64,000 nt of DNA from an uncultured Flavobacteriaceae bacterium (GTDB lineage Bacteria; Bacteroidota; Bacteroidia; Flavobacteriales; Flavobacteriaceae): NCBI GenBank assembly GCA_947502975.1, contig CANNBV010000002.1, positions 811,251-875,250 of the forward strand, in the 5' to 3' direction. Below are positions 1-64,000 of this stretch, in pieces (position 1 is the stretch's first letter; each line of letters starts with the position of its first letter). The notes below the pieces were generated by a model, which was not told the origin of the DNA, made no database searches, and saw only the letters and a program-made list of their open reading frames with translations. The position numbers and the translations under genes were made by a program.

Positions 1-81
1 CGTGGCATAGTGTTCTCAGAAAAAGATCAAGCCATTTTAGAACACGTTTTTGAGGAAACCAAAAAATACAGACGAGAATAG
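1..81 (+). CDS. C-terminal end of an unidentified protein (partial)
   Basis: The first 81 bases are open in frame 1 and end at TAG (79-81), giving a 26-residue charged tail (RGIVFSEKDQAIL... ending KKYRRE). The gene begins before the window. The fragment is too short to assign a family. Whether it is a real gene end rests only on the open frame and on the promoter-like signal for the next gene starting after it. Confidence 0.5.
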   Translation, partial: RGIVFSEKDQAILEHVFEETKKYRRE

Positions 82-105
82 CTGTATCAATATCTTAAAA
101 ATGAA

Positions 106-135
106 ACATTTGTATATTTGTGAATAGACAAATGT
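106..135 (+). promoter_or_regulatory. TATATTTG -7 box inside a short inverted repeat, upstream of the PD40 gene
   Basis: TATATTTG at 113-120 matches the Bacteroidota -7 consensus TAnnTTTG, 22 bases before the ATG at 142. It lies between the arms of an inverted repeat, ACATTTG (106-112) and CAAATGT (129-135). No good -33 TTTG is seen at the usual spacing, so this is a candidate only. Confidence 0.35.
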
Positions 136-141
136 TTTAAA

Positions 142-1062
142 ATGATAAAAAAATCACTTTTTGTTTTTCTTATTTTATTTGGCGTTTTAGGCTTCAGTCA
201 GGCTAAGATATACAAAGTCAAAAATTTAGAACTTAACACAAAATATCCACATTTTGGAGTGAGTTTGTTTGGTGATAGCCAAGTTGTATTCACTTCATAT
301 CAGCTTACAAAAAAAGGTAAAGTAAAACAGAGCTTTGATGGACAAGGGATCTTAACCATTTTCAAGGGCACTATTACTAATGACGGCAATATTCAAAATA
401 TTGAAGAGATAACGATTGACCCTAAGTCAAATATTGAAAATATTACTAGTGCTGCAGTATCATCAGACGGAAAGCAAATTTATATTACCACCACTTATAC
501 CAATAAGAATCGACCAAAAGGAACATTTAATAAAACAAATTTTCATATAGAGGTTGGGGAGTTTAAAGCAGGAATTGGTTTTACCAACTTTAAGGTTTTA
601 CCGTTTTGTATACCTAGATATTCTTATGCACATCCTGCGTTAAGTTCAGATGGTAAGACATTATATTTTACTGCTAATGTTAGAGGAGGTAGAGAAACTA
701 CAAAAGGCGCTTCAGATATTTTTAAAGTTGATATTTTAGAGAATAGCACCTTCGGAAAAATTAAAAATTTGGGAGTGAAAGTGAACTCTTATAGTAGAGA
801 AATGTTTCCTTTTGTAAGTGCAGATGGTACGCTTTATTTTGCTTCAAATAAATCGAACGGTTATGGCGGATATGATTTATATAAAAGTAAATTGAATGAA
901 GACGGTACTTATGCTAAGGCAGAAAAATTACCAAAACCTATAAATAGTAAAGAAGACGATTTATCTTTGATTATGCTACCAAATAATGCCGCTGGCTTTA
1001 TTGTATCAAAGCGTAAAGGCGGAGAAGGAGATGATGATATTTATTATTTTACGGTAAAATAA
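142..1062 (+). CDS. PD40 / WD40-like beta-propeller secreted protein
   Basis: A 306-residue protein with a clear signal peptide (residues 1-20, hydrophobic core then GFSQA). The body has repeated segments of the type SxDGxxLYFxS (PALSSDGKTLYFTANVRGG, PFVSADGTLYFASNKSNG) each followed by a D(I/L)(F/Y)K strand, typical of PD40 propeller proteins. Only about four blades are obvious and there is no OmpA domain at the C-terminus, unlike many larger Bacteroidota PD40-OmpA proteins. It is probably periplasmic. It stands alone: the next gene is convergent and ends 8 bases away. The function is unknown beyond the fold. Confidence 0.8.
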   Translation: MIKKSLFVFLILFGVLGFSQAKIYKVKNLELNTKYPHFGVSLFGDSQVVFTSYQLTKKGKVKQSFDGQGILTIFKGTITNDGNIQNIEEITIDPKSNIENITSAAVSSDGKQIYITTTYTNKNRPKGTFNKTNFHIEVGEFKAGIGFTNFKVLPFCIPRYSYAHPALSSDGKTLYFTANVRGGRETTKGASDIFKVDILENSTFGKIKNLGVKVNSYSREMFPFVSADGTLYFASNKSNGYGGYDLYKSKLNEDGTYAKAEKLPKPINSKEDDLSLIMLPNNAAGFIVSKRKGGEGDDDIYYFTVK

Positions 1063-1070
1063 TAATAATA

Positions 1071-2696
1071 TTACTCCAAAGATTTATTAACATATCTCAA
1101 ATCCAACATATTTATAGGGTTAATCCCTAATCCATTTACATTTTTTCTTGTAAATCGAACTACTTCATCATAGAATAGAGGCACCATAATCGCATTATCC
1201 ATAGCTATGGAATCAATAGTAGTATAAAGTTGTTTTCTTTCTTCAATATCTGAAATCATGAAGGCTTTATTATATAGACTATCTACAGTTTTATTTTTAA
1301 AATGAAAATAATTTGAACCTTTTGGGGTGAAATTTTTACTATAAAAAATGGATAGGTAATTTTCAGCATCCATATAATCTGCTACCCAAGAACTTCTAAA
1401 CATATCTACTTTTCCTTCACTACGCGATGATCTTAGTGTGGCTTCGGGCATTACATCAACATTTATTTTTAAACCTGCTTTTTCTAATTCTCGTTGTATG
1501 AATTCGCAAAAACTCAAATAATTACTAGATGTTACCAAGGTAATTTCTGGATTGGTGATACCACTTTCTTTTTTAAATTGAGAAATGAGTTGTTTTGCTT
1601 TTTCAGGTTGATAGGTAAAGCCAATAGATTTATTATATCCAGGAAGCCCTATGGGTATAAAACCACCATTTGCAGGATTTCCAATACCGTTTCTTAAATA
1701 CATCATCATCTTCTTTCTATCAAAACCATAGTTTATAGCCTTTCTAATTAATTTTGATTGTATTTCGGGCGTTTCAGAATCTAAATAAAAGCCCAGATAT
1801 TCAGAGTTTAGAAATGGGCCAGTGGTCATATTAACAGAAGGTTTGTAGGTGGCTCTAAGTTTACCATCAGCTGTGAGTAATTCATCTTTATATGAAGCAT
1901 CTAAGCCTTGTAAATAATCAATATTTCCTTGAGCAAACTGTAAAAATTCACTTTGCTTATCAGGTAAAAAAGTTAATGAAACGGCTTCTAAATAGGGCAG
2001 AGGCTTACCTTCTTCATCTGTTTCAAAATACAATTCGTTTTTTCGAAACACTAATTTTATATTTTCTTCCCACCGTTTAAACTTAAAGGGGCCTGTACCA
2101 ATAGGATGAGAACGAAATTCTGTGCCATAAAATTCTACAATTTCCTTTGGAACAACAGAGCAGTATTTCATAGTTAATAAACCAATAAAGGCGGGGAAAG
2201 GCTGTTTTAATGAAATTTCGAAAATGGTATCGTTAATAGCTTTAAAGTCATCAACTTTATTTAAAACCCAACTTCCAGACGCTGCTAGTTTTTCATCTCT
2301 TAACCGATTTAAACTGTAGGTGAAGTCATCTGCTACTACGGTTCTAATAGAATCCTTGCCAAAACGTTCATGTTTATGAAAGTAAACGTCATTTCGTAAA
2401 TTGAAGGTATAAGTTTTACCATCCTCAGAAATGGCCCAATCTTTAGCAATACAAGGTAAAATATTTAAATTATCATCGAGCTGCACTAGTCCATTAAACA
2501 ACTGATTACAAACCGAATTATCTTGTAAAGTTCTAGAAAATGCAGGATCTAGTGTATTGATATTTGCATATTCGTTGTAGCGGAAAACTAGGTGGTCTTT
2601 ATTTGTGTTACGATCCGTTCCACATGAAAAAAGCGATAATAACATACAACTAATTGATAAATAGCTAATTGTTTGATGCCAAATGCGTTTTATCAT
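1071..2696 (-). CDS. ABC transporter solute-binding lipoprotein, peptide/oligopeptide type (SBP_bac_5)
   Basis: 541 residues. The N-terminus has a lipobox ending at C25 (LLSLFSC), so it should be an envelope lipoprotein. The body follows the DppA/OppA family 5 pattern: RYNEYANINTLDPAF near the start, then LNPC..DWAISEDGKTYTFNLR, then DDFTYSLNRL, then GTGPFKFKRW. Such proteins bind peptides or other small ligands for an ABC importer, but no permease or ATPase gene is adjacent, so the ligand and partner are unknown. It is transcribed divergently from mtaB across an 84-base gap. Confidence 0.88.
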   Translation of the reverse strand: MIKRIWHQTISYLSISCMLLSLFSCGTDRNTNKDHLVFRYNEYANINTLDPAFSRTLQDNSVCNQLFNGLVQLDDNLNILPCIAKDWAISEDGKTYTFNLRNDVYFHKHERFGKDSIRTVVADDFTYSLNRLRDEKLAASGSWVLNKVDDFKAINDTIFEISLKQPFPAFIGLLTMKYCSVVPKEIVEFYGTEFRSHPIGTGPFKFKRWEENIKLVFRKNELYFETDEEGKPLPYLEAVSLTFLPDKQSEFLQFAQGNIDYLQGLDASYKDELLTADGKLRATYKPSVNMTTGPFLNSEYLGFYLDSETPEIQSKLIRKAINYGFDRKKMMMYLRNGIGNPANGGFIPIGLPGYNKSIGFTYQPEKAKQLISQFKKESGITNPEITLVTSSNYLSFCEFIQRELEKAGLKINVDVMPEATLRSSRSEGKVDMFRSSWVADYMDAENYLSIFYSKNFTPKGSNYFHFKNKTVDSLYNKAFMISDIEERKQLYTTIDSIAMDNAIMVPLFYDEVVRFTRKNVNGLGINPINMLDLRYVNKSLE

Positions 2697-2711
2697 ATAA
2701 CTTATTAATTG

Positions 2712-2719
2712 TAAATTTG
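2712..2719 (+). promoter_or_regulatory. Candidate -7 box for mtaB
   Basis: TAAATTTG at 2712-2719 matches TAnnTTTG and would place transcription start near 2726, about 55 bases before the mtaB start. No convincing -33 TTTG is seen 17-21 bases upstream, so this is weak. Confidence 0.35.
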
Positions 2720-2780
2720 CAGTCTTTTAGCCGTAAAGATAAATTTTAAAACGCCCCGAAACAAGTTTGGGTTAATCAAA

Positions 2781-4109
2781 GTGAATAACAAAAAAGTCGC
2801 ATTTTACACATTAGGTTGCAAGCTGAATTTTTCAGAGACATCTACTATAGCTAGAAGTTTTGTAAATGAAGGTTTTGATCGTGTAGACTTTTCTGAAAAG
2901 GCTGATATTTATGTGATTAATACTTGTTCGGTTACTGAAAATGCTGATAAACGTTTTAAAACTATTGTAAAACAAGCTCAAAAATCCAACCCCGACGCTT
3001 TTGTAGCGGCGGTAGGATGTTATGCTCAATTGAAACCACAGGAGCTTGCAGATGTTCATGGTGTAGATTTAGTATTAGGAGCCACAGAGAAATTCAAAAT
3101 CACAGATTATCTAAATGATCTTACTAAAAACAACTTTGGAGAGGTGCATTCTTGTGAAATAGAAGAGGCTGATTTTTATGTTGGTAGCTATTCCATTGGA
3201 GATAGAACTAGAGCTTTTTTAAAGGTACAAGATGGCTGTGATTACAAATGTACATATTGTACAATTCCTTTAGCACGTGGTATTTCGAGAAGTGATACTA
3301 TGTATAATGTTTTAAAAAATGCCCAAGATATTTCAAAACAAAACATAAAAGAAATTGTTTTAACAGGTGTGAACATCGGTGATTATGGTAAAGGTGAATT
3401 TGGAAATAAAAAACACGAACATACCTTTTTAGATTTAGTTACTGAATTAGATAAAGTTGAAGGTATTGAGCGATTAAGGATTTCTTCAATAGAACCTAAT
3501 TTACTTAAGAATGAAACGATTGACTTGGTCTCAAAATCTAGAGCATTTGTACCGCATTTTCATGTGCCACTTCAATCTGGTAGTAATGAAATTTTAAGAA
3601 AAATGAAACGTCGTTACATGCGAGAATTATATGTAGATCGCGTTTCAAAGATTAAAGAAGTAATGCCACATGCATGTATTGGCGTTGATGTGATTGTTGG
3701 ATTTCCAGGAGAAACGGAAGACCATTTTCTGGAAACCTATAATTTCTTAAATGAATTAGATATTTCCTATTTACATGTATTTACATATTCAGAAAGAGAT
3801 AATACAGAAGCTGCTAAAATGGATGGGATCGTTCCTAATGCTATAAGAAGTAAACGAAGTAAAATGCTCCGTGGTTTATCCGTTAAAAAGCGACGTGCAT
3901 TTTATGAAAGCCAACTAAAAACGACAAGAACTGTACTTTTTGAAGGTGAAAATAAAGAAGGATACATTCATGGTTTTACAGAAAACTATGTAAAAGTAAA
4001 AACACCTTGGAACCCAGAGCTAGTCAATACTTTACAAGAGGTAGAGCTCACTAATATTGGTGATGATGGTTTGGTGCGATTTGATTTTATAAAAGAGTTA
4101 ATTCCATAA
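2781..4109 (+). CDS. mtaB: tRNA (N6-threonylcarbamoyladenosine-37 C2) methylthiotransferase MtaB
   Basis: 442 residues. Methylthiotransferases of this family convert t6A37 to ms2t6A37 in ANN-decoding tRNAs, using two 4Fe-4S clusters and SAM. The N-terminal UPF0004 domain supplies three cysteines (C13, C49 in INTCSVT, C80 in AVGCYAQ). The radical SAM motif is CDYKCTYC (C153, C157, C160), followed by a C-terminal TRAM-like region. The KKVAFYTLGCKLN start fits MtaB rather than MiaB or RimO. Translation starts at GTG 2781: no in-frame ATG precedes it and the family N-terminus begins here. A strong terminator follows. Confidence 0.93.
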   Translation: MNNKKVAFYTLGCKLNFSETSTIARSFVNEGFDRVDFSEKADIYVINTCSVTENADKRFKTIVKQAQKSNPDAFVAAVGCYAQLKPQELADVHGVDLVLGATEKFKITDYLNDLTKNNFGEVHSCEIEEADFYVGSYSIGDRTRAFLKVQDGCDYKCTYCTIPLARGISRSDTMYNVLKNAQDISKQNIKEIVLTGVNIGDYGKGEFGNKKHEHTFLDLVTELDKVEGIERLRISSIEPNLLKNETIDLVSKSRAFVPHFHVPLQSGSNEILRKMKRRYMRELYVDRVSKIKEVMPHACIGVDVIVGFPGETEDHFLETYNFLNELDISYLHVFTYSERDNTEAAKMDGIVPNAIRSKRSKMLRGLSVKKRRAFYESQLKTTRTVLFEGENKEGYIHGFTENYVKVKTPWNPELVNTLQEVELTNIGDDGLVRFDFIKELIP

Positions 4110-4110
4110 A

Positions 4111-4140
4111 AAACCCGAAACACATTATGTTTCGGGTTTT
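4111..4140. terminator. Bidirectional intrinsic terminator between mtaB and the GNAT gene
   Basis: Perfect 12-bp inverted repeat, AAACCCGAAACA (4111-4122) and TGTTTCGGGTTT (4129-4140), with a 6-base loop and A/T runs on both sides. It serves the convergent genes on either side. Confidence 0.9.
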
Positions 4141-4162
4141 TTATATTTTCAATCGTTAACCG

Positions 4163-4462
4163 TTATATTCTTACCCCAACTGGTAGCATTCTTTTATATT
4201 TTCTGTTGCTTCTTACAAATTTTGCAATAGCTGGGCAAGTAGGCATTACGCTTAAGTTTCGATCTTGAATTTCTTCAAAAACAGCTGCAATAAACTCTTT
4301 TTTAAAGGCCTCGTCGTTTATTTCTTCTGGAATAATTAACTTGGTTAAAAAAATCTTTCGTTCTTGTAAAGAGTATTCAATTTTTGCTAAATGTCCGTTC
4401 GTCTTAATTTCAAATTGACGTAAAAAATCATTGTCAACCAATTGTTCAGCAGTTTCAACCAT
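4163..4462 (-). CDS. Small GNAT-like N-acetyltransferase (YjdJ/NATD1 type)
   Basis: 99 residues, the usual size of the single-domain Gcn5-like acetyltransferases. The order is an N-terminal beta region (FEIKTNGHLAKIEYSLQERK), a middle FLTKLIIPEEI strand, a helix, and a C-terminal PTCPAIAKFVRSNRKYKRML that corresponds to the conserved PxCxxxxxfxxxxPxY end of the family. The substrate is unknown. It is a single gene, transcribed toward the shared terminator with mtaB and divergent from the hydrolase gene. Confidence 0.75.
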   Translation of the reverse strand: MVETAEQLVDNDFLRQFEIKTNGHLAKIEYSLQERKIFLTKLIIPEEINDEAFKKEFIAAVFEEIQDRNLSVMPTCPAIAKFVRSNRKYKRMLPVGVRI

Positions 4463-4581
4463 AAGTGTTTTTTATTTAATTTAAGAAGTAATGTGGTAAA
4501 TAGTGAATACTATTTCTCTAACTTTGTGCAAAAGTACGAAAAAAAATCGAGAGATTAAATAAATTTGACTGTTAAAACCTT

Positions 4582-5247
4582 ATGAGTCAAGAGATAATAC
4601 ATGTATATCTAATGCCAGGAATGGCAGCTAGTCCATTAATTTTTGAAAATATAGAGCTTCCAGAAAACCAGTTTAAAATTCATTATTTAGAGTGGTTTTT
4701 ACCAGAAAAAGATGAATCGTTAAGTGATTATGCACTTAGAATGACTAAAAAAATTGAGCATGATAATGTTGTACTGCTAGGTGTATCATTTGGTGGTGTT
4801 TTAGTACAAGAGATGAGCAAACATATTACACTTCGAAAACTGATTATTGTTTCCACAGTAAAGTCAAAAGAAGAATTACCGAAGCGCATGCATATTGCAA
4901 AATCTACAAAAGTTTATAAATTGTTACCAACAGGATTAGCGAGTAGGATAGATCTTTTAGCCAGATATGCCTATGGAGATAAGGTTAAAAAACGCATCAA
5001 CCTTTATAAGATGTATTTATCTGTAAATGATAGAAAGTATTTAGACTGGGCTATTGATAAGATGTTAAACTGGAATAGTTCAGATAGTTCTACAGATATA
5101 GTTCATATTCATGGTGATAATGATAGCGTCTTTCCAATTAAGAATATTTCAAACTGTTTAACAGTAAAAAATGGCTCTCATGCTATGATAATCTATAAAT
5201 ACAAGTGGTTTAACGAGAATTTACCCCGTATAATTTTAGAAAACTAA
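4582..5247 (+). CDS. Alpha/beta hydrolase
   Basis: 221 residues with no signal peptide, so probably cytoplasmic. The nucleophile elbow is GVSFGG (67-72, Ser69), preceded by a hydrophobic strand VVLLG. A late HGDNDSVFP segment (Asp179 or Asp181) and GSHAM (His200) complete a plausible catalytic triad. The substrate cannot be told; esterase or thioesterase is possible. It is 31 bases upstream of the lytic transglycosylase on the same strand and may be co-transcribed with it. Confidence 0.8.
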   Translation: MSQEIIHVYLMPGMAASPLIFENIELPENQFKIHYLEWFLPEKDESLSDYALRMTKKIEHDNVVLLGVSFGGVLVQEMSKHITLRKLIIVSTVKSKEELPKRMHIAKSTKVYKLLPTGLASRIDLLARYAYGDKVKKRINLYKMYLSVNDRKYLDWAIDKMLNWNSSDSSTDIVHIHGDNDSVFPIKNISNCLTVKNGSHAMIIYKYKWFNENLPRIILEN

Positions 5248-5278
5248 AAATTATTCTACCTTTATTGAAAACTTATTA

Positions 5279-6202
5279 ATGATGAAGACCTTTGAACGTA
5301 TTTTGGCGCTAGTGGGATTATTAAGTTTATGTTTGCTATTTACTTATGCCCTCCAAGACGCGCCTACTGATGAAAATTTCGAAAAGAAAATAATTAATGA
5401 CTATAATGTCTATGCATTACAAGTGCCAGAAGATTTGTCTTTTGCTGGTGAACACATGCCATTAGAAAATCCAGATATTTTGGAACGTATGGACAGAGAA
5501 CTACTCGTAAACACCTATTGGCAATCTAATGGATTGTTAATGTTTAAACGTGCGCAAAAGTATTTTCCTATCATAGAACCTATATTAGCGAAATATGGTG
5601 TGCCAGATGATTTTAAGTATTTGGCAGTAATAGAAAGTGGCTTAACAAATGCTGTTTCTCCTGCTGGAGCTCGAGGTGTTTGGCAAATTATGAAAACCAC
5701 GGGGCGTGAAAATGGACTAGAGGTTAATGATAATGTTGATGAGCGTTATCATTTAGAAAAGGCTACAGAAGTAGCTTGTAAATATTTATTAAGAGCAAAG
5801 GCAAAGCTAGGGTCTTGGACTTTAGCAGCAGCGGCATACAATGCAGGCAATGCAGGAGTTTCTAGAAGGCTTAAAGAACAAGGTGTTTCTGGTTATTACG
5901 ATTTACTTTTAGGTGAAGAAACAGGACGTTACGTATTCAGAATAGTGGCGCTTAAAGAAATATTATCTCATCCTGATAAATACGGATTTAATTTTAGAGA
6001 GAAAGATTTATATTCTAATATACCTACATTTAAAGTAGAAGTTGATACGGCAGTAACAGATTTTACAAAATTTGCAGAACGCTTCGGTATAAATTATAAA
6101 ATATTGAAATTACATAATCCTTGGTTAAGAGAACCACATTTAAATAATAAATCTAGAAAACCATATTATATAGAAATCCCAAAAGAAGGTTATTATAATT
6201 AG
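5279..6202 (+). CDS. Membrane-anchored lytic transglycosylase (SLT domain, MltD-like)
   Basis: 307 residues. A hydrophobic N-terminal segment (about 8-25) acts as signal or anchor. The SLT/GH23 domain spans about 95-220: catalytic Glu119 in IESG, then SPAGARGVWQIM, then AAAAYNAGNAGV. The C-terminal 80 residues resemble a LysM-like tail (FAERFGINYKILKLHNPWL). It should cleave peptidoglycan glycan strands to give 1,6-anhydro ends. It follows the hydrolase gene and is convergent with the TPR gene, the two stops being only 2 bases apart. Confidence 0.87.
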   Translation: MMKTFERILALVGLLSLCLLFTYALQDAPTDENFEKKIINDYNVYALQVPEDLSFAGEHMPLENPDILERMDRELLVNTYWQSNGLLMFKRAQKYFPIIEPILAKYGVPDDFKYLAVIESGLTNAVSPAGARGVWQIMKTTGRENGLEVNDNVDERYHLEKATEVACKYLLRAKAKLGSWTLAAAAYNAGNAGVSRRLKEQGVSGYYDLLLGEETGRYVFRIVALKEILSHPDKYGFNFREKDLYSNIPTFKVEVDTAVTDFTKFAERFGINYKILKLHNPWLREPHLNNKSRKPYYIEIPKEGYYN

Positions 6203-6204
6203 AG

Positions 6205-6783
6205 TTATCTGCTTTTTCTTTTCTGAGATCTCAATGAACCTCCTGCACCAAAATGTTGATTAGGGCCAACTGCCTGTTTCATGTTTTGCTTCATCATTTT
6301 AATTTGATCTGCTAGCATTCCATGCTTATCCAGCTTTTGTGCTTCGGTAAGTAATTGTTGCGCTTCTCTTTTTCTACGTTTAGAAAAAGCGATACCAGCA
6401 AGGTTCAATTTAGCCATAGCCAAGTCGTGCTTCATAGATAAACCTAATGAAATAGCCTTTTTAAAATGCTTTTCAGATTCATTCATATTATCCTGCATCG
6501 TCATGATACCATGCAAATAGCTGTAATATCCTTGTTGCTTTTTAACTAAGGCCGCTTCAGGATTTTTGATTTTATCCAGCCATTTTTTAGCACCATCAAA
6601 GTCTTGTTTACGCAGTCTTAAGAAAGCAAGAAGGATAAATTCATTTTTAAAATAAAGAAATATAAAAACGCCTGCTAATAAAATAAGAGAAATACCATTA
6701 CCTATATTTCCTTCTGTAAATTGGTATACCGCATAAGCTATGATTCCAACGGCTAAAATTAGCTTTATAATTTTATTGAACAT
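6205..6783 (-). CDS. Membrane protein with TPR-like helical repeats
   Basis: 192 residues. Two hydrophobic segments at the N-terminus (about 5-20 and 28-48) are followed by a soluble helical part with TPR-like spacing (FDGAKKWLDKI, GYYSYLHGIMTMQDNMNESEKHFKKAI, AMAKLNLAGIAFSKRRKREA). The C-terminus is basic and rich in R, K, S and Q. Flavobacterial genomes carry similar genes of unknown role. It is a single gene. Confidence 0.65.
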   Translation of the reverse strand: MFNKIIKLILAVGIIAYAVYQFTEGNIGNGISLILLAGVFIFLYFKNEFILLAFLRLRKQDFDGAKKWLDKIKNPEAALVKKQQGYYSYLHGIMTMQDNMNESEKHFKKAISLGLSMKHDLAMAKLNLAGIAFSKRRKREAQQLLTEAQKLDKHGMLADQIKMMKQNMKQAVGPNQHFGAGGSLRSQKRKSR

Positions 6784-6894
6784 TTATATTGAGTTTAATG
6801 TAATTTAGAGTGTTTTATATTGAGCAAACACTCGTTTTTATTTTAAAATGCAAAGAAACTAAATTTTTTATGTAAAAAATATTTTTAAAATAGG

Positions 6895-6924
6895 TTTGTG
6901 AAATAAAAAAGCTTTGTATATTTG
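6895..6924 (+). promoter_or_regulatory. rpmH promoter (Bacteroidota -33/-7)
   Basis: TTTG at 6895-6898 and TATATTTG at 6917-6924 are separated by 18 bases, close to the family consensus TTTG-N17-23-TAnnTTTG. Start would be near 6931, leaving a leader of about 60 bases before rpmH at 6992. Confidence 0.75.
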
Positions 6925-6991
6925 CGCTCAGTTTTGGCTAAGGGTCAAAATATTTCAAAAAATACAATTCAGATTTTAAAGATATAAGACG

Positions 6992-7153
6992 ATGAGTAAA
7001 AGAACGTTTCAGCCTTCTAAAAGAAAAAGAAGAAACAAACACGGTTTTAGAGAAAGAATGGCTTCTGCTAATGGCAGAAAAGTACTTGCTAGAAGAAGAG
7101 CAAAAGGAAGAAAGAAATTGTCTGTATCATCTGAAACAAGACATAAGAAATAA
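6992..7153 (+). CDS. rpmH: 50S ribosomal protein L34
   Basis: A 53-residue basic protein, [20 protein letters not shown] at the start, then [20 protein letters not shown] and a KKLSVS tail. This is the L34 signature; L34 sits at the peptide-exit side of the large subunit. It is slightly longer than the 44-46 residues of many bacteria, through a C-terminal [10 protein letters not shown] extension as usual in Bacteroidota. The promoter ahead of it and the terminator after it make it a single-gene unit; dnaA and rnpA are not adjacent here. Confidence 0.97.
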
Positions 7154-7178
7154 TGATTAACAATTGTTGATATTTTTA

Positions 7179-7210
7179 AAGGTGTTACTTAAGTGTAATG
7201 CCTTTTTTTA
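7179..7210 (+). terminator. Intrinsic terminator after rpmH
   Basis: AAGGTGTTAC (7179-7188) pairs with GTAATGCCTT (7195-7204), with two G-U wobbles and a 6-base loop, followed by a T run to about 7210. Confidence 0.75.
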
Positions 7211-7267
7211 TGTTTTGTAATTACTAATTTAGCACGCAAATTAATTTAAACTAGAATACTTAGAAAA

Positions 7268-10120
7268 ATGCCAAAAAATCCTAAATTAAAATCTATCTTA
7301 ATTATTGGTTCTGGCCCAATTATCATTGGTCAAGCCTGTGAGTTCGATTATTCAGGTTCTCAAGCATTACGATCGTTAAGAGAAGATGGAATTGAGACTA
7401 TTTTAATTAATTCAAATCCAGCAACTATCATGACAGATCCTTCCATGGCTGATCATGTATACTTATTGCCGTTGAATACCAAATCAATAATTAAAATTCT
7501 AAAAGAACACCCACAAATAGATGCTGTATTACCAACTATGGGTGGACAAACAGCTTTAAATTTAGCAATAGAAGCTGATGAAAAAGGGATTTGGGAAGAT
7601 TTTGATGTAGAGATGATAGGTGTTAATATTGATGCCATTAATGTTACAGAAGATAGAGAGCAATTTAGGGAGTTAATGGAAAAAATTGGTGTTGGTATGG
7701 CACCACAAGCTACTGCTTCTTCATTCCTAAAAGGAAAAGAGATAGCTCAAGAATTTGGTTTTCCATTATGTATTCGCTCTTCTTTTACCTTAGGTGGTGC
7801 AGGTGCTGCTATTGTTTATGATGAAAAAGACTTTGATAAGCTACTACGACATGGTTTAGAAATTTCTCCTATCCATGAAGTAATGATAGATAAAGCATTG
7901 CTTGGATGGAAAGAATATGAGTTAGAGCTACTAAGAGACTCTAACGGAAACGTAGTAATTATTTGTTCTATAGAAAATATGGATCCTATGGGTATCCATA
8001 CAGGAGATTCTATTACAGTAGCTCCAGCAATGACACTAAGTGATAGAACCTATCAAAAAATGCGTGATATGGCAATTCATATGATGCGCAGTATCGGTGA
8101 TTTTGCGGGTGGTTGTAATGTACAATTCGCTGTAAGTCCTGATGAAAATGAAGAGATTATTGCTATTGAAATTAACCCTCGTGTTTCACGTTCTTCAGCA
8201 TTAGCAAGTAAAGCAACTGGATATCCAATTGCTAAAATTGCTGCAAAATTGGCATTAGGTTATCATTTAGATGAATTAAATAATCAAATTACTAAATCTA
8301 CTTCGGCCTTATTCGAGCCTACTTTAGATTATGTAATTGTAAAAATACCGCGTTGGAATTTTGATAAGTTTGAAGGTTCTGATAGAACATTAGGTTTACA
8401 AATGAAAGCCGTAGGAGAAGTAATGGGTATTGGACGTTCGTTTCAAGAAGCTCTGCATAAAGCAACGCAATCTCTTGAAATTAAACGTAATGGACTAGGT
8501 GCGGACGGTAAGGAAAATACCAATTACGATGAAGTGATAGAAAAATTAAAGTTTGCCTCATGGGATCGTGTATTTATCATTTACGATGCTATAAAAATGG
8601 GTATTCCTTTAAGTAGAATTTTTGAAATTACTAAAATAGATATGTGGTTCTTAAAACAATATGAAGAACTATATTTCTTAGAAAAAGAGATTTCTACGTT
8701 TAATATTGATTCTATTGATAGAGAACTATTACTTGAAGCAAAGCAAAAAGGCTATGGTGATAGACAGATAGCTCATATGTTGGGGTGTTTAGAAAGTCAG
8801 GTATTTAACAAACGTGAAGAATTAGGCATTAATCGTGTTTATAAATTAGTAGACACCTGTGCTGCTGAGTTTGAAGCGAAAACACCATATTATTATTCAA
8901 CGTTTGAAAGTGATATGCAAACCGCTGATGGTGAACGATATTCTGATAATGAAAGTGTAGTATCTGATAAAAAGAAAATAATTGTTCTCGGATCAGGACC
9001 AAATAGAATCGGTCAAGGTATTGAGTTTGATTATTGTTGTGTCCATGGTGTGTATGCAGCTCAAGAGTGTGGCTACGAAACTATTATGATTAACTGTAAC
9101 CCAGAAACGGTATCAACAGATTTTGACACCGCTGATAAGTTATATTTTGAGCCTGTATTTTGGGAACATATTTATGATATCATCAAGCATGAAAAGCCAG
9201 AGGGTGTTATAGTACAATTAGGCGGGCAGACTGCATTGAAATTAGCTGAAAAATTATCACGCTATGGTGTAAAAATTATAGGAACTAGTTTTGAATCTTT
9301 GGATTTAGCTGAAGACAGAGGAAGTTTTTCAACCTTATTAAAAGAAAATAACATTCCTTATCCAGAGTTTGATACGGCCGAAACAGCAGATGAAGCCTTA
9401 GCCGTAGCTAAAAAATTAGACTTTCCAATACTAGTAAGACCATCTTATGTGCTTGGTGGACAAGGCATGAAAATTGTGATCAATGAGAAAGAACTTGAAG
9501 AACATGTTATTGATCTCTTAAATAAAATTCCGAATAATAAGTTATTATTAGACCACTATTTAGAAGGAGCCATTGAAGCTGAGGCAGATGCTATTTGTGA
9601 TGGTGAAGAAGTTTATATTATAGGGATTATGGAACACATAGAGCCTTGTGGTATTCACTCTGGCGATAGTAACTCTACATTACCACCATTTAATCTTGGC
9701 GAATTTGTGATGCAACAAATTAAAGATCATACCAAAAAGATTGCGCTAGCTTTAAATACGGTAGGTCTTATAAATATTCAGTTTGCTATAAAAGACGATA
9801 AAGTTTACATTATTGAAGCAAATCCAAGAGCATCTCGAACAGTGCCATTCATAGCAAAAGCTTATGGAGAGCCATATGTGAATTATGCAACAAAACTTAT
9901 GCTAGGAGAGAAGAAAGTTAAAGACTTTAATTTTAACCCTCAGCTTGAAGGCTATGCTATCAAGCAACCAGTATTCTCATTTAATAAGTTCCCTAATGTG
10001 GATAAAACTTTGGGTCCAGAAATGAAAAGTACAGGGGAAAGTATCTTATTTATAGATAGCTTAAAAGATGATGAGTTTTATGATTTATACTCACGTAGAA
10101 AAATGTATTTGAGTAAATAG
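7268..10120 (+). CDS. carB: Carbamoyl-phosphate synthase large subunit (short form)
   Basis: 950 residues with the duplicated ATP-grasp architecture: first half opens with SILIIGSGPIIIGQACEFDY, second half with IIVLGSGPNRIGQGIEFDY near residue 574. It makes carbamoyl phosphate from bicarbonate, ammonia (from CarA glutaminase) and two ATP, for arginine and pyrimidines. The E. coli protein is 1073 residues; this one stops after the second ATP-grasp region and lacks the C-terminal MGS-like allosteric domain. I recall similar lengths for other flavobacteria, so it is probably a lineage trait and not a truncation. carA is not adjacent. A terminator follows. Confidence 0.95.
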   Translation: MPKNPKLKSILIIGSGPIIIGQACEFDYSGSQALRSLREDGIETILINSNPATIMTDPSMADHVYLLPLNTKSIIKILKEHPQIDAVLPTMGGQTALNLAIEADEKGIWEDFDVEMIGVNIDAINVTEDREQFRELMEKIGVGMAPQATASSFLKGKEIAQEFGFPLCIRSSFTLGGAGAAIVYDEKDFDKLLRHGLEISPIHEVMIDKALLGWKEYELELLRDSNGNVVIICSIENMDPMGIHTGDSITVAPAMTLSDRTYQKMRDMAIHMMRSIGDFAGGCNVQFAVSPDENEEIIAIEINPRVSRSSALASKATGYPIAKIAAKLALGYHLDELNNQITKSTSALFEPTLDYVIVKIPRWNFDKFEGSDRTLGLQMKAVGEVMGIGRSFQEALHKATQSLEIKRNGLGADGKENTNYDEVIEKLKFASWDRVFIIYDAIKMGIPLSRIFEITKIDMWFLKQYEELYFLEKEISTFNIDSIDRELLLEAKQKGYGDRQIAHMLGCLESQVFNKREELGINRVYKLVDTCAAEFEAKTPYYYSTFESDMQTADGERYSDNESVVSDKKKIIVLGSGPNRIGQGIEFDYCCVHGVYAAQECGYETIMINCNPETVSTDFDTADKLYFEPVFWEHIYDIIKHEKPEGVIVQLGGQTALKLAEKLSRYGVKIIGTSFESLDLAEDRGSFSTLLKENNIPYPEFDTAETADEALAVAKKLDFPILVRPSYVLGGQGMKIVINEKELEEHVIDLLNKIPNNKLLLDHYLEGAIEAEADAICDGEEVYIIGIMEHIEPCGIHSGDSNSTLPPFNLGEFVMQQIKDHTKKIALALNTVGLINIQFAIKDDKVYIIEANPRASRTVPFIAKAYGEPYVNYATKLMLGEKKVKDFNFNPQLEGYAIKQPVFSFNKFPNVDKTLGPEMKSTGESILFIDSLKDDEFYDLYSRRKMYLSK

Positions 10121-10143
10121 TTTTTACATATTTTATAAAAATT

Positions 10144-10170
10144 AAGGTCGCTTTTAAGCGGCCTTTTTTG
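10144..10170 (+). terminator. Intrinsic terminator after carB
   Basis: AAGGTCGCTT (10144-10153) pairs with AAGCGGCCTT (10156-10165), one G-U wobble, followed by T residues. Confidence 0.85.
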
Positions 10171-10237
10171 TTGCCCTAAATAAAATTCCCAACAAAAATA
10201 ATCGCTGTGTTGTCATATTTTAATTTAGTGAAAGTAT

Positions 10238-10281
10238 CGATGAAATGCATTTCATCGGTATTTTTTGTAATTTCATCGGTG
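10238..10281 (+). promoter_or_regulatory. Palindrome plus repeated half-site upstream of the metalloprotease gene
   Basis: A perfect 20-base palindrome, CGATGAAATGCATTTCATCG (10238-10257), is followed by a further copy of its right half, ATTTCATCGGT (10270-10280), 21 bases after the first (10249-10259). Each forward half is followed by a T run. Spacing of two helical turns suggests a multi-site operator for a dimeric regulator. No convincing -33/-7 pair could be placed between it and the ATG at 10338. Confidence 0.5.
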
Positions 10282-10337
10282 TTTTTTTGAATTAAAGTAA
10301 TATATTAGCTTCTAAAATTATCAAAACCCCTAATTTA

Positions 10338-13300
10338 ATGAAACACTATTACCTTTTACCCTTAGTTATTTTTGTCTTTTGTTTATCATGTGTAAATGTT
10401 TATGGACAAAATATTCAGCCATCAAATAATGTGACAAATCAAGAGCCTAATCCTAACTTTTGTGGAACAGATTTTTTTCATAATATAAAAATGGAAAATG
10501 ATCCTATTTATAGAGCACGTCATATAAATGCTATCCAATCTATTCAAAAAATTAGTTCGCAAAAAACAATTTTACCAGGAGGTATTTTGCAAGTTCCTGT
10601 TGTAGTTCATGTAATGCATAAAGGAGAAGCTATTGGTACTGGTACTAATATTTCAGATGAAGATGTAAAATTAGGAATACAATATTTAAATAATTATTGG
10701 AGAAAGGTTTCTGGGTCTGAGGGAGATGGAGATGGAGTAGATATGAAAATTGAATTTGCTTTGGCAGTTCAGGATGAAAATGGTAATTGTACAAATGGAA
10801 TAGATCGAGTAGATATGAGCGGTGTACCTGCCTATGTTAGTAATGGTGTGAATAGGTTAAATACTGATGGTATACCAGATTATAGCTCTGGAGGTGGTAT
10901 AAATTCTTTAAAGGAATATAGTATTTGGGATACAACAGAATATTATAATGTTTGGATTGTTGATGAAATTGATAATAAGAATTGTTCAGGACCAGGTTCA
11001 TTTACTGCTGGATATGCATATTATGCATCAGCACATGGACAGCTTTATGATGGTTCAGTAGTGTTAATATGTTCTTATTTAAATGAATCTTCTTCAACGT
11101 GGGCACATGAAATGGGACATGCATTTAACTTACCTCATACTTTTGATGGAGATGATTCTAATGGAGATGGAATTGGAGATCAATGTGGAGATGATGGAAT
11201 TGCAGATACGCCAAGTCATATAAGAACGTCTTCAATTAGCCCTTCAATTTATTTTGACTGTAATAATAATGATGCAAATACTTGTGATGCATTATTTAAC
11301 CAAATCACTAATCCAGATACTGGGTTTGTTAGAAATACTGGTACACATCAAGATCATATGCATAATTATATGGATTACACTGGATGTGCTACAGAGTTTA
11401 CTGGAGGGCAAAGGTCGGTAGTAACCAATGCATTAAATGTAACTAGAGCTTCCTTTTTAACTAGCCCTGCATTAACTCCACCAGCAACTGCAACTGTTTA
11501 TTTTACTTCTACAGCCACTAGTGCATGTTTAGGTAATGATATTACGTTTTATGATGAATCAACTTGTACACCAAATACATATACCAATACAGGGTATGAT
11601 AATGTAACATTTGCTTGGACTTTTGATAATGGAGTTGATACACCTTACACTTCTACATTACAAAACCCAACAATAACATTTAGTAATTCTGGTACTTATG
11701 ATGTTACATTAGAGATAACAAATCCAGCAGGCACAACTAGTTTGACCAAAACAGGAAACATTGCTGTTACTTCTGGAGTAGCAGCTTCGTGTTCAATTTC
11801 TAGTACTAATAACGATAATAACTTTTCTAACGGAGTTACAAACGTATCTTTTAACAACTTGAATAACTCAACAAGTACATTCATTCCAGCTAGTGCAATG
11901 CAAGATTTTACTTGTACAGATAATACAGATATCTACATGGGGTTTGCTTATGATTTAGATGTAACTTATCAGTCTAGAAACGATGGAGGTCAGAACTTAG
12001 AAGTTTGGATTGATTGGGATAATAGTGGGACTTTTGACACAAATAACACTAATGGTGTTAATGAAAGAGTATTAATAGATAATATTCCAGCTAGCACTAC
12101 AAATGTAGCATCAGCAAGTATAACTCCACCAGCTACTGCAGTGCTTAATACATTATTAAGAATGCGTGTGATTTCTGATTATAATCAAGCACCTACTTTG
12201 TGTGGTAATGGTTTTGTACAGCGTGCTGATGATTATGGTGTTTATGTTAAACCAGCTTGTACGCCTCCTAGTGCAGGAATTACCAATAATTCTGGATTTG
12301 TAGAGTTAACATGTATTGCACCTTCTATTAGTTTAACGGCGACTGGAGGTGTAAGTTATCAATGGGATAATAATAAAGGAATTGATCCAAACATAACCGT
12401 AACAGAACCTGGTACATATAATGTAATTGTTACAAGTGCTGATGGGTGTACAGATACAGAAAGTATTATAATTACAGAGAATAAACCAGCACCTAGTGCA
12501 GTTATTACTAACAATACTGGAAGCACTGCATTAACTTGCTCTGTTTCTTCAATTAGTTTAACGGCTTCAGGAGGAGTTAGTTACAGCTGGGATAATTCTT
12601 TAGGAAATAATGCATCCGTATCAATAACGACTTCAGGAACTTATACTGTTACTGTAACTGCAGCTAATGGTTGTATAGACACAGAAAGTATAACTATAAC
12701 TAATGAGGCAGCGACACCTTCATCATGTACTCCATCTAGTTTTAATGATAATGGTAATTTTGGTTGTGGTGTAACTAATGTTAATTTCAACACAATATCT
12801 AATGCAACAAGTACTTATGTGCCGCCTGGAGCAATAAATGATTTTATTTGTTCTAATAATACAACTTTAGTAGTGTCAACAGCCTACAGCTTGAGTATTG
12901 ATTATAGAGCAAGAGTAGATGGAGATCAGAATTTAGAAGTTTGGATTGATTGGGATAATAATGGGAATTTTGAACTTTCAAATAGTAATGGTAATAATGA
13001 GCAAGTTCTAATAGATAATATAACCCAAGGTACTACTGGATCACCAACAGTAAATGTAACACCACCATCAACAACAGTATTAGGTGTATTATTAAGAATG
13101 CGAGTGATATCTTCTTATAATGGTGCTCCAAATATGTGTGGGTCATCAACGCTACAACGTATAGATGATTATGGTGTCTCAGTAAATACAACTTTAAGTA
13201 CTAATGAAGTTAATGGAGTTAATTCTGGTATTAAAATTTATCCTAACCCTGTTGAAACTCATTTAAATGTTTCTTTAGGAAGTACTCAAGCTGTTAAAGG

Positions 13301-13454
13301 TTATGAAGTTTATGATATTAGTGGTAAAAAGTTAATAAATAAAGAAACAAAATCATTAGAAAATATAAACGTATCTAATTTGCCAAGTGGTTTTTACTTT
13401 TTAAAAATAAAAACAGATTTAGGTGAGTCAGTTAGTAAATTTGTAAAGAAATAA
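10338..13454 (+). CDS. Secreted M43-like zinc metalloprotease with PKD, GEVED and T9SS sorting domains
   Basis: 1038 residues. Order: signal peptide (1-24); protease domain with zinc motif HEMGHAFNLPH starting at His257 and a Met-turn segment NYMDYTGC; a PKD-like domain about 390-480; a first GEVED-type domain about 540-635 (NLEVWIDWDNSGTFD); two short Ig-like repeats about 645-790 (TATGGVSYQWDN, TASGGVSYSWDN); a second GEVED domain about 850-948; and a T9SS type A C-terminal domain (IYPNPVE ... SKFVKK). It should be exported by T9SS and digest proteins outside the cell. In pappalysins the motif is HExxHxxGxxH; here the Gly is Asn. A shared terminator follows. Confidence 0.88.
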   Translation: MKHYYLLPLVIFVFCLSCVNVYGQNIQPSNNVTNQEPNPNFCGTDFFHNIKMENDPIYRARHINAIQSIQKISSQKTILPGGILQVPVVVHVMHKGEAIGTGTNISDEDVKLGIQYLNNYWRKVSGSEGDGDGVDMKIEFALAVQDENGNCTNGIDRVDMSGVPAYVSNGVNRLNTDGIPDYSSGGGINSLKEYSIWDTTEYYNVWIVDEIDNKNCSGPGSFTAGYAYYASAHGQLYDGSVVLICSYLNESSSTWAHEMGHAFNLPHTFDGDDSNGDGIGDQCGDDGIADTPSHIRTSSISPSIYFDCNNNDANTCDALFNQITNPDTGFVRNTGTHQDHMHNYMDYTGCATEFTGGQRSVVTNALNVTRASFLTSPALTPPATATVYFTSTATSACLGNDITFYDESTCTPNTYTNTGYDNVTFAWTFDNGVDTPYTSTLQNPTITFSNSGTYDVTLEITNPAGTTSLTKTGNIAVTSGVAASCSISSTNNDNNFSNGVTNVSFNNLNNSTSTFIPASAMQDFTCTDNTDIYMGFAYDLDVTYQSRNDGGQNLEVWIDWDNSGTFDTNNTNGVNERVLIDNIPASTTNVASASITPPATAVLNTLLRMRVISDYNQAPTLCGNGFVQRADDYGVYVKPACTPPSAGITNNSGFVELTCIAPSISLTATGGVSYQWDNNKGIDPNITVTEPGTYNVIVTSADGCTDTESIIITENKPAPSAVITNNTGSTALTCSVSSISLTASGGVSYSWDNSLGNNASVSITTSGTYTVTVTAANGCIDTESITITNEAATPSSCTPSSFNDNGNFGCGVTNVNFNTISNATSTYVPPGAINDFICSNNTTLVVSTAYSLSIDYRARVDGDQNLEVWIDWDNNGNFELSNSNGNNEQVLIDNITQGTTGSPTVNVTPPSTTVLGVLLRMRVISSYNGAPNMCGSSTLQRIDDYGVSVNTTLSTNEVNGVNSGIKIYPNPVETHLNVSLGSTQAVKGYEVYDISGKKLINKETKSLENINVSNLPSGFYFLKIKTDLGESVSKFVKK

Positions 13455-13478
13455 AGTTTAATGAAAAAGAAAAGTAAT

Positions 13479-13505
13479 AAAAAAGCCGCTTTAAGCGGCT
13501 TTTTT
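13479..13505. terminator. Bidirectional intrinsic terminator
   Basis: A/T-flanked hairpin with GCCGCTT (13485-13491) and AAGCGGC (13493-13499), A run before and T run after, so it can end both the protease transcript and the long minus-strand operon that arrives from the right. Confidence 0.85.
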
Positions 13506-13534
13506 ATTTACAAATAAATTTAAATTTTAGACTA

Positions 13535-14185
13535 TTAATTAATACTAAAAATATAGTTACGCTCTGCCATAACTGTCTTTTCATGAATACAGTCAAGAAT
13601 AAACTTGTATTTAGAGGCTATTTCATTAATTCTATTGATGTTACAATCCTCAGATAAGATTATGAGTACAGTTTTGTCTGAACGTTGTGATAAACTATAG
13701 AAAAGTTTTTCAAAGTATTCGAAGTTTTCACCACAGTACCATGCTTTTTCTTTTATGTTTTTTGCATTTTTGGGATAATATGGAGGGTTAATAAGAATAT
13801 AGTCGAAGTCCAATTTCTTAATATTTGTAAATAAATCTGAATATATAGCTTGAACTTTTAACTTGTTCTTCTCTGAAGCATCATTTAAAGCACTTAAAGC
13901 CGTTTTATTGATGTCTGAAGCCGTTACTGTTGCACCTTTTGATGAGGCCAACAAAGAAATAATTCCAGAACCACAACCTAATTCTAAAACTGTTTTATCT
14001 TTTAAGTCAATAGGTTTTATATAATTTAATAGAATTTTAGTACTTAAGGTAAAGTGTGGAGGGAATACATTTGGCTGAACTATAACTTCTATATTTTCGT
14101 AAACGTATTTTCTTGGTCTAGAAAAACGTTGTTCATATATGAATTTAAAAAAAGGATGCGTTATTTTTTTTATTAATTTTCTCAT
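13535..14185 (-). CDS. Class I SAM methyltransferase, MTS/HemK-like (NPPY motif)
   Basis: 216 residues. SAM-binding motif I is VLELGCGSGIISLLAS (about 66-81), acidic D91 follows, and motif IV is NPPYYP (133-138). NPPY normally marks enzymes that methylate a planar nitrogen (N6-adenine, N5-glutamine), which differs from the other methyltransferases in this run. The target is unknown. It is the last gene of the minus-strand operon; its start overlaps the stop of the upstream radical SAM gene by one base. Confidence 0.82.
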   Translation of the reverse strand: MRKLIKKITHPFFKFIYEQRFSRPRKYVYENIEVIVQPNVFPPHFTLSTKILLNYIKPIDLKDKTVLELGCGSGIISLLASSKGATVTASDINKTALSALNDASEKNKLKVQAIYSDLFTNIKKLDFDYILINPPYYPKNAKNIKEKAWYCGENFEYFEKLFYSLSQRSDKTVLIILSEDCNINRINEIASKYKFILDCIHEKTVMAERNYIFSIN

Positions 14186-15714
14186 TATTCAGAATAAAAC
14201 CCTTGAATTTCTGGTTGTCTGTATTTCCAAATTTTATGCAATGCTTTTATTTCATATGGATATTTATAGATTTGATTTTGATACCTGACTTTTGCAATAT
14301 TCCTTAATATTTTTTTCTTAATGCCTTTAATTCTAAAATCTGAAGCTGTAGGGTAGTATCCATTTAAAACTGTTTCAAAGTTCTTTATTTTATCTACCAT
14401 TTCCGGCGTTAACCATGGTGTTAACGGGTTTTTTCGTAAATCGAATTTTTCCCATTCAGGATTAAGCCAATCTTCTAATTTTTTAGGAAAACTAAACCCT
14501 GCTTTTTGAATTTGTTCATATAATTCAGAGCCTTCTGTAGCTACAGGGCTATATAGGTAAATAATAATTTCTGAATTCGGGTTTAATGCTTTAATCTCTC
14601 TAATAAAATTTATGTCTTCATTAATTTGATTCATTACTTTTTCTGAAGAATCAGCTGGCATACCCAGTACAAAAGAAAATTCTGGAATAATACCAATTGG
14701 AGCTAACCGTTTTGCAAAATCTTTAATGGTTTGTCCTGTTTGTGTTCCTCCTTTGTTCATTTGTTTTAAGATATCATCATTACCCGTTTCTGCTCCTAAA
14801 AAAATCATTTTGCAACCTGCTTTTTTCATGGTTATAAGGTCATCATCACTATATTTATTAATAGTATCAATTCTACCTTCCCCCCACCAAGTAATATTGT
14901 CGTTCATTACTAAGTTCGAAAATTCGATAATACGTTTTCTAGATGTAAAAAAATTATTATCATGAAACTCTATAGCATCAATGCCATAATTGTCTTTAAA
15001 ATATTTCACATCATTATATACAGTTTTAGCCGATTTAGCTTTCCATCTTCCATTATAAATGGGAACTACAGCACAAAAAGAGCATGTAAATGGACAACCA
15101 AGGCTAGAGTGGTAGGAGAATGTCCGTTTTCCTAAAAATGTTTTGCTTAGATAATGCTTTAAGTCGTAGAATTTATTAAGATGAGCGTAAGGCAAAGGAG
15201 GTAATGTATCTTGCTCTAATAATTTTTCTTTTGGTGTTTGTATAATGTTTTCTTTTTCATCTAAATAAATAATATTTTTTATGTTTTTAATTTCTGAATA
15301 CTTGTTATTTTCCAATGCATCTAGAAGTGAAGGAAAAGCTACATCCCCTGGACCATTAACAATATAATCTACAAAGTCTGCTTGAATACTAACTTTAAAT
15401 TGATTAGATGCAAAATAACCTCCCCAAATTGTAATACATTTTGGGTATTGTTCTTTTATTTTTTTTGTAAAAGGAATCGCTTGCTTTAATTGTGGTCCAG
15501 GCATAACCGTAGAGCAAAAGTATTTAAATTCACCAGTATCAAAATAGGTTTTAATTTTTTTCCAAGGGTTTTGTTCCAGATTACCATCAACAAATACAAA
15601 ATCGTATTTACCATGTATAGAGGCCCCTACTTGAAGAATAGAATTAGGGATTCTATGCTTAGCATTAGCACTTCTTGGGTTAAATATTAAAGTTTTATTA
15701 ATAATCTTTTTCAT
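14185..15714 (-). CDS. B12-binding-domain radical SAM protein (1 of 3)
   Basis: 509 residues. The N-terminal about 150 residues look like a B12-binding Rossmann domain (TIWGGYFAS, ADFVDYIVNGPGDVAFPSLL). The radical SAM core follows with CPFTCSFC (C207, C211, C214), then FHDNNFF and GAETGNDDIL. The C-terminal about 130 residues are unique to this copy and less like those of the other two. Proteins of this class often methylate unactivated carbons or phosphinates, or rearrange rings, but the substrate cannot be read. The last base overlaps the next gene start. Confidence 0.85.
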   Translation of the reverse strand: MKKIINKTLIFNPRSANAKHRIPNSILQVGASIHGKYDFVFVDGNLEQNPWKKIKTYFDTGEFKYFCSTVMPGPQLKQAIPFTKKIKEQYPKCITIWGGYFASNQFKVSIQADFVDYIVNGPGDVAFPSLLDALENNKYSEIKNIKNIIYLDEKENIIQTPKEKLLEQDTLPPLPYAHLNKFYDLKHYLSKTFLGKRTFSYHSSLGCPFTCSFCAVVPIYNGRWKAKSAKTVYNDVKYFKDNYGIDAIEFHDNNFFTSRKRIIEFSNLVMNDNITWWGEGRIDTINKYSDDDLITMKKAGCKMIFLGAETGNDDILKQMNKGGTQTGQTIKDFAKRLAPIGIIPEFSFVLGMPADSSEKVMNQINEDINFIREIKALNPNSEIIIYLYSPVATEGSELYEQIQKAGFSFPKKLEDWLNPEWEKFDLRKNPLTPWLTPEMVDKIKNFETVLNGYYPTASDFRIKGIKKKILRNIAKVRYQNQIYKYPYEIKALHKIWKYRQPEIQGFYSE

Positions 15715-16451
15715 TATAATTTTTGGATCAAATAATTTGGGTTTTTTGCAACAATCTTAAAATTAGAATTATGTTTTATTTCTTTAATGAATTTGGCACT
15801 TCCAAAACTCAAATGGTCTGCTGAATCGTCTATTAAAATATATCCACCATGTATCATATTCTTTGAAACGTTATTAAAGTCTTTTTTAGTTTGTTCAAAG
15901 CTATGGTCTCCATCAATATAACAAAACGAAATCTCTTTGTTTATCTTAAAACTTCTATTAAAAACATCTATGAATTCATTATTGTTTTTCCAAATGTCAA
16001 AAAATGCATCAGAAGTTAAATGGCATGCATTGGGGATCATATCAGGATGCAATAGTTGAACAGAATTAATATAGGCATTTTTAATATATTTCATGAAGCT
16101 TAGTCTGCTTATTTTTGGATTACCATCTATATGCGAGTTTTTATTTGTTTTACTGTCATTATATCCTTCATAAACCCAAGTATCACAACTAATAAAAGGT
16201 GTTTTTTGTTTGTTATGAGATTTTAATAGATGACATATTAAATTTGCAGATAAACCACCATAACTCCCTATCTCCATAATAATTCCATTATGAGGCATAT
16301 TTTTAATAGCATAGTCTATTAAATAAATGTTACCCTCATGTAACATACCGCCTCCTATTACAGATGATGGCAAACGCCTTATAAAGTAATCTTTAGGAAT
16401 AGTCTTAATATCCTTTCTAAATTGTAATGCTTTAACTATTTTTTTTAGCAT
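15714..16451 (-). CDS. Class I SAM methyltransferase, Methyltransf_24/CmcI-like
   Basis: 245 residues. The SAM motif is EIGSYGGLSANLICHLL (from residue 60) and a second motif FCYIDGDHSFEQTKKDF matches the IDGDHSY..V..D pattern of the Methyltransf_24 group, whose members often O-methylate sugars. IDDSADH near residue 207 may bind a metal. This points to a glycan O-methyltransferase, by inference. It shares one base with the downstream radical SAM gene. Confidence 0.8.
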   Translation of the reverse strand: MLKKIVKALQFRKDIKTIPKDYFIRRLPSSVIGGGMLHEGNIYLIDYAIKNMPHNGIIMEIGSYGGLSANLICHLLKSHNKQKTPFISCDTWVYEGYNDSKTNKNSHIDGNPKISRLSFMKYIKNAYINSVQLLHPDMIPNACHLTSDAFFDIWKNNNEFIDVFNRSFKINKEISFCYIDGDHSFEQTKKDFNNVSKNMIHGGYILIDDSADHLSFGSAKFIKEIKHNSNFKIVAKNPNYLIQKL

Positions 16452-16454
16452 AAC

Positions 16455-17279
16455 TTAAGTGTCTTTTGTATATGTTGCGTAATAAATTTTAGGCTTTTTT
16501 GAAAAAAAAGATTTGACAAAATTTTTAATAGGGTTGTATGAAAAAATATATATGCCATTTCTTTTAAAAAACAATTTATCATCAAAACTTAAATACCCTT
16601 TTGTATTTTTATACAGTAGGGGAATACCATAGCTTTTTTTGAAATCGTTATTTGTTTTTTCAAGTTGCTTTTTTGCTATAATGGGGTTTTTATAAAATGC
16701 TAAACCTGTAAATAGAATAGTCCCATTTGTACTTAATATTTTTTTTGCATCCTCAAATACTTTTTGTGGATTTTGAAAAAAAGCCCAATTCCTATTAAAT
16801 ATAATTAAATCAAATGCTTCCTGAATCCTAAAAATTTCATCAGGATATAATTGAATAGATATGTATTTTGAGTTATAATACTTATTAGCCCCTAAGCCAT
16901 CGTACTTGTCAGTAAATAAATCTAAAGCGACAAGTTGATGATTCTTTTTTGTTAAATAATTAGAAAGCCACCCATTCCATGCGCCGACATCTAAAATCTT
17001 TAAATTTGTTTTACCTTCTATTGTTTTGTCAATAAACTTAATATCTTTCTGTCTTTCCAACCATTGGGAAGTATGCATTGAAAAGGGTAAGTTTTCATAG
17101 AGTTTTGTGTTTGTAATTTTTAATTTATTTAAACCTCTATAGGCTTCAAAACTTTTTAGAAAATAATTTACTTGTTGAGAATCCTCGTCACTAATTAAGT
17201 TATAAATACCATCGAGGTGATAGTTTTCTAAATCATTTAAAGATAAAAAAACCTTGTTATTTGGATGCCATATTTTCAT
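16455..17279 (-). CDS. Class I SAM methyltransferase (Methyltransf_11-like)
   Basis: 274 residues. Motif I is ILDVGAWNGWLSNYL (95-109) and motif II is LVALDLF. FDLIIFNRNWAFFQNPQKVFEDAKKILSTNGTILFTG is split over the usual motif IV to VI region. The N-terminal 80 residues (WHPNNKVFLSLNDLENYHL) precede the fold and may bind substrate. The start lies inside the 3' end of the flippase gene (23-base overlap), so translation is likely coupled. Confidence 0.8.
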   Translation of the reverse strand: MKIWHPNNKVFLSLNDLENYHLDGIYNLISDEDSQQVNYFLKSFEAYRGLNKLKITNTKLYENLPFSMHTSQWLERQKDIKFIDKTIEGKTNLKILDVGAWNGWLSNYLTKKNHQLVALDLFTDKYDGLGANKYYNSKYISIQLYPDEIFRIQEAFDLIIFNRNWAFFQNPQKVFEDAKKILSTNGTILFTGLAFYKNPIIAKKQLEKTNNDFKKSYGIPLLYKNTKGYLSFDDKLFFKRNGIYIFSYNPIKNFVKSFFSKKPKIYYATYTKDT

Positions 17280-18405
17280 GTCTCGATTTATAAATGATTA
17301 ACATAACACACTGTGTTATAAAAACACTTAGTAATGCTCCGGATATTCCTAAATATCTTATAAATATAAATGTTGAAATCAAATTTAATAGCGCCCCAAA
17401 AAAATTGATTTTCATTAACATAACTTCCTTTTTGTATCTGTAATACATCATTATATCAACTATGAAAAAATAAGTTGGCAAGGCAGATAGCCCTCCATAA
17501 ATATAAAAGATTAATGGTAACTTCAAATGCATTATGACTTCTAAAATTAGATAAGTTGCAGAGGTCCCAAATACTACTAAGGGTAATGATGTTATTGATA
17601 ATATTTTTTTAATTTTTTTAATAACCTTTTTGTTTACTCTATAAATATGTTTACTATAGGGAGAAATAATTAAATAGGAAATAGATTGGAGTAACAAAAA
17701 TGCTGTAGTCCCTATTTGATACTCAGAAATATGATCTTTTGTAACAGTTAGATTTACAATGTATAAATCTATTTTTGAAGCCATCCATCCACTAAATAAT
17801 ATTAAGAAGAAAGATAAAGAATCTTTGAGCTCTTTTATTGAAAAATTAATATGATTTAATGAAAAATGATCTTTAATAAAATAAGCCAGAATACAAATTT
17901 TAAATAAGTATGAGATGCAAAAAGCATAAATTAAAGTCTCAAGGTTATATTCTGATATATAAATAAGAATTGCTATAATTAAAAGAAATCCTATAACTTC
18001 TGTGATAAGTTGTAGTAAAAATTTTTGATTGTAAATAATTAAACTATCAAAACTCTGATAAATAAAAAGGAGTAATAGTAGGCTAAAACTAGCCATAGCT
18101 ATATTAAAAGGAAAAACTAAAAACAGAACCAGAGATAATAATAACAATACAGATCTGCTAATGATATTTTTTGTAAAATATTTTGATATTTGAGATGGGA
18201 AATCACTATAAGACCTAAGTAAATATTCTTTATTTCCAAACCCACAAATAAATGCTAAAAAAAGAATCCATGTGAGATAATATATAAACTCTCCCCAATC
18301 TGTTTTTCCAAAATAACTAATACCCAACAGTGATATAATAAAACTAAAAACAGGAATAGAAAAACTCCTAAGAATATTTAATATGACTTTAAAAATTTTA
18401 TTCAT
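17257..18405 (-). CDS. Flippase-like polytopic membrane protein (Wzx/oligosaccharide flippase family)
   Basis: 382 residues and about 10-11 hydrophobic segments, opening with SFSIPVFSFIISLLGISYFGKTDWGEFIYY, as in polysaccharide-biosynthesis (Wzx-like) membrane proteins. It is shorter than the usual 420-480 residues, so it may lack the last helices. The expected role is flipping a lipid-linked glycan across the inner membrane. It overlaps the upstream GT87-like gene by 8 bases and the downstream methyltransferase by 23. The region is strongly A+T-rich, suggesting transfer. Confidence 0.75.
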   Translation of the reverse strand: MNKIFKVILNILRSFSIPVFSFIISLLGISYFGKTDWGEFIYYLTWILFLAFICGFGNKEYLLRSYSDFPSQISKYFTKNIISRSVLLLLSLVLFLVFPFNIAMASFSLLLLLFIYQSFDSLIIYNQKFLLQLITEVIGFLLIIAILIYISEYNLETLIYAFCISYLFKICILAYFIKDHFSLNHINFSIKELKDSLSFFLILFSGWMASKIDLYIVNLTVTKDHISEYQIGTTAFLLLQSISYLIISPYSKHIYRVNKKVIKKIKKILSITSLPLVVFGTSATYLILEVIMHLKLPLIFYIYGGLSALPTYFFIVDIMMYYRYKKEVMLMKINFFGALLNLISTFIFIRYLGISGALLSVFITQCVMLIIYKSRHENMASK

Positions 18406-19957
18406 GCCTTAGTTTAATGGTATGCAATTGATAAAATCCAATTCCTATGTTTTTATCTGATAAAAAGATTATTTCGTTATTTAATAATAAGGGCTTTAAT
18501 TTATTGCTATTGTCAAAAGTGAGTTGTTCATTTTTATAAAATATTTGATTGTTTTTTATAGAAACACTAGTGCTATCTATGCTAGTTATCGACAGATTAA
18601 AACTGTTTGTGTTTCTTCCATTTTCATTCCAAAAAGAGTAATAAATTGAGTTGCTTATTAATGAATAATTATAGGTTAATATTGGAGTTTTATAGGCCAA
18701 ATACGATTCATTTGTTTTAGTAATCGAATTAATAGAAAAAGAATAACCTATAGTGAGAATTAATCCTAACCCAAAGATGAGCTTTAAGTTAATTTTGTCT
18801 TTGTACAGATATAAAATTAATATGAACATTAAAATTAAAGCAAATAGTTTTAAATAATTAAAAGGAAACAGGTCGGTTTTTATAAGCGACACGTTACATA
18901 TAAAAAATATTAAAAGTATCTGTACGATTTTAGTTTTTTGAGTTGATAAGCTTCTACAAATTATAAAGTATAAAAATATGAGCATGATAGCAGAATATGT
19001 GCTGCCATATGGTGACAGAATAATACTAGCCATAATCCAGATGGAAAACACCAACATATCTTTTTTAATATTTTTTGACAAAAAGAACAATACTCCAAAA
19101 ACGATTATTTTAAAATAAAAGATTAGATTTTTAAATAATAAAGGTGAATTAAATAGAGGGTTTTTATTTTCTATGTTATCATAAACTAAAAGCCTTTTGA
19201 GAAACATAAAAACAGATTTATAGTTGTCTACATAAGCTCCTGCTATCTCCCCATTTGTAGCTCTTGGTAAGACTTTATTAAAGTAGAACTCCCAAATTTC
19301 GTATCCATTTATGCCAATTAAAATAAATAGCATAATAGCACAGGTTAAAAACAAAAAAACACAAGCTTTATATTGTTTTTTAATAACTAAAAAAGCAAAT
19401 AAAATTATTGGGAAAACTTTTAAAAAAATAGCTATAGACCATAAAAGAGACATAGTTTTATAATACCTCTTTTTGTAGGCTAAAAAACCCTCAGATAAAA
19501 GAAAGAATAAGAGAAAATATATTTGCCCAAATAATAAGTTGTTCTTTAAAGGGATAAAGAAGATCAAAGGGAGTATTATAATATATTCATATTTAATTTG
19601 AAAATGCTTAAACAACCTAATTATAGCAATGAAGAATAGTAATACACTTAAAATATTAAATACTAGTTTAGATATTGCTAGTGGTAGTAATGTAAAAGGT
19701 GTAAAAACAAAAGCTAAAAATGGTGTATTTGGGGCATAACTGGAAAATATTTGATTATAACCCAAATCGTGTATAGCTGCATTAAAAAAATATGGAAAAT
19801 AAATATCTGAAGTAAATTGACCTTCTCTAAAAAAAAGGCCTCCAAAATAGTAATTAGAAAAATCATGAATTTGAAAGTGAAATGCTTTAAAAACATATAC
19901 TATGCAGAATAATAAAAGTGGAATAAAAGGATGATATTTTTTTAAGTAAGCATACAT
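18398..19957 (-). CDS. Polytopic glycosyltransferase, GT87/DUF2029-like
   Basis: 519 residues with about ten transmembrane segments and a C-terminal periplasmic-looking part (from about residue 420). The N-terminal loop after helix 1 has FHDFSNYYFGG and, later, YAPNTPFLAFVFTPFTLLP, the DF(x)xYY..., YPP(x)...P-type layout of GT87 (polyprenyl-phosphate-sugar dependent) enzymes; the conserved Asp would be in HDFSNYY. It probably adds a sugar on the outer face of the membrane. It shares one base with the GT2 gene upstream, the natural source of a polyprenyl-phosphate sugar donor. Confidence 0.7.
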   Translation of the reverse strand: MYAYLKKYHPFIPLLLFCIVYVFKAFHFQIHDFSNYYFGGLFFREGQFTSDIYFPYFFNAAIHDLGYNQIFSSYAPNTPFLAFVFTPFTLLPLAISKLVFNILSVLLFFIAIIRLFKHFQIKYEYIIILPLIFFIPLKNNLLFGQIYFLLFFLLSEGFLAYKKRYYKTMSLLWSIAIFLKVFPIILFAFLVIKKQYKACVFLFLTCAIMLFILIGINGYEIWEFYFNKVLPRATNGEIAGAYVDNYKSVFMFLKRLLVYDNIENKNPLFNSPLLFKNLIFYFKIIVFGVLFFLSKNIKKDMLVFSIWIMASIILSPYGSTYSAIMLIFLYFIICRSLSTQKTKIVQILLIFFICNVSLIKTDLFPFNYLKLFALILMFILILYLYKDKINLKLIFGLGLILTIGYSFSINSITKTNESYLAYKTPILTYNYSLISNSIYYSFWNENGRNTNSFNLSITSIDSTSVSIKNNQIFYKNEQLTFDNSNKLKPLLLNNEIIFLSDKNIGIGFYQLHTIKLRHE

Positions 19958-20703
19958 TAATTATTACTTAAGAATCTAAAGTTATATACTCCAATTTTTT
20001 GAAAAAAGTAACTTAATGATACCCGTAAACATCCTAATCCATATACAACACTTCTTCTAAAATTAATTGAAGAAGCTTCTTTAAAGTATCTGGCAGGACA
20101 AGAAATTTCACCAATCCTGGCTTTTTTATAACAGCACTGTGCCAATAATTCGTTATCAAAAATAAAATCGTCAGAGTTGTTTTGATAATTAATAGATTTT
20201 AATAGAGCTGCGTTAAATGCTCTATATCCAGTATGATATTCGGATAATTTTTGATTCATTAACATATTTTGAATACATGTCAATACTCTATTGGAGATGT
20301 ATTTGTAAACAGGCATACCACCAGATAAAGCGCCTTTACTTAAAATCCTTGAACCTAATATGAGATCATACACATCATTAGAAATCAAAGAACTCATAGC
20401 AGAAATAAGTTTAGGATTGTATTGGTAATCTGGGTGTAACATGACAATAATATCAGCCTTGAGTTCTAAAGCCTTATTATAACAGGTTTTTTGATTGGCT
20501 CCATAACCTCTATTGGAATCATGTTTAAGAATATACTCAATCCCAATATTTCTTGCAACTTCAACAGTCTTGTCAGTACTTTTGTCGTCAGTCAAGATAA
20601 CATCATCTACAACATCAAAAGGAATGTCTTTGTATGTTTTTTCTAGGGTTTTTTCAGCGTTAAATGCAGGAAGTATGACAATTATTTTTTTATTATCTAA
20701 CAT
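19957..20703 (-). CDS. Glycosyltransferase family 2, dolichyl/polyprenyl-phosphate sugar synthase-like
   Basis: 248 residues. N-terminal IIVILPAFNAEKTLEKTYKDIP and DVILTDDKSTDKTVEVA are typical GT2 nucleotide-sugar binding segments; MLHPDYQY supplies the DxD-like acidic position; DFIFDNELLAQC and SCPARYFKEASSINF are the acceptor and C-terminal elements seen in DPM/ArnC-like enzymes. There is no C-terminal membrane pair, so it is probably peripheral. By inference it makes a polyprenyl-phosphate sugar used by the GT87-like protein next to it. Confidence 0.82.
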   Translation of the reverse strand: MLDNKKIIVILPAFNAEKTLEKTYKDIPFDVVDDVILTDDKSTDKTVEVARNIGIEYILKHDSNRGYGANQKTCYNKALELKADIIVMLHPDYQYNPKLISAMSSLISNDVYDLILGSRILSKGALSGGMPVYKYISNRVLTCIQNMLMNQKLSEYHTGYRAFNAALLKSINYQNNSDDFIFDNELLAQCCYKKARIGEISCPARYFKEASSINFRRSVVYGLGCLRVSLSYFFQKIGVYNFRFLSNN

Positions 20704-21837
20704 CTAATCAATATAATTAACTTCGTTAATAGATTTTTCCCTTATGCTGGATGACACTTCTAAGCTATTGTATGGTTCATAATGCATAACATCTTTTCTA
20801 TGGTATAGATCTCCCAGAAAAGAAAACTCTTTGTGTTTATGTGTTTTTAATGATGATAGTTTCATTTGTACTTCCTGTAAAGGAATATTCCATTCAGAGC
20901 TCAATCTTTTGGCTGAAGGCTCCATAAATGAAATGTATAATAACTCCATTTGAGTGTGCTCTTGGAGTTTATTATAATCAACCCCTTTGGTTAATGTTAA
21001 TTGTTTTTCAAATAATGTGTTTTTATAAAAAACTAAAGTATCGTCTAGTTGTTCATGAGACATGTAACTTTCATAATTTCTCTGAGGTGTAAATAGTGGC
21101 GAAATTTTACTTTCATGACACCAAATACATTTGCCAGGTTTTCCTGCTTTGGTATTCTGAGGGTTAGCAGAAAGTTTCCTTTTACCTGTTTCATCATAAA
21201 TGCCAAACTTTAGTTGTCCGTTTCCCATTAATTCAATGGTTTCAAATTCTAAAATGTTTCCATTTAATGAGTCTATTTCTTTCGAAATGAATAACTGTTT
21301 TAATCCAGATTGATTTGAGTATTCAATAACTCTATGCTGTAAAGACACTAGTGAGTTGTCTATTTTTCCTTTGTAAGGTTTTAACTGGTACTTAGAAAGT
21401 AACTCATTTAAATCTTTTGGAATATCAACAAATTTATAGTAGTGTTTAGATACTCCTATCAATAAAGATATGTAGTGTCCTAAGTCTAATGACTTATTAT
21501 GTTTGTATGCCTCTGTTTTTTTAATTTTATTATTAAGTTTCAGTATTGCCTGTTTTGTTTTTTCTTGAAACCCTAATTCTTTCAAGTTTATTCGTATTAA
21601 ATCATTTTTAACAGATATCCCAAAGGTTTTAGTGTTTGTGTTATATGCTCCTATGTAAGATAATGCCCATCTCAACCCTGTAACTGCATCATTGATAGTT
21701 TGAGTATCATGAGACGGATTCCATTTTAAGTTTATATTTCCTTCAAGTGAAACATACTTACTAGTTCTATTGCATGATAGAATATACAAACAGCTACTTA
21801 ATAGAATGATTTTAAAATATGTTTTAATTAACTTCAT
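20704..21837 (-). CDS. Unidentified lipoprotein with one c-type heme motif (CxxCH)
   Basis: 377 residues from ATG 21837. An in-frame ATG at 21870 exists, but the later start gives a proper lipoprotein signal with lipobox Cys22 (LYILSC). A single CIWCH motif (C237, C240, H241) lies in the second half and suggests covalent heme; MEPSAKRLSSEWNI follows about 70 residues later. I do not recognise the family. It sits between the glycosyltransferases and radical SAM 2, directly abutting the GT2 gene, so it belongs to the operon. It could pass electrons in the envelope, but this is inference. Confidence 0.65.
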   Translation of the reverse strand: MKLIKTYFKIILLSSCLYILSCNRTSKYVSLEGNINLKWNPSHDTQTINDAVTGLRWALSYIGAYNTNTKTFGISVKNDLIRINLKELGFQEKTKQAILKLNNKIKKTEAYKHNKSLDLGHYISLLIGVSKHYYKFVDIPKDLNELLSKYQLKPYKGKIDNSLVSLQHRVIEYSNQSGLKQLFISKEIDSLNGNILEFETIELMGNGQLKFGIYDETGKRKLSANPQNTKAGKPGKCIWCHESKISPLFTPQRNYESYMSHEQLDDTLVFYKNTLFEKQLTLTKGVDYNKLQEHTQMELLYISFMEPSAKRLSSEWNIPLQEVQMKLSSLKTHKHKEFSFLGDLYHRKDVMHYEPYNSLEVSSSIREKSINEVNYID

Positions 21838-21942
21838 AGATCGTATAATCTCGATTAATAACACAAACAAAACTTATTATAAAAAGCAAAGCTGCCAATA
21901 AATAAATGTAACAAAAACGGAATATTAAATTAATTGCTTTGC

Positions 21943-23334
21943 TCATATCGTTTTATACAATTTCATTCCAGTTTGTGCCAATATGGACTTAGTTTTTAAC
22001 TTAAAAGAAGTCATGGAATTCTTATTTTTTCCTTTAAGAATTTCTTTATGAAAATTGACTTCATTTACAATTCGACGTACCGCCAAATCATAAAACCTTC
22101 TAGAATAGGTCCTTTTAAAATCAATATCCCGGTCGGTTGAGGTTTCCCAATGTGGTTGTATTGTTATTTTATCTTCAATTTCATTATATAACGAAGTACC
22201 TTTAATAGGGTATGCCACAGTGATTGTAAAATGAGTTGGGTTTGCAGCTTTTAGATAACTTATAGTTTTATTAATATCAGCTTCATTTTCACCTGGGTAT
22301 CCAATCATAATAAAAGTACCAGTTTCCATACCTAAAGCATTTGTTTTTTGAATAGCGCTTTTTACCACATCAACATCTACGCGACGATCCATAGCATCAA
22401 TGATTTTTTGGGAACCACTTTCTGCACCTATCCAAATTCTGTAGCAACCTGCTTCTTTTAAGAGTTGTAATATTTCATCATTTAATCGCTCAGCTCTTGT
22501 AATACATTCAAACGGAATTATGGCATCTTGTTTTATAACCTCTTCATGAAATTTTTTAATCCATTTATGACTTACACTAAAAACATCATCTACAAACCAT
22601 ATGCTATCTGGGGCATAGGTGTCTTTTAGCATACGTAATTCGGCTGCTACCAGCTCTGGTGGACGTCTTCTATAACTTTGCCCATATACTGCAGTGCTAC
22701 ACCATTTGCACGTATATGGGCAACCGCGCTGTGTGCTTATGGTCATAGAACTTTTTCCATGGTATGTTTTCCATGTGTCTAAATATTTATCTACCGGAAT
22801 TGCGGTTCTATTTGGCAAAGGCAATGCTTTAAGACTTTTCATATGTAGACGAAGTGATGTTTTTTTTACTCTACCATCTTGCATATATGCAATGCCTTGA
22901 ATTTCATTGTAATTTTCATTGTTAGATATAGCATGATACAATTCTAAAGTTGTTTGCTCACCTTCTCCAATAATCAAAAAGTCTGCCCCAGTTTTAAGAT
23001 AATTCTCGAGGTTGTAGGTGATATCAGGACCACCTAAAATGATTTTAGGAAAACCATACTTTGCATCATTATTTAATAATTTAACCAATTGGATAACATT
23101 AATTTTAGTCATTAAATTGGTGTAGATAGCAACCGCTTTAGGCTGTTTATCTTCGATGAATTTTAGTTGAGTTTTTTGGCTATAAAATGTGCTATCAAAC
23201 ACATGGTTTTCTATATTATTTTCATTGAGATATGCCGAAATGTATAATATACCTAAAGGCGCATAAGGGCGCATGATTTTTGCCTCTTTGTCATCTTCGT
23301 ACAGGTAATATGCATGTGTAAGTATTATGCTCAT
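21943..23334 (-). CDS. B12-binding-domain radical SAM protein (2 of 3)
   Basis: 463 residues. B12-binding-like domain about 1-145 (YAPLGILYISAYL, IILGGPD, GADFLIIGEGEQTTLEL), then a radical SAM core with CPYTCKWC (C205, C209, C212), WFVDDVFS, WIGAESGSQ and GYPGENEADI. It is clearly paralogous to copy 3: PPLG/APLG start, GEGE, ALPLP, RGCP, GAESGSQ, MD and GETKDDIDKTIS versus GENEADINKTIS. The substrate is unknown. The start overlaps the upstream methyltransferase stop by 4 bases. Confidence 0.87.
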   Translation of the reverse strand: MSIILTHAYYLYEDDKEAKIMRPYAPLGILYISAYLNENNIENHVFDSTFYSQKTQLKFIEDKQPKAVAIYTNLMTKINVIQLVKLLNNDAKYGFPKIILGGPDITYNLENYLKTGADFLIIGEGEQTTLELYHAISNNENYNEIQGIAYMQDGRVKKTSLRLHMKSLKALPLPNRTAIPVDKYLDTWKTYHGKSSMTISTQRGCPYTCKWCSTAVYGQSYRRRPPELVAAELRMLKDTYAPDSIWFVDDVFSVSHKWIKKFHEEVIKQDAIIPFECITRAERLNDEILQLLKEAGCYRIWIGAESGSQKIIDAMDRRVDVDVVKSAIQKTNALGMETGTFIMIGYPGENEADINKTISYLKAANPTHFTITVAYPIKGTSLYNEIEDKITIQPHWETSTDRDIDFKRTYSRRFYDLAVRRIVNEVNFHKEILKGKNKNSMTSFKLKTKSILAQTGMKLYKTI

Positions 23335-24113
23335 TTCTTTATAAGTTCTATTAAAAAATGATCAGCATATTTTGCCCAAAAAGATTGGCTCAATAATTTC
23401 TCTATAATCCTGAGTCCATTTAAAAATGGTTTTTTTGCCAAAAACGAATTTTCAAAATAGGAAGGAGGAATGGCAATGCCTACTGGTTTTATCTTTTTGG
23501 GTGTAAATAGCTTTTTTGTTAAAGATATAATTTCTTTGGGGTTATAGTACCAGGTTTTCACTGAAACATTATTTACGTTTACAAGTAGATATTTATCTGT
23601 ATACCTTCTTTTAGCTTTTTTTAAGTTTCCTTTTATACCAAAATATAACTGTTCCCATATACAATGTTTAGGCATAAGTACCATAATTAGCTTAGCGTTT
23701 GGGTTTAGCAAATGTGCTGATGTATCCAAAAAAGCACTTAACTCGGGTTTAGACAAACAGTTTAATCCACCAAAATTTGAGAAAATTAAATCGAACTTTC
23801 TATTAAAAGAGTCTTTTGATATTGCATTAATATCCAATACTTCAAAAGTTAAATTACTTAAAGTGTTCTTAGATTTTGCAATGCGAATCATACTTTCAGA
23901 AACATCTGTAGCAATAACGTCATGTCCAAGTTTTGATAAGTAAATAGCATCTTCACCTGTACCACAGTTAATTTCAAGAATGGAGAGTTTTTTATTTATA
24001 TTGACAATGGAGTCAATATGGTTGTAAACAAATTTGCGTTGTGCCTTTCCAATCCTAGAAAATGTAAAACTAGAGTCGTAATGATTAGATGCTATGTCAA
24101 AACCAGATTTCAT
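23331..24113 (-). CDS. Class I SAM methyltransferase
   Basis: 260 residues. Motif I is ILEINCGTGEDAIYLSKLGH (from residue 46) and motif II VIATDVSE. FDLIFSNFGGLNCL is motif IV, and ALLNPNAKLIMVLMPKH-type strand 5 follows. It is close in pattern to ubiquinone/menaquinone-type and small-molecule methyltransferases. It is sandwiched between radical SAM 2 and another methyltransferase, with 4-base overlap downstream and zero gap upstream. Confidence 0.82.
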   Translation of the reverse strand: MKSGFDIASNHYDSSFTFSRIGKAQRKFVYNHIDSIVNINKKLSILEINCGTGEDAIYLSKLGHDVIATDVSESMIRIAKSKNTLSNLTFEVLDINAISKDSFNRKFDLIFSNFGGLNCLSKPELSAFLDTSAHLLNPNAKLIMVLMPKHCIWEQLYFGIKGNLKKAKRRYTDKYLLVNVNNVSVKTWYYNPKEIISLTKKLFTPKKIKPVGIAIPPSYFENSFLAKKPFLNGLRIIEKLLSQSFWAKYADHFLIELIKK

Positions 24114-25055
24114 TTATGTATTAGTAATGATTAAAGTGCCCCTCTGATACTTGGTCAAATCCTCAATGTTGATAACAGAATTATATTTTTTTATGATATC
24201 ATTATGTATTAATTCTGAATTTAATTCTTTTCTTACTCTGTAGTTTTCACCGATAAAATTTATCACATTTAAATTATATTTTTTGCAAAGTTCTAGATAG
24301 AATATATAAGATAATCTATTGGTATATGCTATTGAGTTACCTGCCCAAAAATTCCAATACTGATCTGAATATTTTAAAAAATTGAACTCAGAGATTGATT
24401 TGTCCTGAAAAAAACCTGGATTTGCAAAATGATCGATGAAATTAATCGTGTGAATACAAAAATGATCTTTACGTAAGATTTGTTTTGTGAATTGAAATAG
24501 TTCATTTAAGGTTTTTGGCGGAATATGTTCTAAAACTACCTGAGACGATACATAATCAAACATTTTTGAGTTTTGAATGATTTCATCGAATGAATAAGGT
24601 GCTAAATATTTTATATTTAATAATTTAAAGAGAGAGTCTAATGAATTTATTTTTTGAAGTTTATTTATTTTGGTTGTTATTTCATGTTTTTTATATATAC
24701 TTTTTGAACTAATTAATTGAAAGATTTCACTATTACTTAAATATTTAATTTGTTTTTTTAATGTTGAAAATCGAATGTCTTTTGTTACATCGACAGTTAT
24801 AATCTTCTCAAAACCTAACAATGATAAAGTGATAGCTGAAATTAATGAATACCCTGTTCCTATTTCTAATGCAGTTTTATTTAAAGAAAGGTTTATATTA
24901 CTATAGTTGAATTTTCGGATACACTCGTGAACTTGATATAAAGTAACATTGTAATTGTATTTTTTATTTAAAGTAGCAGGAATATGATTTAGATTGTCCC
25001 CTAATTTAGTGGTAGATAAATTTTTTTGTAATAAAGCCTTTACTTTCCAATTCAT
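24114..25055 (-). CDS. Class I SAM methyltransferase-like protein
   Basis: 313 residues. ALEIGTGYSLISAITLSLLG (from 62) is motif I, IITVDVTKD is motif II, and FDYVSSQVVLEHIPPKTL is motif IV. There is a roughly 80-residue insertion between motifs II and IV, rich in K, I and L. A start 6 bases downstream of the radical SAM 3 stop fits co-translation. The target is unknown; the HIP and GTGYS pattern is found in many glycan or natural-product clusters. Confidence 0.75.
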   Translation of the reverse strand: MNWKVKALLQKNLSTTKLGDNLNHIPATLNKKYNYNVTLYQVHECIRKFNYSNINLSLNKTALEIGTGYSLISAITLSLLGFEKIITVDVTKDIRFSTLKKQIKYLSNSEIFQLISSKSIYKKHEITTKINKLQKINSLDSLFKLLNIKYLAPYSFDEIIQNSKMFDYVSSQVVLEHIPPKTLNELFQFTKQILRKDHFCIHTINFIDHFANPGFFQDKSISEFNFLKYSDQYWNFWAGNSIAYTNRLSYIFYLELCKKYNLNVINFIGENYRVRKELNSELIHNDIIKKYNSVINIEDLTKYQRGTLIITNT

Positions 25056-25061
25056 AAATGG

Positions 25062-26495
25062 TTATACAGCTAATTTTTTTAAAAGTAATTTATCGTAAAA
25101 AGCACTTGGAATGTAGTAAACTAATTTTAGGATTGATTTAAATCTACCTATTTCAAAATGTTTTAGGTTATATAAACCTTGACTTTTGCGATATTCTTTG
25201 TGAACGTAGCGTTGCAGTTTTTTATAAAACTTAGAGCTGTACGTGCCCTTAAATAGCATCGCTAAATCGTCAGAATCTGTCCAATTGGCTTTAAGTTTAA
25301 GGTCATCTTTTACTTTTTCATAAAACTTTGTTCCAGGTAGAGGATAGGATACTGAAACACCTATATTATCAGGAACAAGCTCTTTAATCATGCTTATGGT
25401 TTTATCAATGTCGTCTTTGGTTTCACCTAAATACCCAAATTGTATAAAAAATGCAACCCGAATATGTTTCTCTTTAAGCAATTTTGTGGCTTCATAAATT
25501 TGTGATACTGTGGTATCCTTGTCCATAGCATCTAAAATAGCTTGAGAACCACTTTCTGCACCAACCCAAACTTCTTCTAAACCACTTTCTGCAAGAGCTT
25601 CAATAGTGTCTTCTTTCAATAATAAATCTACACGGCTTTGAATATAATATGAAATTGACAGTTTTTCTTTTTTAAGTGCTTTGTTGAAATCCTGAACCCA
25701 ATTGGGTTTTAAGCCAAAAATATCATCACACATCCAAAAGCGATTGACACCATAAGTTTCTGATAAATACTTTATATGATTTGTAATATATTCTGGAGAA
25801 TGTGAATTATACCTATTTCCATAGATTGGTTTTGCACACCAATTACATTTAAAAGGGCAGCCACGAGTGGTAGCTATATTTAAAGTAAACTTATGTCCTC
25901 CACTTTCCCAAATTTCTTTATAAGGGTTGATATCAATTAAATCCCAGGCAGGTAAAGGAAGTTCATCTAAATCACGTAATACAGGTCGTTTATTGTTTTT
26001 TATAATATCTTCTGCCTTTTTATAAATAAGACCTTGTATGGCAGAGATATCAGTATTTTTAACCAAAGCCATAGCAAGTTCCTTAAGCGTAAGTTCACCT
26101 TCTCCTTGGATAATAAAATCTGCACCAGCATTTAAATATTTCTCATAATGATCTGTAGAATCTGAACTACACACAACCACATTACAGTTTAAGCCTTTAG
26201 CAATTTTAATCATCTCGAAAGCAGCCTCTCTCATTGAAGTTAGACACATTTTTGTTAGATAATTAAAACCATCATCATAGATAACAAATAGACTTGGTTT
26301 TTTCTGTAGTAAAAATGGTTTTAGAAGCTTGGGATCATCTATAAGGTTAGTATCAAAAACACCAACTTTAAAACTACTCTCTCTTAATAAAGACGCTGCA
26401 TAAAGTGTGCCTAATGGAGGGTAAGGTGTTTTATTGTTCCATTGTTTGGAATCAAATTTGTAATAATATGAATGTGAAAAAACAATATCAAGCAT
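25062..26495 (-). CDS. B12-binding-domain radical SAM protein (3 of 3)
   Basis: 477 residues. B12-binding-like domain about 1-160 (YPPLGTLYAASLL, NVVVCSSDSTDHYEKYL, GADFIIQGEGELTLKEL), then the radical SAM core with CPFKCNWC (C213, C217, C220), WMCDDIFG, WVGAESGSQ and FGYLGETKDDID. It is the closest relative of copy 2 within the window, suggesting duplication followed by divergence. The classical DxHxxG cobalamin motif is absent, as in many proteins of this class. It overlaps the nucleotidyltransferase gene by 8 bases. Confidence 0.87.
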   Translation of the reverse strand: MLDIVFSHSYYYKFDSKQWNNKTPYPPLGTLYAASLLRESSFKVGVFDTNLIDDPKLLKPFLLQKKPSLFVIYDDGFNYLTKMCLTSMREAAFEMIKIAKGLNCNVVVCSSDSTDHYEKYLNAGADFIIQGEGELTLKELAMALVKNTDISAIQGLIYKKAEDIIKNNKRPVLRDLDELPLPAWDLIDINPYKEIWESGGHKFTLNIATTRGCPFKCNWCAKPIYGNRYNSHSPEYITNHIKYLSETYGVNRFWMCDDIFGLKPNWVQDFNKALKKEKLSISYYIQSRVDLLLKEDTIEALAESGLEEVWVGAESGSQAILDAMDKDTTVSQIYEATKLLKEKHIRVAFFIQFGYLGETKDDIDKTISMIKELVPDNIGVSVSYPLPGTKFYEKVKDDLKLKANWTDSDDLAMLFKGTYSSKFYKKLQRYVHKEYRKSQGLYNLKHFEIGRFKSILKLVYYIPSAFYDKLLLKKLAV

Positions 26496-27393
26496 AGTCT
26501 TGAAGTAATTCCAAATTATGTAGTTGCTTTAATTTATCATAATCCTCATTTAATCGATCAATAACTTTCCTTTGAAAATTTTGAGGATGATGTTTAGATA
26601 CATGCTTTGTAGATTTCATTGCAATTTTGAAATCTTCAGATTCTAAGTCACTAAATTTTAAATGCCATTTTTTAAGTGTTATCTTCCTTAAAAAGGAATC
26701 GACAGCATTACCAATAGGTGTATTAAATATTTTTTCTATAAACACAGATAACCAACTTTTTTTTGTCTCATTTATTATTGAGGTATCAAAAGAAGGGAAA
26801 TTTGGAAAATACTCATAGGGCCAAGTGTTTTCCTGCATAAAAGAGGTAAACGCTTTTTTGCCATATACAGGAATTAAGGTCACCATTTCGGTAGCTGTAA
26901 ATCTATTTTGCTCAGGAATATGCAAATAATCGCTACTAATAAAATAGTTGATGCAAAAATATTTTCTTGAGTTTAATAAGAATATTTTTTTGTAGAGTAT
27001 TAGCAAAGTCCTTGAAATCCATAATCTACCTGGTTTTGTAATGATGAAAAAATCAATATCACCATTAGAATCATAATATCCTTTAGAGAGCGATCCAGAA
27101 AGGCAAACACTTTCCACATATGGGAATTTCGCGATAAGTTTTGATACTTTAAAAGCTTTTGGCATTACTTTTTTTGCCATTTCGTTTCCTTTTAATCGTC
27201 TAGTTAGTAGAGAACGGTTATTTTCACACATAAAAAAATCTTCAATCTTGAAGATAATACCTTTTTTTAGGAGAATATCTATTTCTGTGTTTATGGCTTT
27301 TTCTGAAGACGCATTCGAAAATTTATAAATTTCCGCTTTAGTTAACGGATATTTAAAAATTGAAAAATACAATATGGTTTTTAGGGCAGTCAA
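26488..27393 (-). CDS. Nucleotidyltransferase-domain protein (MNT-like fold), first gene of the radical SAM run
   Basis: 301 residues. GSLSKG (100-105) followed by GDIDFFI (D112, D114) is the GSxxxG...DxD signature of polymerase-beta-type nucleotidyltransferases. Residues 1-60 look like a winged helix (LTKAEIYKFSN, LLKKGIIFKIEDFFMC). It starts at TTG 27393: the reading frame is closed by TAA at 27411-27409 and no ATG occurs before residue 55. It could nucleotidylate a small molecule or a protein partner. The C-terminal 100 residues (KHHPQNFQRKVIDRL) are of unknown fold. Confidence 0.75.
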   Translation of the reverse strand: MTALKTILYFSIFKYPLTKAEIYKFSNASSEKAINTEIDILLKKGIIFKIEDFFMCENNRSLLTRRLKGNEMAKKVMPKAFKVSKLIAKFPYVESVCLSGSLSKGYYDSNGDIDFFIITKPGRLWISRTLLILYKKIFLLNSRKYFCINYFISSDYLHIPEQNRFTATEMVTLIPVYGKKAFTSFMQENTWPYEYFPNFPSFDTSIINETKKSWLSVFIEKIFNTPIGNAVDSFLRKITLKKWHLKFSDLESEDFKIAMKSTKHVSKHHPQNFQRKVIDRLNEDYDKLKQLHNLELLQDYA

Positions 27394-27429
27394 TTTTTCT
27401 TTTTTTTCTTATTGTGTGGTGAATAAAAC

Positions 27430-27963
27430 TTACTTTTTCATTAAGTCAAAGTTAAAAGACACTTGTATTTCCTCAGCAATTTTTTTACTTACAATTTTAG
27501 GAATGTCTATGTCGTAGTCTGAAGCTAGAGCGATAAAATCTCCAGAAATCTTAAAAACTTTTTCCATTTGGGTTAATCTACAAGATAGTTTAAGTTCTTT
27601 CGATTTTCCATGAAAGCTTAGTATACCATTAATTGTGTAAGTTTCTTTTAAGTTTGAAATATCAAAATCTACCAACTTACCCTTGAAGGTTGCTTTTGGA
27701 AATTTGTCCGATTCTGCATAGTTTTCATTGAAATGTTCTTCCATTAATGCATTTTTAAATCGAAATCCTTTCACCAAAACTAATGCTGCAAATTCGCCAT
27801 TATCAGTATTAATAATTGCGGTTACAGTATTATTTGTTGCTTTAACCTCTTCAAAAGAAGGTACTGAAGCTTCAAAATCGACAATCCCAGTTTTTGTTAA
27901 ATATTTAGTCTGTCCAAATATACTGAAGCTTACAAATAGTATTAAAAATGCTAACTTTTTCAT
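27430..27963 (-). CDS. YceI family protein
   Basis: 177 residues with a signal peptide (1-18, ending FGQ). The body follows the YceI lipocalin-like pattern: a strand F(E)ASVPSFEEVKATNN, then GEFAALVLVKGFRFKNALMEEHFNENYAESDKFPKATF, then GILSFHGKSKELKL and a C-terminal amphipathic strand. YceI proteins bind isoprenoid or amphiphilic ligands in the periplasm. It is followed by the nucleotidyltransferase start only 36 bases later, with no hairpin in between, so transcription may read on into the radical SAM genes. Confidence 0.88.
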   Translation of the reverse strand: MKKLAFLILFVSFSIFGQTKYLTKTGIVDFEASVPSFEEVKATNNTVTAIINTDNGEFAALVLVKGFRFKNALMEEHFNENYAESDKFPKATFKGKLVDFDISNLKETYTINGILSFHGKSKELKLSCRLTQMEKVFKISGDFIALASDYDIDIPKIVSKKIAEEIQVSFNFDLMKK

Positions 27964-27999
27964 ATAATTATTTTAAAAATTTTGTTTAGAATACAATGT

Positions 28000-28374
28000 T
28001 TAGTTATTGTTTTCAAGTAAACCATCATCATTCCATTGTATAATAAGATCAATTGAATTTTGAGGTAGTCTTGGGCCACCAGCTGGCATTGCACCAGATT
28101 CACCAGCTTGTCGAGATATCCTATTGATTAAGTCTCTGTTTTGAACGGCTTCCCTAACTTGCCCAAAGGTTAATAATGGCATTGGTGCACCAGCTACTGG
28201 CGGGTCGTTATGACACCCAGTGCAGTTATTATCAATGATTGTTTTCACGTCATTATTATAAGTTGCTATTTGGGTAACAGGTTGTTCTTCAATTAAATCG
28301 TTTTCGCTTGCATTAGTACAACTGTTTAAAAGCGTCAATAAAATAAATGTTGCTGTATATACTATCTTTTTCAT
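28000..28374 (-). CDS. Small lipoprotein cytochrome c
   Basis: 124 residues. Lipobox Cys19 (LLNSC), then one heme motif CTGCH (51-55) followed by PMPLLTF and, near the C-terminus, GAMPAGGPRLPQ, which could hold the distal Met ligand. This arrangement is common in Bacteroidota as a one-heme lipoprotein next to YceI and DUF5777 genes. It should be a periplasm-facing electron carrier. Confidence 0.85.
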   Translation of the reverse strand: MKKIVYTATFILLTLLNSCTNASENDLIEEQPVTQIATYNNDVKTIIDNNCTGCHNDPPVAGAPMPLLTFGQVREAVQNRDLINRISRQAGESGAMPAGGPRLPQNSIDLIIQWNDDGLLENNN

Positions 28375-28385
28375 CTTTTCTTTTT

Positions 28386-29243
28386 TTAAAATACACGACT
28401 TAAATTAAAACCAAAATAAAAATTACCATCACCCCAATCTCCAATACTCTGCCCCAAAAAGGTATTAGTGTTCATGCCTTGGGCGTTGGTAAAATGCATT
28501 TGAAACACATGTCCGCCAGTTTCTAAATCAATACCAATGGATAATGGGTTTTTAAATGGAGAATTGTTAGCCCTGTTAAGGTGTAATCCATAATCTAGAT
28601 TTAGAGACATGCGCTTGCTTAATTTATATCTTCCACCCAAACCGAGTGCAAACTGCGAATTATCTTGTTCGTCGACCATTACATAATTATCATGGAAGAA
28701 TGTTGGTGCCAATTCATACGAAAAATTTGTACTTACCTTTCTTGAAATTAATACTTGAGCGGTGTAACCCAATCGGTGCTTAAATTCAATTAAAGGTAAA
28801 TTGTCTTTACTTAATCCGGTATTTATCAAAATAGCATTAAACCCTACTATCGTGAATGGAAATCCATTTTCTTGTTGTCTAATAAGCCTGTACTTTGCTG
28901 AGGTTTCATAAATTTTTTGGAAGGAACTTCTCGATACTCCAATGTTTAAGCCATTAGAAATACCAAATACAAAGTTTAAGCGAGTAACAGCGTCGTCTAA
29001 TCCAAAAAAACTATCAAAACCATTTTCAACACTTCCAAAGCGATGTGCGACTATAAACGTGAATTCTTTTTTGGCTACTAATTTGGTAGATTCAAAGTTC
29101 ACAATCTTTAAACCTTTAAATGCAGCAGCAGTATAATTACTTTTTGAAGTGTCAACTTCAGACTCAATTTCATCTAATAAGTCGTCTTGAGTGAAGCATA
29201 GTATAGGAAAGCAGAACAAAATAAGAATAGTAAAGTTTTTCAT
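28386..29243 (-). CDS. DUF5777 family outer-membrane beta-barrel protein
   Basis: 285 residues with a signal peptide (1-18). The mature protein is built of alternating amphipathic strands (FTFIVAHRFGSVENGFDSFFGLDDAVTRLNF, GLNIGVSRSS, AQVLISRKVSTNFSYELAPTFF) and ends in an aromatic residue (SRVF), as expected of outer-membrane barrels. The VAHRFG and FFGLDD elements fit the DUF5777 family. The family has no firm role. It is 11 bases upstream of the cytochrome gene, indicating one transcript. Confidence 0.85.
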   Translation of the reverse strand: MKNFTILILFCFPILCFTQDDLLDEIESEVDTSKSNYTAAAFKGLKIVNFESTKLVAKKEFTFIVAHRFGSVENGFDSFFGLDDAVTRLNFVFGISNGLNIGVSRSSFQKIYETSAKYRLIRQQENGFPFTIVGFNAILINTGLSKDNLPLIEFKHRLGYTAQVLISRKVSTNFSYELAPTFFHDNYVMVDEQDNSQFALGLGGRYKLSKRMSLNLDYGLHLNRANNSPFKNPLSIGIDLETGGHVFQMHFTNAQGMNTNTFLGQSIGDWGDGNFYFGFNLSRVF

Positions 29244-29277
29244 AGGGTATTTTTTAGCTTGATTTTATATGAAAGTT

Positions 29278-29673
29278 TTATTTCGAATTTATACTACATT
29301 GGTCTAATTTAATTTCTTCCAGCAAGTCATCATATCCTATAAATCTTCCTTTAACGTGTAAATCATCTCCAATCTTTACGGTACTGGGAATCTGGTCTTT
29401 GAATTGACAAAATATTGAATTGTTTATTAAAAAATTATTGCTATTGATTTCAGAAAGTACACCTGAAATTTGGATAGTTTTATTAAGGTACTTTTGCTCT
29501 GCAGAAGTTGCATCATTTAAGAATTGGTCAATGAATTCTTTGGAAGAGAAAGTGAACTCTGGTTTTTCTTTCTCAATATCTCGGTGATCTTGATATATAT
29601 AGTTATAAGCAATAATACCAATGATAATCGGTATGATAAATATCACCCACCTTTTTAAATTTTTCTTTTTCAT
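29278..29673 (-). CDS. OB-fold tRNA_anti-like membrane-anchored protein
   Basis: 131 residues. One N-terminal transmembrane segment (about 9-26), a short helical linker (DHRDIEKEKPEFTFSSKEFIDQFLNDATSAEQKYLNK), then an OB-type beta region (TIQISGVLSEINSNNFLINNSIFCQF, VKIGDDLHVKGRFIGYDDLLEEIKLDQCSI). This is the tRNA_anti-like architecture found in Bacteroidota; the fold is nucleic-acid-type but the protein is extracytoplasmic. It is the first gene of the YceI set. Confidence 0.75.
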   Translation of the reverse strand: MKKKNLKRWVIFIIPIIIGIIAYNYIYQDHRDIEKEKPEFTFSSKEFIDQFLNDATSAEQKYLNKTIQISGVLSEINSNNFLINNSIFCQFKDQIPSTVKIGDDLHVKGRFIGYDDLLEEIKLDQCSINSK

Positions 29674-30019
29674 TTAGTAGTATTGTTTAGTTTTCCATAT
29701 TTGGTCGTTTATAAACTTAAAATATTACAATACATATTAAGGTACGAAGTTTGTCTACCCAAATTTAATGTACTTGATTTTACAGATAGTCGTTATGTAA
29801 CTTATTTTTGATAATTATTGCATATCCTTAGATTTTAAACATTGATTTTCTTTGTAATATTATTTGAATAGCCTAAAATCAAGTTTTTTGGCTTGTGTAT
29901 TGTCTGCTAGTTGTAATTTCTCTATCAGCTATTCACTTCCGATTAAAACAGACATAAAAGTTACGAAATTTATCAATTCTTTTAATAACGTAATTTTTTT
30001 ACCATAAGTAAGTTAAAAT
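29674..30019 (-). other. 346-base intergenic region upstream of the OB-fold/DUF5777 operon
   Basis: No coding frame or RNA gene is apparent. The minus strand carries TAAATTTG (29767-29760), a good -7 box 87 bases ahead of the ATG at 29673, but no -33 TTTG at the right distance. A short imperfect hairpin, AGCC...GGCT (about 29870-29893), may end the thioesterase transcript. Nothing else is seen. Confidence 0.4.
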
Positions 30020-30559
30020 TTATAATAGTTCAACTTTAGCATTATGTTGTTTAATAATTTCTAAATGCTCTTCAATTTTAAATTCAGAAGCATTAAATTT
30101 TGTAGAACGTTGTCTTGCTTGTTGCTGTCTAGCAATACTCCTAGCAAAACGTCTTACAGCTTGTTCAGAATCTAAAATAATTCCGGGTACAGGTACATTT
30201 TTGCCATTTTCGTCTTTTGCAACCATGGTAAAATATGACGAATTACAATGCTTGACATTACCAGTTTGAATATTTTCAGATTCTACTCTTAAGCCCACAA
30301 CCATTGAGGTTTTTCCTGTATAATTTATGGATGCTTTTAAGGTTACCAACTCGCCAACTTCAATTGGATTCAAGAAATCTACACGATTTACGGATGCCGT
30401 TACGCAATAATGTTGCGAATGCTTAGAAGCGCAAGCAAAAGCAATTTGGTCCATTAAGTTCAAAATATGGCCTCCATGAATTTTTCCACTAAAATTAGAG
30501 TGAGACGGAAGCATTAATTCTGTTATTGAAACTTGAGACTCTTTGGGATGTTTAAACAT
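30020..30559 (-). CDS. Acyl-CoA thioesterase, hot-dog fold (YciA/BACH-like)
   Basis: 179 residues. The hot-dog helix carries GKIHGGHILNLMDQIAFACA, where the Asp (MDQ) and the preceding HGG pattern are typical of YciA-like acyl-CoA hydrolases. VTASVNRVDFLNPIEVGELV and SINYTGKTSMVVGLRVES complete the domain. An extension of about 45 residues rich in R and Q (FARSIARQQQARQR) follows. The substrate chain length is unknown. It is 3 bases downstream of the DUF3307 gene, so it may be the last gene of the SatD operon. Confidence 0.87.
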   Translation of the reverse strand: MFKHPKESQVSITELMLPSHSNFSGKIHGGHILNLMDQIAFACASKHSQHYCVTASVNRVDFLNPIEVGELVTLKASINYTGKTSMVVGLRVESENIQTGNVKHCNSSYFTMVAKDENGKNVPVPGIILDSEQAVRRFARSIARQQQARQRSTKFNASEFKIEEHLEIIKQHNAKVELL

Positions 30560-30562
30560 ACT

Positions 30563-31267
30563 TTATGATATTAAAACGGTATAAATAATTCCTGTTACTA
30601 TAGCAATACCAAAACTTATTAAAGTACCTATCAATATGTATTCTGTAAGTTGTCTGGTTTTAGATTCTTTGAGGTCGCCAAATCGAAATACAGATTTAGC
30701 AGTGATAAGAAACCCAACAGCTTCCCAGTGTTCTGATACAATAAAAATAAACACTAAAACACGCTCTAAAATACCGATATATTTCCCAGCATCCTGCAAC
30801 GATTCGTTATTTTTAGTAAGTTCTGAAATATTCCACTTTAAAAAAATGGTTTTCATAATTATGGATACAGGAATTGTTAAAAACAATAAACATGTAATAA
30901 GCAAAAGTTGATTTTCATTAATGTTAAACTGAAATTCTGAGATGTCATTGCTTATGAACAAATAACAACCAAAAATTATCAAAATATGCAGAAGCTGATC
31001 TATAAAAAATAATTTTCGCTTTGTTTTTTTCTTTTGAAGAGAAAGTTTTAATGCGTCAATAATAAAATGAGAAACTCCAATAATTAATATTATGTACCAA
31101 AGCGATATATCCCATAGCATTATAGTTGTTGCTGCAACATGTATTAAGATATGAAAATATAATTTGGGAGATTTTAGTTTCTTTTTTTCATTTTCTTTTA
31201 CCCATTTAGTGGGTTGTAGATAAAAATCTCCGATAAGGTGCGCCAATAAAAGTTTAATTAGAATCAT
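30563..31267 (-). CDS. DUF3307 integral membrane protein with HxxxD/HxxxH/HxxxD motifs
   Basis: 234 residues and about 6-7 membrane segments. The N-terminal half holds three spaced pairs: His10/Asp14 (AHLIGDFYLQ), His39/His43 (YFHILIHVA) and His67/Asp71 (SHFIIDALK). This layout resembles membrane-bound metal-dependent hydrolases, but activity is not known for DUF3307. The start overlaps the satD stop by 4 bases (ATGA), so the two are translationally coupled. SatD plus DUF3307 is a pairing I have met in other Bacteroidota, which argues for a functional unit. Confidence 0.85.
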   Translation of the reverse strand: MILIKLLLAHLIGDFYLQPTKWVKENEKKKLKSPKLYFHILIHVAATTIMLWDISLWYIILIIGVSHFIIDALKLSLQKKKTKRKLFFIDQLLHILIIFGCYLFISNDISEFQFNINENQLLLITCLLFLTIPVSIIMKTIFLKWNISELTKNNESLQDAGKYIGILERVLVFIFIVSEHWEAVGFLITAKSVFRFGDLKESKTRQLTEYILIGTLISFGIAIVTGIIYTVLIS

Positions 31268-31878
31268 GATAAAATGGCTATTTTTTGTTGATACATCTGG
31301 TTTAATTCCAAAATAGATTCTAAACCAGCGCGTTTTTGTCGTTTGCTTACAGCATCTTGTTTTATGCCAATTAATTCAGCTAATTCATGCTGTAAAGCGT
31401 TAGGGTTTTCAATACTCAGCTTAATGATTTCTGCAGAATTTTTAGTCCAATTATTCATGAATGACAGCGCTAATTTAAAGTATAAATTAAGTTCATTATC
31501 TAACTTAGAGTTTTTGGTTTTTATCCTTAAATTTTGCTTTTCTTTTTTTAGAGTTTCTAAGGTTTCACCAGAAAAAACAAAGGCTTCTCCATTAGATTCG
31601 CTTACTTTGTTGCCTTGATAAGTTTTATTTCCGATACCAATAGCTAACCGAACATCTAAATCAGAAATCATTTTTACACAAGCCTTTATATATACGGCAT
31701 TTAAAAAACTTTTAGATGTATCGGTAATTTCTATTTGAAAACTATCACCTCGATATATTTCCCAATAGTTGTCATTCATATCTATATTAGAAAGCGATTT
31801 TTTTAAAGCGCTTATCCATATTTCAGGGTTCTTTTGTGCTGTAGATTTTATAATATCACCTGTAATTACACTAGTCAT
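31264..31878 (-). CDS. SatD family protein: cyclase-like domain plus helix-turn-helix
   Basis: 204 residues from ATG 31878. A longer frame to 31986 is open, but its start would lie upstream of the mapped -7 box, and the family N-terminus is MTSVITGDIIKS. Residues 1-125 follow the class III nucleotide cyclase layout: TGDIIKST (Asp8), YRGDSFQIE (Asp45), VRLAIGIG, then GEAFVFSGETL. Residues about 165-195 (HELAELIGIKQDAVSKRQKRAG) form a helix-turn-helix. SatD is named from Streptococcus mutans acid tolerance. The cyclase-like reading is my inference. Operators within its promoter suggest self-control. Confidence 0.8.
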   Translation of the reverse strand: MTSVITGDIIKSTAQKNPEIWISALKKSLSNIDMNDNYWEIYRGDSFQIEITDTSKSFLNAVYIKACVKMISDLDVRLAIGIGNKTYQGNKVSESNGEAFVFSGETLETLKKEKQNLRIKTKNSKLDNELNLYFKLALSFMNNWTKNSAEIIKLSIENPNALQHELAELIGIKQDAVSKRQKRAGLESILELNQMYQQKIAILS

Positions 31879-31974
31879 AATATTTGAAAATTTAAATATT
31901 CCTTTTAAATGGCATTTATTTAAAAATTCCTTTTTTATGGAATAAATTAAAATATGCCTTAATATTGGAATGTT

Positions 31975-32006
31975 CAAATATATCACGTTTTTATGTGATA
32001 AGCAAA
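31975..32006 (-). promoter_or_regulatory. satD promoter (-33/-7)
   Basis: On the minus strand, TTTG (32006-32003) and TATATTTG (31982-31975) are 20 bases apart. Transcription would start near 31968, leaving a leader of about 90 bases to ATG 31878 and excluding the upstream ATG at 31986. Confidence 0.7.
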
Positions 32007-32048
32007 AATATCGTGTTTTTATGTGATAAATGAAATACCGTGTTTTTG
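31981..32048. promoter_or_regulatory. Three iterated operator-like sites over the satD promoter
   Basis: Site 1, 31981-32000, is a palindrome with arms TATCAC and GTGATA, and lies exactly between the -33 and -7 boxes. Site 2, 32009-32028, TATCGTGTTTTTATGTGATA, differs at two bases. Site 3, starting at 32036 (TACCGTGTTTTT), keeps only the left half. Periodicity is 27-28 bases. The layout predicts repression by a dimeric regulator, most simply SatD itself. Confidence 0.7.
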
Positions 32049-32074
32049 TAAAGTATTTTAGAAATTACACAAAA

Positions 32075-33394
32075 TTATTCATCTTCTTCAGCACGTTTTA
32101 TGATAGCTTCAGGAAGCGATTTTTTAGCTTTAGCTCCCATTTTCTTTAACTTTTCTACACTAGTAATGAGATTACCTCTACCTTCAACGAGTTTATTCAT
32201 AGCTGAAGAATAGTCGTTTTTTGCAGCATCAATTTTTTTACCAACTCCTGTTAAATCACTAACTAAACCTTCAAATTTATCATATAAAGCTCCAGCTTGT
32301 CGTGCAATTTCAATGGCATTACGTTGCTGTTTTTCATTGTTCCACATAGTATCAATCGTGCGAAGTGTTGCCAAAAGTGTAGAAGGCGTAACGATGACAA
32401 TATTCTTTTCAAAAGCCTTGTTATAAATAGTATTATCTTCATTTACTACGACAGCAAAAGCGGGCTCAATGGGGATAAACATCAAAACAAAATCTGGAGA
32501 TTCAATATCATATAAATCTTGATAATTTTTTGCTGAAAGTTGCTCTACATGTCTTCTTATAGAATTTACATGTGCTTTTAAAAATTGCGGTTTGTCATCG
32601 TCGTCAGCATTAACTAAACGCTCATAATCGGTTAAAGACACTTTAGAGTCAATCACCATTTTTTTGCCATCAGGCAAATGCAGAACCACATCTGGCATGA
32701 CACGAGAATTGTCGCTAAGGGTAAAACTTTGCTGTACAAAATATTCTCTATCTTTTTCCAAACCTGATTTTTCGAGGACACGCTCTAAGACCAATTCACC
32801 CCAATTTCCTTGCATTTTACTATCACCTTTTAAAGCTCTGGTTAAATTGGTAGCTTCTTTAGTCATTTGTTGGTTGAGGTCTTTTAAGCCTAACAATTGC
32901 TCTTTTAAAGCAGAGTGCATACTAATACTTTCTTTCTGCGTTAAATCTACTTTTTCCTCAAAGTTTTTAATTTTCTCTTGCAGCGGATTAAGGATGTTTT
33001 TTATATTCTCTTTATTCTGTTCCGTAAATTTATTTGATTTCTCTTCAAGAATTTTATTGGCTAGCAACTCAAAATCTTTTCGCAGTTGCTCTTGGCGTTC
33101 CTCTAATTCTTTATCACGTTTTAAATTTTGTTCTTGTAGGTTTTCATATTCAGAATTTTTTCTAGCTAGTTCTGTACTCAAAAATTCTTTTTCACGTCGA
33201 ATGTCTTCACGTTCATTTTCAATTTTATTGAGATTTTCTTTTAAACCATCAATAATTGCATTCATTTGATTTTGGCGCTCTTCCAGAGTGCTTTGTTCGC
33301 TTTTATTCTTCAATTTTGAAAAATAATTTCCTAAGAAAAAACCAATTGCTGCAAAAATAATAGCAGCAAGAATTATGATTAAGTTGTCGTTCAT
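32075..33394 (-). CDS. rmuC: DNA recombination protein RmuC
   Basis: 439 residues. An N-terminal transmembrane segment (4-22) is followed by a long coiled coil (about 25-190, rich in E, K, Q, L) and the RmuC domain: MQGNWGELVLERVLEKSGL, YFVQQSF, MPDVVLHLPDGKKMVIDSKVSL (PD-(D/E)xK-like DSK), and WNNEKQQRNAIEIARQAGALYDK. RmuC limits inversions between short inverted repeats. The operators of satD lie just after its stop, but it is probably a separate unit. Confidence 0.95.
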   Translation of the reverse strand: MNDNLIIILAAIIFAAIGFFLGNYFSKLKNKSEQSTLEERQNQMNAIIDGLKENLNKIENEREDIRREKEFLSTELARKNSEYENLQEQNLKRDKELEERQEQLRKDFELLANKILEEKSNKFTEQNKENIKNILNPLQEKIKNFEEKVDLTQKESISMHSALKEQLLGLKDLNQQMTKEATNLTRALKGDSKMQGNWGELVLERVLEKSGLEKDREYFVQQSFTLSDNSRVMPDVVLHLPDGKKMVIDSKVSLTDYERLVNADDDDKPQFLKAHVNSIRRHVEQLSAKNYQDLYDIESPDFVLMFIPIEPAFAVVVNEDNTIYNKAFEKNIVIVTPSTLLATLRTIDTMWNNEKQQRNAIEIARQAGALYDKFEGLVSDLTGVGKKIDAAKNDYSSAMNKLVEGRGNLITSVEKLKKMGAKAKKSLPEAIIKRAEEDE

Positions 33395-33478
33395 GTAACA
33401 AATATCAAATAACCAAAACCAAATTCCAAAAAGTTATAGGTTTATATTTTTACTGGGAACTGTGACTGTGAATAAAGA

Positions 33479-34273
33479 TTATTTTTTAACTCGAAAACTC
33501 CCTGTTTTTTTATCAAAAGAAATTAAATCTTTAGGGAATAAAGTTTCAAAAACATCTTTAGAAATTAAATTACATGGTTTGTCTGATACCACTCCTGTGT
33601 TAGCCATGACAATCAAACTATCGCAGAGTTGAATAGCTAAATCTATTTCATGTGATGAAAATAGAATGGTTTTACCAGTTTCTTTTGCTAACTTTTGGAG
33701 TAACTTTAAAATATAGGCTTTGTGATACATGTCTAGATGTGTAGTAGGCTCATCTAGAATAATTAAATCGGTGTCTTGAGCTAATGCTCTAGCAATCATA
33801 ACATTTTGAAGCTGACCATCACTTAGTTCAAAACACTTTTTGTTTCGAAGGTGTTCAATATTTATTTGTGTAATAGCACGATTTGTAATTTCTATATCTT
33901 CTTTTGAAAGATTACCAACCCAATTGGTATAAGGTTGTCTCCCTAATGCAACAAGCTCATAAACGGATAGGTTCTTCGAAGCTACAGGTTCGGTCAATAC
34001 TAAGCTCAAAACTTTTGCTAAATCAATAGGCGAGAAACGTTTTAACTCCGTATCGTTTACATAAATGTCTCCTTGAATCGGACTTTGCACTTTGGTAAGG
34101 GTTCGTAAAAGTGTGGATTTTCCGATACCATTAGCTCCTATTAAACCCACTAATTCACCTCTTTTTAATTCGATATTAATATTTGAAGCCACTATAGCTT
34201 TTGTCTTTCCAGATGAATAGCCTATGGAAAGGTCTAGGGTTTTTAAAATGATATGTTGGTTTTTATCTTCCAT
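33479..34273 (-). CDS. btuD: ABC transporter ATP-binding protein, BtuD/FecE type
   Basis: 264 residues. Walker A GANGIGKST (46-54), signature LSDGQ (150-154), and Walker B with ILDEPTTHLD (172-181), then switch His in SSHE. The family is iron-siderophore/heme/B12 importer. The cobalamin assignment is by context: next to btuC, btuF and the cob genes, with a B12 riboswitch nearby. It overlaps btuC by one base. Confidence 0.85.
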   Translation of the reverse strand: MEDKNQHIILKTLDLSIGYSSGKTKAIVASNINIELKRGELVGLIGANGIGKSTLLRTLTKVQSPIQGDIYVNDTELKRFSPIDLAKVLSLVLTEPVASKNLSVYELVALGRQPYTNWVGNLSKEDIEITNRAITQINIEHLRNKKCFELSDGQLQNVMIARALAQDTDLIILDEPTTHLDMYHKAYILKLLQKLAKETGKTILFSSHEIDLAIQLCDSLIVMANTGVVSDKPCNLISKDVFETLFPKDLISFDKKTGSFRVKK

Positions 34274-35301
34274 TAAAACACCATTTTTCGTTTTCTAACC
34301 AACAACCATATAACAACAGGAGCACCAACCAACGAAGTTATGGCATTGATAGGCAAGGTAAAATCGCTATTTGGTAATTGTGAAATACTATCACAAATAA
34401 GCATAACGATGGCGCCAAACAAAAATACAGCTGGCAACAATACTTTATGATTTGAGGTGTTAAATACTTGCCTTGTTATATGGGGAATTGCTAAACCAAT
34501 AAAAGCAATTGGTCCAGTAAAGGCAGTTATAGTACCTGCTAATAAGCTTGTAGCAACGATTAATAATAACCTGCTTTTCTTGATATTTAACCCTAAACTT
34601 TTAGCATAATTTTCGCCAAGTAAAAGTGTATTTAATGTTTTTACAGATGTTAAACTTATTAATAAACCAAAAGCATATATAACAAATAAAATATACACTT
34701 CATGCCACGATAAATTACCTAAACTACCAAAACCCCAGAAGAAATATTGTTGTAATTCTTCAGCTGAACTGAAATAAGAAAGTACATTTACTACGGCAGC
34801 TGAAATACTTCCAAACATCAATCCAATAATTAAAATTGCCATTGTATCCCTTACCTTAGTTGATACAATTAAAACTACTAAAAGGACTAAAAAACTGCCG
34901 ATAGTTGCGGCAATAACAATACTCCATTTAGAGGCCAATATACCTAATAAAACACCTCCAAATAAAGATGCTCCCATAGTAACAACAGCTACACCTAAAC
35001 TTGCTCCTGACGTAATACCTAAAACAAAGGGGCCTGCTAAAGGGTTTCTAAAAAGTGTTTGCATCATCAATCCAGAAATGCCTAATCCAGAGCCTACAAT
35101 AATGGCTGTAAAAGCCTTTGGTAATCGATAGTCTATTATAATATGCCGCCAAGATAAATTTTCACTATTACCCAATAGAACATCAACAATGTCTTTGTTC
35201 GGAATAGAAAGAGAACCAAGACTTATGTTTAGGAAAAAGCATAACAGTAAGAGTACAAATAGTACTAAAAATGTAATGCGATAAGTTTTAGTTTTAGCCA
35301 A
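34273..35301 (-). CDS. btuC: FecCD/BtuC family ABC permease
   Basis: 342 residues and about 9-10 membrane segments with the family elements RLPKAFTAIIVGSGLGISGLMMQTLFRNPLAGPFVLGITSGAS and GPIAFIGLAIPHITRQVF (cytoplasmic coupling region), ending in NAITSLVGAPVVIWLLVRKR. It forms the channel of the importer with the BtuD-like ATPase and BtuF-like binding protein on either side. Cobalamin is inferred from context. Confidence 0.88.
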   Translation of the reverse strand: MAKTKTYRITFLVLFVLLLLCFFLNISLGSLSIPNKDIVDVLLGNSENLSWRHIIIDYRLPKAFTAIIVGSGLGISGLMMQTLFRNPLAGPFVLGITSGASLGVAVVTMGASLFGGVLLGILASKWSIVIAATIGSFLVLLVVLIVSTKVRDTMAILIIGLMFGSISAAVVNVLSYFSSAEELQQYFFWGFGSLGNLSWHEVYILFVIYAFGLLISLTSVKTLNTLLLGENYAKSLGLNIKKSRLLLIVATSLLAGTITAFTGPIAFIGLAIPHITRQVFNTSNHKVLLPAVFLFGAIVMLICDSISQLPNSDFTLPINAITSLVGAPVVIWLLVRKRKMVF

Positions 35302-36441
35302 TTATTCTAAACGTTTAAAAAAAGAGTTTTCGTAATTTGTTAATATAGTTGGGTGTGCAATATTGATAATGTCTTTTAGTATAAGATCGGGCCTTAGAGG
35401 GCCTAATTCATAATATAATAAGCCACCTTCAGGGCCTACTTCTTTGGTGTAGGTGTAAATATTATTAGTCTTAAAAGCATCAAAATAACCATACCCTTTA
35501 TGCTGCTCAGTCATTTGTGTTTTAGTTTGAAATGATCCCGCACCAATCCATAATTTTGCTTTTTGAGCTTTGTCTAAAACATTTTCGAAATTTAATTGAA
35601 GACTTCCATTGGCATCATTATCCTTCCAAAGATAATCTGTATTGGCATCTTCTAGATACTTAGCTACAAAACTTTTTCCTCCAGGAATGTTCCAAACATC
35701 TTTGAACATAGAGCCAGAAAATACGGTTGGCTTGTCTTTAACCTCTAAAGCTAAAGTTTTTGCTTTTAAATAATTTGTTTCAATGGTATTGAAAATACTA
35801 TCTGCCTCTTTATTTTTTTCAAAAAATGCAGCAATAAATTTTATCCATTCTGCACGGCCTAATGGATGCTTCTCTGTCCAAGCGCCATCTAAAACTACTG
35901 GAATTCCAAATTTTTCTATTTGATTTAATATTTTATTATTTCCGTTTACAGAAAATCCAATCACCAAGTTGGGTTGTAAATCGAGGAGTAGCTCCATATT
36001 CAAATCTAGGTCATTATTTAAATCTTTAATAGTACCATTATCGATAAGTGTTCTTGTTTTTTCAGAAGAAATATATTTCGTGCTTGGGAAGCCTACCAAT
36101 TTGTTTTCAATACCCAAATATTCTAATGAAGGAATATTAGTGGTAGACATAACTACTACTTTTTCAATAGGCAATTTAATAACCACATCTGTATCATTAT
36201 GTTTAGGGATTTCTTGCCCTTTTTTTACTAAAAGATAATGAAATGAATCTTGACTTTTTGGCCAAGGAGATGTTACAATAATTTCTTGATGCGTTTTGTA
36301 ATTTGTAATTGAAAAACCTTCAGCATATTTTAAAACCTTTTGTTGGACCTCAAGATGTGGTAATGCTTCTTTAATATTCTTATCATCTTTACAAGAAGCA
36401 AAGAGTAAGAAGCAGAGAGAAAACAATAATATAAAACGCAT
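35302..36441 (-). CDS. btuF: BtuF-like periplasmic-binding lipoprotein of the B12 importer
   Basis: 379 residues from ATG 36441; an upstream in-frame ATG at 36468 would put nine extra residues before the signal. The lipobox is CFLLFASC. The body has a TroA-type fold: VVKLPIEKVVVMSTTNIPSLEYLGIENKLVGFPSTKYI and LLLDLQPNLVIGFSVNG, then AEWIKFIAAFFEKNKEAD and GPEGGLLYYELGPLRPDLILKDI. It abuts btuC and is the first gene of a three-gene importer operon. No riboswitch is present ahead of it: only 52-79 bases separate it from the divergent gene. Confidence 0.85.
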   Translation of the reverse strand: MRFILLFSLCFLLFASCKDDKNIKEALPHLEVQQKVLKYAEGFSITNYKTHQEIIVTSPWPKSQDSFHYLLVKKGQEIPKHNDTDVVIKLPIEKVVVMSTTNIPSLEYLGIENKLVGFPSTKYISSEKTRTLIDNGTIKDLNNDLDLNMELLLDLQPNLVIGFSVNGNNKILNQIEKFGIPVVLDGAWTEKHPLGRAEWIKFIAAFFEKNKEADSIFNTIETNYLKAKTLALEVKDKPTVFSGSMFKDVWNIPGGKSFVAKYLEDANTDYLWKDNDANGSLQLNFENVLDKAQKAKLWIGAGSFQTKTQMTEQHKGYGYFDAFKTNNIYTYTKEVGPEGGLLYYELGPLRPDLILKDIINIAHPTILTNYENSFFKRLE

Positions 36442-36475
36442 ATTGTAAATTTGAAATTCAAAGGTCATTAATTTT

Positions 36476-36507
36476 TTTGTAATACCGTATACTTAAGATT
36501 ACTTTTG
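36476..36507 (+). promoter_or_regulatory. Promoter for the PP-loop ATPase gene
   Basis: TTTG (36476-36479) and TACTTTTG (36500-36507) are 20 bases apart. Start would be near 36514, giving a very short leader of 7-13 bases to ATG 36521 or the second ATG at 36527. Confidence 0.55.
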
Positions 36508-36520
36508 AGTGATTAAATAG

Positions 36521-37189
36521 ATGAATATGAATTTTTTGTGCTCATGGAGTGGTGGAAAAGATAGTTGTTATGCTTTTTATAAAGCGTTACAATCAGGTTA
36601 TAAACCTTCAGTTCTTTTGAATGTTATGAATGAGTTTGGTGATAGGTCTCGCTCTCATGGTATTCCTAAAGCAGTATTACAGGCACAGGCAGATGCGTTG
36701 GAACTTCCTATTCATTTTTTTAGTAGTACTTGGGCAGATTATGAAGTTAAATATATTCAAAATTTGAAGCAAATAGTTAAAGATTACCCTATTTCGCATG
36801 CTGTTTTTGGGGATATTGATATAGAATCTCACCGTGCCTGGGAAGAAAAAGTGTCTATAGCTGCTAATTTAGAGGCTGTTTTGCCCTTGTGGCAATGTAA
36901 TAGAAAGCAATTGGTTTTAGATATGATAGATGCGGGAATTGAAGCTATTATTGTGTCTTGCAATCAGGAGTTAGGCCCCAATTTTTTAGGTAGAACTATT
37001 GATGCCGAACTTGTTGAAACTCTTGAGAATATGGGCATTGATGCTTGTGGTGAGAATGGAGAATTCCATACTTTAGTGGTAAATGCCCCTTTTTTTAAAA
37101 ACCGTATATCAATTGAAATTACTGATAAAGCAGTATCTAGTAATTATAACTTCGCGAATTTGAAGCTTAAAGATCAACTTCGGAAATAA
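36521..37189 (+). CDS. Dph6-related PP-loop ATP pyrophosphatase (copy 1)
   Basis: 222 residues. PP-loop SGGKDS (10-15) and the family signature DACGENGEFHTLVV near the C-terminus (DxCGENGEFHT is kept in both copies here). HGIPKAVLQAQADALELP and FGDIDIESHRAWEE fit the COG2102/Dph6-related group, in which a ligase forms an amide from ATP and ammonia. Bacteria lack diphthamide, so the substrate differs. Context (btuFCD, cobC) suggests a B12-linked role. Its 3' end overlaps the convergent cobC by 23 bases. Confidence 0.85.
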   Translation: MNMNFLCSWSGGKDSCYAFYKALQSGYKPSVLLNVMNEFGDRSRSHGIPKAVLQAQADALELPIHFFSSTWADYEVKYIQNLKQIVKDYPISHAVFGDIDIESHRAWEEKVSIAANLEAVLPLWQCNRKQLVLDMIDAGIEAIIVSCNQELGPNFLGRTIDAELVETLENMGIDACGENGEFHTLVVNAPFFKNRISIEITDKAVSSNYNFANLKLKDQLRK

Positions 37190-37733
37190 GCGCTAAATTT
37201 CCATTCGTATTTCTGATGTGAAATACATCTCCATAATTGATTTTTACTTTGAATGAATCTTTTAGATTGATGTTTAGAATGTGAGATAATATAACTCTAA
37301 TCGGGCCAGCATGTGATACAATACATAGATTTTGATTGCCTTTAGAAGTTATAATAGACTTTACAAAATCATGGACACGTTTGTGTAATTGTACATAAGA
37401 TTCTCCATCGGGTACTGCAACATTTACAAAATCTTGCATCCAAGGCGTGATGTCTTTTTCTGGAATATCATTCCAAGATTTAAGTTCCCAATCTCCAAAA
37501 TCTAGCTCTTTCAATCTATTATCAAAACTTAGATTTTTTCCTAATGTTTCAGCTAAAAAGGCGCAACGTTTTAAGGGACTTGAAATCACTTTAAAATTAC
37601 TATCAATAGATAACTTCGATTTAAGTATATCAAATTCATCTAGCCAGGTTGAAGCCAGACCAATATCACTTTGACCATAGCAAATACCTTTATCAATATC
37701 AGGAGTAGTGTGTCGCACTAAATAAATTTCCAT
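37167..37733 (-). CDS. cobC: Alpha-ribazole phosphatase CobC (histidine phosphatase)
   Basis: 188 residues. LVRHTTPDIDKGICYGQSDI (His8) is the phosphohistidine motif and CYGQSDIGL is typical of CobC rather than of phosphoglycerate mutase; VSHAGPIRVIL holds the second His. It removes the 5'-phosphate from alpha-ribazole-5'-P or adenosylcobalamin-5'-P at the end of nucleotide-loop assembly. It overlaps cobS by 16 bases at its start. Confidence 0.9.
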   Translation of the reverse strand: MEIYLVRHTTPDIDKGICYGQSDIGLASTWLDEFDILKSKLSIDSNFKVISSPLKRCAFLAETLGKNLSFDNRLKELDFGDWELKSWNDIPEKDITPWMQDFVNVAVPDGESYVQLHKRVHDFVKSIITSKGNQNLCIVSHAGPIRVILSHILNINLKDSFKVKINYGDVFHIRNTNGNLALISEVDL

Positions 37734-38479
37734 AAAGCAATAAGGCTTAAATAAAAAACTACTTCACATAATTGCTGAACAGCTCCCGCACAATCCCCCG
37801 TTTGACCTCCCAACCATTTCTTAAACTTAGCACCTAGGTATATTTTAGCTAAGTAGCATGGAGCAAGTGTTAAGAATACTAAAGGTGTTTTGAAAAAGAA
37901 TAAAGGCGCTATACCAAAAAAAGCACTAATAATGAGCATGCCACCAGTAATGTTTTTAGCCGCTGGTTTTGCTTTACTGTCGTCTGTGTCTCTTACATAA
38001 GGATGCGTGTATATGAGTGTAGTGGCAATAAATCGACTTAAGCTATGACCTGAAATTAGAGCTAACGGAATATAATAAGTTGGTAATTCTCTTAGCGTTG
38101 TGAATTTTAGAGCTAAAATTAAAACTAACCCCGAAGCACCATAAGTTCCCAACCGGGAATCTTTCATAATCATTAAAATCTTTTCTTTAGTCCAACCTCC
38201 ACCAAGGCCATCGCAGACATCTGCAAATCCGTCTTCATGAAATGCTCCAGTGACATATATGGTTGAAATCATACTTAAAAGAATTGCAATTTCGGTTGAA
38301 AAAATAAATGTTGTACTATAAAATACTAAGGCTCCAATACTTCCGACGATTATTCCAACTAATGAAAAATACTTGGAACTTTTTCGCAAAAATTCTGCAT
38401 CATGATTTACCCATTTCGGACAAGGAATTCTTGTAAAAAACATGATGGCTGTTAGGAATATTTGGAGTTCTTTTTTCAT
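37718..38479 (-). CDS. cobS: Adenosylcobinamide-GDP ribazoletransferase CobS
   Basis: 253 residues, polytopic. The motif HEDGFADVCDGLGGG with RLGTYGASG is the CobS signature (DG.AD..DG). It joins adenosylcobinamide-GDP with alpha-ribazole to give cobalamin in the inner membrane. It is 2 bases downstream of cobT and overlaps cobC. Confidence 0.94.
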   Translation of the reverse strand: MKKELQIFLTAIMFFTRIPCPKWVNHDAEFLRKSSKYFSLVGIIVGSIGALVFYSTTFIFSTEIAILLSMISTIYVTGAFHEDGFADVCDGLGGGWTKEKILMIMKDSRLGTYGASGLVLILALKFTTLRELPTYYIPLALISGHSLSRFIATTLIYTHPYVRDTDDSKAKPAAKNITGGMLIISAFFGIAPLFFFKTPLVFLTLAPCYLAKIYLGAKFKKWLGGQTGDCAGAVQQLCEVVFYLSLIALWKFI

Positions 38480-38481
38480 AT

Positions 38482-39510
38482 TTAATTATCTACAGATTCC
38501 CCGCTAATACCTGCACTCTCAAAACTCGCCATATCATTTAAAAAATTAACAGCGGCTTTTAACAGCGGTATGGCTAAAGCAGCACCTGTACCTTCGCCTA
38601 ATCTTAAACCTAATGATAGCAGTGGTTTTGCATTTAAATAGTTTAACATTTTTTTGTGTCCTTGTTCGTTAGAATTATGAGCAAAAATGCAACAATCAAG
38701 AATGTCTTTCTTTATAGCTTGTGCAACTAATAAGGCCGCTGTTACTATAAAACCATCAATAACTACAATCATATTTAATTCAGCAGCTTTTAAAATAGCA
38801 CCGCAAAGCATAGCAATTTCAAAACCACCAAAAGTAGCTAAAGCGCTTACTGGCGTTTCGGGTTGATATTTTTTATAAACTTCAGAAAGTATATGTGTTT
38901 TCCTTTTGATGCCTTCAGAATTTAACCCAGTTCCTGAACCAACACAATCAGCAATTGGAGTATTTGTAAAATACGCCATTAACAATGAAGCTGAAGATGT
39001 ATTGCTTATTCCCATTTCACCAAAACCAATAGTATTACAACCTTCACTATGAATTTTTGAAACAATTTCACCTGCTCGTTTTATAGCTTCGTTACATTGT
39101 TCCAGTGTCATTGCTGGTTCAATTTGATAATTTTTAGTGCCAAAATCGATTTTAGCATCAACAATCTTTGAACCAACTTCAAATTTATGGTTAACTCCTG
39201 CGTCTACAATTTTTAAATCTATTGCATTTGTATTACTAAACACGTTGATGGCCGCTCCACCATTTATAAAATTATAAACCATTTGAGCAGTTACCTCTTG
39301 AGGAAACGGGTTTACTTCTCCCTTGGCGGCAATTCCATGATCTCCTGCAAAAACGACAATGGTAGGTTTAGAGATTTTTGGGTTTTCTGTATTTTGAATA
39401 CATCCAATTTTAAATGCTAAATCTTCAAGAACTCCTAAAGCACCTATCGGTTTAGTTTTTAAATCTATTTTATGTTGAAGAGCCTTCTTTAGCTCAGTTT
39501 TCGTATTCAT
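38482..39510 (-). CDS. cobT: Nicotinate-nucleotide-dimethylbenzimidazole phosphoribosyltransferase CobT
   Basis: 342 residues. GDHGIAAKGEVNPFPQEVTAQMV and GFGEMGISNTSSASLL are conserved blocks; LGLRLGEGTGAALAIPLL near the C-terminus carries the catalytic Glu. It makes alpha-ribazole-5'-phosphate from NaMN and dimethylbenzimidazole. DMB synthesis (bluB) is not in this window, so the base may be imported or made elsewhere. It follows cobU by 2 bases. Confidence 0.95.
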   Translation of the reverse strand: MNTKTELKKALQHKIDLKTKPIGALGVLEDLAFKIGCIQNTENPKISKPTIVVFAGDHGIAAKGEVNPFPQEVTAQMVYNFINGGAAINVFSNTNAIDLKIVDAGVNHKFEVGSKIVDAKIDFGTKNYQIEPAMTLEQCNEAIKRAGEIVSKIHSEGCNTIGFGEMGISNTSSASLLMAYFTNTPIADCVGSGTGLNSEGIKRKTHILSEVYKKYQPETPVSALATFGGFEIAMLCGAILKAAELNMIVVIDGFIVTAALLVAQAIKKDILDCCIFAHNSNEQGHKKMLNYLNAKPLLSLGLRLGEGTGAALAIPLLKAAVNFLNDMASFESAGISGESVDN

Positions 39511-39512
39511 AA

Positions 39513-40016
39513 TTATTTTAAAGTTAATGGAATTCCAGAAATCATCATAGTGGCTTTATCTGCATGTTTTGCAATATATTGGTTTGTCCAGCCTTGTAGT
39601 TCTGTAAATTTTCTACCTATTTCAGTTTGCGCATGTACGCCCATTCCAATTTCATTGGATATGATAATAATGGTAGCATCTATATCCAATAATTTATTGA
39701 ACTCTGCTTTAGCTAATTCTAAACACTTTTCTATATCATTTTTTGTGTCTACATAAAAATTAGTTAGCCAAAGTGTAACACAATCTATAACAACAATATC
39801 GTTTGTGTTTATTACAGAAGCTAGTGCTTTTTCTTCTTCTATGGATGTCCAACGGTCGTCTCTATCTGCTATATGACGATCAATGCGTTTTCTATGATCA
39901 TCTCCCCAAACTCGGGATGTTGCCAAATATTTAGGTGTTTTAGATAGCGATAATGCTAGATTCTGCGCATAACTACTTTTACCAGAACGTTCACCACCTG
40001 TTATATAATAAATCAT
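39513..40016 (-). CDS. cobU: Adenosylcobinamide kinase / guanylyltransferase CobU
   Basis: 167 residues from ATG 40016 (MIYYITGGERSGKSSYAQ, P-loop GGERSGKS from residue 7). An upstream in-frame ATG at 40073 would add 19 residues of unlikely sequence (MCYSSKKNNLCYHNYIKYF). Conserved GDDHRKRIDRHIADRD, CVTLWLTN and NEIGMGVHAQTEIGRKFTELQGWTNQYIA agree with CobU. It phosphorylates and guanylylates adenosylcobinamide. It is the first gene of the cobUTSC run; only a weak promoter (CAAAGATTA, about 40041) is seen and no riboswitch on this strand. Confidence 0.92.
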   Translation of the reverse strand: MIYYITGGERSGKSSYAQNLALSLSKTPKYLATSRVWGDDHRKRIDRHIADRDDRWTSIEEEKALASVINTNDIVVIDCVTLWLTNFYVDTKNDIEKCLELAKAEFNKLLDIDATIIIISNEIGMGVHAQTEIGRKFTELQGWTNQYIAKHADKATMMISGIPLTLK

Positions 40017-40082
40017 GAAATATTTAATGTAATTATGGTAACAAAGATTATTCTTTTTTGAAGAATAACACAATAAAATAGT

Positions 40083-40111
40083 TTTGATTCTAAAAATAGA
40101 TGGTACATTTG
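40083..40111 (+). promoter_or_regulatory. Promoter of the B12 riboswitch/btuB unit
   Basis: TTTG (40083-40086), 17-base spacer, TACATTTG (40104-40111). Transcription would start about 40118, at the first bases of the riboswitch P1 stem. Confidence 0.75.
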
Positions 40112-40115
40112 CAGC

Positions 40116-40314
40116 GAATTTTGGTTTTGTTTAATGATTATATTGAACGAATTAAAAGGGAATCTGGTGAGATGCCAGAACTGTTCCCGCAACTGTAAGT
40201 TTATGCTGAACTTGATTCAGTACCTCACTAAGAGGATGTTATTAACTACAAGAGCCACTGGTAAAACTGGGAAGGCTGAATAACATAAAACAAGTCAGGA
40301 GACCTGCCAAATTC
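40116..40314 (+). ncRNA. Cobalamin riboswitch upstream of the BtuB-like receptor
   Basis: All hallmark blocks occur in order: GGGAATCTGGTGAGATGCCA (from 40159), CCCGCAACTGTAA (from about 40187), GCCACTG (40254-40260), GGGAAGGCTGAATAAC, and the B12 box AGTCAGGAGACCTGCC (40293-40308). P1 can form from GAATTTTGG (40116-40124) and CCAAATTC (40307-40314), with one bulged T. Downstream, AAACTTT (40328-40334) and AAAGTTT (40342-40348) may form part of the switch platform, 45 bases before the ATG at 40393. Binding of B12 should turn btuB expression down. Confidence 0.95.
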
Positions 40315-40392
40315 AAACAAATAAGTTAAACTTTCGGGATAAAAGTTTGCGTATGATAATCCATGCGATTCTCGAGTAATTAGTCATTTAAA

Positions 40393-42258
40393 ATGAACAA
40401 AAAAACAAAAGCTATTGGTGTCCTATGCTTAGGTATATCAATGTTTGGATTTGCACAAGAGCAAAATGTAGATTCAACAAAAGTAGAGCAGCTTGATGAA
40501 GTTGTTATCACAGATTCACGATTTGCATTAAAACGTGAAAATTCTGGAAAAACTGTGATAAAAATTTCTAAACAAGACATTGAAAGAAACCAAGGAAGAA
40601 CGGTATCTGAATTAATTAACGCACAGTCTGGTATTGAAATTAATGGTAGTAGAAGTAATGCAGGGCAGAATTTAGGTGTCTATGTCAGAGGAGGAAGGAA
40701 TCGTCAAGTATTAGTCTTAATTGATGGGATTCAAGTAAATGACCCTTCACAAATCAACGGCGAGTACGATTTTAGATTATTAAACTTAAATCAAATTGAG
40801 TCTATCGAGATTATTAAAGGGGCTGCTGGTACGTTATATGGTAGTGGTGCAGCATCTGCGGTTGTTAATATTACAACTAAGAAGGCTGGGAATAAAGAAA
40901 TAAATGCCGTTTTCGCATCAAGTATGGGAACTAATCAGTCAGAATCTGATCAAAATTATAACGTTGCAGATTTCAATAATAACGTTGCAATAAGTGGCAC
41001 CTTAGACAAATTTACATATCGTACAGCTTTTAGCAATCAGTTTTCTGATGGACTTTCTGCTGCCAAAAGTGATGCTAATGAGAAAGATGTTTTTTCTCAA
41101 TATGGTGTGGATGTTAATTTAGGATACAAGTTTAGTAATGCATTTTCTTTAAATGTCTACGGAAACTATACAGATACAAATTCTGATATAGACGGTTTTG
41201 ATTCTAATTTTAATTTGGTAGACACAGCCGATGAATTTAATAACACACAATATAGAGTTGGGGTATCTTCAAAATTTAAATACCGAAATGGTAGTGTTAA
41301 CTTTAACGCTGCTTATAGTGAATATGAGAGAGAGTTTATTTCTAACTTTCCATCTTTGTTCAAATCTAAAAATTATATTGTAGATGTTTATAATAAGTAT
41401 GTTTTTGACAAAAAGTTTTACACTATTGTAGGTTTGAATGCAATAGAGAATAATGCCACTTTTGCTGAAGAACAAGAGTTTACTATAGTAGATCCGTATG
41501 CTAATTTTGTATATGTGTCTGATTTTGGATTAAATGTTAACGCAGGCGCTAGATTAAATAATCATAGCGAATATGGATCGCATGTTACCTACAATTTGAA
41601 CCCTTCCTACACTATTAAATCTAACGAAGATAGCTATACTAAGCTTTTTGGTTCGTTTAGTACTTCATTTATTACACCTTCTTTGTCCCAATTATTTGGA
41701 AACTTTGGACCAAATCCTGATTTAGAACCTGAAGAAAATAGAACGATTGAAGCTGGAGCTGAATTTAAATTAAACACTAATTTTAGAATTAGTGGTCTTT
41801 TCTTTAGCAGAGAAGAAACAAATACTGTACTGTGGATTGATGGAGGTTACCAAAACGCCGAAGATGTATTAAATGCAAGAGGTGTAGAGATTGAATTAAA
41901 TGCAACTCCTCTTGAAAACTTATCAATTACTGCTAATTATGCTTTCACCGAGTACAAGGAAAGTACAGCTCGTAGGATTCCGAAACATAAAGGGAATTTA
42001 CAATTAGGATATAATTTTTCTAAAACGACATTTGCGTCATTGTCATATCAATATGTGCACGACAGATTTGAAAATAGTTTTGTGCCGCTTTTAGATAGTT
42101 TTAGTTTAGTTAATTTATATGCAAGTCATACAGTTTTGAAAAATAAAATGAAATTATTTGCAGGTATTGATAATATCTTAAATGAAGATTATGAAGATGT
42201 GCCAGGATATGTAACTAAAGGAAGAAATGTAAGGTTAGGTTTTCAGTTGACTTTATAA
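40393..42258 (+). CDS. btuB: TonB-dependent cobalamin receptor, BtuB-like
   Basis: 621 residues with a signal peptide ending near FGFAQ, a TonB-box-like EVVITDSR (about 36-43), a plug domain (NQGRTVSELINAQSGIEINGS, VLIDGIQVNDPS, IESIEIIKGAAGTLYGSGAASAVVNITTKK), and a barrel ending NVRLGFQLTL. It is the size of BtuB (E. coli 614). A riboswitch immediately upstream makes cobalamin or a corrinoid the expected ligand. No carboxypeptidase-like N-terminal extension of SusC type is present. A terminator follows. Confidence 0.92.
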   Translation: MNKKTKAIGVLCLGISMFGFAQEQNVDSTKVEQLDEVVITDSRFALKRENSGKTVIKISKQDIERNQGRTVSELINAQSGIEINGSRSNAGQNLGVYVRGGRNRQVLVLIDGIQVNDPSQINGEYDFRLLNLNQIESIEIIKGAAGTLYGSGAASAVVNITTKKAGNKEINAVFASSMGTNQSESDQNYNVADFNNNVAISGTLDKFTYRTAFSNQFSDGLSAAKSDANEKDVFSQYGVDVNLGYKFSNAFSLNVYGNYTDTNSDIDGFDSNFNLVDTADEFNNTQYRVGVSSKFKYRNGSVNFNAAYSEYEREFISNFPSLFKSKNYIVDVYNKYVFDKKFYTIVGLNAIENNATFAEEQEFTIVDPYANFVYVSDFGLNVNAGARLNNHSEYGSHVTYNLNPSYTIKSNEDSYTKLFGSFSTSFITPSLSQLFGNFGPNPDLEPEENRTIEAGAEFKLNTNFRISGLFFSREETNTVLWIDGGYQNAEDVLNARGVEIELNATPLENLSITANYAFTEYKESTARRIPKHKGNLQLGYNFSKTTFASLSYQYVHDRFENSFVPLLDSFSLVNLYASHTVLKNKMKLFAGIDNILNEDYEDVPGYVTKGRNVRLGFQLTL

Positions 42259-42293
42259 AAGTTAGTATAGCTACCTTCTTGACTATATTTATT

Positions 42294-42320
42294 AAATGCC
42301 ACTTTTAAAGTGGCATTTTT
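42294..42320. terminator. Terminator between btuB and the second PP-loop gene
   Basis: AAATGCCACTT (42294-42304) and AAGTGGCATTT (42308-42318) with a 3-base loop and T run: serves btuB and, on the minus strand, the convergent PP-loop gene whose stop lies at 42320. Confidence 0.9.
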
Positions 42321-43033
42321 TATGGAATTAAATCGCAATACCAAACCCCGTATTTGTCTGAACTGCATATAGAATCGTCTGTGTTAGGATGGTCATACTC
42401 CCGATATACTTTTTCTCCTATTTTAAAATCGATTGGTTTTTTAAAAATCGGACCATCAAAGCAAAAGGTATGGAATTCACCATTTTCACCACATGGGTCA
42501 ACACCCTGAGGTAAATTATCTATAAAGCTTTTGTCAATAATAGTGCCTACAAAATTGTCATCAAAATATTTAGAATTAGCACAAACAATGATGGTTTTAA
42601 ACCCTAAATCTAAAAACTCATTTAGCAATGCTTTGGTGTCTCTTTTCCATAAAGGATATATCGAAGTTAAATTTTCTTTAGCTAATTGTTTATCTCTATA
42701 ATCTCTTAAATCTTCTAGAAAGATATCGCCAAAAGCAGAATGTGTAAACCCACTTTGTTTTAATCTATAAACAGCTTCTGTCATTTTTTGCTCATACACT
42801 GCCATACTTGGCATTTCTGGGAGTTCAATTAAACTAGCAGGAATATTTAAAGCTTTTGTTTGAGCAACTAAGAGCTCTTTTCGCAAACCGTGCATTGAAA
42901 CACGATTGTAATGCGAATTTACTGTTGTAATTAGTTCTTCTACAGAATAGCGCTGATCATTTAACAGATGATACAATGCTAAAGCAGAATCTTTACCAGA
43001 ACTCCAATTGAAATAGGTTTTGTGAGTTTTCAA
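42320..43033 (-). CDS. Dph6-related PP-loop ATP pyrophosphatase (copy 2)
   Basis: 237 residues. PP-loop SSGKDS (11-16), SMHGLRKELLVAQTKALNIP, FGDIFLEDLRDYRDKQL and the signature DPCGENGEFHTFCFDGP. It is related to copy 1 throughout but longer by a C-terminal Cys-containing tail (DSICSSDKYGVWYCDLIP). The two copies sit on the outer edges of the B12 region. The start is 6 bases after the S41 gene stop, so it may be translated with it. Confidence 0.87.
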   Translation of the reverse strand: MKTHKTYFNWSSGKDSALALYHLLNDQRYSVEELITTVNSHYNRVSMHGLRKELLVAQTKALNIPASLIELPEMPSMAVYEQKMTEAVYRLKQSGFTHSAFGDIFLEDLRDYRDKQLAKENLTSIYPLWKRDTKALLNEFLDLGFKTIIVCANSKYFDDNFVGTIIDKSFIDNLPQGVDPCGENGEFHTFCFDGPIFKKPIDFKIGEKVYREYDHPNTDDSICSSDKYGVWYCDLIP

Positions 43034-43039
43034 GAGTAT

Positions 43040-44470
43040 TTAATCTGCAATCATTCCACCTTTTTCAAATGGTAGAAAATCGAAACTATCCATAGTTTTG
43101 TTGGTGATTAATTGTGGTTGTTCTTTAATAATATTTCTTTTGGCTGTTGAATTTTCTATATCTGCTAATGCTAGAGCTAGCATAGGCTCATTTATATCTC
43201 CCAAAACCCCTAAATTTAAAGGCCTTTCTTCGTATTCAAAACCAATGGATGGTGGTAAGCCAGTTCCAGGAACTGCTACTAAATCTTTATTAATACCGTT
43301 AGCAATTAAAGGTTGGATAGCATAGGTGTGAGCTGGATTAGCGCCTTGCCTCCCTAAATCAGCAGAATCGTAAAACACTCTAGAGGCTTGTGTTTTTCCT
43401 GTAGTTTCTGTTCCGATTTGTACAACTTCAATATATGCAGCTAAACCATTGATAAGTCCTTCGCTAGCAGATGCAGATCTATCTGTAGTTAATACATATA
43501 TTTTATTTAAGCCTAAACTATTAATAGACATATCACCAATACTATTAGCAAATAAATAATCGAAATTTAGTTCTTGCAAATTTTCATTATATATTAGTTT
43601 TTCAAAAACTTGCCCTGTAAATTGTCCAGTAATCATACTAGCTAAATGTGTAGTAACATCAACACGTCCACCTGGATTGTAGCGTAAATCTAAAACAAGA
43701 TGTTGTACGTTATTTGAATTAAAATCTGCAAAAACATCATTTAATCCAACATCAGAACCTGCAGTAAAACCATTATACATTAGATATCCTACATTTTCTC
43801 CACCAACTTGGAAAACCTCGTTCCTGAAAATTGGGTTTTCTGTATATTGAAATTTGTCTAATGCGATATCTGTACCATTTGGCGTTATACTATCATCAGT
43901 GTTTTCTGGTGTTCCGTTATCGTTATAAGAACTTAAATTTATAGTGTATGAATCTTGATTTAATAAACTGCCTGCGTTGGATCTTGTGATAGTAGTGCCA
44001 TCTACTTGAGCAAATAAATCTCCTCTTTTAACACCTTTTGTATCAGCTTCACTGTTTGGCAAAACTAATCTAACAACACCTACTAGATCTGTACTGCTAT
44101 TAGGAGCACCATACAAAGCAAACTCCATACCATTAGTTTTAAAAATCCCTTGTTGTCTTTGCTCTAAGGCGATATAATCATCAACTATAATACTAAATCT
44201 ATCAACAGTTTCTCTTTGAAAAATAAGGCTTTCAAAAATACCTTCTGGAGATGCGAACCCATCTAAATACTCTGCGTATTCAGCATCACTTGCAAATCTA
44301 TCGTCTGCTAAATTTGGTATATCACTTTTGTAGAGGTAAACCAGATTCATGGCTTTCCAAACAAAATCGTTTATACTACTGGATTGTACAATATTATCAT
44401 CTCTATCTTCAAAACATCCTGTTAAAACTAGGGCAGCAAGAAGTATTACTAGGGCTTTTATTCGTTTCAT
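43040..44470 (-). CDS. S41 family C-terminal-processing-like peptidase, lipoprotein
   Basis: 476 residues. Lipobox Cys19 (LAALVLTGC). A PDZ-like region (VVRLVLPNSEADTKGVKRGDLFAQVDG) precedes the S41 domain: GYLMYNGF, LVLDLRYNPGGRVD and LTTDRSASASEGLINGL (catalytic Ser in SASASE). It has the N-terminal S41 helical domain (VQSSSINDFVWKAMNLVYLYKSDIPNL) typical of Bacteroidota. It should be a periplasmic or surface protease. Confidence 0.9.
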   Translation of the reverse strand: MKRIKALVILLAALVLTGCFEDRDDNIVQSSSINDFVWKAMNLVYLYKSDIPNLADDRFASDAEYAEYLDGFASPEGIFESLIFQRETVDRFSIIVDDYIALEQRQQGIFKTNGMEFALYGAPNSSTDLVGVVRLVLPNSEADTKGVKRGDLFAQVDGTTITRSNAGSLLNQDSYTINLSSYNDNGTPENTDDSITPNGTDIALDKFQYTENPIFRNEVFQVGGENVGYLMYNGFTAGSDVGLNDVFADFNSNNVQHLVLDLRYNPGGRVDVTTHLASMITGQFTGQVFEKLIYNENLQELNFDYLFANSIGDMSINSLGLNKIYVLTTDRSASASEGLINGLAAYIEVVQIGTETTGKTQASRVFYDSADLGRQGANPAHTYAIQPLIANGINKDLVAVPGTGLPPSIGFEYEERPLNLGVLGDINEPMLALALADIENSTAKRNIIKEQPQLITNKTMDSFDFLPFEKGGMIAD

Positions 44471-44562
44471 CTTTTTCGCAATTTTAACTAAACAAGTAGT
44501 TTGTCTATTAAACCATAAATTTACTTACATTATTGTATAATAAAAAATTATTTGGAAAAATA

Positions 44563-44590
44563 CGATTAACGATTAACGATTAACGATTGA
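44563..44590 (+). repeat. Four tandem copies of CGATTAA
   Basis: CGATTAA at 44563, 44570 and 44577, then CGATTGA at 44584. A simple 7-base satellite between two genes; too short for CRISPR. Confidence 0.85.
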
Positions 44591-44640
44591 TGATTGCAGA
44601 ACTGAATGAAGTGTTTTTTAAGAAATGGTGTTTGCAGATT

Positions 44641-44735
44641 TACCCGCGTAAGGGATTGCAGAGGAAAGCCCACAGCCCGACGAAGGAGGTGCGAGGACTT
44701 GTAACGGAAAGCCCGACCCCTTGTGGGTTACGCCT
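44641..44735 (+). repeat. GC-rich intergenic element, copy 1 (forward)
   Basis: Much richer in G+C than its surroundings. It shares blocks with copy 2 at 56680-56770 on the other strand: CCGCGT-AGGGATTG, CCCGACG-AGGAGG, GAAAGCCCGACCC, TTGTGG and ACGCC. GCGTAA (44646-44651) and TTACGC (44728-44733) are complementary ends. It is probably one member of a dispersed flavobacterial repeat family. Confidence 0.75.
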
Positions 44736-44845
44736 AAATTTTAATTTTTTTTTGAATATCCTTGTAACAAAATAAATACTAGGTCGTCGTAATTACAAAT
44801 AGCACTAATAGAGCTGTTTTTACAAAACCACTAACCACAACCGAG

Positions 44846-45355
44846 ATGACTCAGAATGAGTTTTTAAATATTGTAATGCCTTTTAAGGATAAAGTATTTC
44901 GTTTAGCAAAGCGATTGCTTGTATCGACTGAGGAAGCTGAAGATGCCACGCAAGAGGTGTTGTTAAAGCTATGGCGTAACAAAGGTAAGATTGGAGAATA
45001 CAAAAATGTAGAAGCTTTTTCTATGACAATGACAAAGAATTTTTGTTTTGATAAATTAAAATCGAAACAAGCTCAAAACTTGAAAATTGTACATAGTAAT
45101 TATGAAGAAAAGAGTACACCATTACAAAAACAGGTTGAATTGAATGATAGCGTAAGTTGGGTAGAACGCATTATAGAAGAGTTACCTGAACAACAACGCA
45201 TGATAATTCAACTTAGAGATATAGAAGAATATGATTTTGATGAGATTGCTAAAATGCTAGATATGAATAACACAGCAGTACGAGTGGCCTTATCGAGAGC
45301 AAGAAAAACAATAAGAGAACGATTAACTAATACTCATAATTATGGTATTAAATAG
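44846..45355 (+). CDS. ECF-type RNA polymerase sigma factor
   Basis: 169 residues. Region 2: NIVMPFKDKVFRLAKRLLVSTEEAEDATQEVLLKLWRNK; region 4: VERIIEELPEQQRMIIQLRDIEEYDFDEIAKMLDMNNTAVRVALSRARKTIRERL. This is sigma70 ECF size. It should drive its own operon (downstream anti-sigma-like gene and two DUF4252 genes), but the trigger is unknown. It overlaps the next gene by 14 bases, implying coupled translation. Confidence 0.93.
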   Translation: MTQNEFLNIVMPFKDKVFRLAKRLLVSTEEAEDATQEVLLKLWRNKGKIGEYKNVEAFSMTMTKNFCFDKLKSKQAQNLKIVHSNYEEKSTPLQKQVELNDSVSWVERIIEELPEQQRMIIQLRDIEEYDFDEIAKMLDMNNTAVRVALSRARKTIRERLTNTHNYGIK

Positions 45356-45839
45356 CATAGACAAATTACTTGAAAAGTACGAAAACGGGGAAACTAGCCT
45401 AAAAGAGGAGCAGGTGTTAAAAAACTATTTTTCTCAGGACAACGTTGCGCCTCACTTAGAACACTACAAACCCATGTTTGCGTATTTTTTGGGAAACCAA
45501 CAGGAACAGTATACGAAAGCCCTTCCACTAAAAACTAAGAAGACGTTTAATTACAAGTGGTTATCGGTTGCAGCAGTAGCAGTCATCATGTTGGGGGTTT
45601 ACTTTTCTGGACTAATCATTGGACCTGACGAATGTCAAGAGAATTTAGTTGGTACGTTTTGTGAACCAGAAGACGCTTTTAACGAAGTTTCTAAACAATT
45701 AGCAATGATTTCAAATCATTTTAATAAAGGAACGTCTGCTGTGAATTACCTAGACGAGGTAAACAAAGGGGCATCTACCTTAAATTATTTGAATGAAATT
45801 GAAAATTCGACAAGTATAATTTTTAAAACGAATCAGTAA
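45342..45839 (+). CDS. Anti-sigma-factor-like single-pass membrane protein
   Basis: 165 residues. An N-terminal cytosolic part (about 1-70; LLEKYENGETSLKEEQVLKNYF), one transmembrane segment (WLSVAAVAVIMLGVYFSGLIIG), and a periplasmic tail with two Cys (DECQENLVGTFCEPEDAF). The NGETS...EE pattern is like the start of FecR/anti-sigma proteins in Bacteroidota. No domain is certain. Position directly after the sigma gene makes it the expected anti-sigma factor. Confidence 0.7.
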   Translation: MVLNSIDKLLEKYENGETSLKEEQVLKNYFSQDNVAPHLEHYKPMFAYFLGNQQEQYTKALPLKTKKTFNYKWLSVAAVAVIMLGVYFSGLIIGPDECQENLVGTFCEPEDAFNEVSKQLAMISNHFNKGTSAVNYLDEVNKGASTLNYLNEIENSTSIIFKTNQ

Positions 45840-45851
45840 AAAATTAAAAAA

Positions 45852-46445
45852 ATGAAAACTTTAAATATCCTTAATACAAATAAAATGAAAACAAGATTAA
45901 TAGTATTTGTAATGGCAATAATGTTATTGCCACTTACAGGAATGGCACAAAAAAGTGTGTTTGATAAATATAGTGACGATCCAAATGTTACTTACGTAAA
46001 CATAAAACCTAAGATGTTTCAAATGATATCTAAAATAGGTATTGATACTGACGATCCTGAAGCTCAAGCTTATTTAGATATGGTAAAAAGTATTACCAGC
46101 TTTAAAACTATAGTTACTGATAATTCAGCAATTTCGACTGATATCACAAAATGGGTGAAATCTCGTTCTAGTAAGTTAGAAGAACTTATGGAAGTGAAAG
46201 ATGATGGTACAGAAGTGAAGTTTTACATCCAGGAAGGTAAAGATGCCGATCATGTAAAGGAGTTATTAATCTTTGTAACAGGTATCGATAAGAAAATGGA
46301 TGATAAAATTGAGATTAATGGAAAACAGCGTAATATTGAAACTGTAGTAGTATCTATGACTGGAGATATAGATTTAAACGAAATCTCTAAGTTGACTCAG
46401 AAAATGAATATTCCTGGTGGGCAACATTTAGAGAAGGATAAATAA
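45852..46445 (+). CDS. DUF4252 protein (copy 1)
   Basis: 197 residues as drawn; a second ATG at 45885 gives the cleaner signal peptide (MKTRLIVFVMAIMLLPLTGMAQ), so 186 residues may be the true length. The mature part (YSDDPNVTYVNIKPKMFQMI, VKDDGTEVKFYIQEGKDADHVKELLIFV, VVVSMTGDIDLNEISKLTQKMNIPGG) fits the DUF4252 family, a Bacteroidota protein of unknown role usually following ECF sigma genes. Confidence 0.87.
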   Translation: MKTLNILNTNKMKTRLIVFVMAIMLLPLTGMAQKSVFDKYSDDPNVTYVNIKPKMFQMISKIGIDTDDPEAQAYLDMVKSITSFKTIVTDNSAISTDITKWVKSRSSKLEELMEVKDDGTEVKFYIQEGKDADHVKELLIFVTGIDKKMDDKIEINGKQRNIETVVVSMTGDIDLNEISKLTQKMNIPGGQHLEKDK

Positions 46446-46473
46446 TATAATCATCATCAATTATAAAACGGAT

Positions 46474-46524
46474 ACACATTTTCTTCATTCTAAATTCATA
46501 ATATAGAATGAAGAAAATTTGTGT
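46474..46524 (+). repeat. Long inverted repeat between the two DUF4252 genes
   Basis: ACACATTTTCTTCATTCTA (46474-46492) pairs with TAGAATGAAGAAAATTTGTGT (46504-46524), 19 bp with a 2-base bulge around an 11-base loop. No T run follows, so it is not a typical terminator. It may be an attenuator or a processing site. Confidence 0.7.
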
Positions 46525-46575
46525 AACTCATCAATTTTTAAGCATTTATAGGCTTATTTTTAATAATCAAACAAA

Positions 46576-47118
46576 ATGAAACGAACAGTTAAACTCTTTT
46601 CTCTAATAGCCATATTTGGTTTAGTTCTAGTAAGCTGTAATAGTGAACCAAGTTTACAAAGGTACTTTGTAGACCATCAAGAACAGTCAAACTTTGTATC
46701 ACAAGATTTACCAGTTTCTATGGTGAAAATCGATAAAACTAATTTTACTGAAGAACAGAAGGAAGCTTTTGAATCTGTACGAAGGTTAAACTTCTTAGGG
46801 TTTAATATAAATGATACTAATAAAGACGTTTACACTACAGAGTTAGATAAAGTAAAATCGATCTTAAAGCAGGAGAAATATCAAGACTTAATGGAGTTTA
46901 GTGACAAAGGACGTAAAGTCTTGGTTAAGTATATTGGTGATGATGAAGAAGCAGATGAAGTTGTAGTTTTTGGTAGTGCTAGCGATATGGGTTTTGCTGT
47001 AGTTAGAATTTTGGGAAGTGATATGAGTCCTGAAAAAATGATGACTTTAGCCGATGCTTTAAATAAAGCTAATGTTGATGAAACCCAAATGCAAGAAATG
47101 CTTAATTTTTTTAAATAA
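46576..47118 (+). CDS. DUF4252 lipoprotein (copy 2)
   Basis: 180 residues. Lipobox with Cys21 (GLVLVSC). Middle and C-terminal parts (FTEEQKEAFESVRRLNFLGF, YIGDDEEADEVVVFGSASDMGFAVVRILGSDMSPEKMMTLADAL) match DUF4252. It differs from copy 1 in being a lipoprotein. A strong shared terminator ends the unit. Confidence 0.88.
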   Translation: MKRTVKLFSLIAIFGLVLVSCNSEPSLQRYFVDHQEQSNFVSQDLPVSMVKIDKTNFTEEQKEAFESVRRLNFLGFNINDTNKDVYTTELDKVKSILKQEKYQDLMEFSDKGRKVLVKYIGDDEEADEVVVFGSASDMGFAVVRILGSDMSPEKMMTLADALNKANVDETQMQEMLNFFK

Positions 47119-47140
47119 CGAATTAATAATATATTTCATA

Positions 47141-47174
47141 AAAAAAGATTGACATCTAGATGTCAATCTTTTTT
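47141..47174. terminator. Bidirectional terminator with a near-perfect stem
   Basis: AAAAAAGATTGACATC (47141-47156) and GATGTCAATCTTTTTT (47159-47174) are fully complementary with a 2-base centre, at the convergent DUF4252 and FAH gene ends. Confidence 0.93.
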
Positions 47175-47203
47175 TATTTAAACTAAGTAAATAATTTTAG
47201 TTT

Positions 47204-48064
47204 TTAATGATCACTATAACCAATTACGTTTTGTTTAGAAATCCCTAAACCTTCAATGCCAAGTTCTACAGTATCTCCAGATTTTAAATATAATGGTGGT
47301 TTTAATCCCATGCCAACCCCAAATGGGGTTCCAGTAGATATAATATCTCCTGGTAGTAACGTCATGAATTGACTAATATGACTTATGCTTTCTTGAATAT
47401 TAAAAATAAAATCTGATGTAGAGCTATTTTGCATTAATTCACCATTTAGTTTTAACCATAAATTCAAGTTATTAGGGTCTTTAATTTCATCTTTTGTAGC
47501 GATAAATGGTCCAATGGGAGCAAACGTATCGCAGCTTTTCCCTTTAACCCATTGCCCAGAACGTTCAAGTTGGTATGCTCTTTCACTAACATCGTTGTGT
47601 AAAACATATCCAGCAATATGATCAAATACATGTTCTTCTTTAACATAAGACGCTTTTTTACCAATTACCACAGATAATTCGACTTCCCAGTCTGTTTTTA
47701 AACTCCCCTTAGGAATCATAATGTCATCGAAAGGGCCTATAATAGCTGATGTGGCTTTGAAGAATATAACAGGCTCCTTTGGTATTTCCATACCAGCTTC
47801 TTGGGCATGTTTTGCATAATTTAATCCTACACAAACAATTTTAGAGGGTCTTGTAAGTGGTGGTCCTAAACGCTCGTTTTTATCAATTATTGGGCATTTA
47901 GATTGGTTAGTAATTAACCAGTTTTGAAGTTTTTCTATACCATTATTTCCAAAAAAATCTTCATTGTAATCGGTACCAAAACCTGAAGCATCTATTCTTG
48001 AACCATCTTCTAGTTGAATCCCTGGTTTTTCTTTGCCCTTAACTCCGAATCGTAATAATTTCAT
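47204..48064 (-). CDS. Fumarylacetoacetate hydrolase family protein
   Basis: 286 residues. N-terminal MKLLRFGVKGKEKPGIQLEDG and the FAH domain with VCVGLNYAKHAQEAG, PVIFFKATSAIIGPFDDIMIP, HNDVSERAYQLERSGQWVKGKSCDTFAPIGPF and LPGDIISTGTPFGVGMG. Next to an L-fucosidase and an SDR gene, the likely reaction is cleavage of 2,4-diketo-3-deoxy-L-fuconate to pyruvate and L-lactate; that is context inference. It is 17 bases downstream of the SDR gene. Confidence 0.88.
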   Translation of the reverse strand: MKLLRFGVKGKEKPGIQLEDGSRIDASGFGTDYNEDFFGNNGIEKLQNWLITNQSKCPIIDKNERLGPPLTRPSKIVCVGLNYAKHAQEAGMEIPKEPVIFFKATSAIIGPFDDIMIPKGSLKTDWEVELSVVIGKKASYVKEEHVFDHIAGYVLHNDVSERAYQLERSGQWVKGKSCDTFAPIGPFIATKDEIKDPNNLNLWLKLNGELMQNSSTSDFIFNIQESISHISQFMTLLPGDIISTGTPFGVGMGLKPPLYLKSGDTVELGIEGLGISKQNVIGYSDH

Positions 48065-48081
48065 TTAAATATATTTTGTTT

Positions 48082-48858
48082 TTATCCATTTAGCGTTACA
48101 AAACCTCCATCAATTGCATAGTTAGAACCGGTAATAAATCCAGCCTCATCAGAACAAAGAAAAAGCGCTAAGTCTGCAATTTCTTGAGTTGTACCCATTC
48201 TTCCAATGGGTTGAGTTTTTGATAGTTTTTCAAACATTTCTTGTTCTTTTCCAGGGTAATTCCGTTTTATAAATCCATCTACAAAAGGTGTATGCACTCT
48301 ACCTGGAGCAATACAATTGCATCGAATACCATCATTAATATAATCTTTAGCAATCGAGTATGTCATAGTTAGTACTGCACCTTTGCTCATTGAATAGGCA
48401 AAGCGGTCACTTAATCCAACCGTAGAACCAATAGACGCAAGGTTTAAAATAACACCACCCCCTTTTTTAAGCGAAGGAATGGTTGCCTTTATACAATTAT
48501 AAACCCCTTTAATATTAACTTCATAAAGATGGTCTAAATCTACTTCTTCAACAGATTCAATATTGCCAATATGAGCAATACCTGCGTTATTAATTAGAAT
48601 ATCAATCTTTTCAGTTTTCGTAATCTTTTGAATAATACTATTTACATTTTGTTGATCAGCTACATCACATTTATGAGCTTCAGCATATTCACCTAAACCT
48701 TTTATAATAGCCACTGTTTCCTTGGCTGTATCTATATTGAAATCTAAAATATGGACTTTTGCTTTTTGTTTAGCAAAGGTTAAAGCAATAGCTTTTCCTA
48801 TACCGCTACCACCACCTGTTACAATAGCTGTTTTGCCTTTTAAACTAAACTTTGTCAT
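48082..48858 (-). CDS. SDR family oxidoreductase
   Basis: 258 residues. TGGGSGIG (14-21) binds NAD(P), NNAGIAHIG and YSMSKG (catalytic Tyr/Lys) are the classical SDR elements; C-terminal SNYAIDGGFVTLNG. In this neighbourhood it is the expected L-fucose or 2-keto-3-deoxy-L-fuconate dehydrogenase. It abuts the fucosidase gene. The fuconate dehydratase and lactonase of the pathway are not in the window. Confidence 0.88.
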   Translation of the reverse strand: MTKFSLKGKTAIVTGGGSGIGKAIALTFAKQKAKVHILDFNIDTAKETVAIIKGLGEYAEAHKCDVADQQNVNSIIQKITKTEKIDILINNAGIAHIGNIESVEEVDLDHLYEVNIKGVYNCIKATIPSLKKGGGVILNLASIGSTVGLSDRFAYSMSKGAVLTMTYSIAKDYINDGIRCNCIAPGRVHTPFVDGFIKRNYPGKEQEMFEKLSKTQPIGRMGTTQEIADLALFLCSDEAGFITGSNYAIDGGFVTLNG

Positions 48859-50160
48859 TTATTTTAAAGTTATTTCTATTATAGTGTCTATATCATCTAA
48901 AGCATGGTCTGGGATTTTTAGCAATAATCCGTAACTATCCTTTTTAAATTTTAATTTTTCTTTGGTTCTGAAAAGTTTAACGACAGAAATATTTTCTTTA
49001 AAATCAGGAATAAAAATGGTTTGATTGTTTTTGTTTAGCGAATGAAGATATAGTGTTTTTCCTTTTTGAGTAGATACCATATCTTTTGATGGTGAAATGC
49101 TTCCAGCTTTAGTACCATAAATGGTTTCCCCATTAGTGTTTAACCAATTACCAATTTCACGTAATGACTGAATATGCTTAGGTTGAATTTCGCCGTTTGG
49201 CATTGGGCCTACATTTAATAGTAAATTACTTCCGTATCCTGAAGCACTAATTAAATATTGGATGAGTTCTCTTTTACTTTTATGTCTATTGTCTTGCAAG
49301 TTAAAACCCCATGAACCATTAATGGTCTCACATACTTCTTTTGGTAATGTCCCTATATCTTCCGCTTTACTTGCAAAGCGTTGGGTTGCCTTTCCAGGTA
49401 AATCTTTTTCAAACATTTGAAAATCTTCCCCTTTTTTCACAGCTTCGTGATGGTTATTTCCTATTAAACATTGTGGTTGTAAATCATGAATTAATTTATA
49501 AATTTCATCATAATGCCAATTGGCAGTTTTCTTATCCCAATCACCATCAAACCAAATACCACCAATTTCTCCATAATTAGTTAGTAATTCAGTCAATTGT
49601 GCTTTCATAAAATTTATATAATTCATCCAATTTCCTTCTTTTCTTCCTTTTATACCATTACCTGTTCTTCCTCTTGGGAAATAATCGTCCCTATTCCAGT
49701 CTAATAGAGAATAGTAAAAAAATAATTTGATGTTTTCTTTTTTACATTCGGCAGCCAATTCTTTTAAAATATCCTTTTTATATGGAGTACTTTTTACTAT
49801 TGAATACTCTGTTGCTTTAGAGTCAAACATTGAAAAACCGTCATGATGTCTACTAGTTATAGTTATGTATTTCATACCAGCATCCTTGGCAATTTTAACC
49901 CATTCTTTGGCATTGAATTTTAGAGGATTAAAAAATGCAGGAAGCTTTTCGTAATTTTCAACTGTAATATTTTGATGTTGCATAACCCATTCACCATCAC
50001 CCAAAATACTATACACGCCCCAATGAATGAACATACCAAATTTTGCATCTTCAAACCACTGTCTGGCTTTTAAATTAGAAGCGTCAGGAATATAATCTTT
50101 TTGGCAAAAGCTATTAAAGTAGAGTAGGGTAACTAATACTGAAAGAATTATTTTTTTCAT
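48859..50160 (-). CDS. Alpha-L-fucosidase, GH29
   Basis: 433 residues with a signal peptide (1-20). ARQWFEDAKFGMFIHWGVYSILG, YITITSRHHDGFSMFDS and GGIWFDGDW are the GH29 hallmarks, the Asp of WFDG being the expected nucleophile. SNLLLNVGPMPNGEI follows. It releases L-fucose from fucosylated or fucoidan-derived oligosaccharides. It heads a three-gene minus-strand unit with the SDR and FAH genes, and is divergent from a sulfatase. Confidence 0.94.
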   Translation of the reverse strand: MKKIILSVLVTLLYFNSFCQKDYIPDASNLKARQWFEDAKFGMFIHWGVYSILGDGEWVMQHQNITVENYEKLPAFFNPLKFNAKEWVKIAKDAGMKYITITSRHHDGFSMFDSKATEYSIVKSTPYKKDILKELAAECKKENIKLFFYYSLLDWNRDDYFPRGRTGNGIKGRKEGNWMNYINFMKAQLTELLTNYGEIGGIWFDGDWDKKTANWHYDEIYKLIHDLQPQCLIGNNHHEAVKKGEDFQMFEKDLPGKATQRFASKAEDIGTLPKEVCETINGSWGFNLQDNRHKSKRELIQYLISASGYGSNLLLNVGPMPNGEIQPKHIQSLREIGNWLNTNGETIYGTKAGSISPSKDMVSTQKGKTLYLHSLNKNNQTIFIPDFKENISVVKLFRTKEKLKFKKDSYGLLLKIPDHALDDIDTIIEITLK

Positions 50161-50456
50161 TTTTAAGTTGTTTTTAAAGTATAATGTTCCTTAAATTGAA
50201 AAGCTATAAATACAAATCATAAGATACACATACCTAGTTCTTAAAGATATTAGTTAAAAAGTTAAAATGAAATTTTCTATCATAAAAAATTATGTATGTT
50301 AATTTTACTATATCTAATTCGATAGTGAAATTCTTCAATTAATTATTAAGATATAGAAGATTTAGATAAAAGTTATTTAGATTAACCCATTTGTCGCATT
50401 AGCAAAATTGAGGTTTTAGTTCCTTTGAAAACAATAATATTACATACTTTTAAATT

Positions 50457-51998
50457 ATGAAGTTAAAGCTAGCTATAGTTTGTTTTTCTATCAATATTCT
50501 ATTTTCGTGTGCTCAAGTAAAGGAAGTTAAACCTAATGTGCTTGTAATTTATACAGACGATCATCGTTATACAGGAGTTCATGCTTTGGGAAATATGCCA
50601 GTTAAAACCCCTACTATGGACAAACTTGCAGAAGATGGCATCATTTTTACGAAAACCTATTTGCAAGGTGCCTTTTCTGGAGCCACTTGTATTCCTAGTC
50701 GTGCCATGTTGCTTACAGGAAGAAATTTGTTCTCATTAGATGGTATTGGTAGAAATATCCCAGAAACGGATACTACTATGGGTGAATTATTTAAAAGAGA
50801 AGGCTATAATACTCATATTGTTGGGAAATGGCATCAGGATAATGCATCGTTGAATCGCTCTTTTGATTCAGGTGATAAAATAATGGGTAGAAGTGCGTAT
50901 TTAGTAGACCATTTTAGAATGCCTTTTTGGGATTTTGATAAAACAAGTAGTTACACCAGAGAAGAAGGATACTTGTTACAGTATGATGACAATGGTAAAC
51001 TGATTCAAAGAGGACTAACTGCTGATGATAAACGTGGACCAACGGGTACAGAGAAAAATGGACCACACACCTCTGAGGTTTTTGCTGAATATGCTTCAAA
51101 ATATATAGAAAATTATAATGAAGAAGCACCATTTTTTATGTATTTGGCGTTTCATGCACCACATGATCCAAGGCAAGCACCAAAGAAGTATCTTAACATG
51201 TATAAACATGATGATATTGAGCTAACGCCTTCTTATATGCCTCAGCACCCTTTTGATAATGGTGACATGACTTTAAGGGATGAGGCACTAGCACCTTGGC
51301 CACGCACACCTAAAGTTGTTAGAAAGCATTTAGCCGAATATTATGCTATAATAACGCATTTAGATGATCAAATAGGAAAAGTAATTACTGCTCTAAAAGC
51401 CAGTGGTAATTATAAAAACACATTGATTGTTTTTGCAGGTGATAGTGGTTTGGCTGTTGGGAACCATGGGTTAATAGGTAAACAAAGTGTTTATGATGAA
51501 GATGGTATCCATGTACCATTTATCTTATCTGGAGGATTTATAAAAGACAAAGGAAAACGCGTAAATTCATTAAGCTACACGCACGATATTTTTCCAACTG
51601 TATGTGATTTATTAACTATTGAAGCTCCAAAATCGGTTAATGGAAAAAGTTTAGTTCAAGTAATTAATGGGAGAGAAAAAGCGGTAAGGAATGCAACCTA
51701 TCACGCCTATAAACAATTTCAACGCGCCTACAGAAAAGGAGACTACAAATTAATAGAATATGTAAAAGCACCTGGAGTCCATTGGAAAAATGGACCTTAT
51801 GTTGCAGGATCTAGGGTTACTCAACTTTTTAATATTAAAAACGATCCATGGGAGGCCACAGATTTATCTTTTTTACCAGAATATGAAGCGTTAATAAAAA
51901 AAATGCGATTAGAAATGAAAGTAGCAGCAGATGACTTAGGTGATGGTAAAAGTGACCAAAAAGGAAGGGATATTAATTTTTGGGACTATTACAACTAG
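50457..51998 (+). CDS. Type I (formylglycine-dependent) sulfatase, lipoprotein
   Basis: 513 residues. Lipobox FSC at about residue 18. VLVIYTDDHRYTGV gives the metal Asp pair and CIPSR (Cys78 to Arg82) is the C-x-P-S-R formylglycine site, followed by MLLTGR. FAYLAFHAPHDPR and FAGDSGLAVGNHGL supply further active-site residues. An anSME or FGE maturase is not present here. With the GH29 fucosidase it suggests degradation of sulfated fucans, with choline-sulfatase-like desulfation as an alternative. Confidence 0.92.
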   Translation: MKLKLAIVCFSINILFSCAQVKEVKPNVLVIYTDDHRYTGVHALGNMPVKTPTMDKLAEDGIIFTKTYLQGAFSGATCIPSRAMLLTGRNLFSLDGIGRNIPETDTTMGELFKREGYNTHIVGKWHQDNASLNRSFDSGDKIMGRSAYLVDHFRMPFWDFDKTSSYTREEGYLLQYDDNGKLIQRGLTADDKRGPTGTEKNGPHTSEVFAEYASKYIENYNEEAPFFMYLAFHAPHDPRQAPKKYLNMYKHDDIELTPSYMPQHPFDNGDMTLRDEALAPWPRTPKVVRKHLAEYYAIITHLDDQIGKVITALKASGNYKNTLIVFAGDSGLAVGNHGLIGKQSVYDEDGIHVPFILSGGFIKDKGKRVNSLSYTHDIFPTVCDLLTIEAPKSVNGKSLVQVINGREKAVRNATYHAYKQFQRAYRKGDYKLIEYVKAPGVHWKNGPYVAGSRVTQLFNIKNDPWEATDLSFLPEYEALIKKMRLEMKVAADDLGDGKSDQKGRDINFWDYYN

Positions 51999-52027
51999 TT
52001 TTTAAGAACTAAAGAAAATTTAATTCT

Positions 52028-52579
52028 ATGAAAAAAGTTTTATACACGATAGTCTTACTATTCATATGTAGTTGTGTTATTAAAGAAACTAAAAAGCAAG
52101 AACAAGTTATAAACTATTATAAAGGTTTTGAAAACTCCAATTATAAGCAACTAAAGAAAACAATATCAGATAGTCTTATTATAACTGAAGGTGATTATAT
52201 AACGTCTTTTACATCAGAGAGTTTCTATGAACAATTTAAATGGGATAGTATTTTTAAGCCAGTTTATAATTTGCTTAAACTAGAAAATGAAGATGAACAT
52301 ATTATCGCTACAGTTTCTGTAAGATCTATAAGGTTTGATTTTTTAAAGAACAATCCGCTTACTTGTAGACATAAATTTTATTTTAAATCTGGTAAAATAA
52401 AAAGGATAGAAAATCTAGAATGCCTTGATGCAAATTGGGGTATATGGGAAAAAGAAAGAGATTCTTTAGTAAAATGGATAAAAATTAATCATCCAAAATT
52501 GGATGGTTTTATTCATGATTTGAGTCAAAAAGGAGCTGTGGACTATGTGAAAGCCATCGATTTATATAAAAATCGCTAA
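52028..52579 (+). CDS. Unidentified lipoprotein
   Basis: 183 residues with lipobox FICSC near residue 16. The body (NYYKGFENSNYKQLKKTISDSLIITEGDY, PLTCRHKFYFKSGKIKRIENLECLDANWGIW) has a SnoaL/NTF2-like flavour, but no family can be fixed. It is 29 bases after the sulfatase on the same strand and may share its transcript. Confidence 0.6.
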   Translation: MKKVLYTIVLLFICSCVIKETKKQEQVINYYKGFENSNYKQLKKTISDSLIITEGDYITSFTSESFYEQFKWDSIFKPVYNLLKLENEDEHIIATVSVRSIRFDFLKNNPLTCRHKFYFKSGKIKRIENLECLDANWGIWEKERDSLVKWIKINHPKLDGFIHDLSQKGAVDYVKAIDLYKNR

Positions 52580-52587
52580 AAATAGCA

Positions 52588-53418
52588 TTACTTTACTTTC
52601 TTTTGAAGTTTAGTAGTTTCTGTCATGTTATTGATTGTAATTTTTGGATTTTGATACAAATAAATAGCACTTGCACCTGTAGCATCAATAGTAATGTCTT
52701 TAATAACTTCTAAGTAAGCATCACTAGAAATATTACAAACTACCTTACAACTATTTATAGTGAAATTTTTACCATTAAACTGCGCATTATTATCTAACTC
52801 AATGTCGGCGGTATCACAATTCCCTTCTATAACAGTATTAGTACGTTCATAAAGAGAAGCAGAGATTTTTGGAGCATTTATTAAGGCCTCTAGTTTTCCA
52901 GTACCTCTCATGTTTACGTAGCAAGTATCTGCTGTAACATTTAGTTTTACTTTGGCCTTGTCTGCACTTTCAAAATTAAACGTATTTGTCTTAATAGTTA
53001 ATGCAGCTTTAGAAGATCCACTTGTTTTTAGTGAGCCATAAAACAAGTCTAAAGGTGTTAACCCATTTAATTCGGCATCATCAGTTAATTCTATATGCTG
53101 CAAATAATCATCGTAACTTACTTTAATGTTTAATCTTTTTTTAGATGTGATTCTTTTTAACTTATTAAAATATAAAATACTGTCCTTTACCATAAAATCA
53201 ATCACTTCATGAAGATTTTCATCTGTTTCAATTTCAACCGATGGTATTTTATTGTAAATCAAATCGATTTCAAAATCTTCATCCAATGCGATGGTATGAA
53301 ATGCATCAATTTCAGTAATTACGATTGATACTAATCTATTACCTTTTATTTTTTCTAGATTTTGAGACTGAGAAATGCTACATATAAGTAGCGCAAAAAC
53401 TAAACCTATTTTTTTCAT
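52588..53418 (-). CDS. DUF2807 (GIN domain) secreted protein
   Basis: 276 residues with a signal peptide (1-18). The DUF2807 beta-helix repeats appear as IDLIYNKIPSVEIETDENLHEVI, NIKVSYDDYLQHIELTDDAEL, ...FNFESADKAKVKLNV, and NAPKISASLYERTNTVIEG, with N/T/A-rich stacked strands. The function is unknown; DUF2807 proteins are common near PspC genes in Bacteroidota. There is 181 bases to the next gene, so it may have its own promoter. Confidence 0.78.
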   Translation of the reverse strand: MKKIGLVFALLICSISQSQNLEKIKGNRLVSIVITEIDAFHTIALDEDFEIDLIYNKIPSVEIETDENLHEVIDFMVKDSILYFNKLKRITSKKRLNIKVSYDDYLQHIELTDDAELNGLTPLDLFYGSLKTSGSSKAALTIKTNTFNFESADKAKVKLNVTADTCYVNMRGTGKLEALINAPKISASLYERTNTVIEGNCDTADIELDNNAQFNGKNFTINSCKVVCNISSDAYLEVIKDITIDATGASAIYLYQNPKITINNMTETTKLQKKVK

Positions 53419-53599
53419 TTTAATGAGGGTTAAAATTTTCCATGATTTGGTATCACGTGTATAATAATTGCTGTTCTATTTATTTAGACACACTTAAAGT
53501 ATTGAATGTCACTTTATTCAGTAATACCATTATACATGCAAAAACCACTCCAAACCATTTAAGGTGTAGAGTGGTCAAAAATTCACTAAGTTTAGTTGG

Positions 53600-54328
53600 T
53601 TATCTTTTACTTACACTTCCGCCAGAGCTTTTGTCGGTATCAAGCATCTCTGGATTGCCATAGTACCTAACGCTTGCTCCACTTGAAGCTTTTGCTATAA
53701 GGGCTTTAGATGTATTTACAGTTAAGTTGGCGCCACTAGAGGCAGATACTTCAGATGATTCTGCTTTTAAATCTCCAGCTTTAATAGTACTACCACTACT
53801 TGCATCTGCAGATAAACTAATCGTTTCTCCTGAAACTTTTAAGCTACTACCACTTGAAGAGTCGCACGTTAAATCGTTAGTGTTAACCTGTACTTTCATA
53901 CTACTTCCACTACTAGATTTTAAAACTAATACTTCTGAAGCTATAGTATTTGTTGATCGTAAGCTACTTCCACTAGTGGAACTTACTCCAGTAATAGACT
54001 TAAAGTTAACATTTACTTTTTTTGATGAAGCTTTACCTATTTGCTCTTTACAATGTATTTTTAAAACGCCGTCTTTAATTTCAGTTAAAATAAGTTCTTG
54101 TAAGTTTTCATCGGCTTCTACTGTAATGCCTTCATTATTACCTTGAGTGATGTATACTTCTAAACCTTCTGTAGCTTTTATTTTTGAAAAGGATTCAGAT
54201 ACAGTTCTAGTTTCCATAACTACATTTCCGTTGCCTTTAACACCCGTATTCCAATTCATATTGAAATTACAGGAGAACATTAGTAAACTTAAGATTGAGG
54301 TTACGATGATTCTGATTAGTGTTGTCAT
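53600..54328 (-). CDS. DUF2807 head-GIN domain lipoprotein
   Basis: 242 residues. Lipobox LMFSC (Cys19). The GIN domain has the typical FSKIKATEGLEVYITQGNNEGITVEADENLQ start and Ser/Gly-rich stacked turns (SSGSSMKV, SSGSSLKV, ASSGSTIKA, ASSGANLTV, ASSGASVRY), which are not low-complexity but the repeats of a beta-helix. It ends SSGGSVSKR. It lies downstream of the PspC gene and is probably part of the same envelope module. Confidence 0.88.
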   Translation of the reverse strand: MTTLIRIIVTSILSLLMFSCNFNMNWNTGVKGNGNVVMETRTVSESFSKIKATEGLEVYITQGNNEGITVEADENLQELILTEIKDGVLKIHCKEQIGKASSKKVNVNFKSITGVSSTSGSSLRSTNTIASEVLVLKSSSGSSMKVQVNTNDLTCDSSSGSSLKVSGETISLSADASSGSTIKAGDLKAESSEVSASSGANLTVNTSKALIAKASSGASVRYYGNPEMLDTDKSSGGSVSKR

Positions 54329-54437
54329 AATTATTTGTTTTTAAAGTGATTGATGATTATTGTTATTCAAATATATATTGAAGTTCTTGTTTTATTAAAG
54401 TTTTATTTCTGAATTGTGATATTTTAATGATGAATTG

Positions 54438-56246
54438 TTAATTATCTGATTTTATGTCAATACCGCTTCTATCAATATTGACTTTCACATCATCCGATTC
54501 TACTTTTATACCCTCACTATTTATTTTTACTTTATCATTTCCGTCTTCAATTTCAATACCATCTTCGTTTATTTTAACACCATCAGTGTCTACATTAACT
54601 TCAAAAGCATCATCATCACAATCTAAACACTTGGTGTCGTTATGTAAAATTTTTAAATAATGTGCTTCTTGTCCATTATCTAAAATATCATTGTAGCTTG
54701 GAGAATTCCTGTGAAATGGATAGGTATTGTTATCTGCATATAAAGTAGAACCCTCTGGCAAATAAAGTATTAACTCAATTTCTTGATCTCTAAATTTATT
54801 TTTAAACTCAGTAGTTAAATAAGAATTTAATAGGAGTTCGTTATTATCTAACACATAGTTGTAATCTATGCCTTCAGCACGTTCTTTAGCTAAAATGTAG
54901 CTGCTTCCTTCTGCCTTTTTCTCAATACTTAAAGATGCTAACGAATCCTTAGTTGACCTTACAATAAGTCTAACATCTGAAGAATAAATCATCTTCTCAT
55001 CATTTTCATCATAAACTAATTTAAATGAATTCGTATTTCTATTAAGATGGCCGTATTTGGACCTGTCATAATTATCATTACCAACCATTTTTACAGTGAT
55101 AGTATCATTTGCTGTAATATTTAATTGTTCTTTTTTAACGACGTTAGCATCAAAAGCGTGTTCGCTTGCTTGTTTTGCAAATACTAAGGCAAGACCAATA
55201 ATACCTATTATCCACAGGCCTAATAAAGAGAACTTCGCGATATTACCAATGGATTTTAGGTTGTTTATTAATATTTTTAAACCTAAATAAAATAGGAAGA
55301 AAAATGGGACTCCAACGGCAAACAAAACTAGTAATGATACAAGCCATACAGGAGTATTTGCAGCATTGGCCGCATCTACAAAGTCAAAACCTGGCACGTT
55401 AACGGCGTCTGAAATGCCAACTGTAAATAATGAAATAATTAAACTTAATAGCGTTACAGCACCAATGAAAATTAGAAGAGCTCCAATAAACTTAGCAAAA
55501 ATCTTAAAGAAGAACATTACTACATCTCCTAGAGTTTCAAAAAATGTTCTAGATGATGATTTTATAGAGTTTGCCCCCTTTTTTACATCTACGTTTTTAG
55601 CAGCATTAGAAACTGAATCTGATACGTTTTTAGCAACATCACCAACGGTTTCAGTTACCGTGTCAAAACCATCTTTAATTTTTTTTTCAATATTACTAAT
55701 GTTAACAGGCTCGCCTGTCATCATTATTTTTTCTGCTGTAGATTTCGCTTCAGGAACTAAAATCCATAAAAGGATATACAATAAAATACCTGTACCAGCT
55801 CCCGCAACTAAAAGTACCCAAGCTAAACGTATCCAAACTACATCTACCCCAAAATAATGCCCTAAACCAGAAGATACACCACCCACATAGGAGTTATCCG
55901 TATCTCTATAAAGTTTTTTACCAGGAGAAGAAGATTTTGAAGAACGATATGTTTGTTGAGGTTCATCCTCAAAAATTTCGTCGTCTACTAAGTAATCTTC
56001 AGGTTGTCCCATAATAGTAATTACTTCGTCTACTTCTTTAATTCGTATCACTTGCTTATCGTTTTGCACACGTTCGTTAAAGAGTTCGGCAATACGAGCT
56101 TCTATATCGGCAATAATTTCAGATCGACCTTGTGAGTCGGTAAATGAACGTTTTATAGCCTCAAGATAGCGTTGTAATTTAAGGTATGCATCTTCATCAA
56201 TATGAAAAAAGATACCTGCTAAATTTATGTTGACTGTTTTATTCAT
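54438..56246 (-). CDS. PspC domain-containing membrane protein with acidic beta-repeat tail
   Basis: 602 residues. N-terminal cytosolic part (about 1-105), PspC domain (about 110-165; KKLYRDTDNSYVGGVSSGLG, VDVVWIRLAWVLLV), a central stretch with four further membrane segments (about 235-365), then an extracytoplasmic DUF-like part. The last about 55 residues repeat DGVKINEDGIEIEDG / DKVKINSEGIKVESDDV / KVNIDRSGIDIKSDN. It is longer than most PspC proteins. It overlaps the PadR gene by 4 bases and is presumably repressed by it. Confidence 0.88.
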   Translation of the reverse strand: MNKTVNINLAGIFFHIDEDAYLKLQRYLEAIKRSFTDSQGRSEIIADIEARIAELFNERVQNDKQVIRIKEVDEVITIMGQPEDYLVDDEIFEDEPQQTYRSSKSSSPGKKLYRDTDNSYVGGVSSGLGHYFGVDVVWIRLAWVLLVAGAGTGILLYILLWILVPEAKSTAEKIMMTGEPVNISNIEKKIKDGFDTVTETVGDVAKNVSDSVSNAAKNVDVKKGANSIKSSSRTFFETLGDVVMFFFKIFAKFIGALLIFIGAVTLLSLIISLFTVGISDAVNVPGFDFVDAANAANTPVWLVSLLVLFAVGVPFFFLFYLGLKILINNLKSIGNIAKFSLLGLWIIGIIGLALVFAKQASEHAFDANVVKKEQLNITANDTITVKMVGNDNYDRSKYGHLNRNTNSFKLVYDENDEKMIYSSDVRLIVRSTKDSLASLSIEKKAEGSSYILAKERAEGIDYNYVLDNNELLLNSYLTTEFKNKFRDQEIELILYLPEGSTLYADNNTYPFHRNSPSYNDILDNGQEAHYLKILHNDTKCLDCDDDAFEVNVDTDGVKINEDGIEIEDGNDKVKINSEGIKVESDDVKVNIDRSGIDIKSDN

Positions 56247-56584
56247 TTTTTTGTTGTTTTTTGGCTTGTTACAATGTTTACGGCGTTACGCAATTCGTTC
56301 CAAGTAGTGTCTAATTCTTTTAAAAATAGTTTTCCAGTTTCAGTTAAACCGTAATATTTTCTTGGAGGACCAGATGTAGATTCTTCCCATCTGTAATTCA
56401 AGAGTCCTGCATTTTTAAGTCGCGTTAGCAAAGGGTAAATAGTGCCCTCAACCACTAGCAACTTGGCGTCTTTTAGCGTCCCTAAGATCTCTGCAACATA
56501 CGCATCGTCATCTTTTAAGACCGAGAGTATGCAGAACTCTAAAACGCCTTTACGCATTTGTGCTTTTGTGTTTTCTATCTTCAT
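56243..56584 (-). CDS. PadR family transcriptional regulator
   Basis: 113 residues. N-terminal KAQMRKGVLEFCILSVLKDDDAYVAEILGTL is the PadR winged-helix start, then LVVEGTIYPLLTRLKNAGLLNYRWEESTSGPPRKYYGLTETGKLFL. It should repress its own operon with the PspC gene and respond to envelope conditions, as is known for PadR-PspC pairs; the ligand is unknown. Confidence 0.92.
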   Translation of the reverse strand: MKIENTKAQMRKGVLEFCILSVLKDDDAYVAEILGTLKDAKLLVVEGTIYPLLTRLKNAGLLNYRWEESTSGPPRKYYGLTETGKLFLKELDTTWNELRNAVNIVTSQKTTKK

Positions 56585-56679
56585 AGTGTCATTCCTTTAA
56601 TGTTGTAAAACTGTTCATTTTTTGATTGATTGATTTGATTGATGATATTGATGAAATTTCTTTTAATTTATGTTGTTAT

Positions 56680-56770
56680 GGCGTTACCACAAGGGTCGGG
56701 CTTTCACTACTCAATCCCTCCTACGTCGGGGATTTCAAACATGCCGTTCAATCCCTAACGCGGTGCCGTC
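56680..56770 (-). repeat. GC-rich intergenic element, copy 2 (reverse)
   Basis: Reverse complement relative to copy 1 at 44641-44735, sharing GAAAGCCCGACCC, TTGTGG, CCCGACG-AGGAGG and GGGATTG blocks in the same order. Ends GCGTTA (56681-56686) and TAACGC (56756-56761) are complementary, while in copy 1 the same ends read GCGTAA/TTACGC, so one base pair has changed on both sides. No gene is in this gap (56585-56787). Confidence 0.8.
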
Positions 56771-56787
56771 TATGTATTATATTTTCT

Positions 56788-57234
56788 TCATTTTAAAAAA
56801 TTAATAGTAAATGGATACCTATATAATTGCCCATCTCTAGCACGTAAGCTAGCAATAACAATAAGTGCTAATTCAATAATAAAAGCAAGTACAGCTAAAA
56901 CCCCTAAACCACCTCCAACATAAAGTAGAGGAGAGGGCTTACCTAGAGAAATATGAAAATCATGAAACCCATGAAAATCTATAAAGTCCATACCGCTAAA
57001 AATTTTAAAAATAAAAAAGGGAATAGTAAGTGTTCCTAAAATAATAGCGTAAAGCAACATACTAATCTGGAAGTTTAAAGCTTGCTTTCCATGCTGGTCT
57101 ACAAATTCCGATTTATCTTTATTAATAGTCCACAATATTAAAGGTCCAATAAAATTTCCTAACGGAATAACAAACCTACTAAAAGTAGATAAGTGAATAA
57201 AAGTAGCGATGTTTTTTTGATGATTATCTAACAT
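56788..57234 (-). CDS. DUF4870 membrane protein
   Basis: 148 residues with three to four hydrophobic segments. HQKNIATFIHLSTFSRFVIPLGNFIGPLILWTINKDKSEFVDQHGKQALNFQISM is the DUF4870 start (G.. ..QHGKxALNFQ), and LIVIASLRARDGQLYRYPFTINFL is its end. The role is unknown; it is often near PspC/PadR genes. A candidate -7 TATATTTG lies on the minus strand at 57283-57276. Confidence 0.9.
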   Translation of the reverse strand: MLDNHQKNIATFIHLSTFSRFVIPLGNFIGPLILWTINKDKSEFVDQHGKQALNFQISMLLYAIILGTLTIPFFIFKIFSGMDFIDFHGFHDFHISLGKPSPLLYVGGGLGVLAVLAFIIELALIVIASLRARDGQLYRYPFTINFLK

Positions 57235-57465
57235 GATTATTTCGATTGATTAAAAACATATAATAGTTTCTTATGCAAATATATGTCTAAAATCAGGTAC
57301 TTTGTTACGCATAGTACTATAATTAACATTTTTTTAACATATATGAAAAACGAAGTATATGCGGTAAATATTTGTAAATGTGGGTGTTGTGTTGGTTTTT
57401 AGTGTAAAAAATTATTTTGTTTAAAAAAGAATCACAAAATATTTTAAGACTTAAGAAAGCATTTA

Positions 57466-57870
57466 TTATTCTTTAATTATCTCATTAGCCCAAATAACGG
57501 CGTCTTTTAAACTACTAAAAATCTTAGTAGGAATGTTTAGAAAAAGTTGTTCGATAGTAGCAACTTCATAGTTTAGTCTATTATATGCAACTGCAGCAAA
57601 ACCTCTGGTATTTGGTAATAAATTTTTAGACTCTAAATGGATGGTTGGATCTAATGAATAAGAATTAATTCTGTTAGCTATGTAAACAAAAGGTTTGTCT
57701 ACAGGATAATATTTTTTTGTGTATTTGTTGGAGAATTTTAAAACCATTTCCATACTTACTATTACACCTTCATTAATTTCAGAAACCATAAAATGATCAT
57801 AAAAATAAAAAGATCCAATTTTATCAATAGTTTGTTTATGTATTAATCTATTTTCAATTTGATCAAACAT
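57466..57870 (-). CDS. STAS/SpoIIAA-like small protein
   Basis: 134 residues with no signal peptide. The order FYFYDHFMVSEINEGVIVSMEMVLKFSNKYTKKYY, FVYIANRINSYSLDPTIHLESKNL, RGFAAVAYNRLNYEVATIEQLF, FSSLKDAVIWANEII resembles the SpoIIAA/STAS-like proteins of Bacteroidota. This is a weak match by eye. It stands alone, 231 bases from the DUF4870 gene. Confidence 0.55.
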   Translation of the reverse strand: MFDQIENRLIHKQTIDKIGSFYFYDHFMVSEINEGVIVSMEMVLKFSNKYTKKYYPVDKPFVYIANRINSYSLDPTIHLESKNLLPNTRGFAAVAYNRLNYEVATIEQLFLNIPTKIFSSLKDAVIWANEIIKE

Positions 57871-58024
57871 GGTTGTTTAAGGTTAGGTAGTTTGTACTAA
57901 AATACTACGGAGAGTTTTAAAAAGCTAATTTTATTTGTATTTAATATCTACTTACATCAAGAAATAAATTAAAATAATCAACTTAATATTATATATTTAG
58001 TATTTAAAATGAAAATGTAGTTTT

Positions 58025-58480
58025 ATGAAATTGACTCCTAGTAAATTAAATAAATTCAGCTTATTTAAATTGCCTTCTGCTTACCTGTGTGGTGTTCGTG
58101 TAAAATCTTTGGATGGCGCCAAATGTGAAGTTACTGTAAAGCACAGGTGGATTAATCAAAACCCATTTAAATCTATGTTTTGGGCTGTACAGGGTATGGC
58201 AGCAGAATTGTCTACGGGAGCTTTAATGATTGGCAAAATTCAAGAATCTGGCAAAAAGGTATCCATGTTAGTGACTACAAATAATGCTACTTTCACAAAA
58301 AAAGCAACGGGAAGTATTACGTTTACATGCAATGATGGACATTTAATTGATAAAGCATTACAAAAGACTATAGAAACAGGAGAAGGACAAACTGTCTGGA
58401 TGAAATCTGTTGGTGTTAATCAAGACGGGGTTGAGGTGTCTACCTTTAATTTTGAGTGGAGTGTTAAGGTAAAACAGTAA
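58025..58480 (+). CDS. DUF4442 hot-dog-fold protein
   Basis: 151 residues. FSLFKLPSAYLCGVRVKSLDGAKCEVTVKHRWINQNPFKSMFWAVQGMAAELSTGALM has the hot-dog helix (WAVQGMAAELSTG) of DUF4442, a family close to acyl-CoA thioesterases. A substrate is not known. It is on the same strand as, and 124 bases upstream of, the AIM24-like gene. Confidence 0.82.
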   Translation: MKLTPSKLNKFSLFKLPSAYLCGVRVKSLDGAKCEVTVKHRWINQNPFKSMFWAVQGMAAELSTGALMIGKIQESGKKVSMLVTTNNATFTKKATGSITFTCNDGHLIDKALQKTIETGEGQTVWMKSVGVNQDGVEVSTFNFEWSVKVKQ

Positions 58481-58604
58481 ACAGTATCAGTTTTCAGTTA
58501 GCGTCTTTTGGAATATATAAATTGAAAATTGGGATTTGATTTTTAGTTGTAACAAAACCTAAAATAAATCAACATATAACCGAATCAACAAAAAACAATA
58601 AAAA

Positions 58605-59405
58605 ATGACAGCACACGAAATAGACTATCGCATTTACGGAGAAGAAATGCAATACGTAGAAATAGAACTAGATCCACAAGAAGGCGTTGTAGCAGAAGCG
58701 GGAAGCTTTATGATGATGGATGATGGTATTAAAATGGAAACTATTTTTGGAGATGGTTCTCAAAAAGACACAGGTTTTCTGGGTAAAATATTAGGAGCAG
58801 GAAAACGTATACTTACAGGAGAAAGTTTGTTTATGACAGCCTTTTATAACGATTTGGTAGGCAAACGTAATGTATCATTTGCATCACCATACCCAGGGAA
58901 AATCATTCCAATAGATTTAACTGAATTTGGCGGAAAATTTATCTGTCAAAAAGATGCATTTCTATGTGCAGCTAAAGGTGTGAGTGTAGGCATAGAATTC
59001 TCTAAAAAACTAGGTCGAGGTTTATTTGGAGGTGAAGGTTTTATTATGCAAAAATTAGAAGGCGATGGTATGGCATTTGTGCATGCAGGTGGCACTATGG
59101 CAAAAAAAGAGCTGGCAGCTGGGGAAACCTTGCGTGTAGATACAGGGTGTATTGTAGGTTTTGATCAAACTGTAGATTATGATATTGAATTTGTAGGCGG
59201 TATAAAAAATACTGTATTTGGAGGAGAAGGCTTATTCTTTGCTAAATTACAAGGTCCAGGAACCGTTTTTGTTCAATCTTTACCTTTTAGTAGATTAGCA
59301 GGCAGAGTACTAGCATCTGCTCCTAGATCAGGAGGAAAAAGTAAAGGAGAAGGTAGTATTTTAGGTGGTTTAGGCGATTTATTAGATGGAGATAATAGAT
59401 TCTAA
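58605..59405 (+). CDS. TIGR00266/AIM24 family protein
   Basis: 266 residues. The beta-rich AIM24 repeat units are seen in [88 protein letters not shown], and [28 protein letters not shown]. The C-terminal 30 residues are rich in G, S and K. The role in bacteria is unknown; the family is conserved from bacteria to mitochondria. Confidence 0.93.
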
Positions 59406-59478
59406 ATACCTTAGGTATACAATTAAATTTTATTAATGAAATCTACCGAATATACTATTAAATAAGTAAAGTCAATTT

Positions 59479-59525
59479 AACTCATTTCGAATTCTAATTA
59501 TGAAGAAAAGATTTCGAAATGAGTT
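59479..59525 (+). terminator. Hairpin downstream of the AIM24 gene
   Basis: AACTCATTTCGAA (59479-59491) and TTCGAAATGAGTT (59513-59525) are perfectly complementary over 13 bp with a 21-base loop. It lies 74 bases after the AIM24 stop. There is no clear T run next to the stem, so terminator is a guess. Confidence 0.45.
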
Positions 59526-59617
59526 TATACATATAATTATAATTTTTTTACAATTTAAAAATTAAGGTTGTAAAACATCTGTTGTAATTATAGCCATATA
59601 CCAATTGAGTAAATTGT

Positions 59618-60184
59618 TTAATCAATTTTTAATGGTAACAATACAGGAGCAATTTTATAATTACTCTTTATATTTATTTTTAAAAAGTACTTACTTTTTC
59701 TATTAAATTGGTCACCTCCAGGAATGAATGTATCTCCACCAGGAACAAATGTGTCCCCACCAGGAACAAATGTATCTCCACCGGGAACAAGGTCACCAGA
59801 AATGTTATCGCAAATTTTGTCTGACTGAAATAAAAAGAGACTTCCTTTAACCTGCTGCATTTTACCCTCTAAATGACATTCCCAAACGGGTTTTGTAACA
59901 GATAAAATCCAATTATACATTCCTTCGGGAAGCTCGTCATCTATTTTAACGTCTTCTTCCATTTTTAATAGTTGAAAAGAAGTTTCAATAGTAGTTTTTT
60001 CAGTCTTCAAATTTTCAGAAACTAGAGAAAGATAAACAAAACCCTTTTTATGCTTTTTGAAATCTAATCCAGTTTCATTAAGTATGGCAATAGTTTTAGA
60101 ATCAATTTTTAAGTCTTGTGAGTTTACTGATAATACAGTTAACAGTATAATAATTGAAAAATATGATGTGAAATTTTTTTTCAT
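59618..60184 (-). CDS. Secreted protein with VPGGDTF heptad repeats
   Basis: 188 residues with a signal peptide (1-22, ending NSQ). Residues 23-132 are of unknown fold (LKIDSKTIAILNETGLDFKKHKKGFV, GMYNWILSVTKPVWECHLEGKM). Residues 133-160 are four near-identical heptads, VPGGDTF three times and IPGGDQF. Its C-terminus (SKYFLKINIKSNYKIAPVLLPL) is hydrophobic. I do not recognise a family. It is 28 bases downstream of the FG-GAP gene on the same strand. Confidence 0.65.
   Translation of the reverse strand: MKKNFTSYFSIIILLTVLSVNSQDLKIDSKTIAILNETGLDFKKHKKGFVYLSLVSENLKTEKTTIETSFQLLKMEEDVKIDDELPEGMYNWILSVTKPVWECHLEGKMQQVKGSLFLFQSDKICDNISGDLVPGGDTFVPGGDTFVPGGDTFIPGGDQFNRKSKYFLKINIKSNYKIAPVLLPLKID
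59705..59788 (-). repeat. Four 21-base tandem repeats encoding PGGDTFV heptads
   Basis: The plus strand reads CCACCAGGAACAAATGTATC-like units, in phase with the reading frame, four times. Units differ mainly at synonymous positions (tct/tcc, ccg/cca), so the repeat is held at protein level. Confidence 0.85.
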
Positions 60185-60211
60185 GATATGGTCATTTTAT
60201 ATTCATTACTA

Positions 60212-61789
60212 TTAATTTGAAATAATCAATCTTTTATTTACAAATCCTTTGTTGGTATTAAATTTTAAGAGATAGATTCCAGGTGCTAAACTTGCTAGAT
60301 CAATTGAATCTTCTTTTAAATTTTGAATTGATTTAATTTTGAAACCATTTATTGAATAGATTTCCAGAGTATTTATTTGATGTTTCGATTTAAAGTTTAT
60401 GTTTCCAGATGTAGGATTGGGATATAAGATTAAATCAGAATGCATTTTTTTATCTGAAATACTTAAGCTTCCTGAAGATTCGTAGATGTAAGCAGATCCT
60501 GCATCTGCAAATGTGTCACTATTATCAGATGCAAATCCATTATCTTCTCTATAGGCACCAACCAATGCAAAATTACCATCTATAGCCACAGAGAAGGCAA
60601 AGAAATCCTGAAAGGCTCTATCTGATGCAGTTATTTTGTCTGTTTCACTCCAAACACCATTTGTTCCCTTTTCAAAGATATACGCAGCACCAGCTTCAGT
60701 AAGAAAGTTGTTTCCAGCACTATCATGGTCTTCTTTATAAGCACCAATAATTACATTGTTTTCGCTTATAGAAACTGCGTATCCAAAAGTATCTCCAACA
60801 GCTCTATCAGAGGCCACCAACTTTTGTGTTTCTACCCATTCATTACTCGAGTTTCTATTGAATATATAAGCTGAACCAGCACTTGATAAATTATTGGAGT
60901 TTGAAGTATCTTCTTCTTCCTCTTTAGCTCCTATAACAATAAAATCACCTCGAATTGCAACAGAATATCCGAATTCATCATCTTGTGCTCTATCAGAGGA
61001 TACTAGCTTTTTAACTTGAGTCCAATTACTGCCAATATTTTCAAAAACATAGGCAGATCCAGAGTCGTCCAAATTATTATTTCCAGATGCGTCATCATCT
61101 TCCCAATACGCACCAACAACAGCAAAGTTTTGATCAATAGAAACTGAAAATCCAAAACGATCATCTTCTTCTCTATCTGAAGGCACAAGTTTTTCAGATT
61201 GACTCCAGTTATCATTTACGTTTGTAAAAATATAAGCCGAACCTGCATTGCTTAGGTTATTACCTCCAAATTTGTCTTCCTCTTCTTCGTATGCACCAAC
61301 AATAATGTTGTTACCACTTATAGCTACGGCATAACCAAATAGATCATTGTTTTCTCCATCCGCAGCCTGTATTTTTTGTATTTCAGACCAATTACCAGAA
61401 GAATTCTTTTTAAACACATATGCTGCTCCTTCTACATTTTCTGGTGCGCCAACCACTGCATAATCTCCACTTATAGAAACAGAAAAACCAAAATTATCAT
61501 TAGACGACCTATCAGAGGCTACTATCTTTTGAACCTCTAGCCAGCCTCCGTTAGTATCTCTTTCAAATATATAGGCAGCTCCAGCTTGACTCATTAGGTT
61601 ACCTCCAGAAGCATCACCATCTTCAGATCTTGCACCAATTATGGCATAATTGGCATCTATAGCAACGGCATATCCAAAATTATCGTTAGTACTTCTATCT
61701 GTGCCAATAATTTTTGCGTTTTCTGTCCAGGATTGTCCGAAGCAAATAGAACAGAATAATACAAAAATGTACTTAAAATATTTTCTCAT
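60212..61789 (-). CDS. FG-GAP repeat protein with T9SS type A sorting domain
   Basis: 525 residues with a signal peptide (1-18). Seven repeats of about 58 residues follow the pattern DRxxxDxFGYxVAIxxxxxIIGAxxEDxDxxGxNxxxxAGxAYIF, i.e. an integrin-like propeller with Ca-binding-type D-x-D loops. It is followed by a linker and a T9SS C-terminal domain (LILYPNPTSGNINF ... KRLIISN, about 450-525). It should be exported and possibly cleaved at the surface. Such proteins may bind polysaccharide or Ca2+ but the ligand is unknown. Confidence 0.9.
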   Translation of the reverse strand: MRKYFKYIFVLFCSICFGQSWTENAKIIGTDRSTNDNFGYAVAIDANYAIIGARSEDGDASGGNLMSQAGAAYIFERDTNGGWLEVQKIVASDRSSNDNFGFSVSISGDYAVVGAPENVEGAAYVFKKNSSGNWSEIQKIQAADGENNDLFGYAVAISGNNIIVGAYEEEEDKFGGNNLSNAGSAYIFTNVNDNWSQSEKLVPSDREEDDRFGFSVSIDQNFAVVGAYWEDDDASGNNNLDDSGSAYVFENIGSNWTQVKKLVSSDRAQDDEFGYSVAIRGDFIVIGAKEEEEDTSNSNNLSSAGSAYIFNRNSSNEWVETQKLVASDRAVGDTFGYAVSISENNVIIGAYKEDHDSAGNNFLTEAGAAYIFEKGTNGVWSETDKITASDRAFQDFFAFSVAIDGNFALVGAYREDNGFASDNSDTFADAGSAYIYESSGSLSISDKKMHSDLILYPNPTSGNINFKSKHQINTLEIYSINGFKIKSIQNLKEDSIDLASLAPGIYLLKFNTNKGFVNKRLIISN

Positions 61790-61813
61790 AATTACGATAT
61801 TTAAAGCCGTTTT

Positions 61814-63178
61814 TTATTTGAATAAATTTTGATGTAATAATTCCCAGTTTGTCAGCCCAGTGCCTTTATAAGTGTAGGTCACATCCTTTTTTATAAGCAT
61901 AAATCTTGTTACGGTAGATAGCGTATATGTTTTACCTCTTAGTTTGTAGGTTCTACCTGGTGGTGTAAAAGAGTGAGCTGCATCTATGTAATTGGGAGCT
62001 CCTTTAAATTTTGAAGCTATACTTCCCGTTTTTGTGACATCTCCAGACTTGAAGCTATAGAAGTAATATTTAGTGCCTTTAAAAAAGTATATGCCAGATT
62101 TATCATGAGTTGCGGCATCTAGATTACTAGGCGCTCCTTTCCATCCATCTCTACCTATAACGCCAACTTTATCCACTGCTCGTTTAGATGAATCGTAGCG
62201 GTAATATTTTGTGCCTTTAAAGAAGTAATATTTTTTATTTTCGGGATGCCAAGTAACAGCATCTACATCTTTTGGAATGCCTTTATATGCGTCGTATCCT
62301 AATTTTCTTTTTGTTACTTTTTGTGTATTTGGGTTAAGTCGTAAAGCCAAACTTTTTAATCCAGATTTAAAAAAAGCAGCATTACCGTTTCCTGTTTCGT
62401 TTTCATCTAGCTCAATGGCAAGTCTTGTAAAATAATTAGTGTTGTAATCGTTCACTTGCATTTTTTGGGAACTTTTAAAAAAATGAACGTCATCGGTATG
62501 CATTACGGCTGCATCAAGTCTATGAAAAAGTCCTCGCCAACCATCTCTCCCAATAACTCCCTTTTTATCAGTACTTCTACCAAAAACATAGCGATAATAG
62601 TGGTCTACTGTAAAAAAGTAAGCTTTACCATTTGGGTGCATAGTAGCACTAGCTATGTTAGCTGGTAAGCCTTTCCAGCCATCAACACCAATAGTTCCAA
62701 CTTTATCCACTTTGTCTTTAGAAAAACTGAAACGATAGTATTTTTTACCTTTAAAAAAATATGCTGAGTTATTAGTTGGGTGCATGATGGCAGCATCTAT
62801 TGGTCCTTCTAATCCGTTCCATCCATCTACTCCTATAATACCTTTACGGTCAACTCTCTTTTTACTGAAGTCATAACGATGATACATGTTGCCAATAAAG
62901 AAATATGCTTTTTTGTTTTTTGGATGTATCAAAGCAGCATTAACATTTGGAGTTAGGTCATACCAACCATCCTTCCCAATCCTTCCCATTTTTTCTAATT
63001 TGTCTGTAGTGGGATTGTATTGATGAAAAAATTGTCCAATAAAGAAGTGAACTTTACCGCTAGATGGATGTAGTACACTTGCATTAATAGTTTGTATGTC
63101 GTTGTTTAAGGTATTTGCATTAAGTATTAACAATGGAAATACCATCGTAATTATCAAAATTATTTTTAGATTTTTCAT
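61814..63178 (-). CDS. Secreted hemopexin-repeat protein
   Basis: 454 residues with a signal peptide (1-22). About eight hemopexin units of about 45-50 residues: DAAxxHPxxxxAYFFKGxKYYRYxxxxxxVDKxGxIGxDGWKGL. Unit 5 is interrupted (HTDDVHFFKSSQKMQVND ... KLGYDAYKG, about residues 225-310) by a longer segment. Eight units could make two four-bladed propellers. Bacterial hemopexin proteins exist (photopexins) and are scarce. No T9SS tail is present; the C-terminus ends LLHQNLF. Confidence 0.88.
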   Translation of the reverse strand: MKNLKIILIITMVFPLLILNANTLNNDIQTINASVLHPSSGKVHFFIGQFFHQYNPTTDKLEKMGRIGKDGWYDLTPNVNAALIHPKNKKAYFFIGNMYHRYDFSKKRVDRKGIIGVDGWNGLEGPIDAAIMHPTNNSAYFFKGKKYYRFSFSKDKVDKVGTIGVDGWKGLPANIASATMHPNGKAYFFTVDHYYRYVFGRSTDKKGVIGRDGWRGLFHRLDAAVMHTDDVHFFKSSQKMQVNDYNTNYFTRLAIELDENETGNGNAAFFKSGLKSLALRLNPNTQKVTKRKLGYDAYKGIPKDVDAVTWHPENKKYYFFKGTKYYRYDSSKRAVDKVGVIGRDGWKGAPSNLDAATHDKSGIYFFKGTKYYFYSFKSGDVTKTGSIASKFKGAPNYIDAAHSFTPPGRTYKLRGKTYTLSTVTRFMLIKKDVTYTYKGTGLTNWELLHQNLFK

Positions 63179-63205
63179 GTGTAAGTTTATTGTGGTTAAT
63201 AGCTT

Positions 63206-64000
63206 TTACTCTTCAAAAGTAGGTTGTGCAGTTTCAGTTTTCATAAATTCATAATCGCTTATTTGTACTGTTTTTTCAATAGCTTCTAAACCAATACAGG
63301 TCATTTCGGTATTAAACTTTTTATTTTCTTTATTAATGAATTGCATTTCCATGACTAAACTGCTTTCTGCCATTTCTAACCATTTTTTATTAAAACCTTT
63401 GGGTAAAGTTTTGGAAGTATTGTTGTCTTTAAATATTTGGTTAAAGCTTACTGGAGCATCAAAAGCTACATACATTATAATTTTCATTTCATTATTTTCT
63501 ACGGTAAATCCTTGACATTCATACCCAAGGATGGTTTTAGTACCCAGTTCTTTAAATTGACTGTTTTTTAGTTGTTCTTCATTATCATCGTCTGTATCTT
63601 GTAAAGGAACAATGTGCCCCATTTTTTTACCTTGTGCTTCCATGAAAATAGTAGTTGTATTCAAGGCTTCGTCTAAAACCATAAGCATGTTTCCAGCTTT
63701 TTTACTTTTGCTTATTTCTGGTGTAGATCCAAAATAAGTCGCCTCTGGTTTTAAAAAATACACCATATTCATTTTACCTTTATTGGTTTTCATCTGTAGT
63801 TTATACTTGTATTCAAACTCATAACTTTCAGGTAGTATTTCTGGGTTCATACTTTTTTTAGTAAGATTGATGCTAAAAAGCTTTTCAACACTTTTTTCGG
63901 CTTTTCTTGCAGCCATTTCTTCGGCTTTACGAATGGCAGCTTCTTTTGCTGCATCTTCTACTCGATTTTTTAATTTTTTAAGTAATTGTGCGTTGGTAGT
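63206..64000 (-). CDS. DUF4412 protein, N-terminus beyond the window (partial)
   Basis: 265 codons visible. The frame remains open to the window end, so the ATG at 63916 is internal. The first visible residues (TTNAQLLKKLKNRVEDAAKE...) form a charged helix rich in A, E, K and R. DUF4412-type features follow: KYKLQMKTNKGKMNMVYFLKPEATYFGS, MLMVLDEALNTTTIFMEAQGKKMGHIVPL, LGYECQGFTVENNEMKIIMYVA, and a Cys-containing MTCIGLEAIEKTVQISDYEF end. It is upstream of the hemopexin gene, 27 bases apart. Confidence 0.8.
   Translation of the reverse strand, partial: TTNAQLLKKLKNRVEDAAKEAAIRKAEEMAARKAEKSVEKLFSINLTKKSMNPEILPESYEFEYKYKLQMKTNKGKMNMVYFLKPEATYFGSTPEISKSKKAGNMLMVLDEALNTTTIFMEAQGKKMGHIVPLQDTDDDNEEQLKNSQFKELGTKTILGYECQGFTVENNEMKIIMYVAFDAPVSFNQIFKDNNTSKTLPKGFNKKWLEMAESSLVMEMQFINKENKKFNTEMTCIGLEAIEKTVQISDYEFMKTETAQPTFEE

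Follow-up and report, generated by a model that had tools for sequence, protein, structure and literature searches.

A probable serotype-like locus of Flavobacteriaceae with conserved B12-type radical SAM ends and an exchangeable glycan middle

Introduction

Among the systems closest to the locus described here, three kinds stand out. Known serotype loci direct the synthesis of polysaccharides by ordinary sugar chemistry. Three-component glycosylation systems (GtrABC, ArnC/ArnT) combine a GT2 that makes a dolichol- or polyprenyl-phosphate-sugar with a GT-C enzyme and a flippase. Class B radical SAM enzymes (BchE, HpnJ, PhpK, AprD4 and OxsB among them) form the third group and, to our knowledge, its AprD4-type members do not methylate. 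In the locus studied here, the conserved part consists of three B12-type radical SAM proteins, methyltransferases and, in Bacteroidota, a nucleotidyltransferase, and of those scanned none reaches the cut-off of a characterised family. What this analysis adds to the initial annotation of the locus is a conserved radical SAM head and tail with an exchangeable glycan cassette between them.

Results

Gene content of the locus

The window, by which we mean the whole 64-kb stretch of DNA analysed, comes from a marine flavobacterium and holds a minus-strand run of 13 genes at 13535-27393. All 13 ORFs are present, overlapping or closely spaced as the initial annotation had described them, and the genes and the borders of their chromosomal site are as follows.

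7268..10120, plus strand: left site border, outside the system; named from sequence and taken by us to be carB
13535..14185, minus strand: g1, small class I methyltransferase, fixed tail (PF05175, 64.4 bits)
14185..15714, minus strand: g2, B12-type radical SAM protein 1 (rSAM1), fixed tail (PF04055, 49.8 bits)
15714..16451, minus strand: g3, class I methyltransferase (Methyltransf_24), middle (PF13578, 47.6 bits; 3 of 12 full clusters)
16455..17279, minus strand: g4, class I methyltransferase, middle (PF13489, 28.9 bits, cut-off 27)
17257..18405, minus strand: g5, membrane protein of about 10 TM segments, probable MOP-type flippase, middle (no Pfam match)
18398..19957, minus strand: g6, GT87 (GT-C) of about 12 TM segments, middle (PF09594, 77.9 bits)
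19957..20703, minus strand: g7, GT2, polyprenyl-phosphate-sugar synthase-like, middle (PF00535, 57.6 bits)
20704..21870 (true start probably 21837), minus strand: g8, CxxCH lipoprotein, middle (no family match)
21943..23334, minus strand: g9, B12-type radical SAM protein 2 (rSAM2), fixed head (PF04055, 86.5 bits; PF02310, 41.7 bits)
23331..24113, minus strand: g10, class I methyltransferase, fixed head (PF13649, 58.2 bits; 12 of 12 full clusters)
24114..25055, minus strand: g11, methyltransferase-like, optional head gene (PF13489, 18.1 bits, below the cut-off of 27)
25062..26495, minus strand: g12, B12-type radical SAM protein 3 (rSAM3), fixed head (PF04055, 76.5 bits)
26488..27393, minus strand: g13, nucleotidyltransferase protein with a winged helix, opening the fixed head (PF01909, 26.0 bits, cut-off 21)
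27430..27963, minus strand: YceI, right site border, outside the system (PF04264)

The junctions extend from the 23-base overlap that had been reported to a gap of 72 bases; the largest gap given before, 105 bases, applies only if g8 starts at its second methionine. The middle (15714-21870) has a GC content of 26.8%, below both ends (30.4% and 29.5%) and the window as a whole (31.4%), in agreement with the A+T-rich glycosylation block noticed earlier. Pfam likewise bore out the GT2, the GT87 and the nucleotidyltransferase, all above cut-off, and four of the five class I methyltransferases claimed (g1, g3, g4 and g10), the fifth, g11, being methyltransferase-like only weakly. As for the three proposed B12-binding radical SAM proteins, the radical SAM domain with its CxxxCxxC motif is above the PF04055 cut-off in g2, g9 and g12; the B12-binding domain (PF02310, cut-off 32.1) is clear in g9 and stays below the threshold in g12 (22.4 bits) and g2 (17.1 bits).

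Among the window's 13 genes, Pfam detected no initiating phosphoglycosyltransferase (four PF02397 genes lie elsewhere in the same genome) and no Wzy or ligase family; Wzy proteins often lack any family match. By Pfam and NCBIfam, the cluster has neither scaffold genes of the polyketide, NRPS or RiPP kind nor enzymes of isoprenoid or fatty-acid synthesis. Maturation of a RiPP was set aside, given that no RiPP family reached its cut-off among the NCBIfam matches listed; the intergenic gaps are under 110 bases. A phage or plasmid origin was also rejected: g13, g8 and g5 are without PHROGs matches, g13 is not found in plasmids, and g12 matches phages only at 24.8% identity in Streptomyces phage SF3 (two records).

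The conserved enzymes

In g13 the two aspartates of the DxD motif (D112 and D114) are kept in all 17 sequences aligned, as is N149 on the following strand; E169 is also invariant and could serve as the third acid. Four of 37 nucleotidyltransferases did not fit the motif pattern used. The fold is nearest to that of small-molecule nucleotidyltransferases.

The CxxxCxxC motif is invariant in the 17 rSAM3 sequences aligned, its cysteines are invariant in 11 aligned rSAM2 proteins, and in rSAM1 it was read directly in the window sequence. The best NCBIfam relatives of g2, g9 and g12 are mostly B12-type radical SAM families, and none of the equivalogs (BchE, HpnJ, HpnR, PhpK, BzaD and others) is reached at cut-off among the best 25 of 37 matches for g9, the best 25 of 38 for g12 and all 23 for g2; g12, for example, scores 129.5 bits with the HpnJ model, whose cut-off is 577.6. 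Solved relatives include AprD4, OxsB and PDB entry 9ccb. The protein g9 is a paralogue of g12. In a tree, rSAM2 and rSAM3 fall into separate groups, each with Bacteroidota and Acidobacteriota members, and rSAM1 also forms its own group spanning the two phyla; unrelated radical SAM families were not included as an outgroup, so the tree displays separation only among the enzymes of these loci. In this tree the rSAM3 of stretch L032 is counted twice, the Acidobacteriota rSAM1 proteins other than that of L032 were lost to the length, motif and hit filter, and some joins are long-branched. Some loci carry radical SAM genes beyond these three.

Distribution and co-inheritance

All 37 stretches selected on g13 also hold g12, either adjoining it or only a few genes away, in a sample that leaves out 7 of the 28 matching genomes (G431, G382, G228, G319, G267, G166 and G256) and stretch L025, which is on the same contig as L015. 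Within the same family, the identical 10 of 149 genomes carry both genes and the other 139 carry neither; the naive chance of such a coincidence, kinship ignored, is about 1e-15. Full rSAM2 orthologues occur in six of these ten carriers, with a seventh truncated where its contig stops, and rSAM1 is found in six of the 149 genomes, exactly the carriers with full rSAM2 and nowhere else, at a distance of about 6-16 kb from it. Three carriers (G024, G090 and G113) have a short form in which the core is reduced to g13, g12 and a methyltransferase, with neither rSAM1 nor rSAM2. In addition, rSAM1 was found in seven of the eight genomes from which stretches L024 and L026-L032 came. Because g13 co-occurs with g12 and rSAM1 with rSAM2, the 13-gene locus is no chance assembly. 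Rather than being scattered across genomes, the orthologues recur as a group across many genera and in two phyla.

Conserved ends and exchangeable middle

Twelve full clusters, defined as loci where both rSAM2 and rSAM1 were found (a definition that excludes the short form by design), were compared. Their common ends are g13, g12, g10 and g9 on one side and g2, usually with g1, on the other; g1 adjoins g2 in 11 of the 12 and was not found in G102. The head (nucleotidyltransferase, rSAM3, methyltransferase and rSAM2) and the tail (rSAM1 and the small methyltransferase) are shown to be conserved and co-inherited. The nucleotidyltransferase belongs to the conserved part in Bacteroidota. The optional g11 was found in three full clusters, namely those of the window, G148 and G489.

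The middles, in turn, are shown to vary between clusters, and they hold glycosyltransferases, sugar-modifying enzymes and a recognised exporter. They comprise 128 genes of 55 families (genes under 110 amino acids without a family match are omitted), 32 of which were seen once and none in all twelve clusters. Two Aquimarina loci have ends 75% identical and share none of their 6 and 14 middle genes. Each cluster has one recognised exporter, g5-like in nine and ABC-type in three, never both; it is one recognised exporter, since further polytopic proteins without Pfam match are present (c45 in G487 and G493, u324 in G490, u725 and u512 in G492). Relatives also carry polysaccharide deacetylase, GNAT and GT1 genes in this part, and others GDSL, carbamoyltransferase, FkbM and the capsule-synthesis family NKWYS. 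The middle of G148 contains a HAD-epimerase-PfkB/cytidylyltransferase-SIS-GT9 set, which we read as putative heptose synthesis. A hopanoid pathway, suggested by phosphorylase, GT2 and deacetylase genes of relatives, was discarded: HpnG and HpnK are missing from the NCBIfam matches listed, and HpnB is weak there.

In the window the exchangeable part consists of the GT2, the GT87, g5, the CxxCH lipoprotein, g3 and g4. The GT2, g7, is without a predicted TM segment, has dolichol-phosphate-mannose synthase (5mlz, E 1.6e-7) as its nearest PDB entry, and is present in 7 of the 12 full clusters. A GT-C-like enzyme occurs in 11 of the 12 (recognised in G148 solely from its 25% identity to g6), other clusters carrying a PMT_2-type GT-C where the window has g6. 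A flippase had been proposed for g5, and a MOP-type one is probable: about 10 TM segments and matches to Polysacc_synt below cut-off in two of the four relatives scanned favour it, while g5 itself has no Pfam or PHROGs match and its profile no relevant PDB match. The CxxCH motif reported for the lipoprotein g8, a candidate site for c-type heme attachment, is kept in g8 and the four relatives aligned with it, at a point where the model has a pLDDT under 50. This protein has no Pfam, NCBIfam or PHROGs match, and nothing usable came from the PDB or from a structural comparison of its predicted fold (pLDDT 70); the latter outcome proves nothing. With credible matches in only 2 of the 149 genomes (the window's own and G148) and presence in 5 of the 12 full clusters, g8 was rejected as a core component; a third match, in G116 (E 2.7e-4), has stops inside.

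Chromosomal site

Seven of the twelve full clusters lie near a carB-YceI site with carB beyond the tail, and in the other five carB is outside the sampled stretch, so that only some of the clusters can be said to share the site. Of 11 stretches from non-carriers, 5 have an empty site where carB adjoins YceI, and in 7 the two genes are within two ORFs of each other (the 12 comparison stretches were chosen among the best DUF5777 matches, not at random). YceI is the first of a common four-gene set (YceI, cytochrome, DUF5777 and OB-fold; 27430-29673) that precedes the run in many carriers. We place this set outside the system because DUF5777 is widespread (present in 64 of the 149 genomes, including 55 non-carriers) and because the set adjoins carB where the cluster is missing. 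The locus is serotype-like in its fixed ends and exchangeable middle and, for a part of the clusters, in its common site.

Acidobacteriota relatives

The radical SAM core is also found in Acidobacteriota, with glycan genes beside it in at least 4 of 16 stretches (2 of the 17 matching genomes, G624 and G657, were left out): GT87 is near the core in L167, L168 and L169, and L160 has epimerase, FkbM, PIG-L de-N-acetylase and GNAT genes. These genes, which came from a scan of nine unlabelled or weakly labelled neighbours, led us to reject an Acidobacteriota core devoid of glycan genes. No exporter gene of the Bacteroidota type is labelled in the 16 stretches, where most unlabelled genes lay outside the scan. 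The glycan genes favour a surface glycoconjugate, and only mildly so because L169 also has a UDPGT/EryCIII-like glycosyltransferase.

Discussion

We consider it probable that this is a serotype-like surface-glycoconjugate locus with fixed B12-type radical ends and an exchangeable glycan middle. The ends would act in the cytoplasm and, by B12-dependent radical chemistry, make a conserved building block or carrier; C-methylation is the likeliest reaction, or else a radical rearrangement related to it. This block or carrier g13 may activate or cap at a hydroxyl, and the exporter would carry the product over the inner membrane. The window's GT2 may load a sugar onto polyprenyl phosphate and its GT87 add this sugar on the outer side, in the way of three-component glycosylation systems; exchange of the middle would lead to a different displayed glycan, in the manner of serotype loci. 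In the initial annotation the run was read as making and exporting a methylated glycolipid or glycan. The gene mix it pointed to does travel together, no listed NCBIfam model reached its cut-off, and searches of open-access PMC papers found no matching description, so the locus was not identified with a named cluster; C- or O-methylation, the product and the flippase are, for their part, predictions from gene content.

A secreted glycosylated small molecule, with the radical core building a scaffold, the middle varying sugars and tailoring, and the exporter secreting it, seems to us unlikely. The patchy distribution of the locus (10 of 149 same-family genomes) would suit such a product, as would the fold of g13, the kinship with AprD4 and OxsB, the sugar transferase of L169, and the amidohydrolase and SPASM radical SAM proteins beside the Acidobacteriota core (6 and 8 of 16 stretches, respectively). 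Against it, the window's genes include no polyketide, NRPS or RiPP scaffold, and the middles are rich in GT-C, deacetylase and GNAT genes, with one capsule-family gene, as is typical of envelope glycans. That the run is an ordinary Wzx/Wzy O-antigen or capsule locus with incidental radical SAM modifiers is quite improbable. Fixed ends, a variable middle with glycan genes and one recognised exporter per cluster agree with this idea, and the unmatched polytopic proteins could be polymerases; the conserved genes, however, are those for radical SAM proteins, methyltransferases and a nucleotidyltransferase, and the phosphoglycosyltransferases are elsewhere in the genome.

We give still less credence to a pathway in which radical SAM enzymes modify membrane lipids, much as for ladderanes, hopanoids or tetraethers, and glycosyltransferases add head groups. 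HpnJ, HpnR and the B12 family TIGR04072, labelled 'lipid biosynthesis', are among the NCBIfam neighbours, but these matches are far below their cut-offs and enzymes for isoprenoids or fatty acids are missing from the cluster. That the genes are neighbours by chance and share no pathway is strongly disfavoured: the unconserved middle and the three carriers devoid of rSAM1 and rSAM2 are what one would expect in that case, and the co-occurrence of g13 with g12 and of rSAM1 with rSAM2 is not.

Returning to the surface glycoconjugate, we tentatively suggest, as a possibility and no firmer, that the ends make a radical-built carrier or acceptor, conserved between Acidobacteriota and Bacteroidota, on which exchangeable glycans are hung in place of the usual undecaprenyl-diphosphate glycan, and hence a new class of surface glycoconjugate with B12-dependent radical chemistry at the centre of its serotype-like variation. 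If the surface-glycoconjugate reading as such is right, the locus would offer a new kind of envelope molecule for study, would probably help to vary the phage receptors of marine flavobacteria, and would provide a coherent set of radical enzymes that act on one product.

Compared with the known systems, the locus resembles O-antigen and capsule loci in its fixed borders, its exchangeable middle of glycosyltransferases, sugar-modifying enzymes and an exporter, the lower GC of this middle, and the use of one chromosomal site across several genera. It differs from them in that the fixed genes encode B12-type radical SAM proteins, methyltransferases and a nucleotidyltransferase, that the window's cluster has no initiating phosphoglycosyltransferase, and that ABC and g5-like exporters alternate. 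The window appears to contain a polyprenyl-phosphate-sugar synthase GT2 and GT-C pair of the three-component type, together with a candidate flippase; unlike in those systems, this set is an interchangeable part of a larger locus, its GT2 has no predicted TM segment, and g5 is a 10-TM protein without family match, not a small GtrA. From aminoglycoside nucleotidyltransferases (ANT, kanamycin nucleotidyltransferase and LinB) g13 is set apart by an identity of about 14%, an extra winged helix and an asparagine at the probable third acidic position, and we make no claim of drug modification. Finally, the radical SAM proteins share with class B enzymes the CxxxCxxC motif, an N-terminal B12-type domain (clear in g9 only) and the best NCBIfam and PDB matches, but they stay below the equivalog cut-offs and, in a tree without outgroup, form groups of their own that span two phyla.

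Gene organization of the run

The initial annotation had described a packed run of thirteen genes on the minus strand, and all thirteen were confirmed. Their junctions range from a 23-base overlap to a gap of 72 or 105 bases, depending on the start taken for the lipoprotein gene g8; the 105 bases originally given as the largest gap are obtained with one of its two starts and 72 with the other. The genes in reading order, followed by the flanking features, are:

g13, window 26488-27393, minus strand, nucleotidyltransferase
g12, minus strand, radical SAM 3 (rSAM3)
g11, minus strand, methyltransferase-like
g10, minus strand, methyltransferase
g9, minus strand, radical SAM 2 (rSAM2)
g8, minus strand, CxxCH lipoprotein
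g7, minus strand, GT2
g6, minus strand, GT87
g5, minus strand, polytopic protein
g4, minus strand, methyltransferase
g3, minus strand, methyltransferase
g2, minus strand, radical SAM 1 (rSAM1)
g1, minus strand, small methyltransferase
carB, window 7268-10120, on one side of the run
M43 metalloprotease, window 10338-13454, plus strand, carrying GEVED, PKD and Por-type sorting domains and separating carB from the cluster
YceI (at 27430, on the other side of the run), c-type cytochrome lipoprotein, DUF5777 barrel and OB-fold protein, window 27430-29673, minus strand, a recurrent four-gene set

The greater A+T richness claimed for the glycosylation block also holds, the GC content of the middle (15714-21870) being 26.8%, compared with 30.4% in the head, 29.5% in the tail and 31.4% in the window. 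NCBIfam scans covered every cluster protein except g10; among the matches listed for ten of them (the best 25 for three) none reached the family cut-off, and for g13 and g11 no family was listed at E up to 1e-6. Nucleotidyltransferases of the g13 fold usually carry a third acid at the position corresponding to residue 149, which in g13 is an invariant Asn; Asn149 may signify altered chemistry or a binding-only domain.

Co-inheritance of the core genes

The cluster is inherited as a unit. Among 149 same-family genomes from 148 genera, relatives of g13 were found in ten, and g12 orthologues (E up to 1e-60) in exactly the same ten, the other 139 having none. Full orthologues of g9 occur in six of these carriers, all of which also have g2, a gene seen in no other genome; G112, a genome 64% complete, is a seventh carrier with g9, its rSAM2 piece being severed by a contig end. 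Three genomes (G024, G090 and G113) have a short form of g13, g12 and a methyltransferase. Across the phylum g13 was detected in 28 of 345 genomes, and in all 37 neighbourhoods picked by g13 (two sets, 17 and 20) g12 accompanies it, adjoining or a few genes off.

At four loci (L018, L021, L022 and L026) the short form, consisting of nucleotidyltransferase, rSAM3 and methyltransferase, faces opposite-strand genes including a phosphorylase and a GT2. The methyltransferase has 516-517 aa in L018 and L022, with two methyltransferase domains in L018 (Pfam).

Constant ends and exchangeable middles

Longer maps were made for 16 loci, eleven of which, together with the window, give twelve full clusters, containing both rSAM2 and rSAM1. 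These eleven and the window display a constant head, g13-g12-(g11)-g10-g9, and a constant tail, g2-g1, g1 not being found in G102. The remaining genomes (G230, G283, G295, G436 and G179) are without rSAM2 or rSAM1 within the stretch read, and gene order differs in G179.

Single-linkage clustering at 30% identity across 60% of length sorts the 128 genes between these ends into 55 families, 32 of them seen once; the commonest is present in eight of the twelve clusters and none in all. Each full cluster has exactly one recognised exporter, g5-like in nine and ABC in three, never together; the g5-like proteins of G148 and G487 are 26% and 27% identical to g5. Further polytopic middle proteins without a Pfam match occur in G487, G493, G490 and G492, so that some middles may encode a second, unrecognised exporter or else a polymerase. 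Every full cluster except that of G102 has a GT-C-like enzyme, either GT87 or PMT_2. The HAD, epimerase, PfkB-cytidylyltransferase, SIS and GT9 genes of G148 are read as a putative heptose synthesis set. Other middle genes encode polysaccharide deacetylase, GNAT, GT1, GDSL and carbamoyltransferase proteins and, in G487, an FkbM methyltransferase and the capsule family NKWYS.

Of the 66 pairs, the two Aquimarina clusters have the most similar ends (mean identity 75% across six proteins) and not one middle gene in common (middles of 6 and 14). Similar middles recur elsewhere, G489 having 9-10 genes in common with G051, G019 or G492. The middles therefore behave as exchangeable cassettes of a few types.

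In two clusters the CxxCH lipoprotein is directly preceded by a roughly 510-aa protein for which several TM segments are predicted (L024:14533-16068 and L031:14513-16039); the L024 copy, which was scanned, had no Pfam or NCBIfam match.

Chromosomal site and neighbours

In the window the run is placed between carB and YceI, with one M43 protease gene beside carB. Part of the carriers share this site: in seven of the twelve full clusters (window, G148, G491, G493, G487, G051 and G019) carB is found past the tail, and in the other five it was not seen within the fetched stretch. Eleven non-carrier stretches, selected for similarity in DUF5777, have carB directly next to YceI in five cases and at most two ORFs from it in seven.

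Relatives of the M43 metalloprotease adjoin carB in G019 (68%) and G487 (53%). The four-gene YceI set was considered as part of the cluster and rejected as a mere neighbour, being common with or without it; DUF5777 is present in 64 of the 149 same-family genomes, with two copies in this one. Beside the tail G019 carries carbamoyltransferase, SxtJ-like and GDSL genes (Pfam; L125:8153-12636), a region matched in ORF size and order past the tail of G051 and G492 and, by the same measures, partially in G083 and G490.

The core in Acidobacteriota

Proteins similar to g12 (E up to 1e-100) were detected in 17 of 199 genomes of Acidobacteriota, the phylum of locus L032. The 16 stretches read (15 and L032) contain rSAM2-like genes in 13, g10-like in 11, rSAM1-like in 9, a SPASM radical SAM in 8, an amidohydrolase in 6 and a nucleotidyltransferase in 3. 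Gene order is identical in L166, L167, L168 and L172: rSAM4-like (two genes in L166), rSAM3, rSAM2, two methyltransferases, rSAM1, amidohydrolase and SPASM protein. Pfam was run on nine neighbouring genes, one of which had no match. It recognised GT87 (98-101 bits) close to the core in L167, L168 and L169, the last of which also has a glycosyltransferase of the UDPGT type; the genes recognised in L160 are an epimerase, FkbM, PIG-L de-N-acetylase and GNAT. No exporter of the Bacteroidota kinds was among the genes labelled in the 16 stretches, where a minority of genes was scanned.

The radical SAM tree was built on 97 rows (96 different), all taken from these loci. It sets the 45 rSAM3 rows apart on one side of a branch, and likewise the 12 rSAM1 rows; rSAM2 requires two changes because two distant L015 proteins were labelled rSAM2 by weak best match. 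The rSAM2 and rSAM3 groups each include Bacteroidota and Acidobacteriota; the core is therefore common to two phyla, be it through age or transfer.

The GT87 proteins (L167:17698-19803, L168:17305-19407 and L169:10566-12677) have about 700 aa, with a fused PD40/WD40-like C-terminal part. Streptomyces phage SF3 (KT221034.1, 26253-27464) encodes a radical SAM protein of the B12 type, which aligns with g12 at 24.8% identity across 83% of its length.

Proposed function and relation to known systems

What the sequences show directly is the gene content, the joint inheritance, the fixed ends around an exchangeable middle, and a partly common site. Radical SAM enzymes of the B12 type act on unactivated carbon, in some cases on phosphorus, by methylation or rearrangement. 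GT2 enzymes of the g7 type charge polyprenyl phosphate, and GT-C enzymes draw on these polyprenyl-linked donors at the outer face; an exporter within a locus implies an exported product. We consider it somewhat probable that B12-dependent radical chemistry encoded by the ends, most likely C-methylation, builds the constant portion of the product, and that the middle would write the variable glycan. A secreted natural product is an unlikely alternative reading of the locus, and the remaining rivals each rank below it.

There is a minor but appreciable chance that the conserved product is of a new class. No description of such a locus was found among the open-access papers that the searches listed. 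Genes of PF02397 number four elsewhere in the window's genome and none in the cluster. The locus resembles a serotype locus in layout, and differs from it in that the window's cluster has no initiating phosphoglycosyltransferase.
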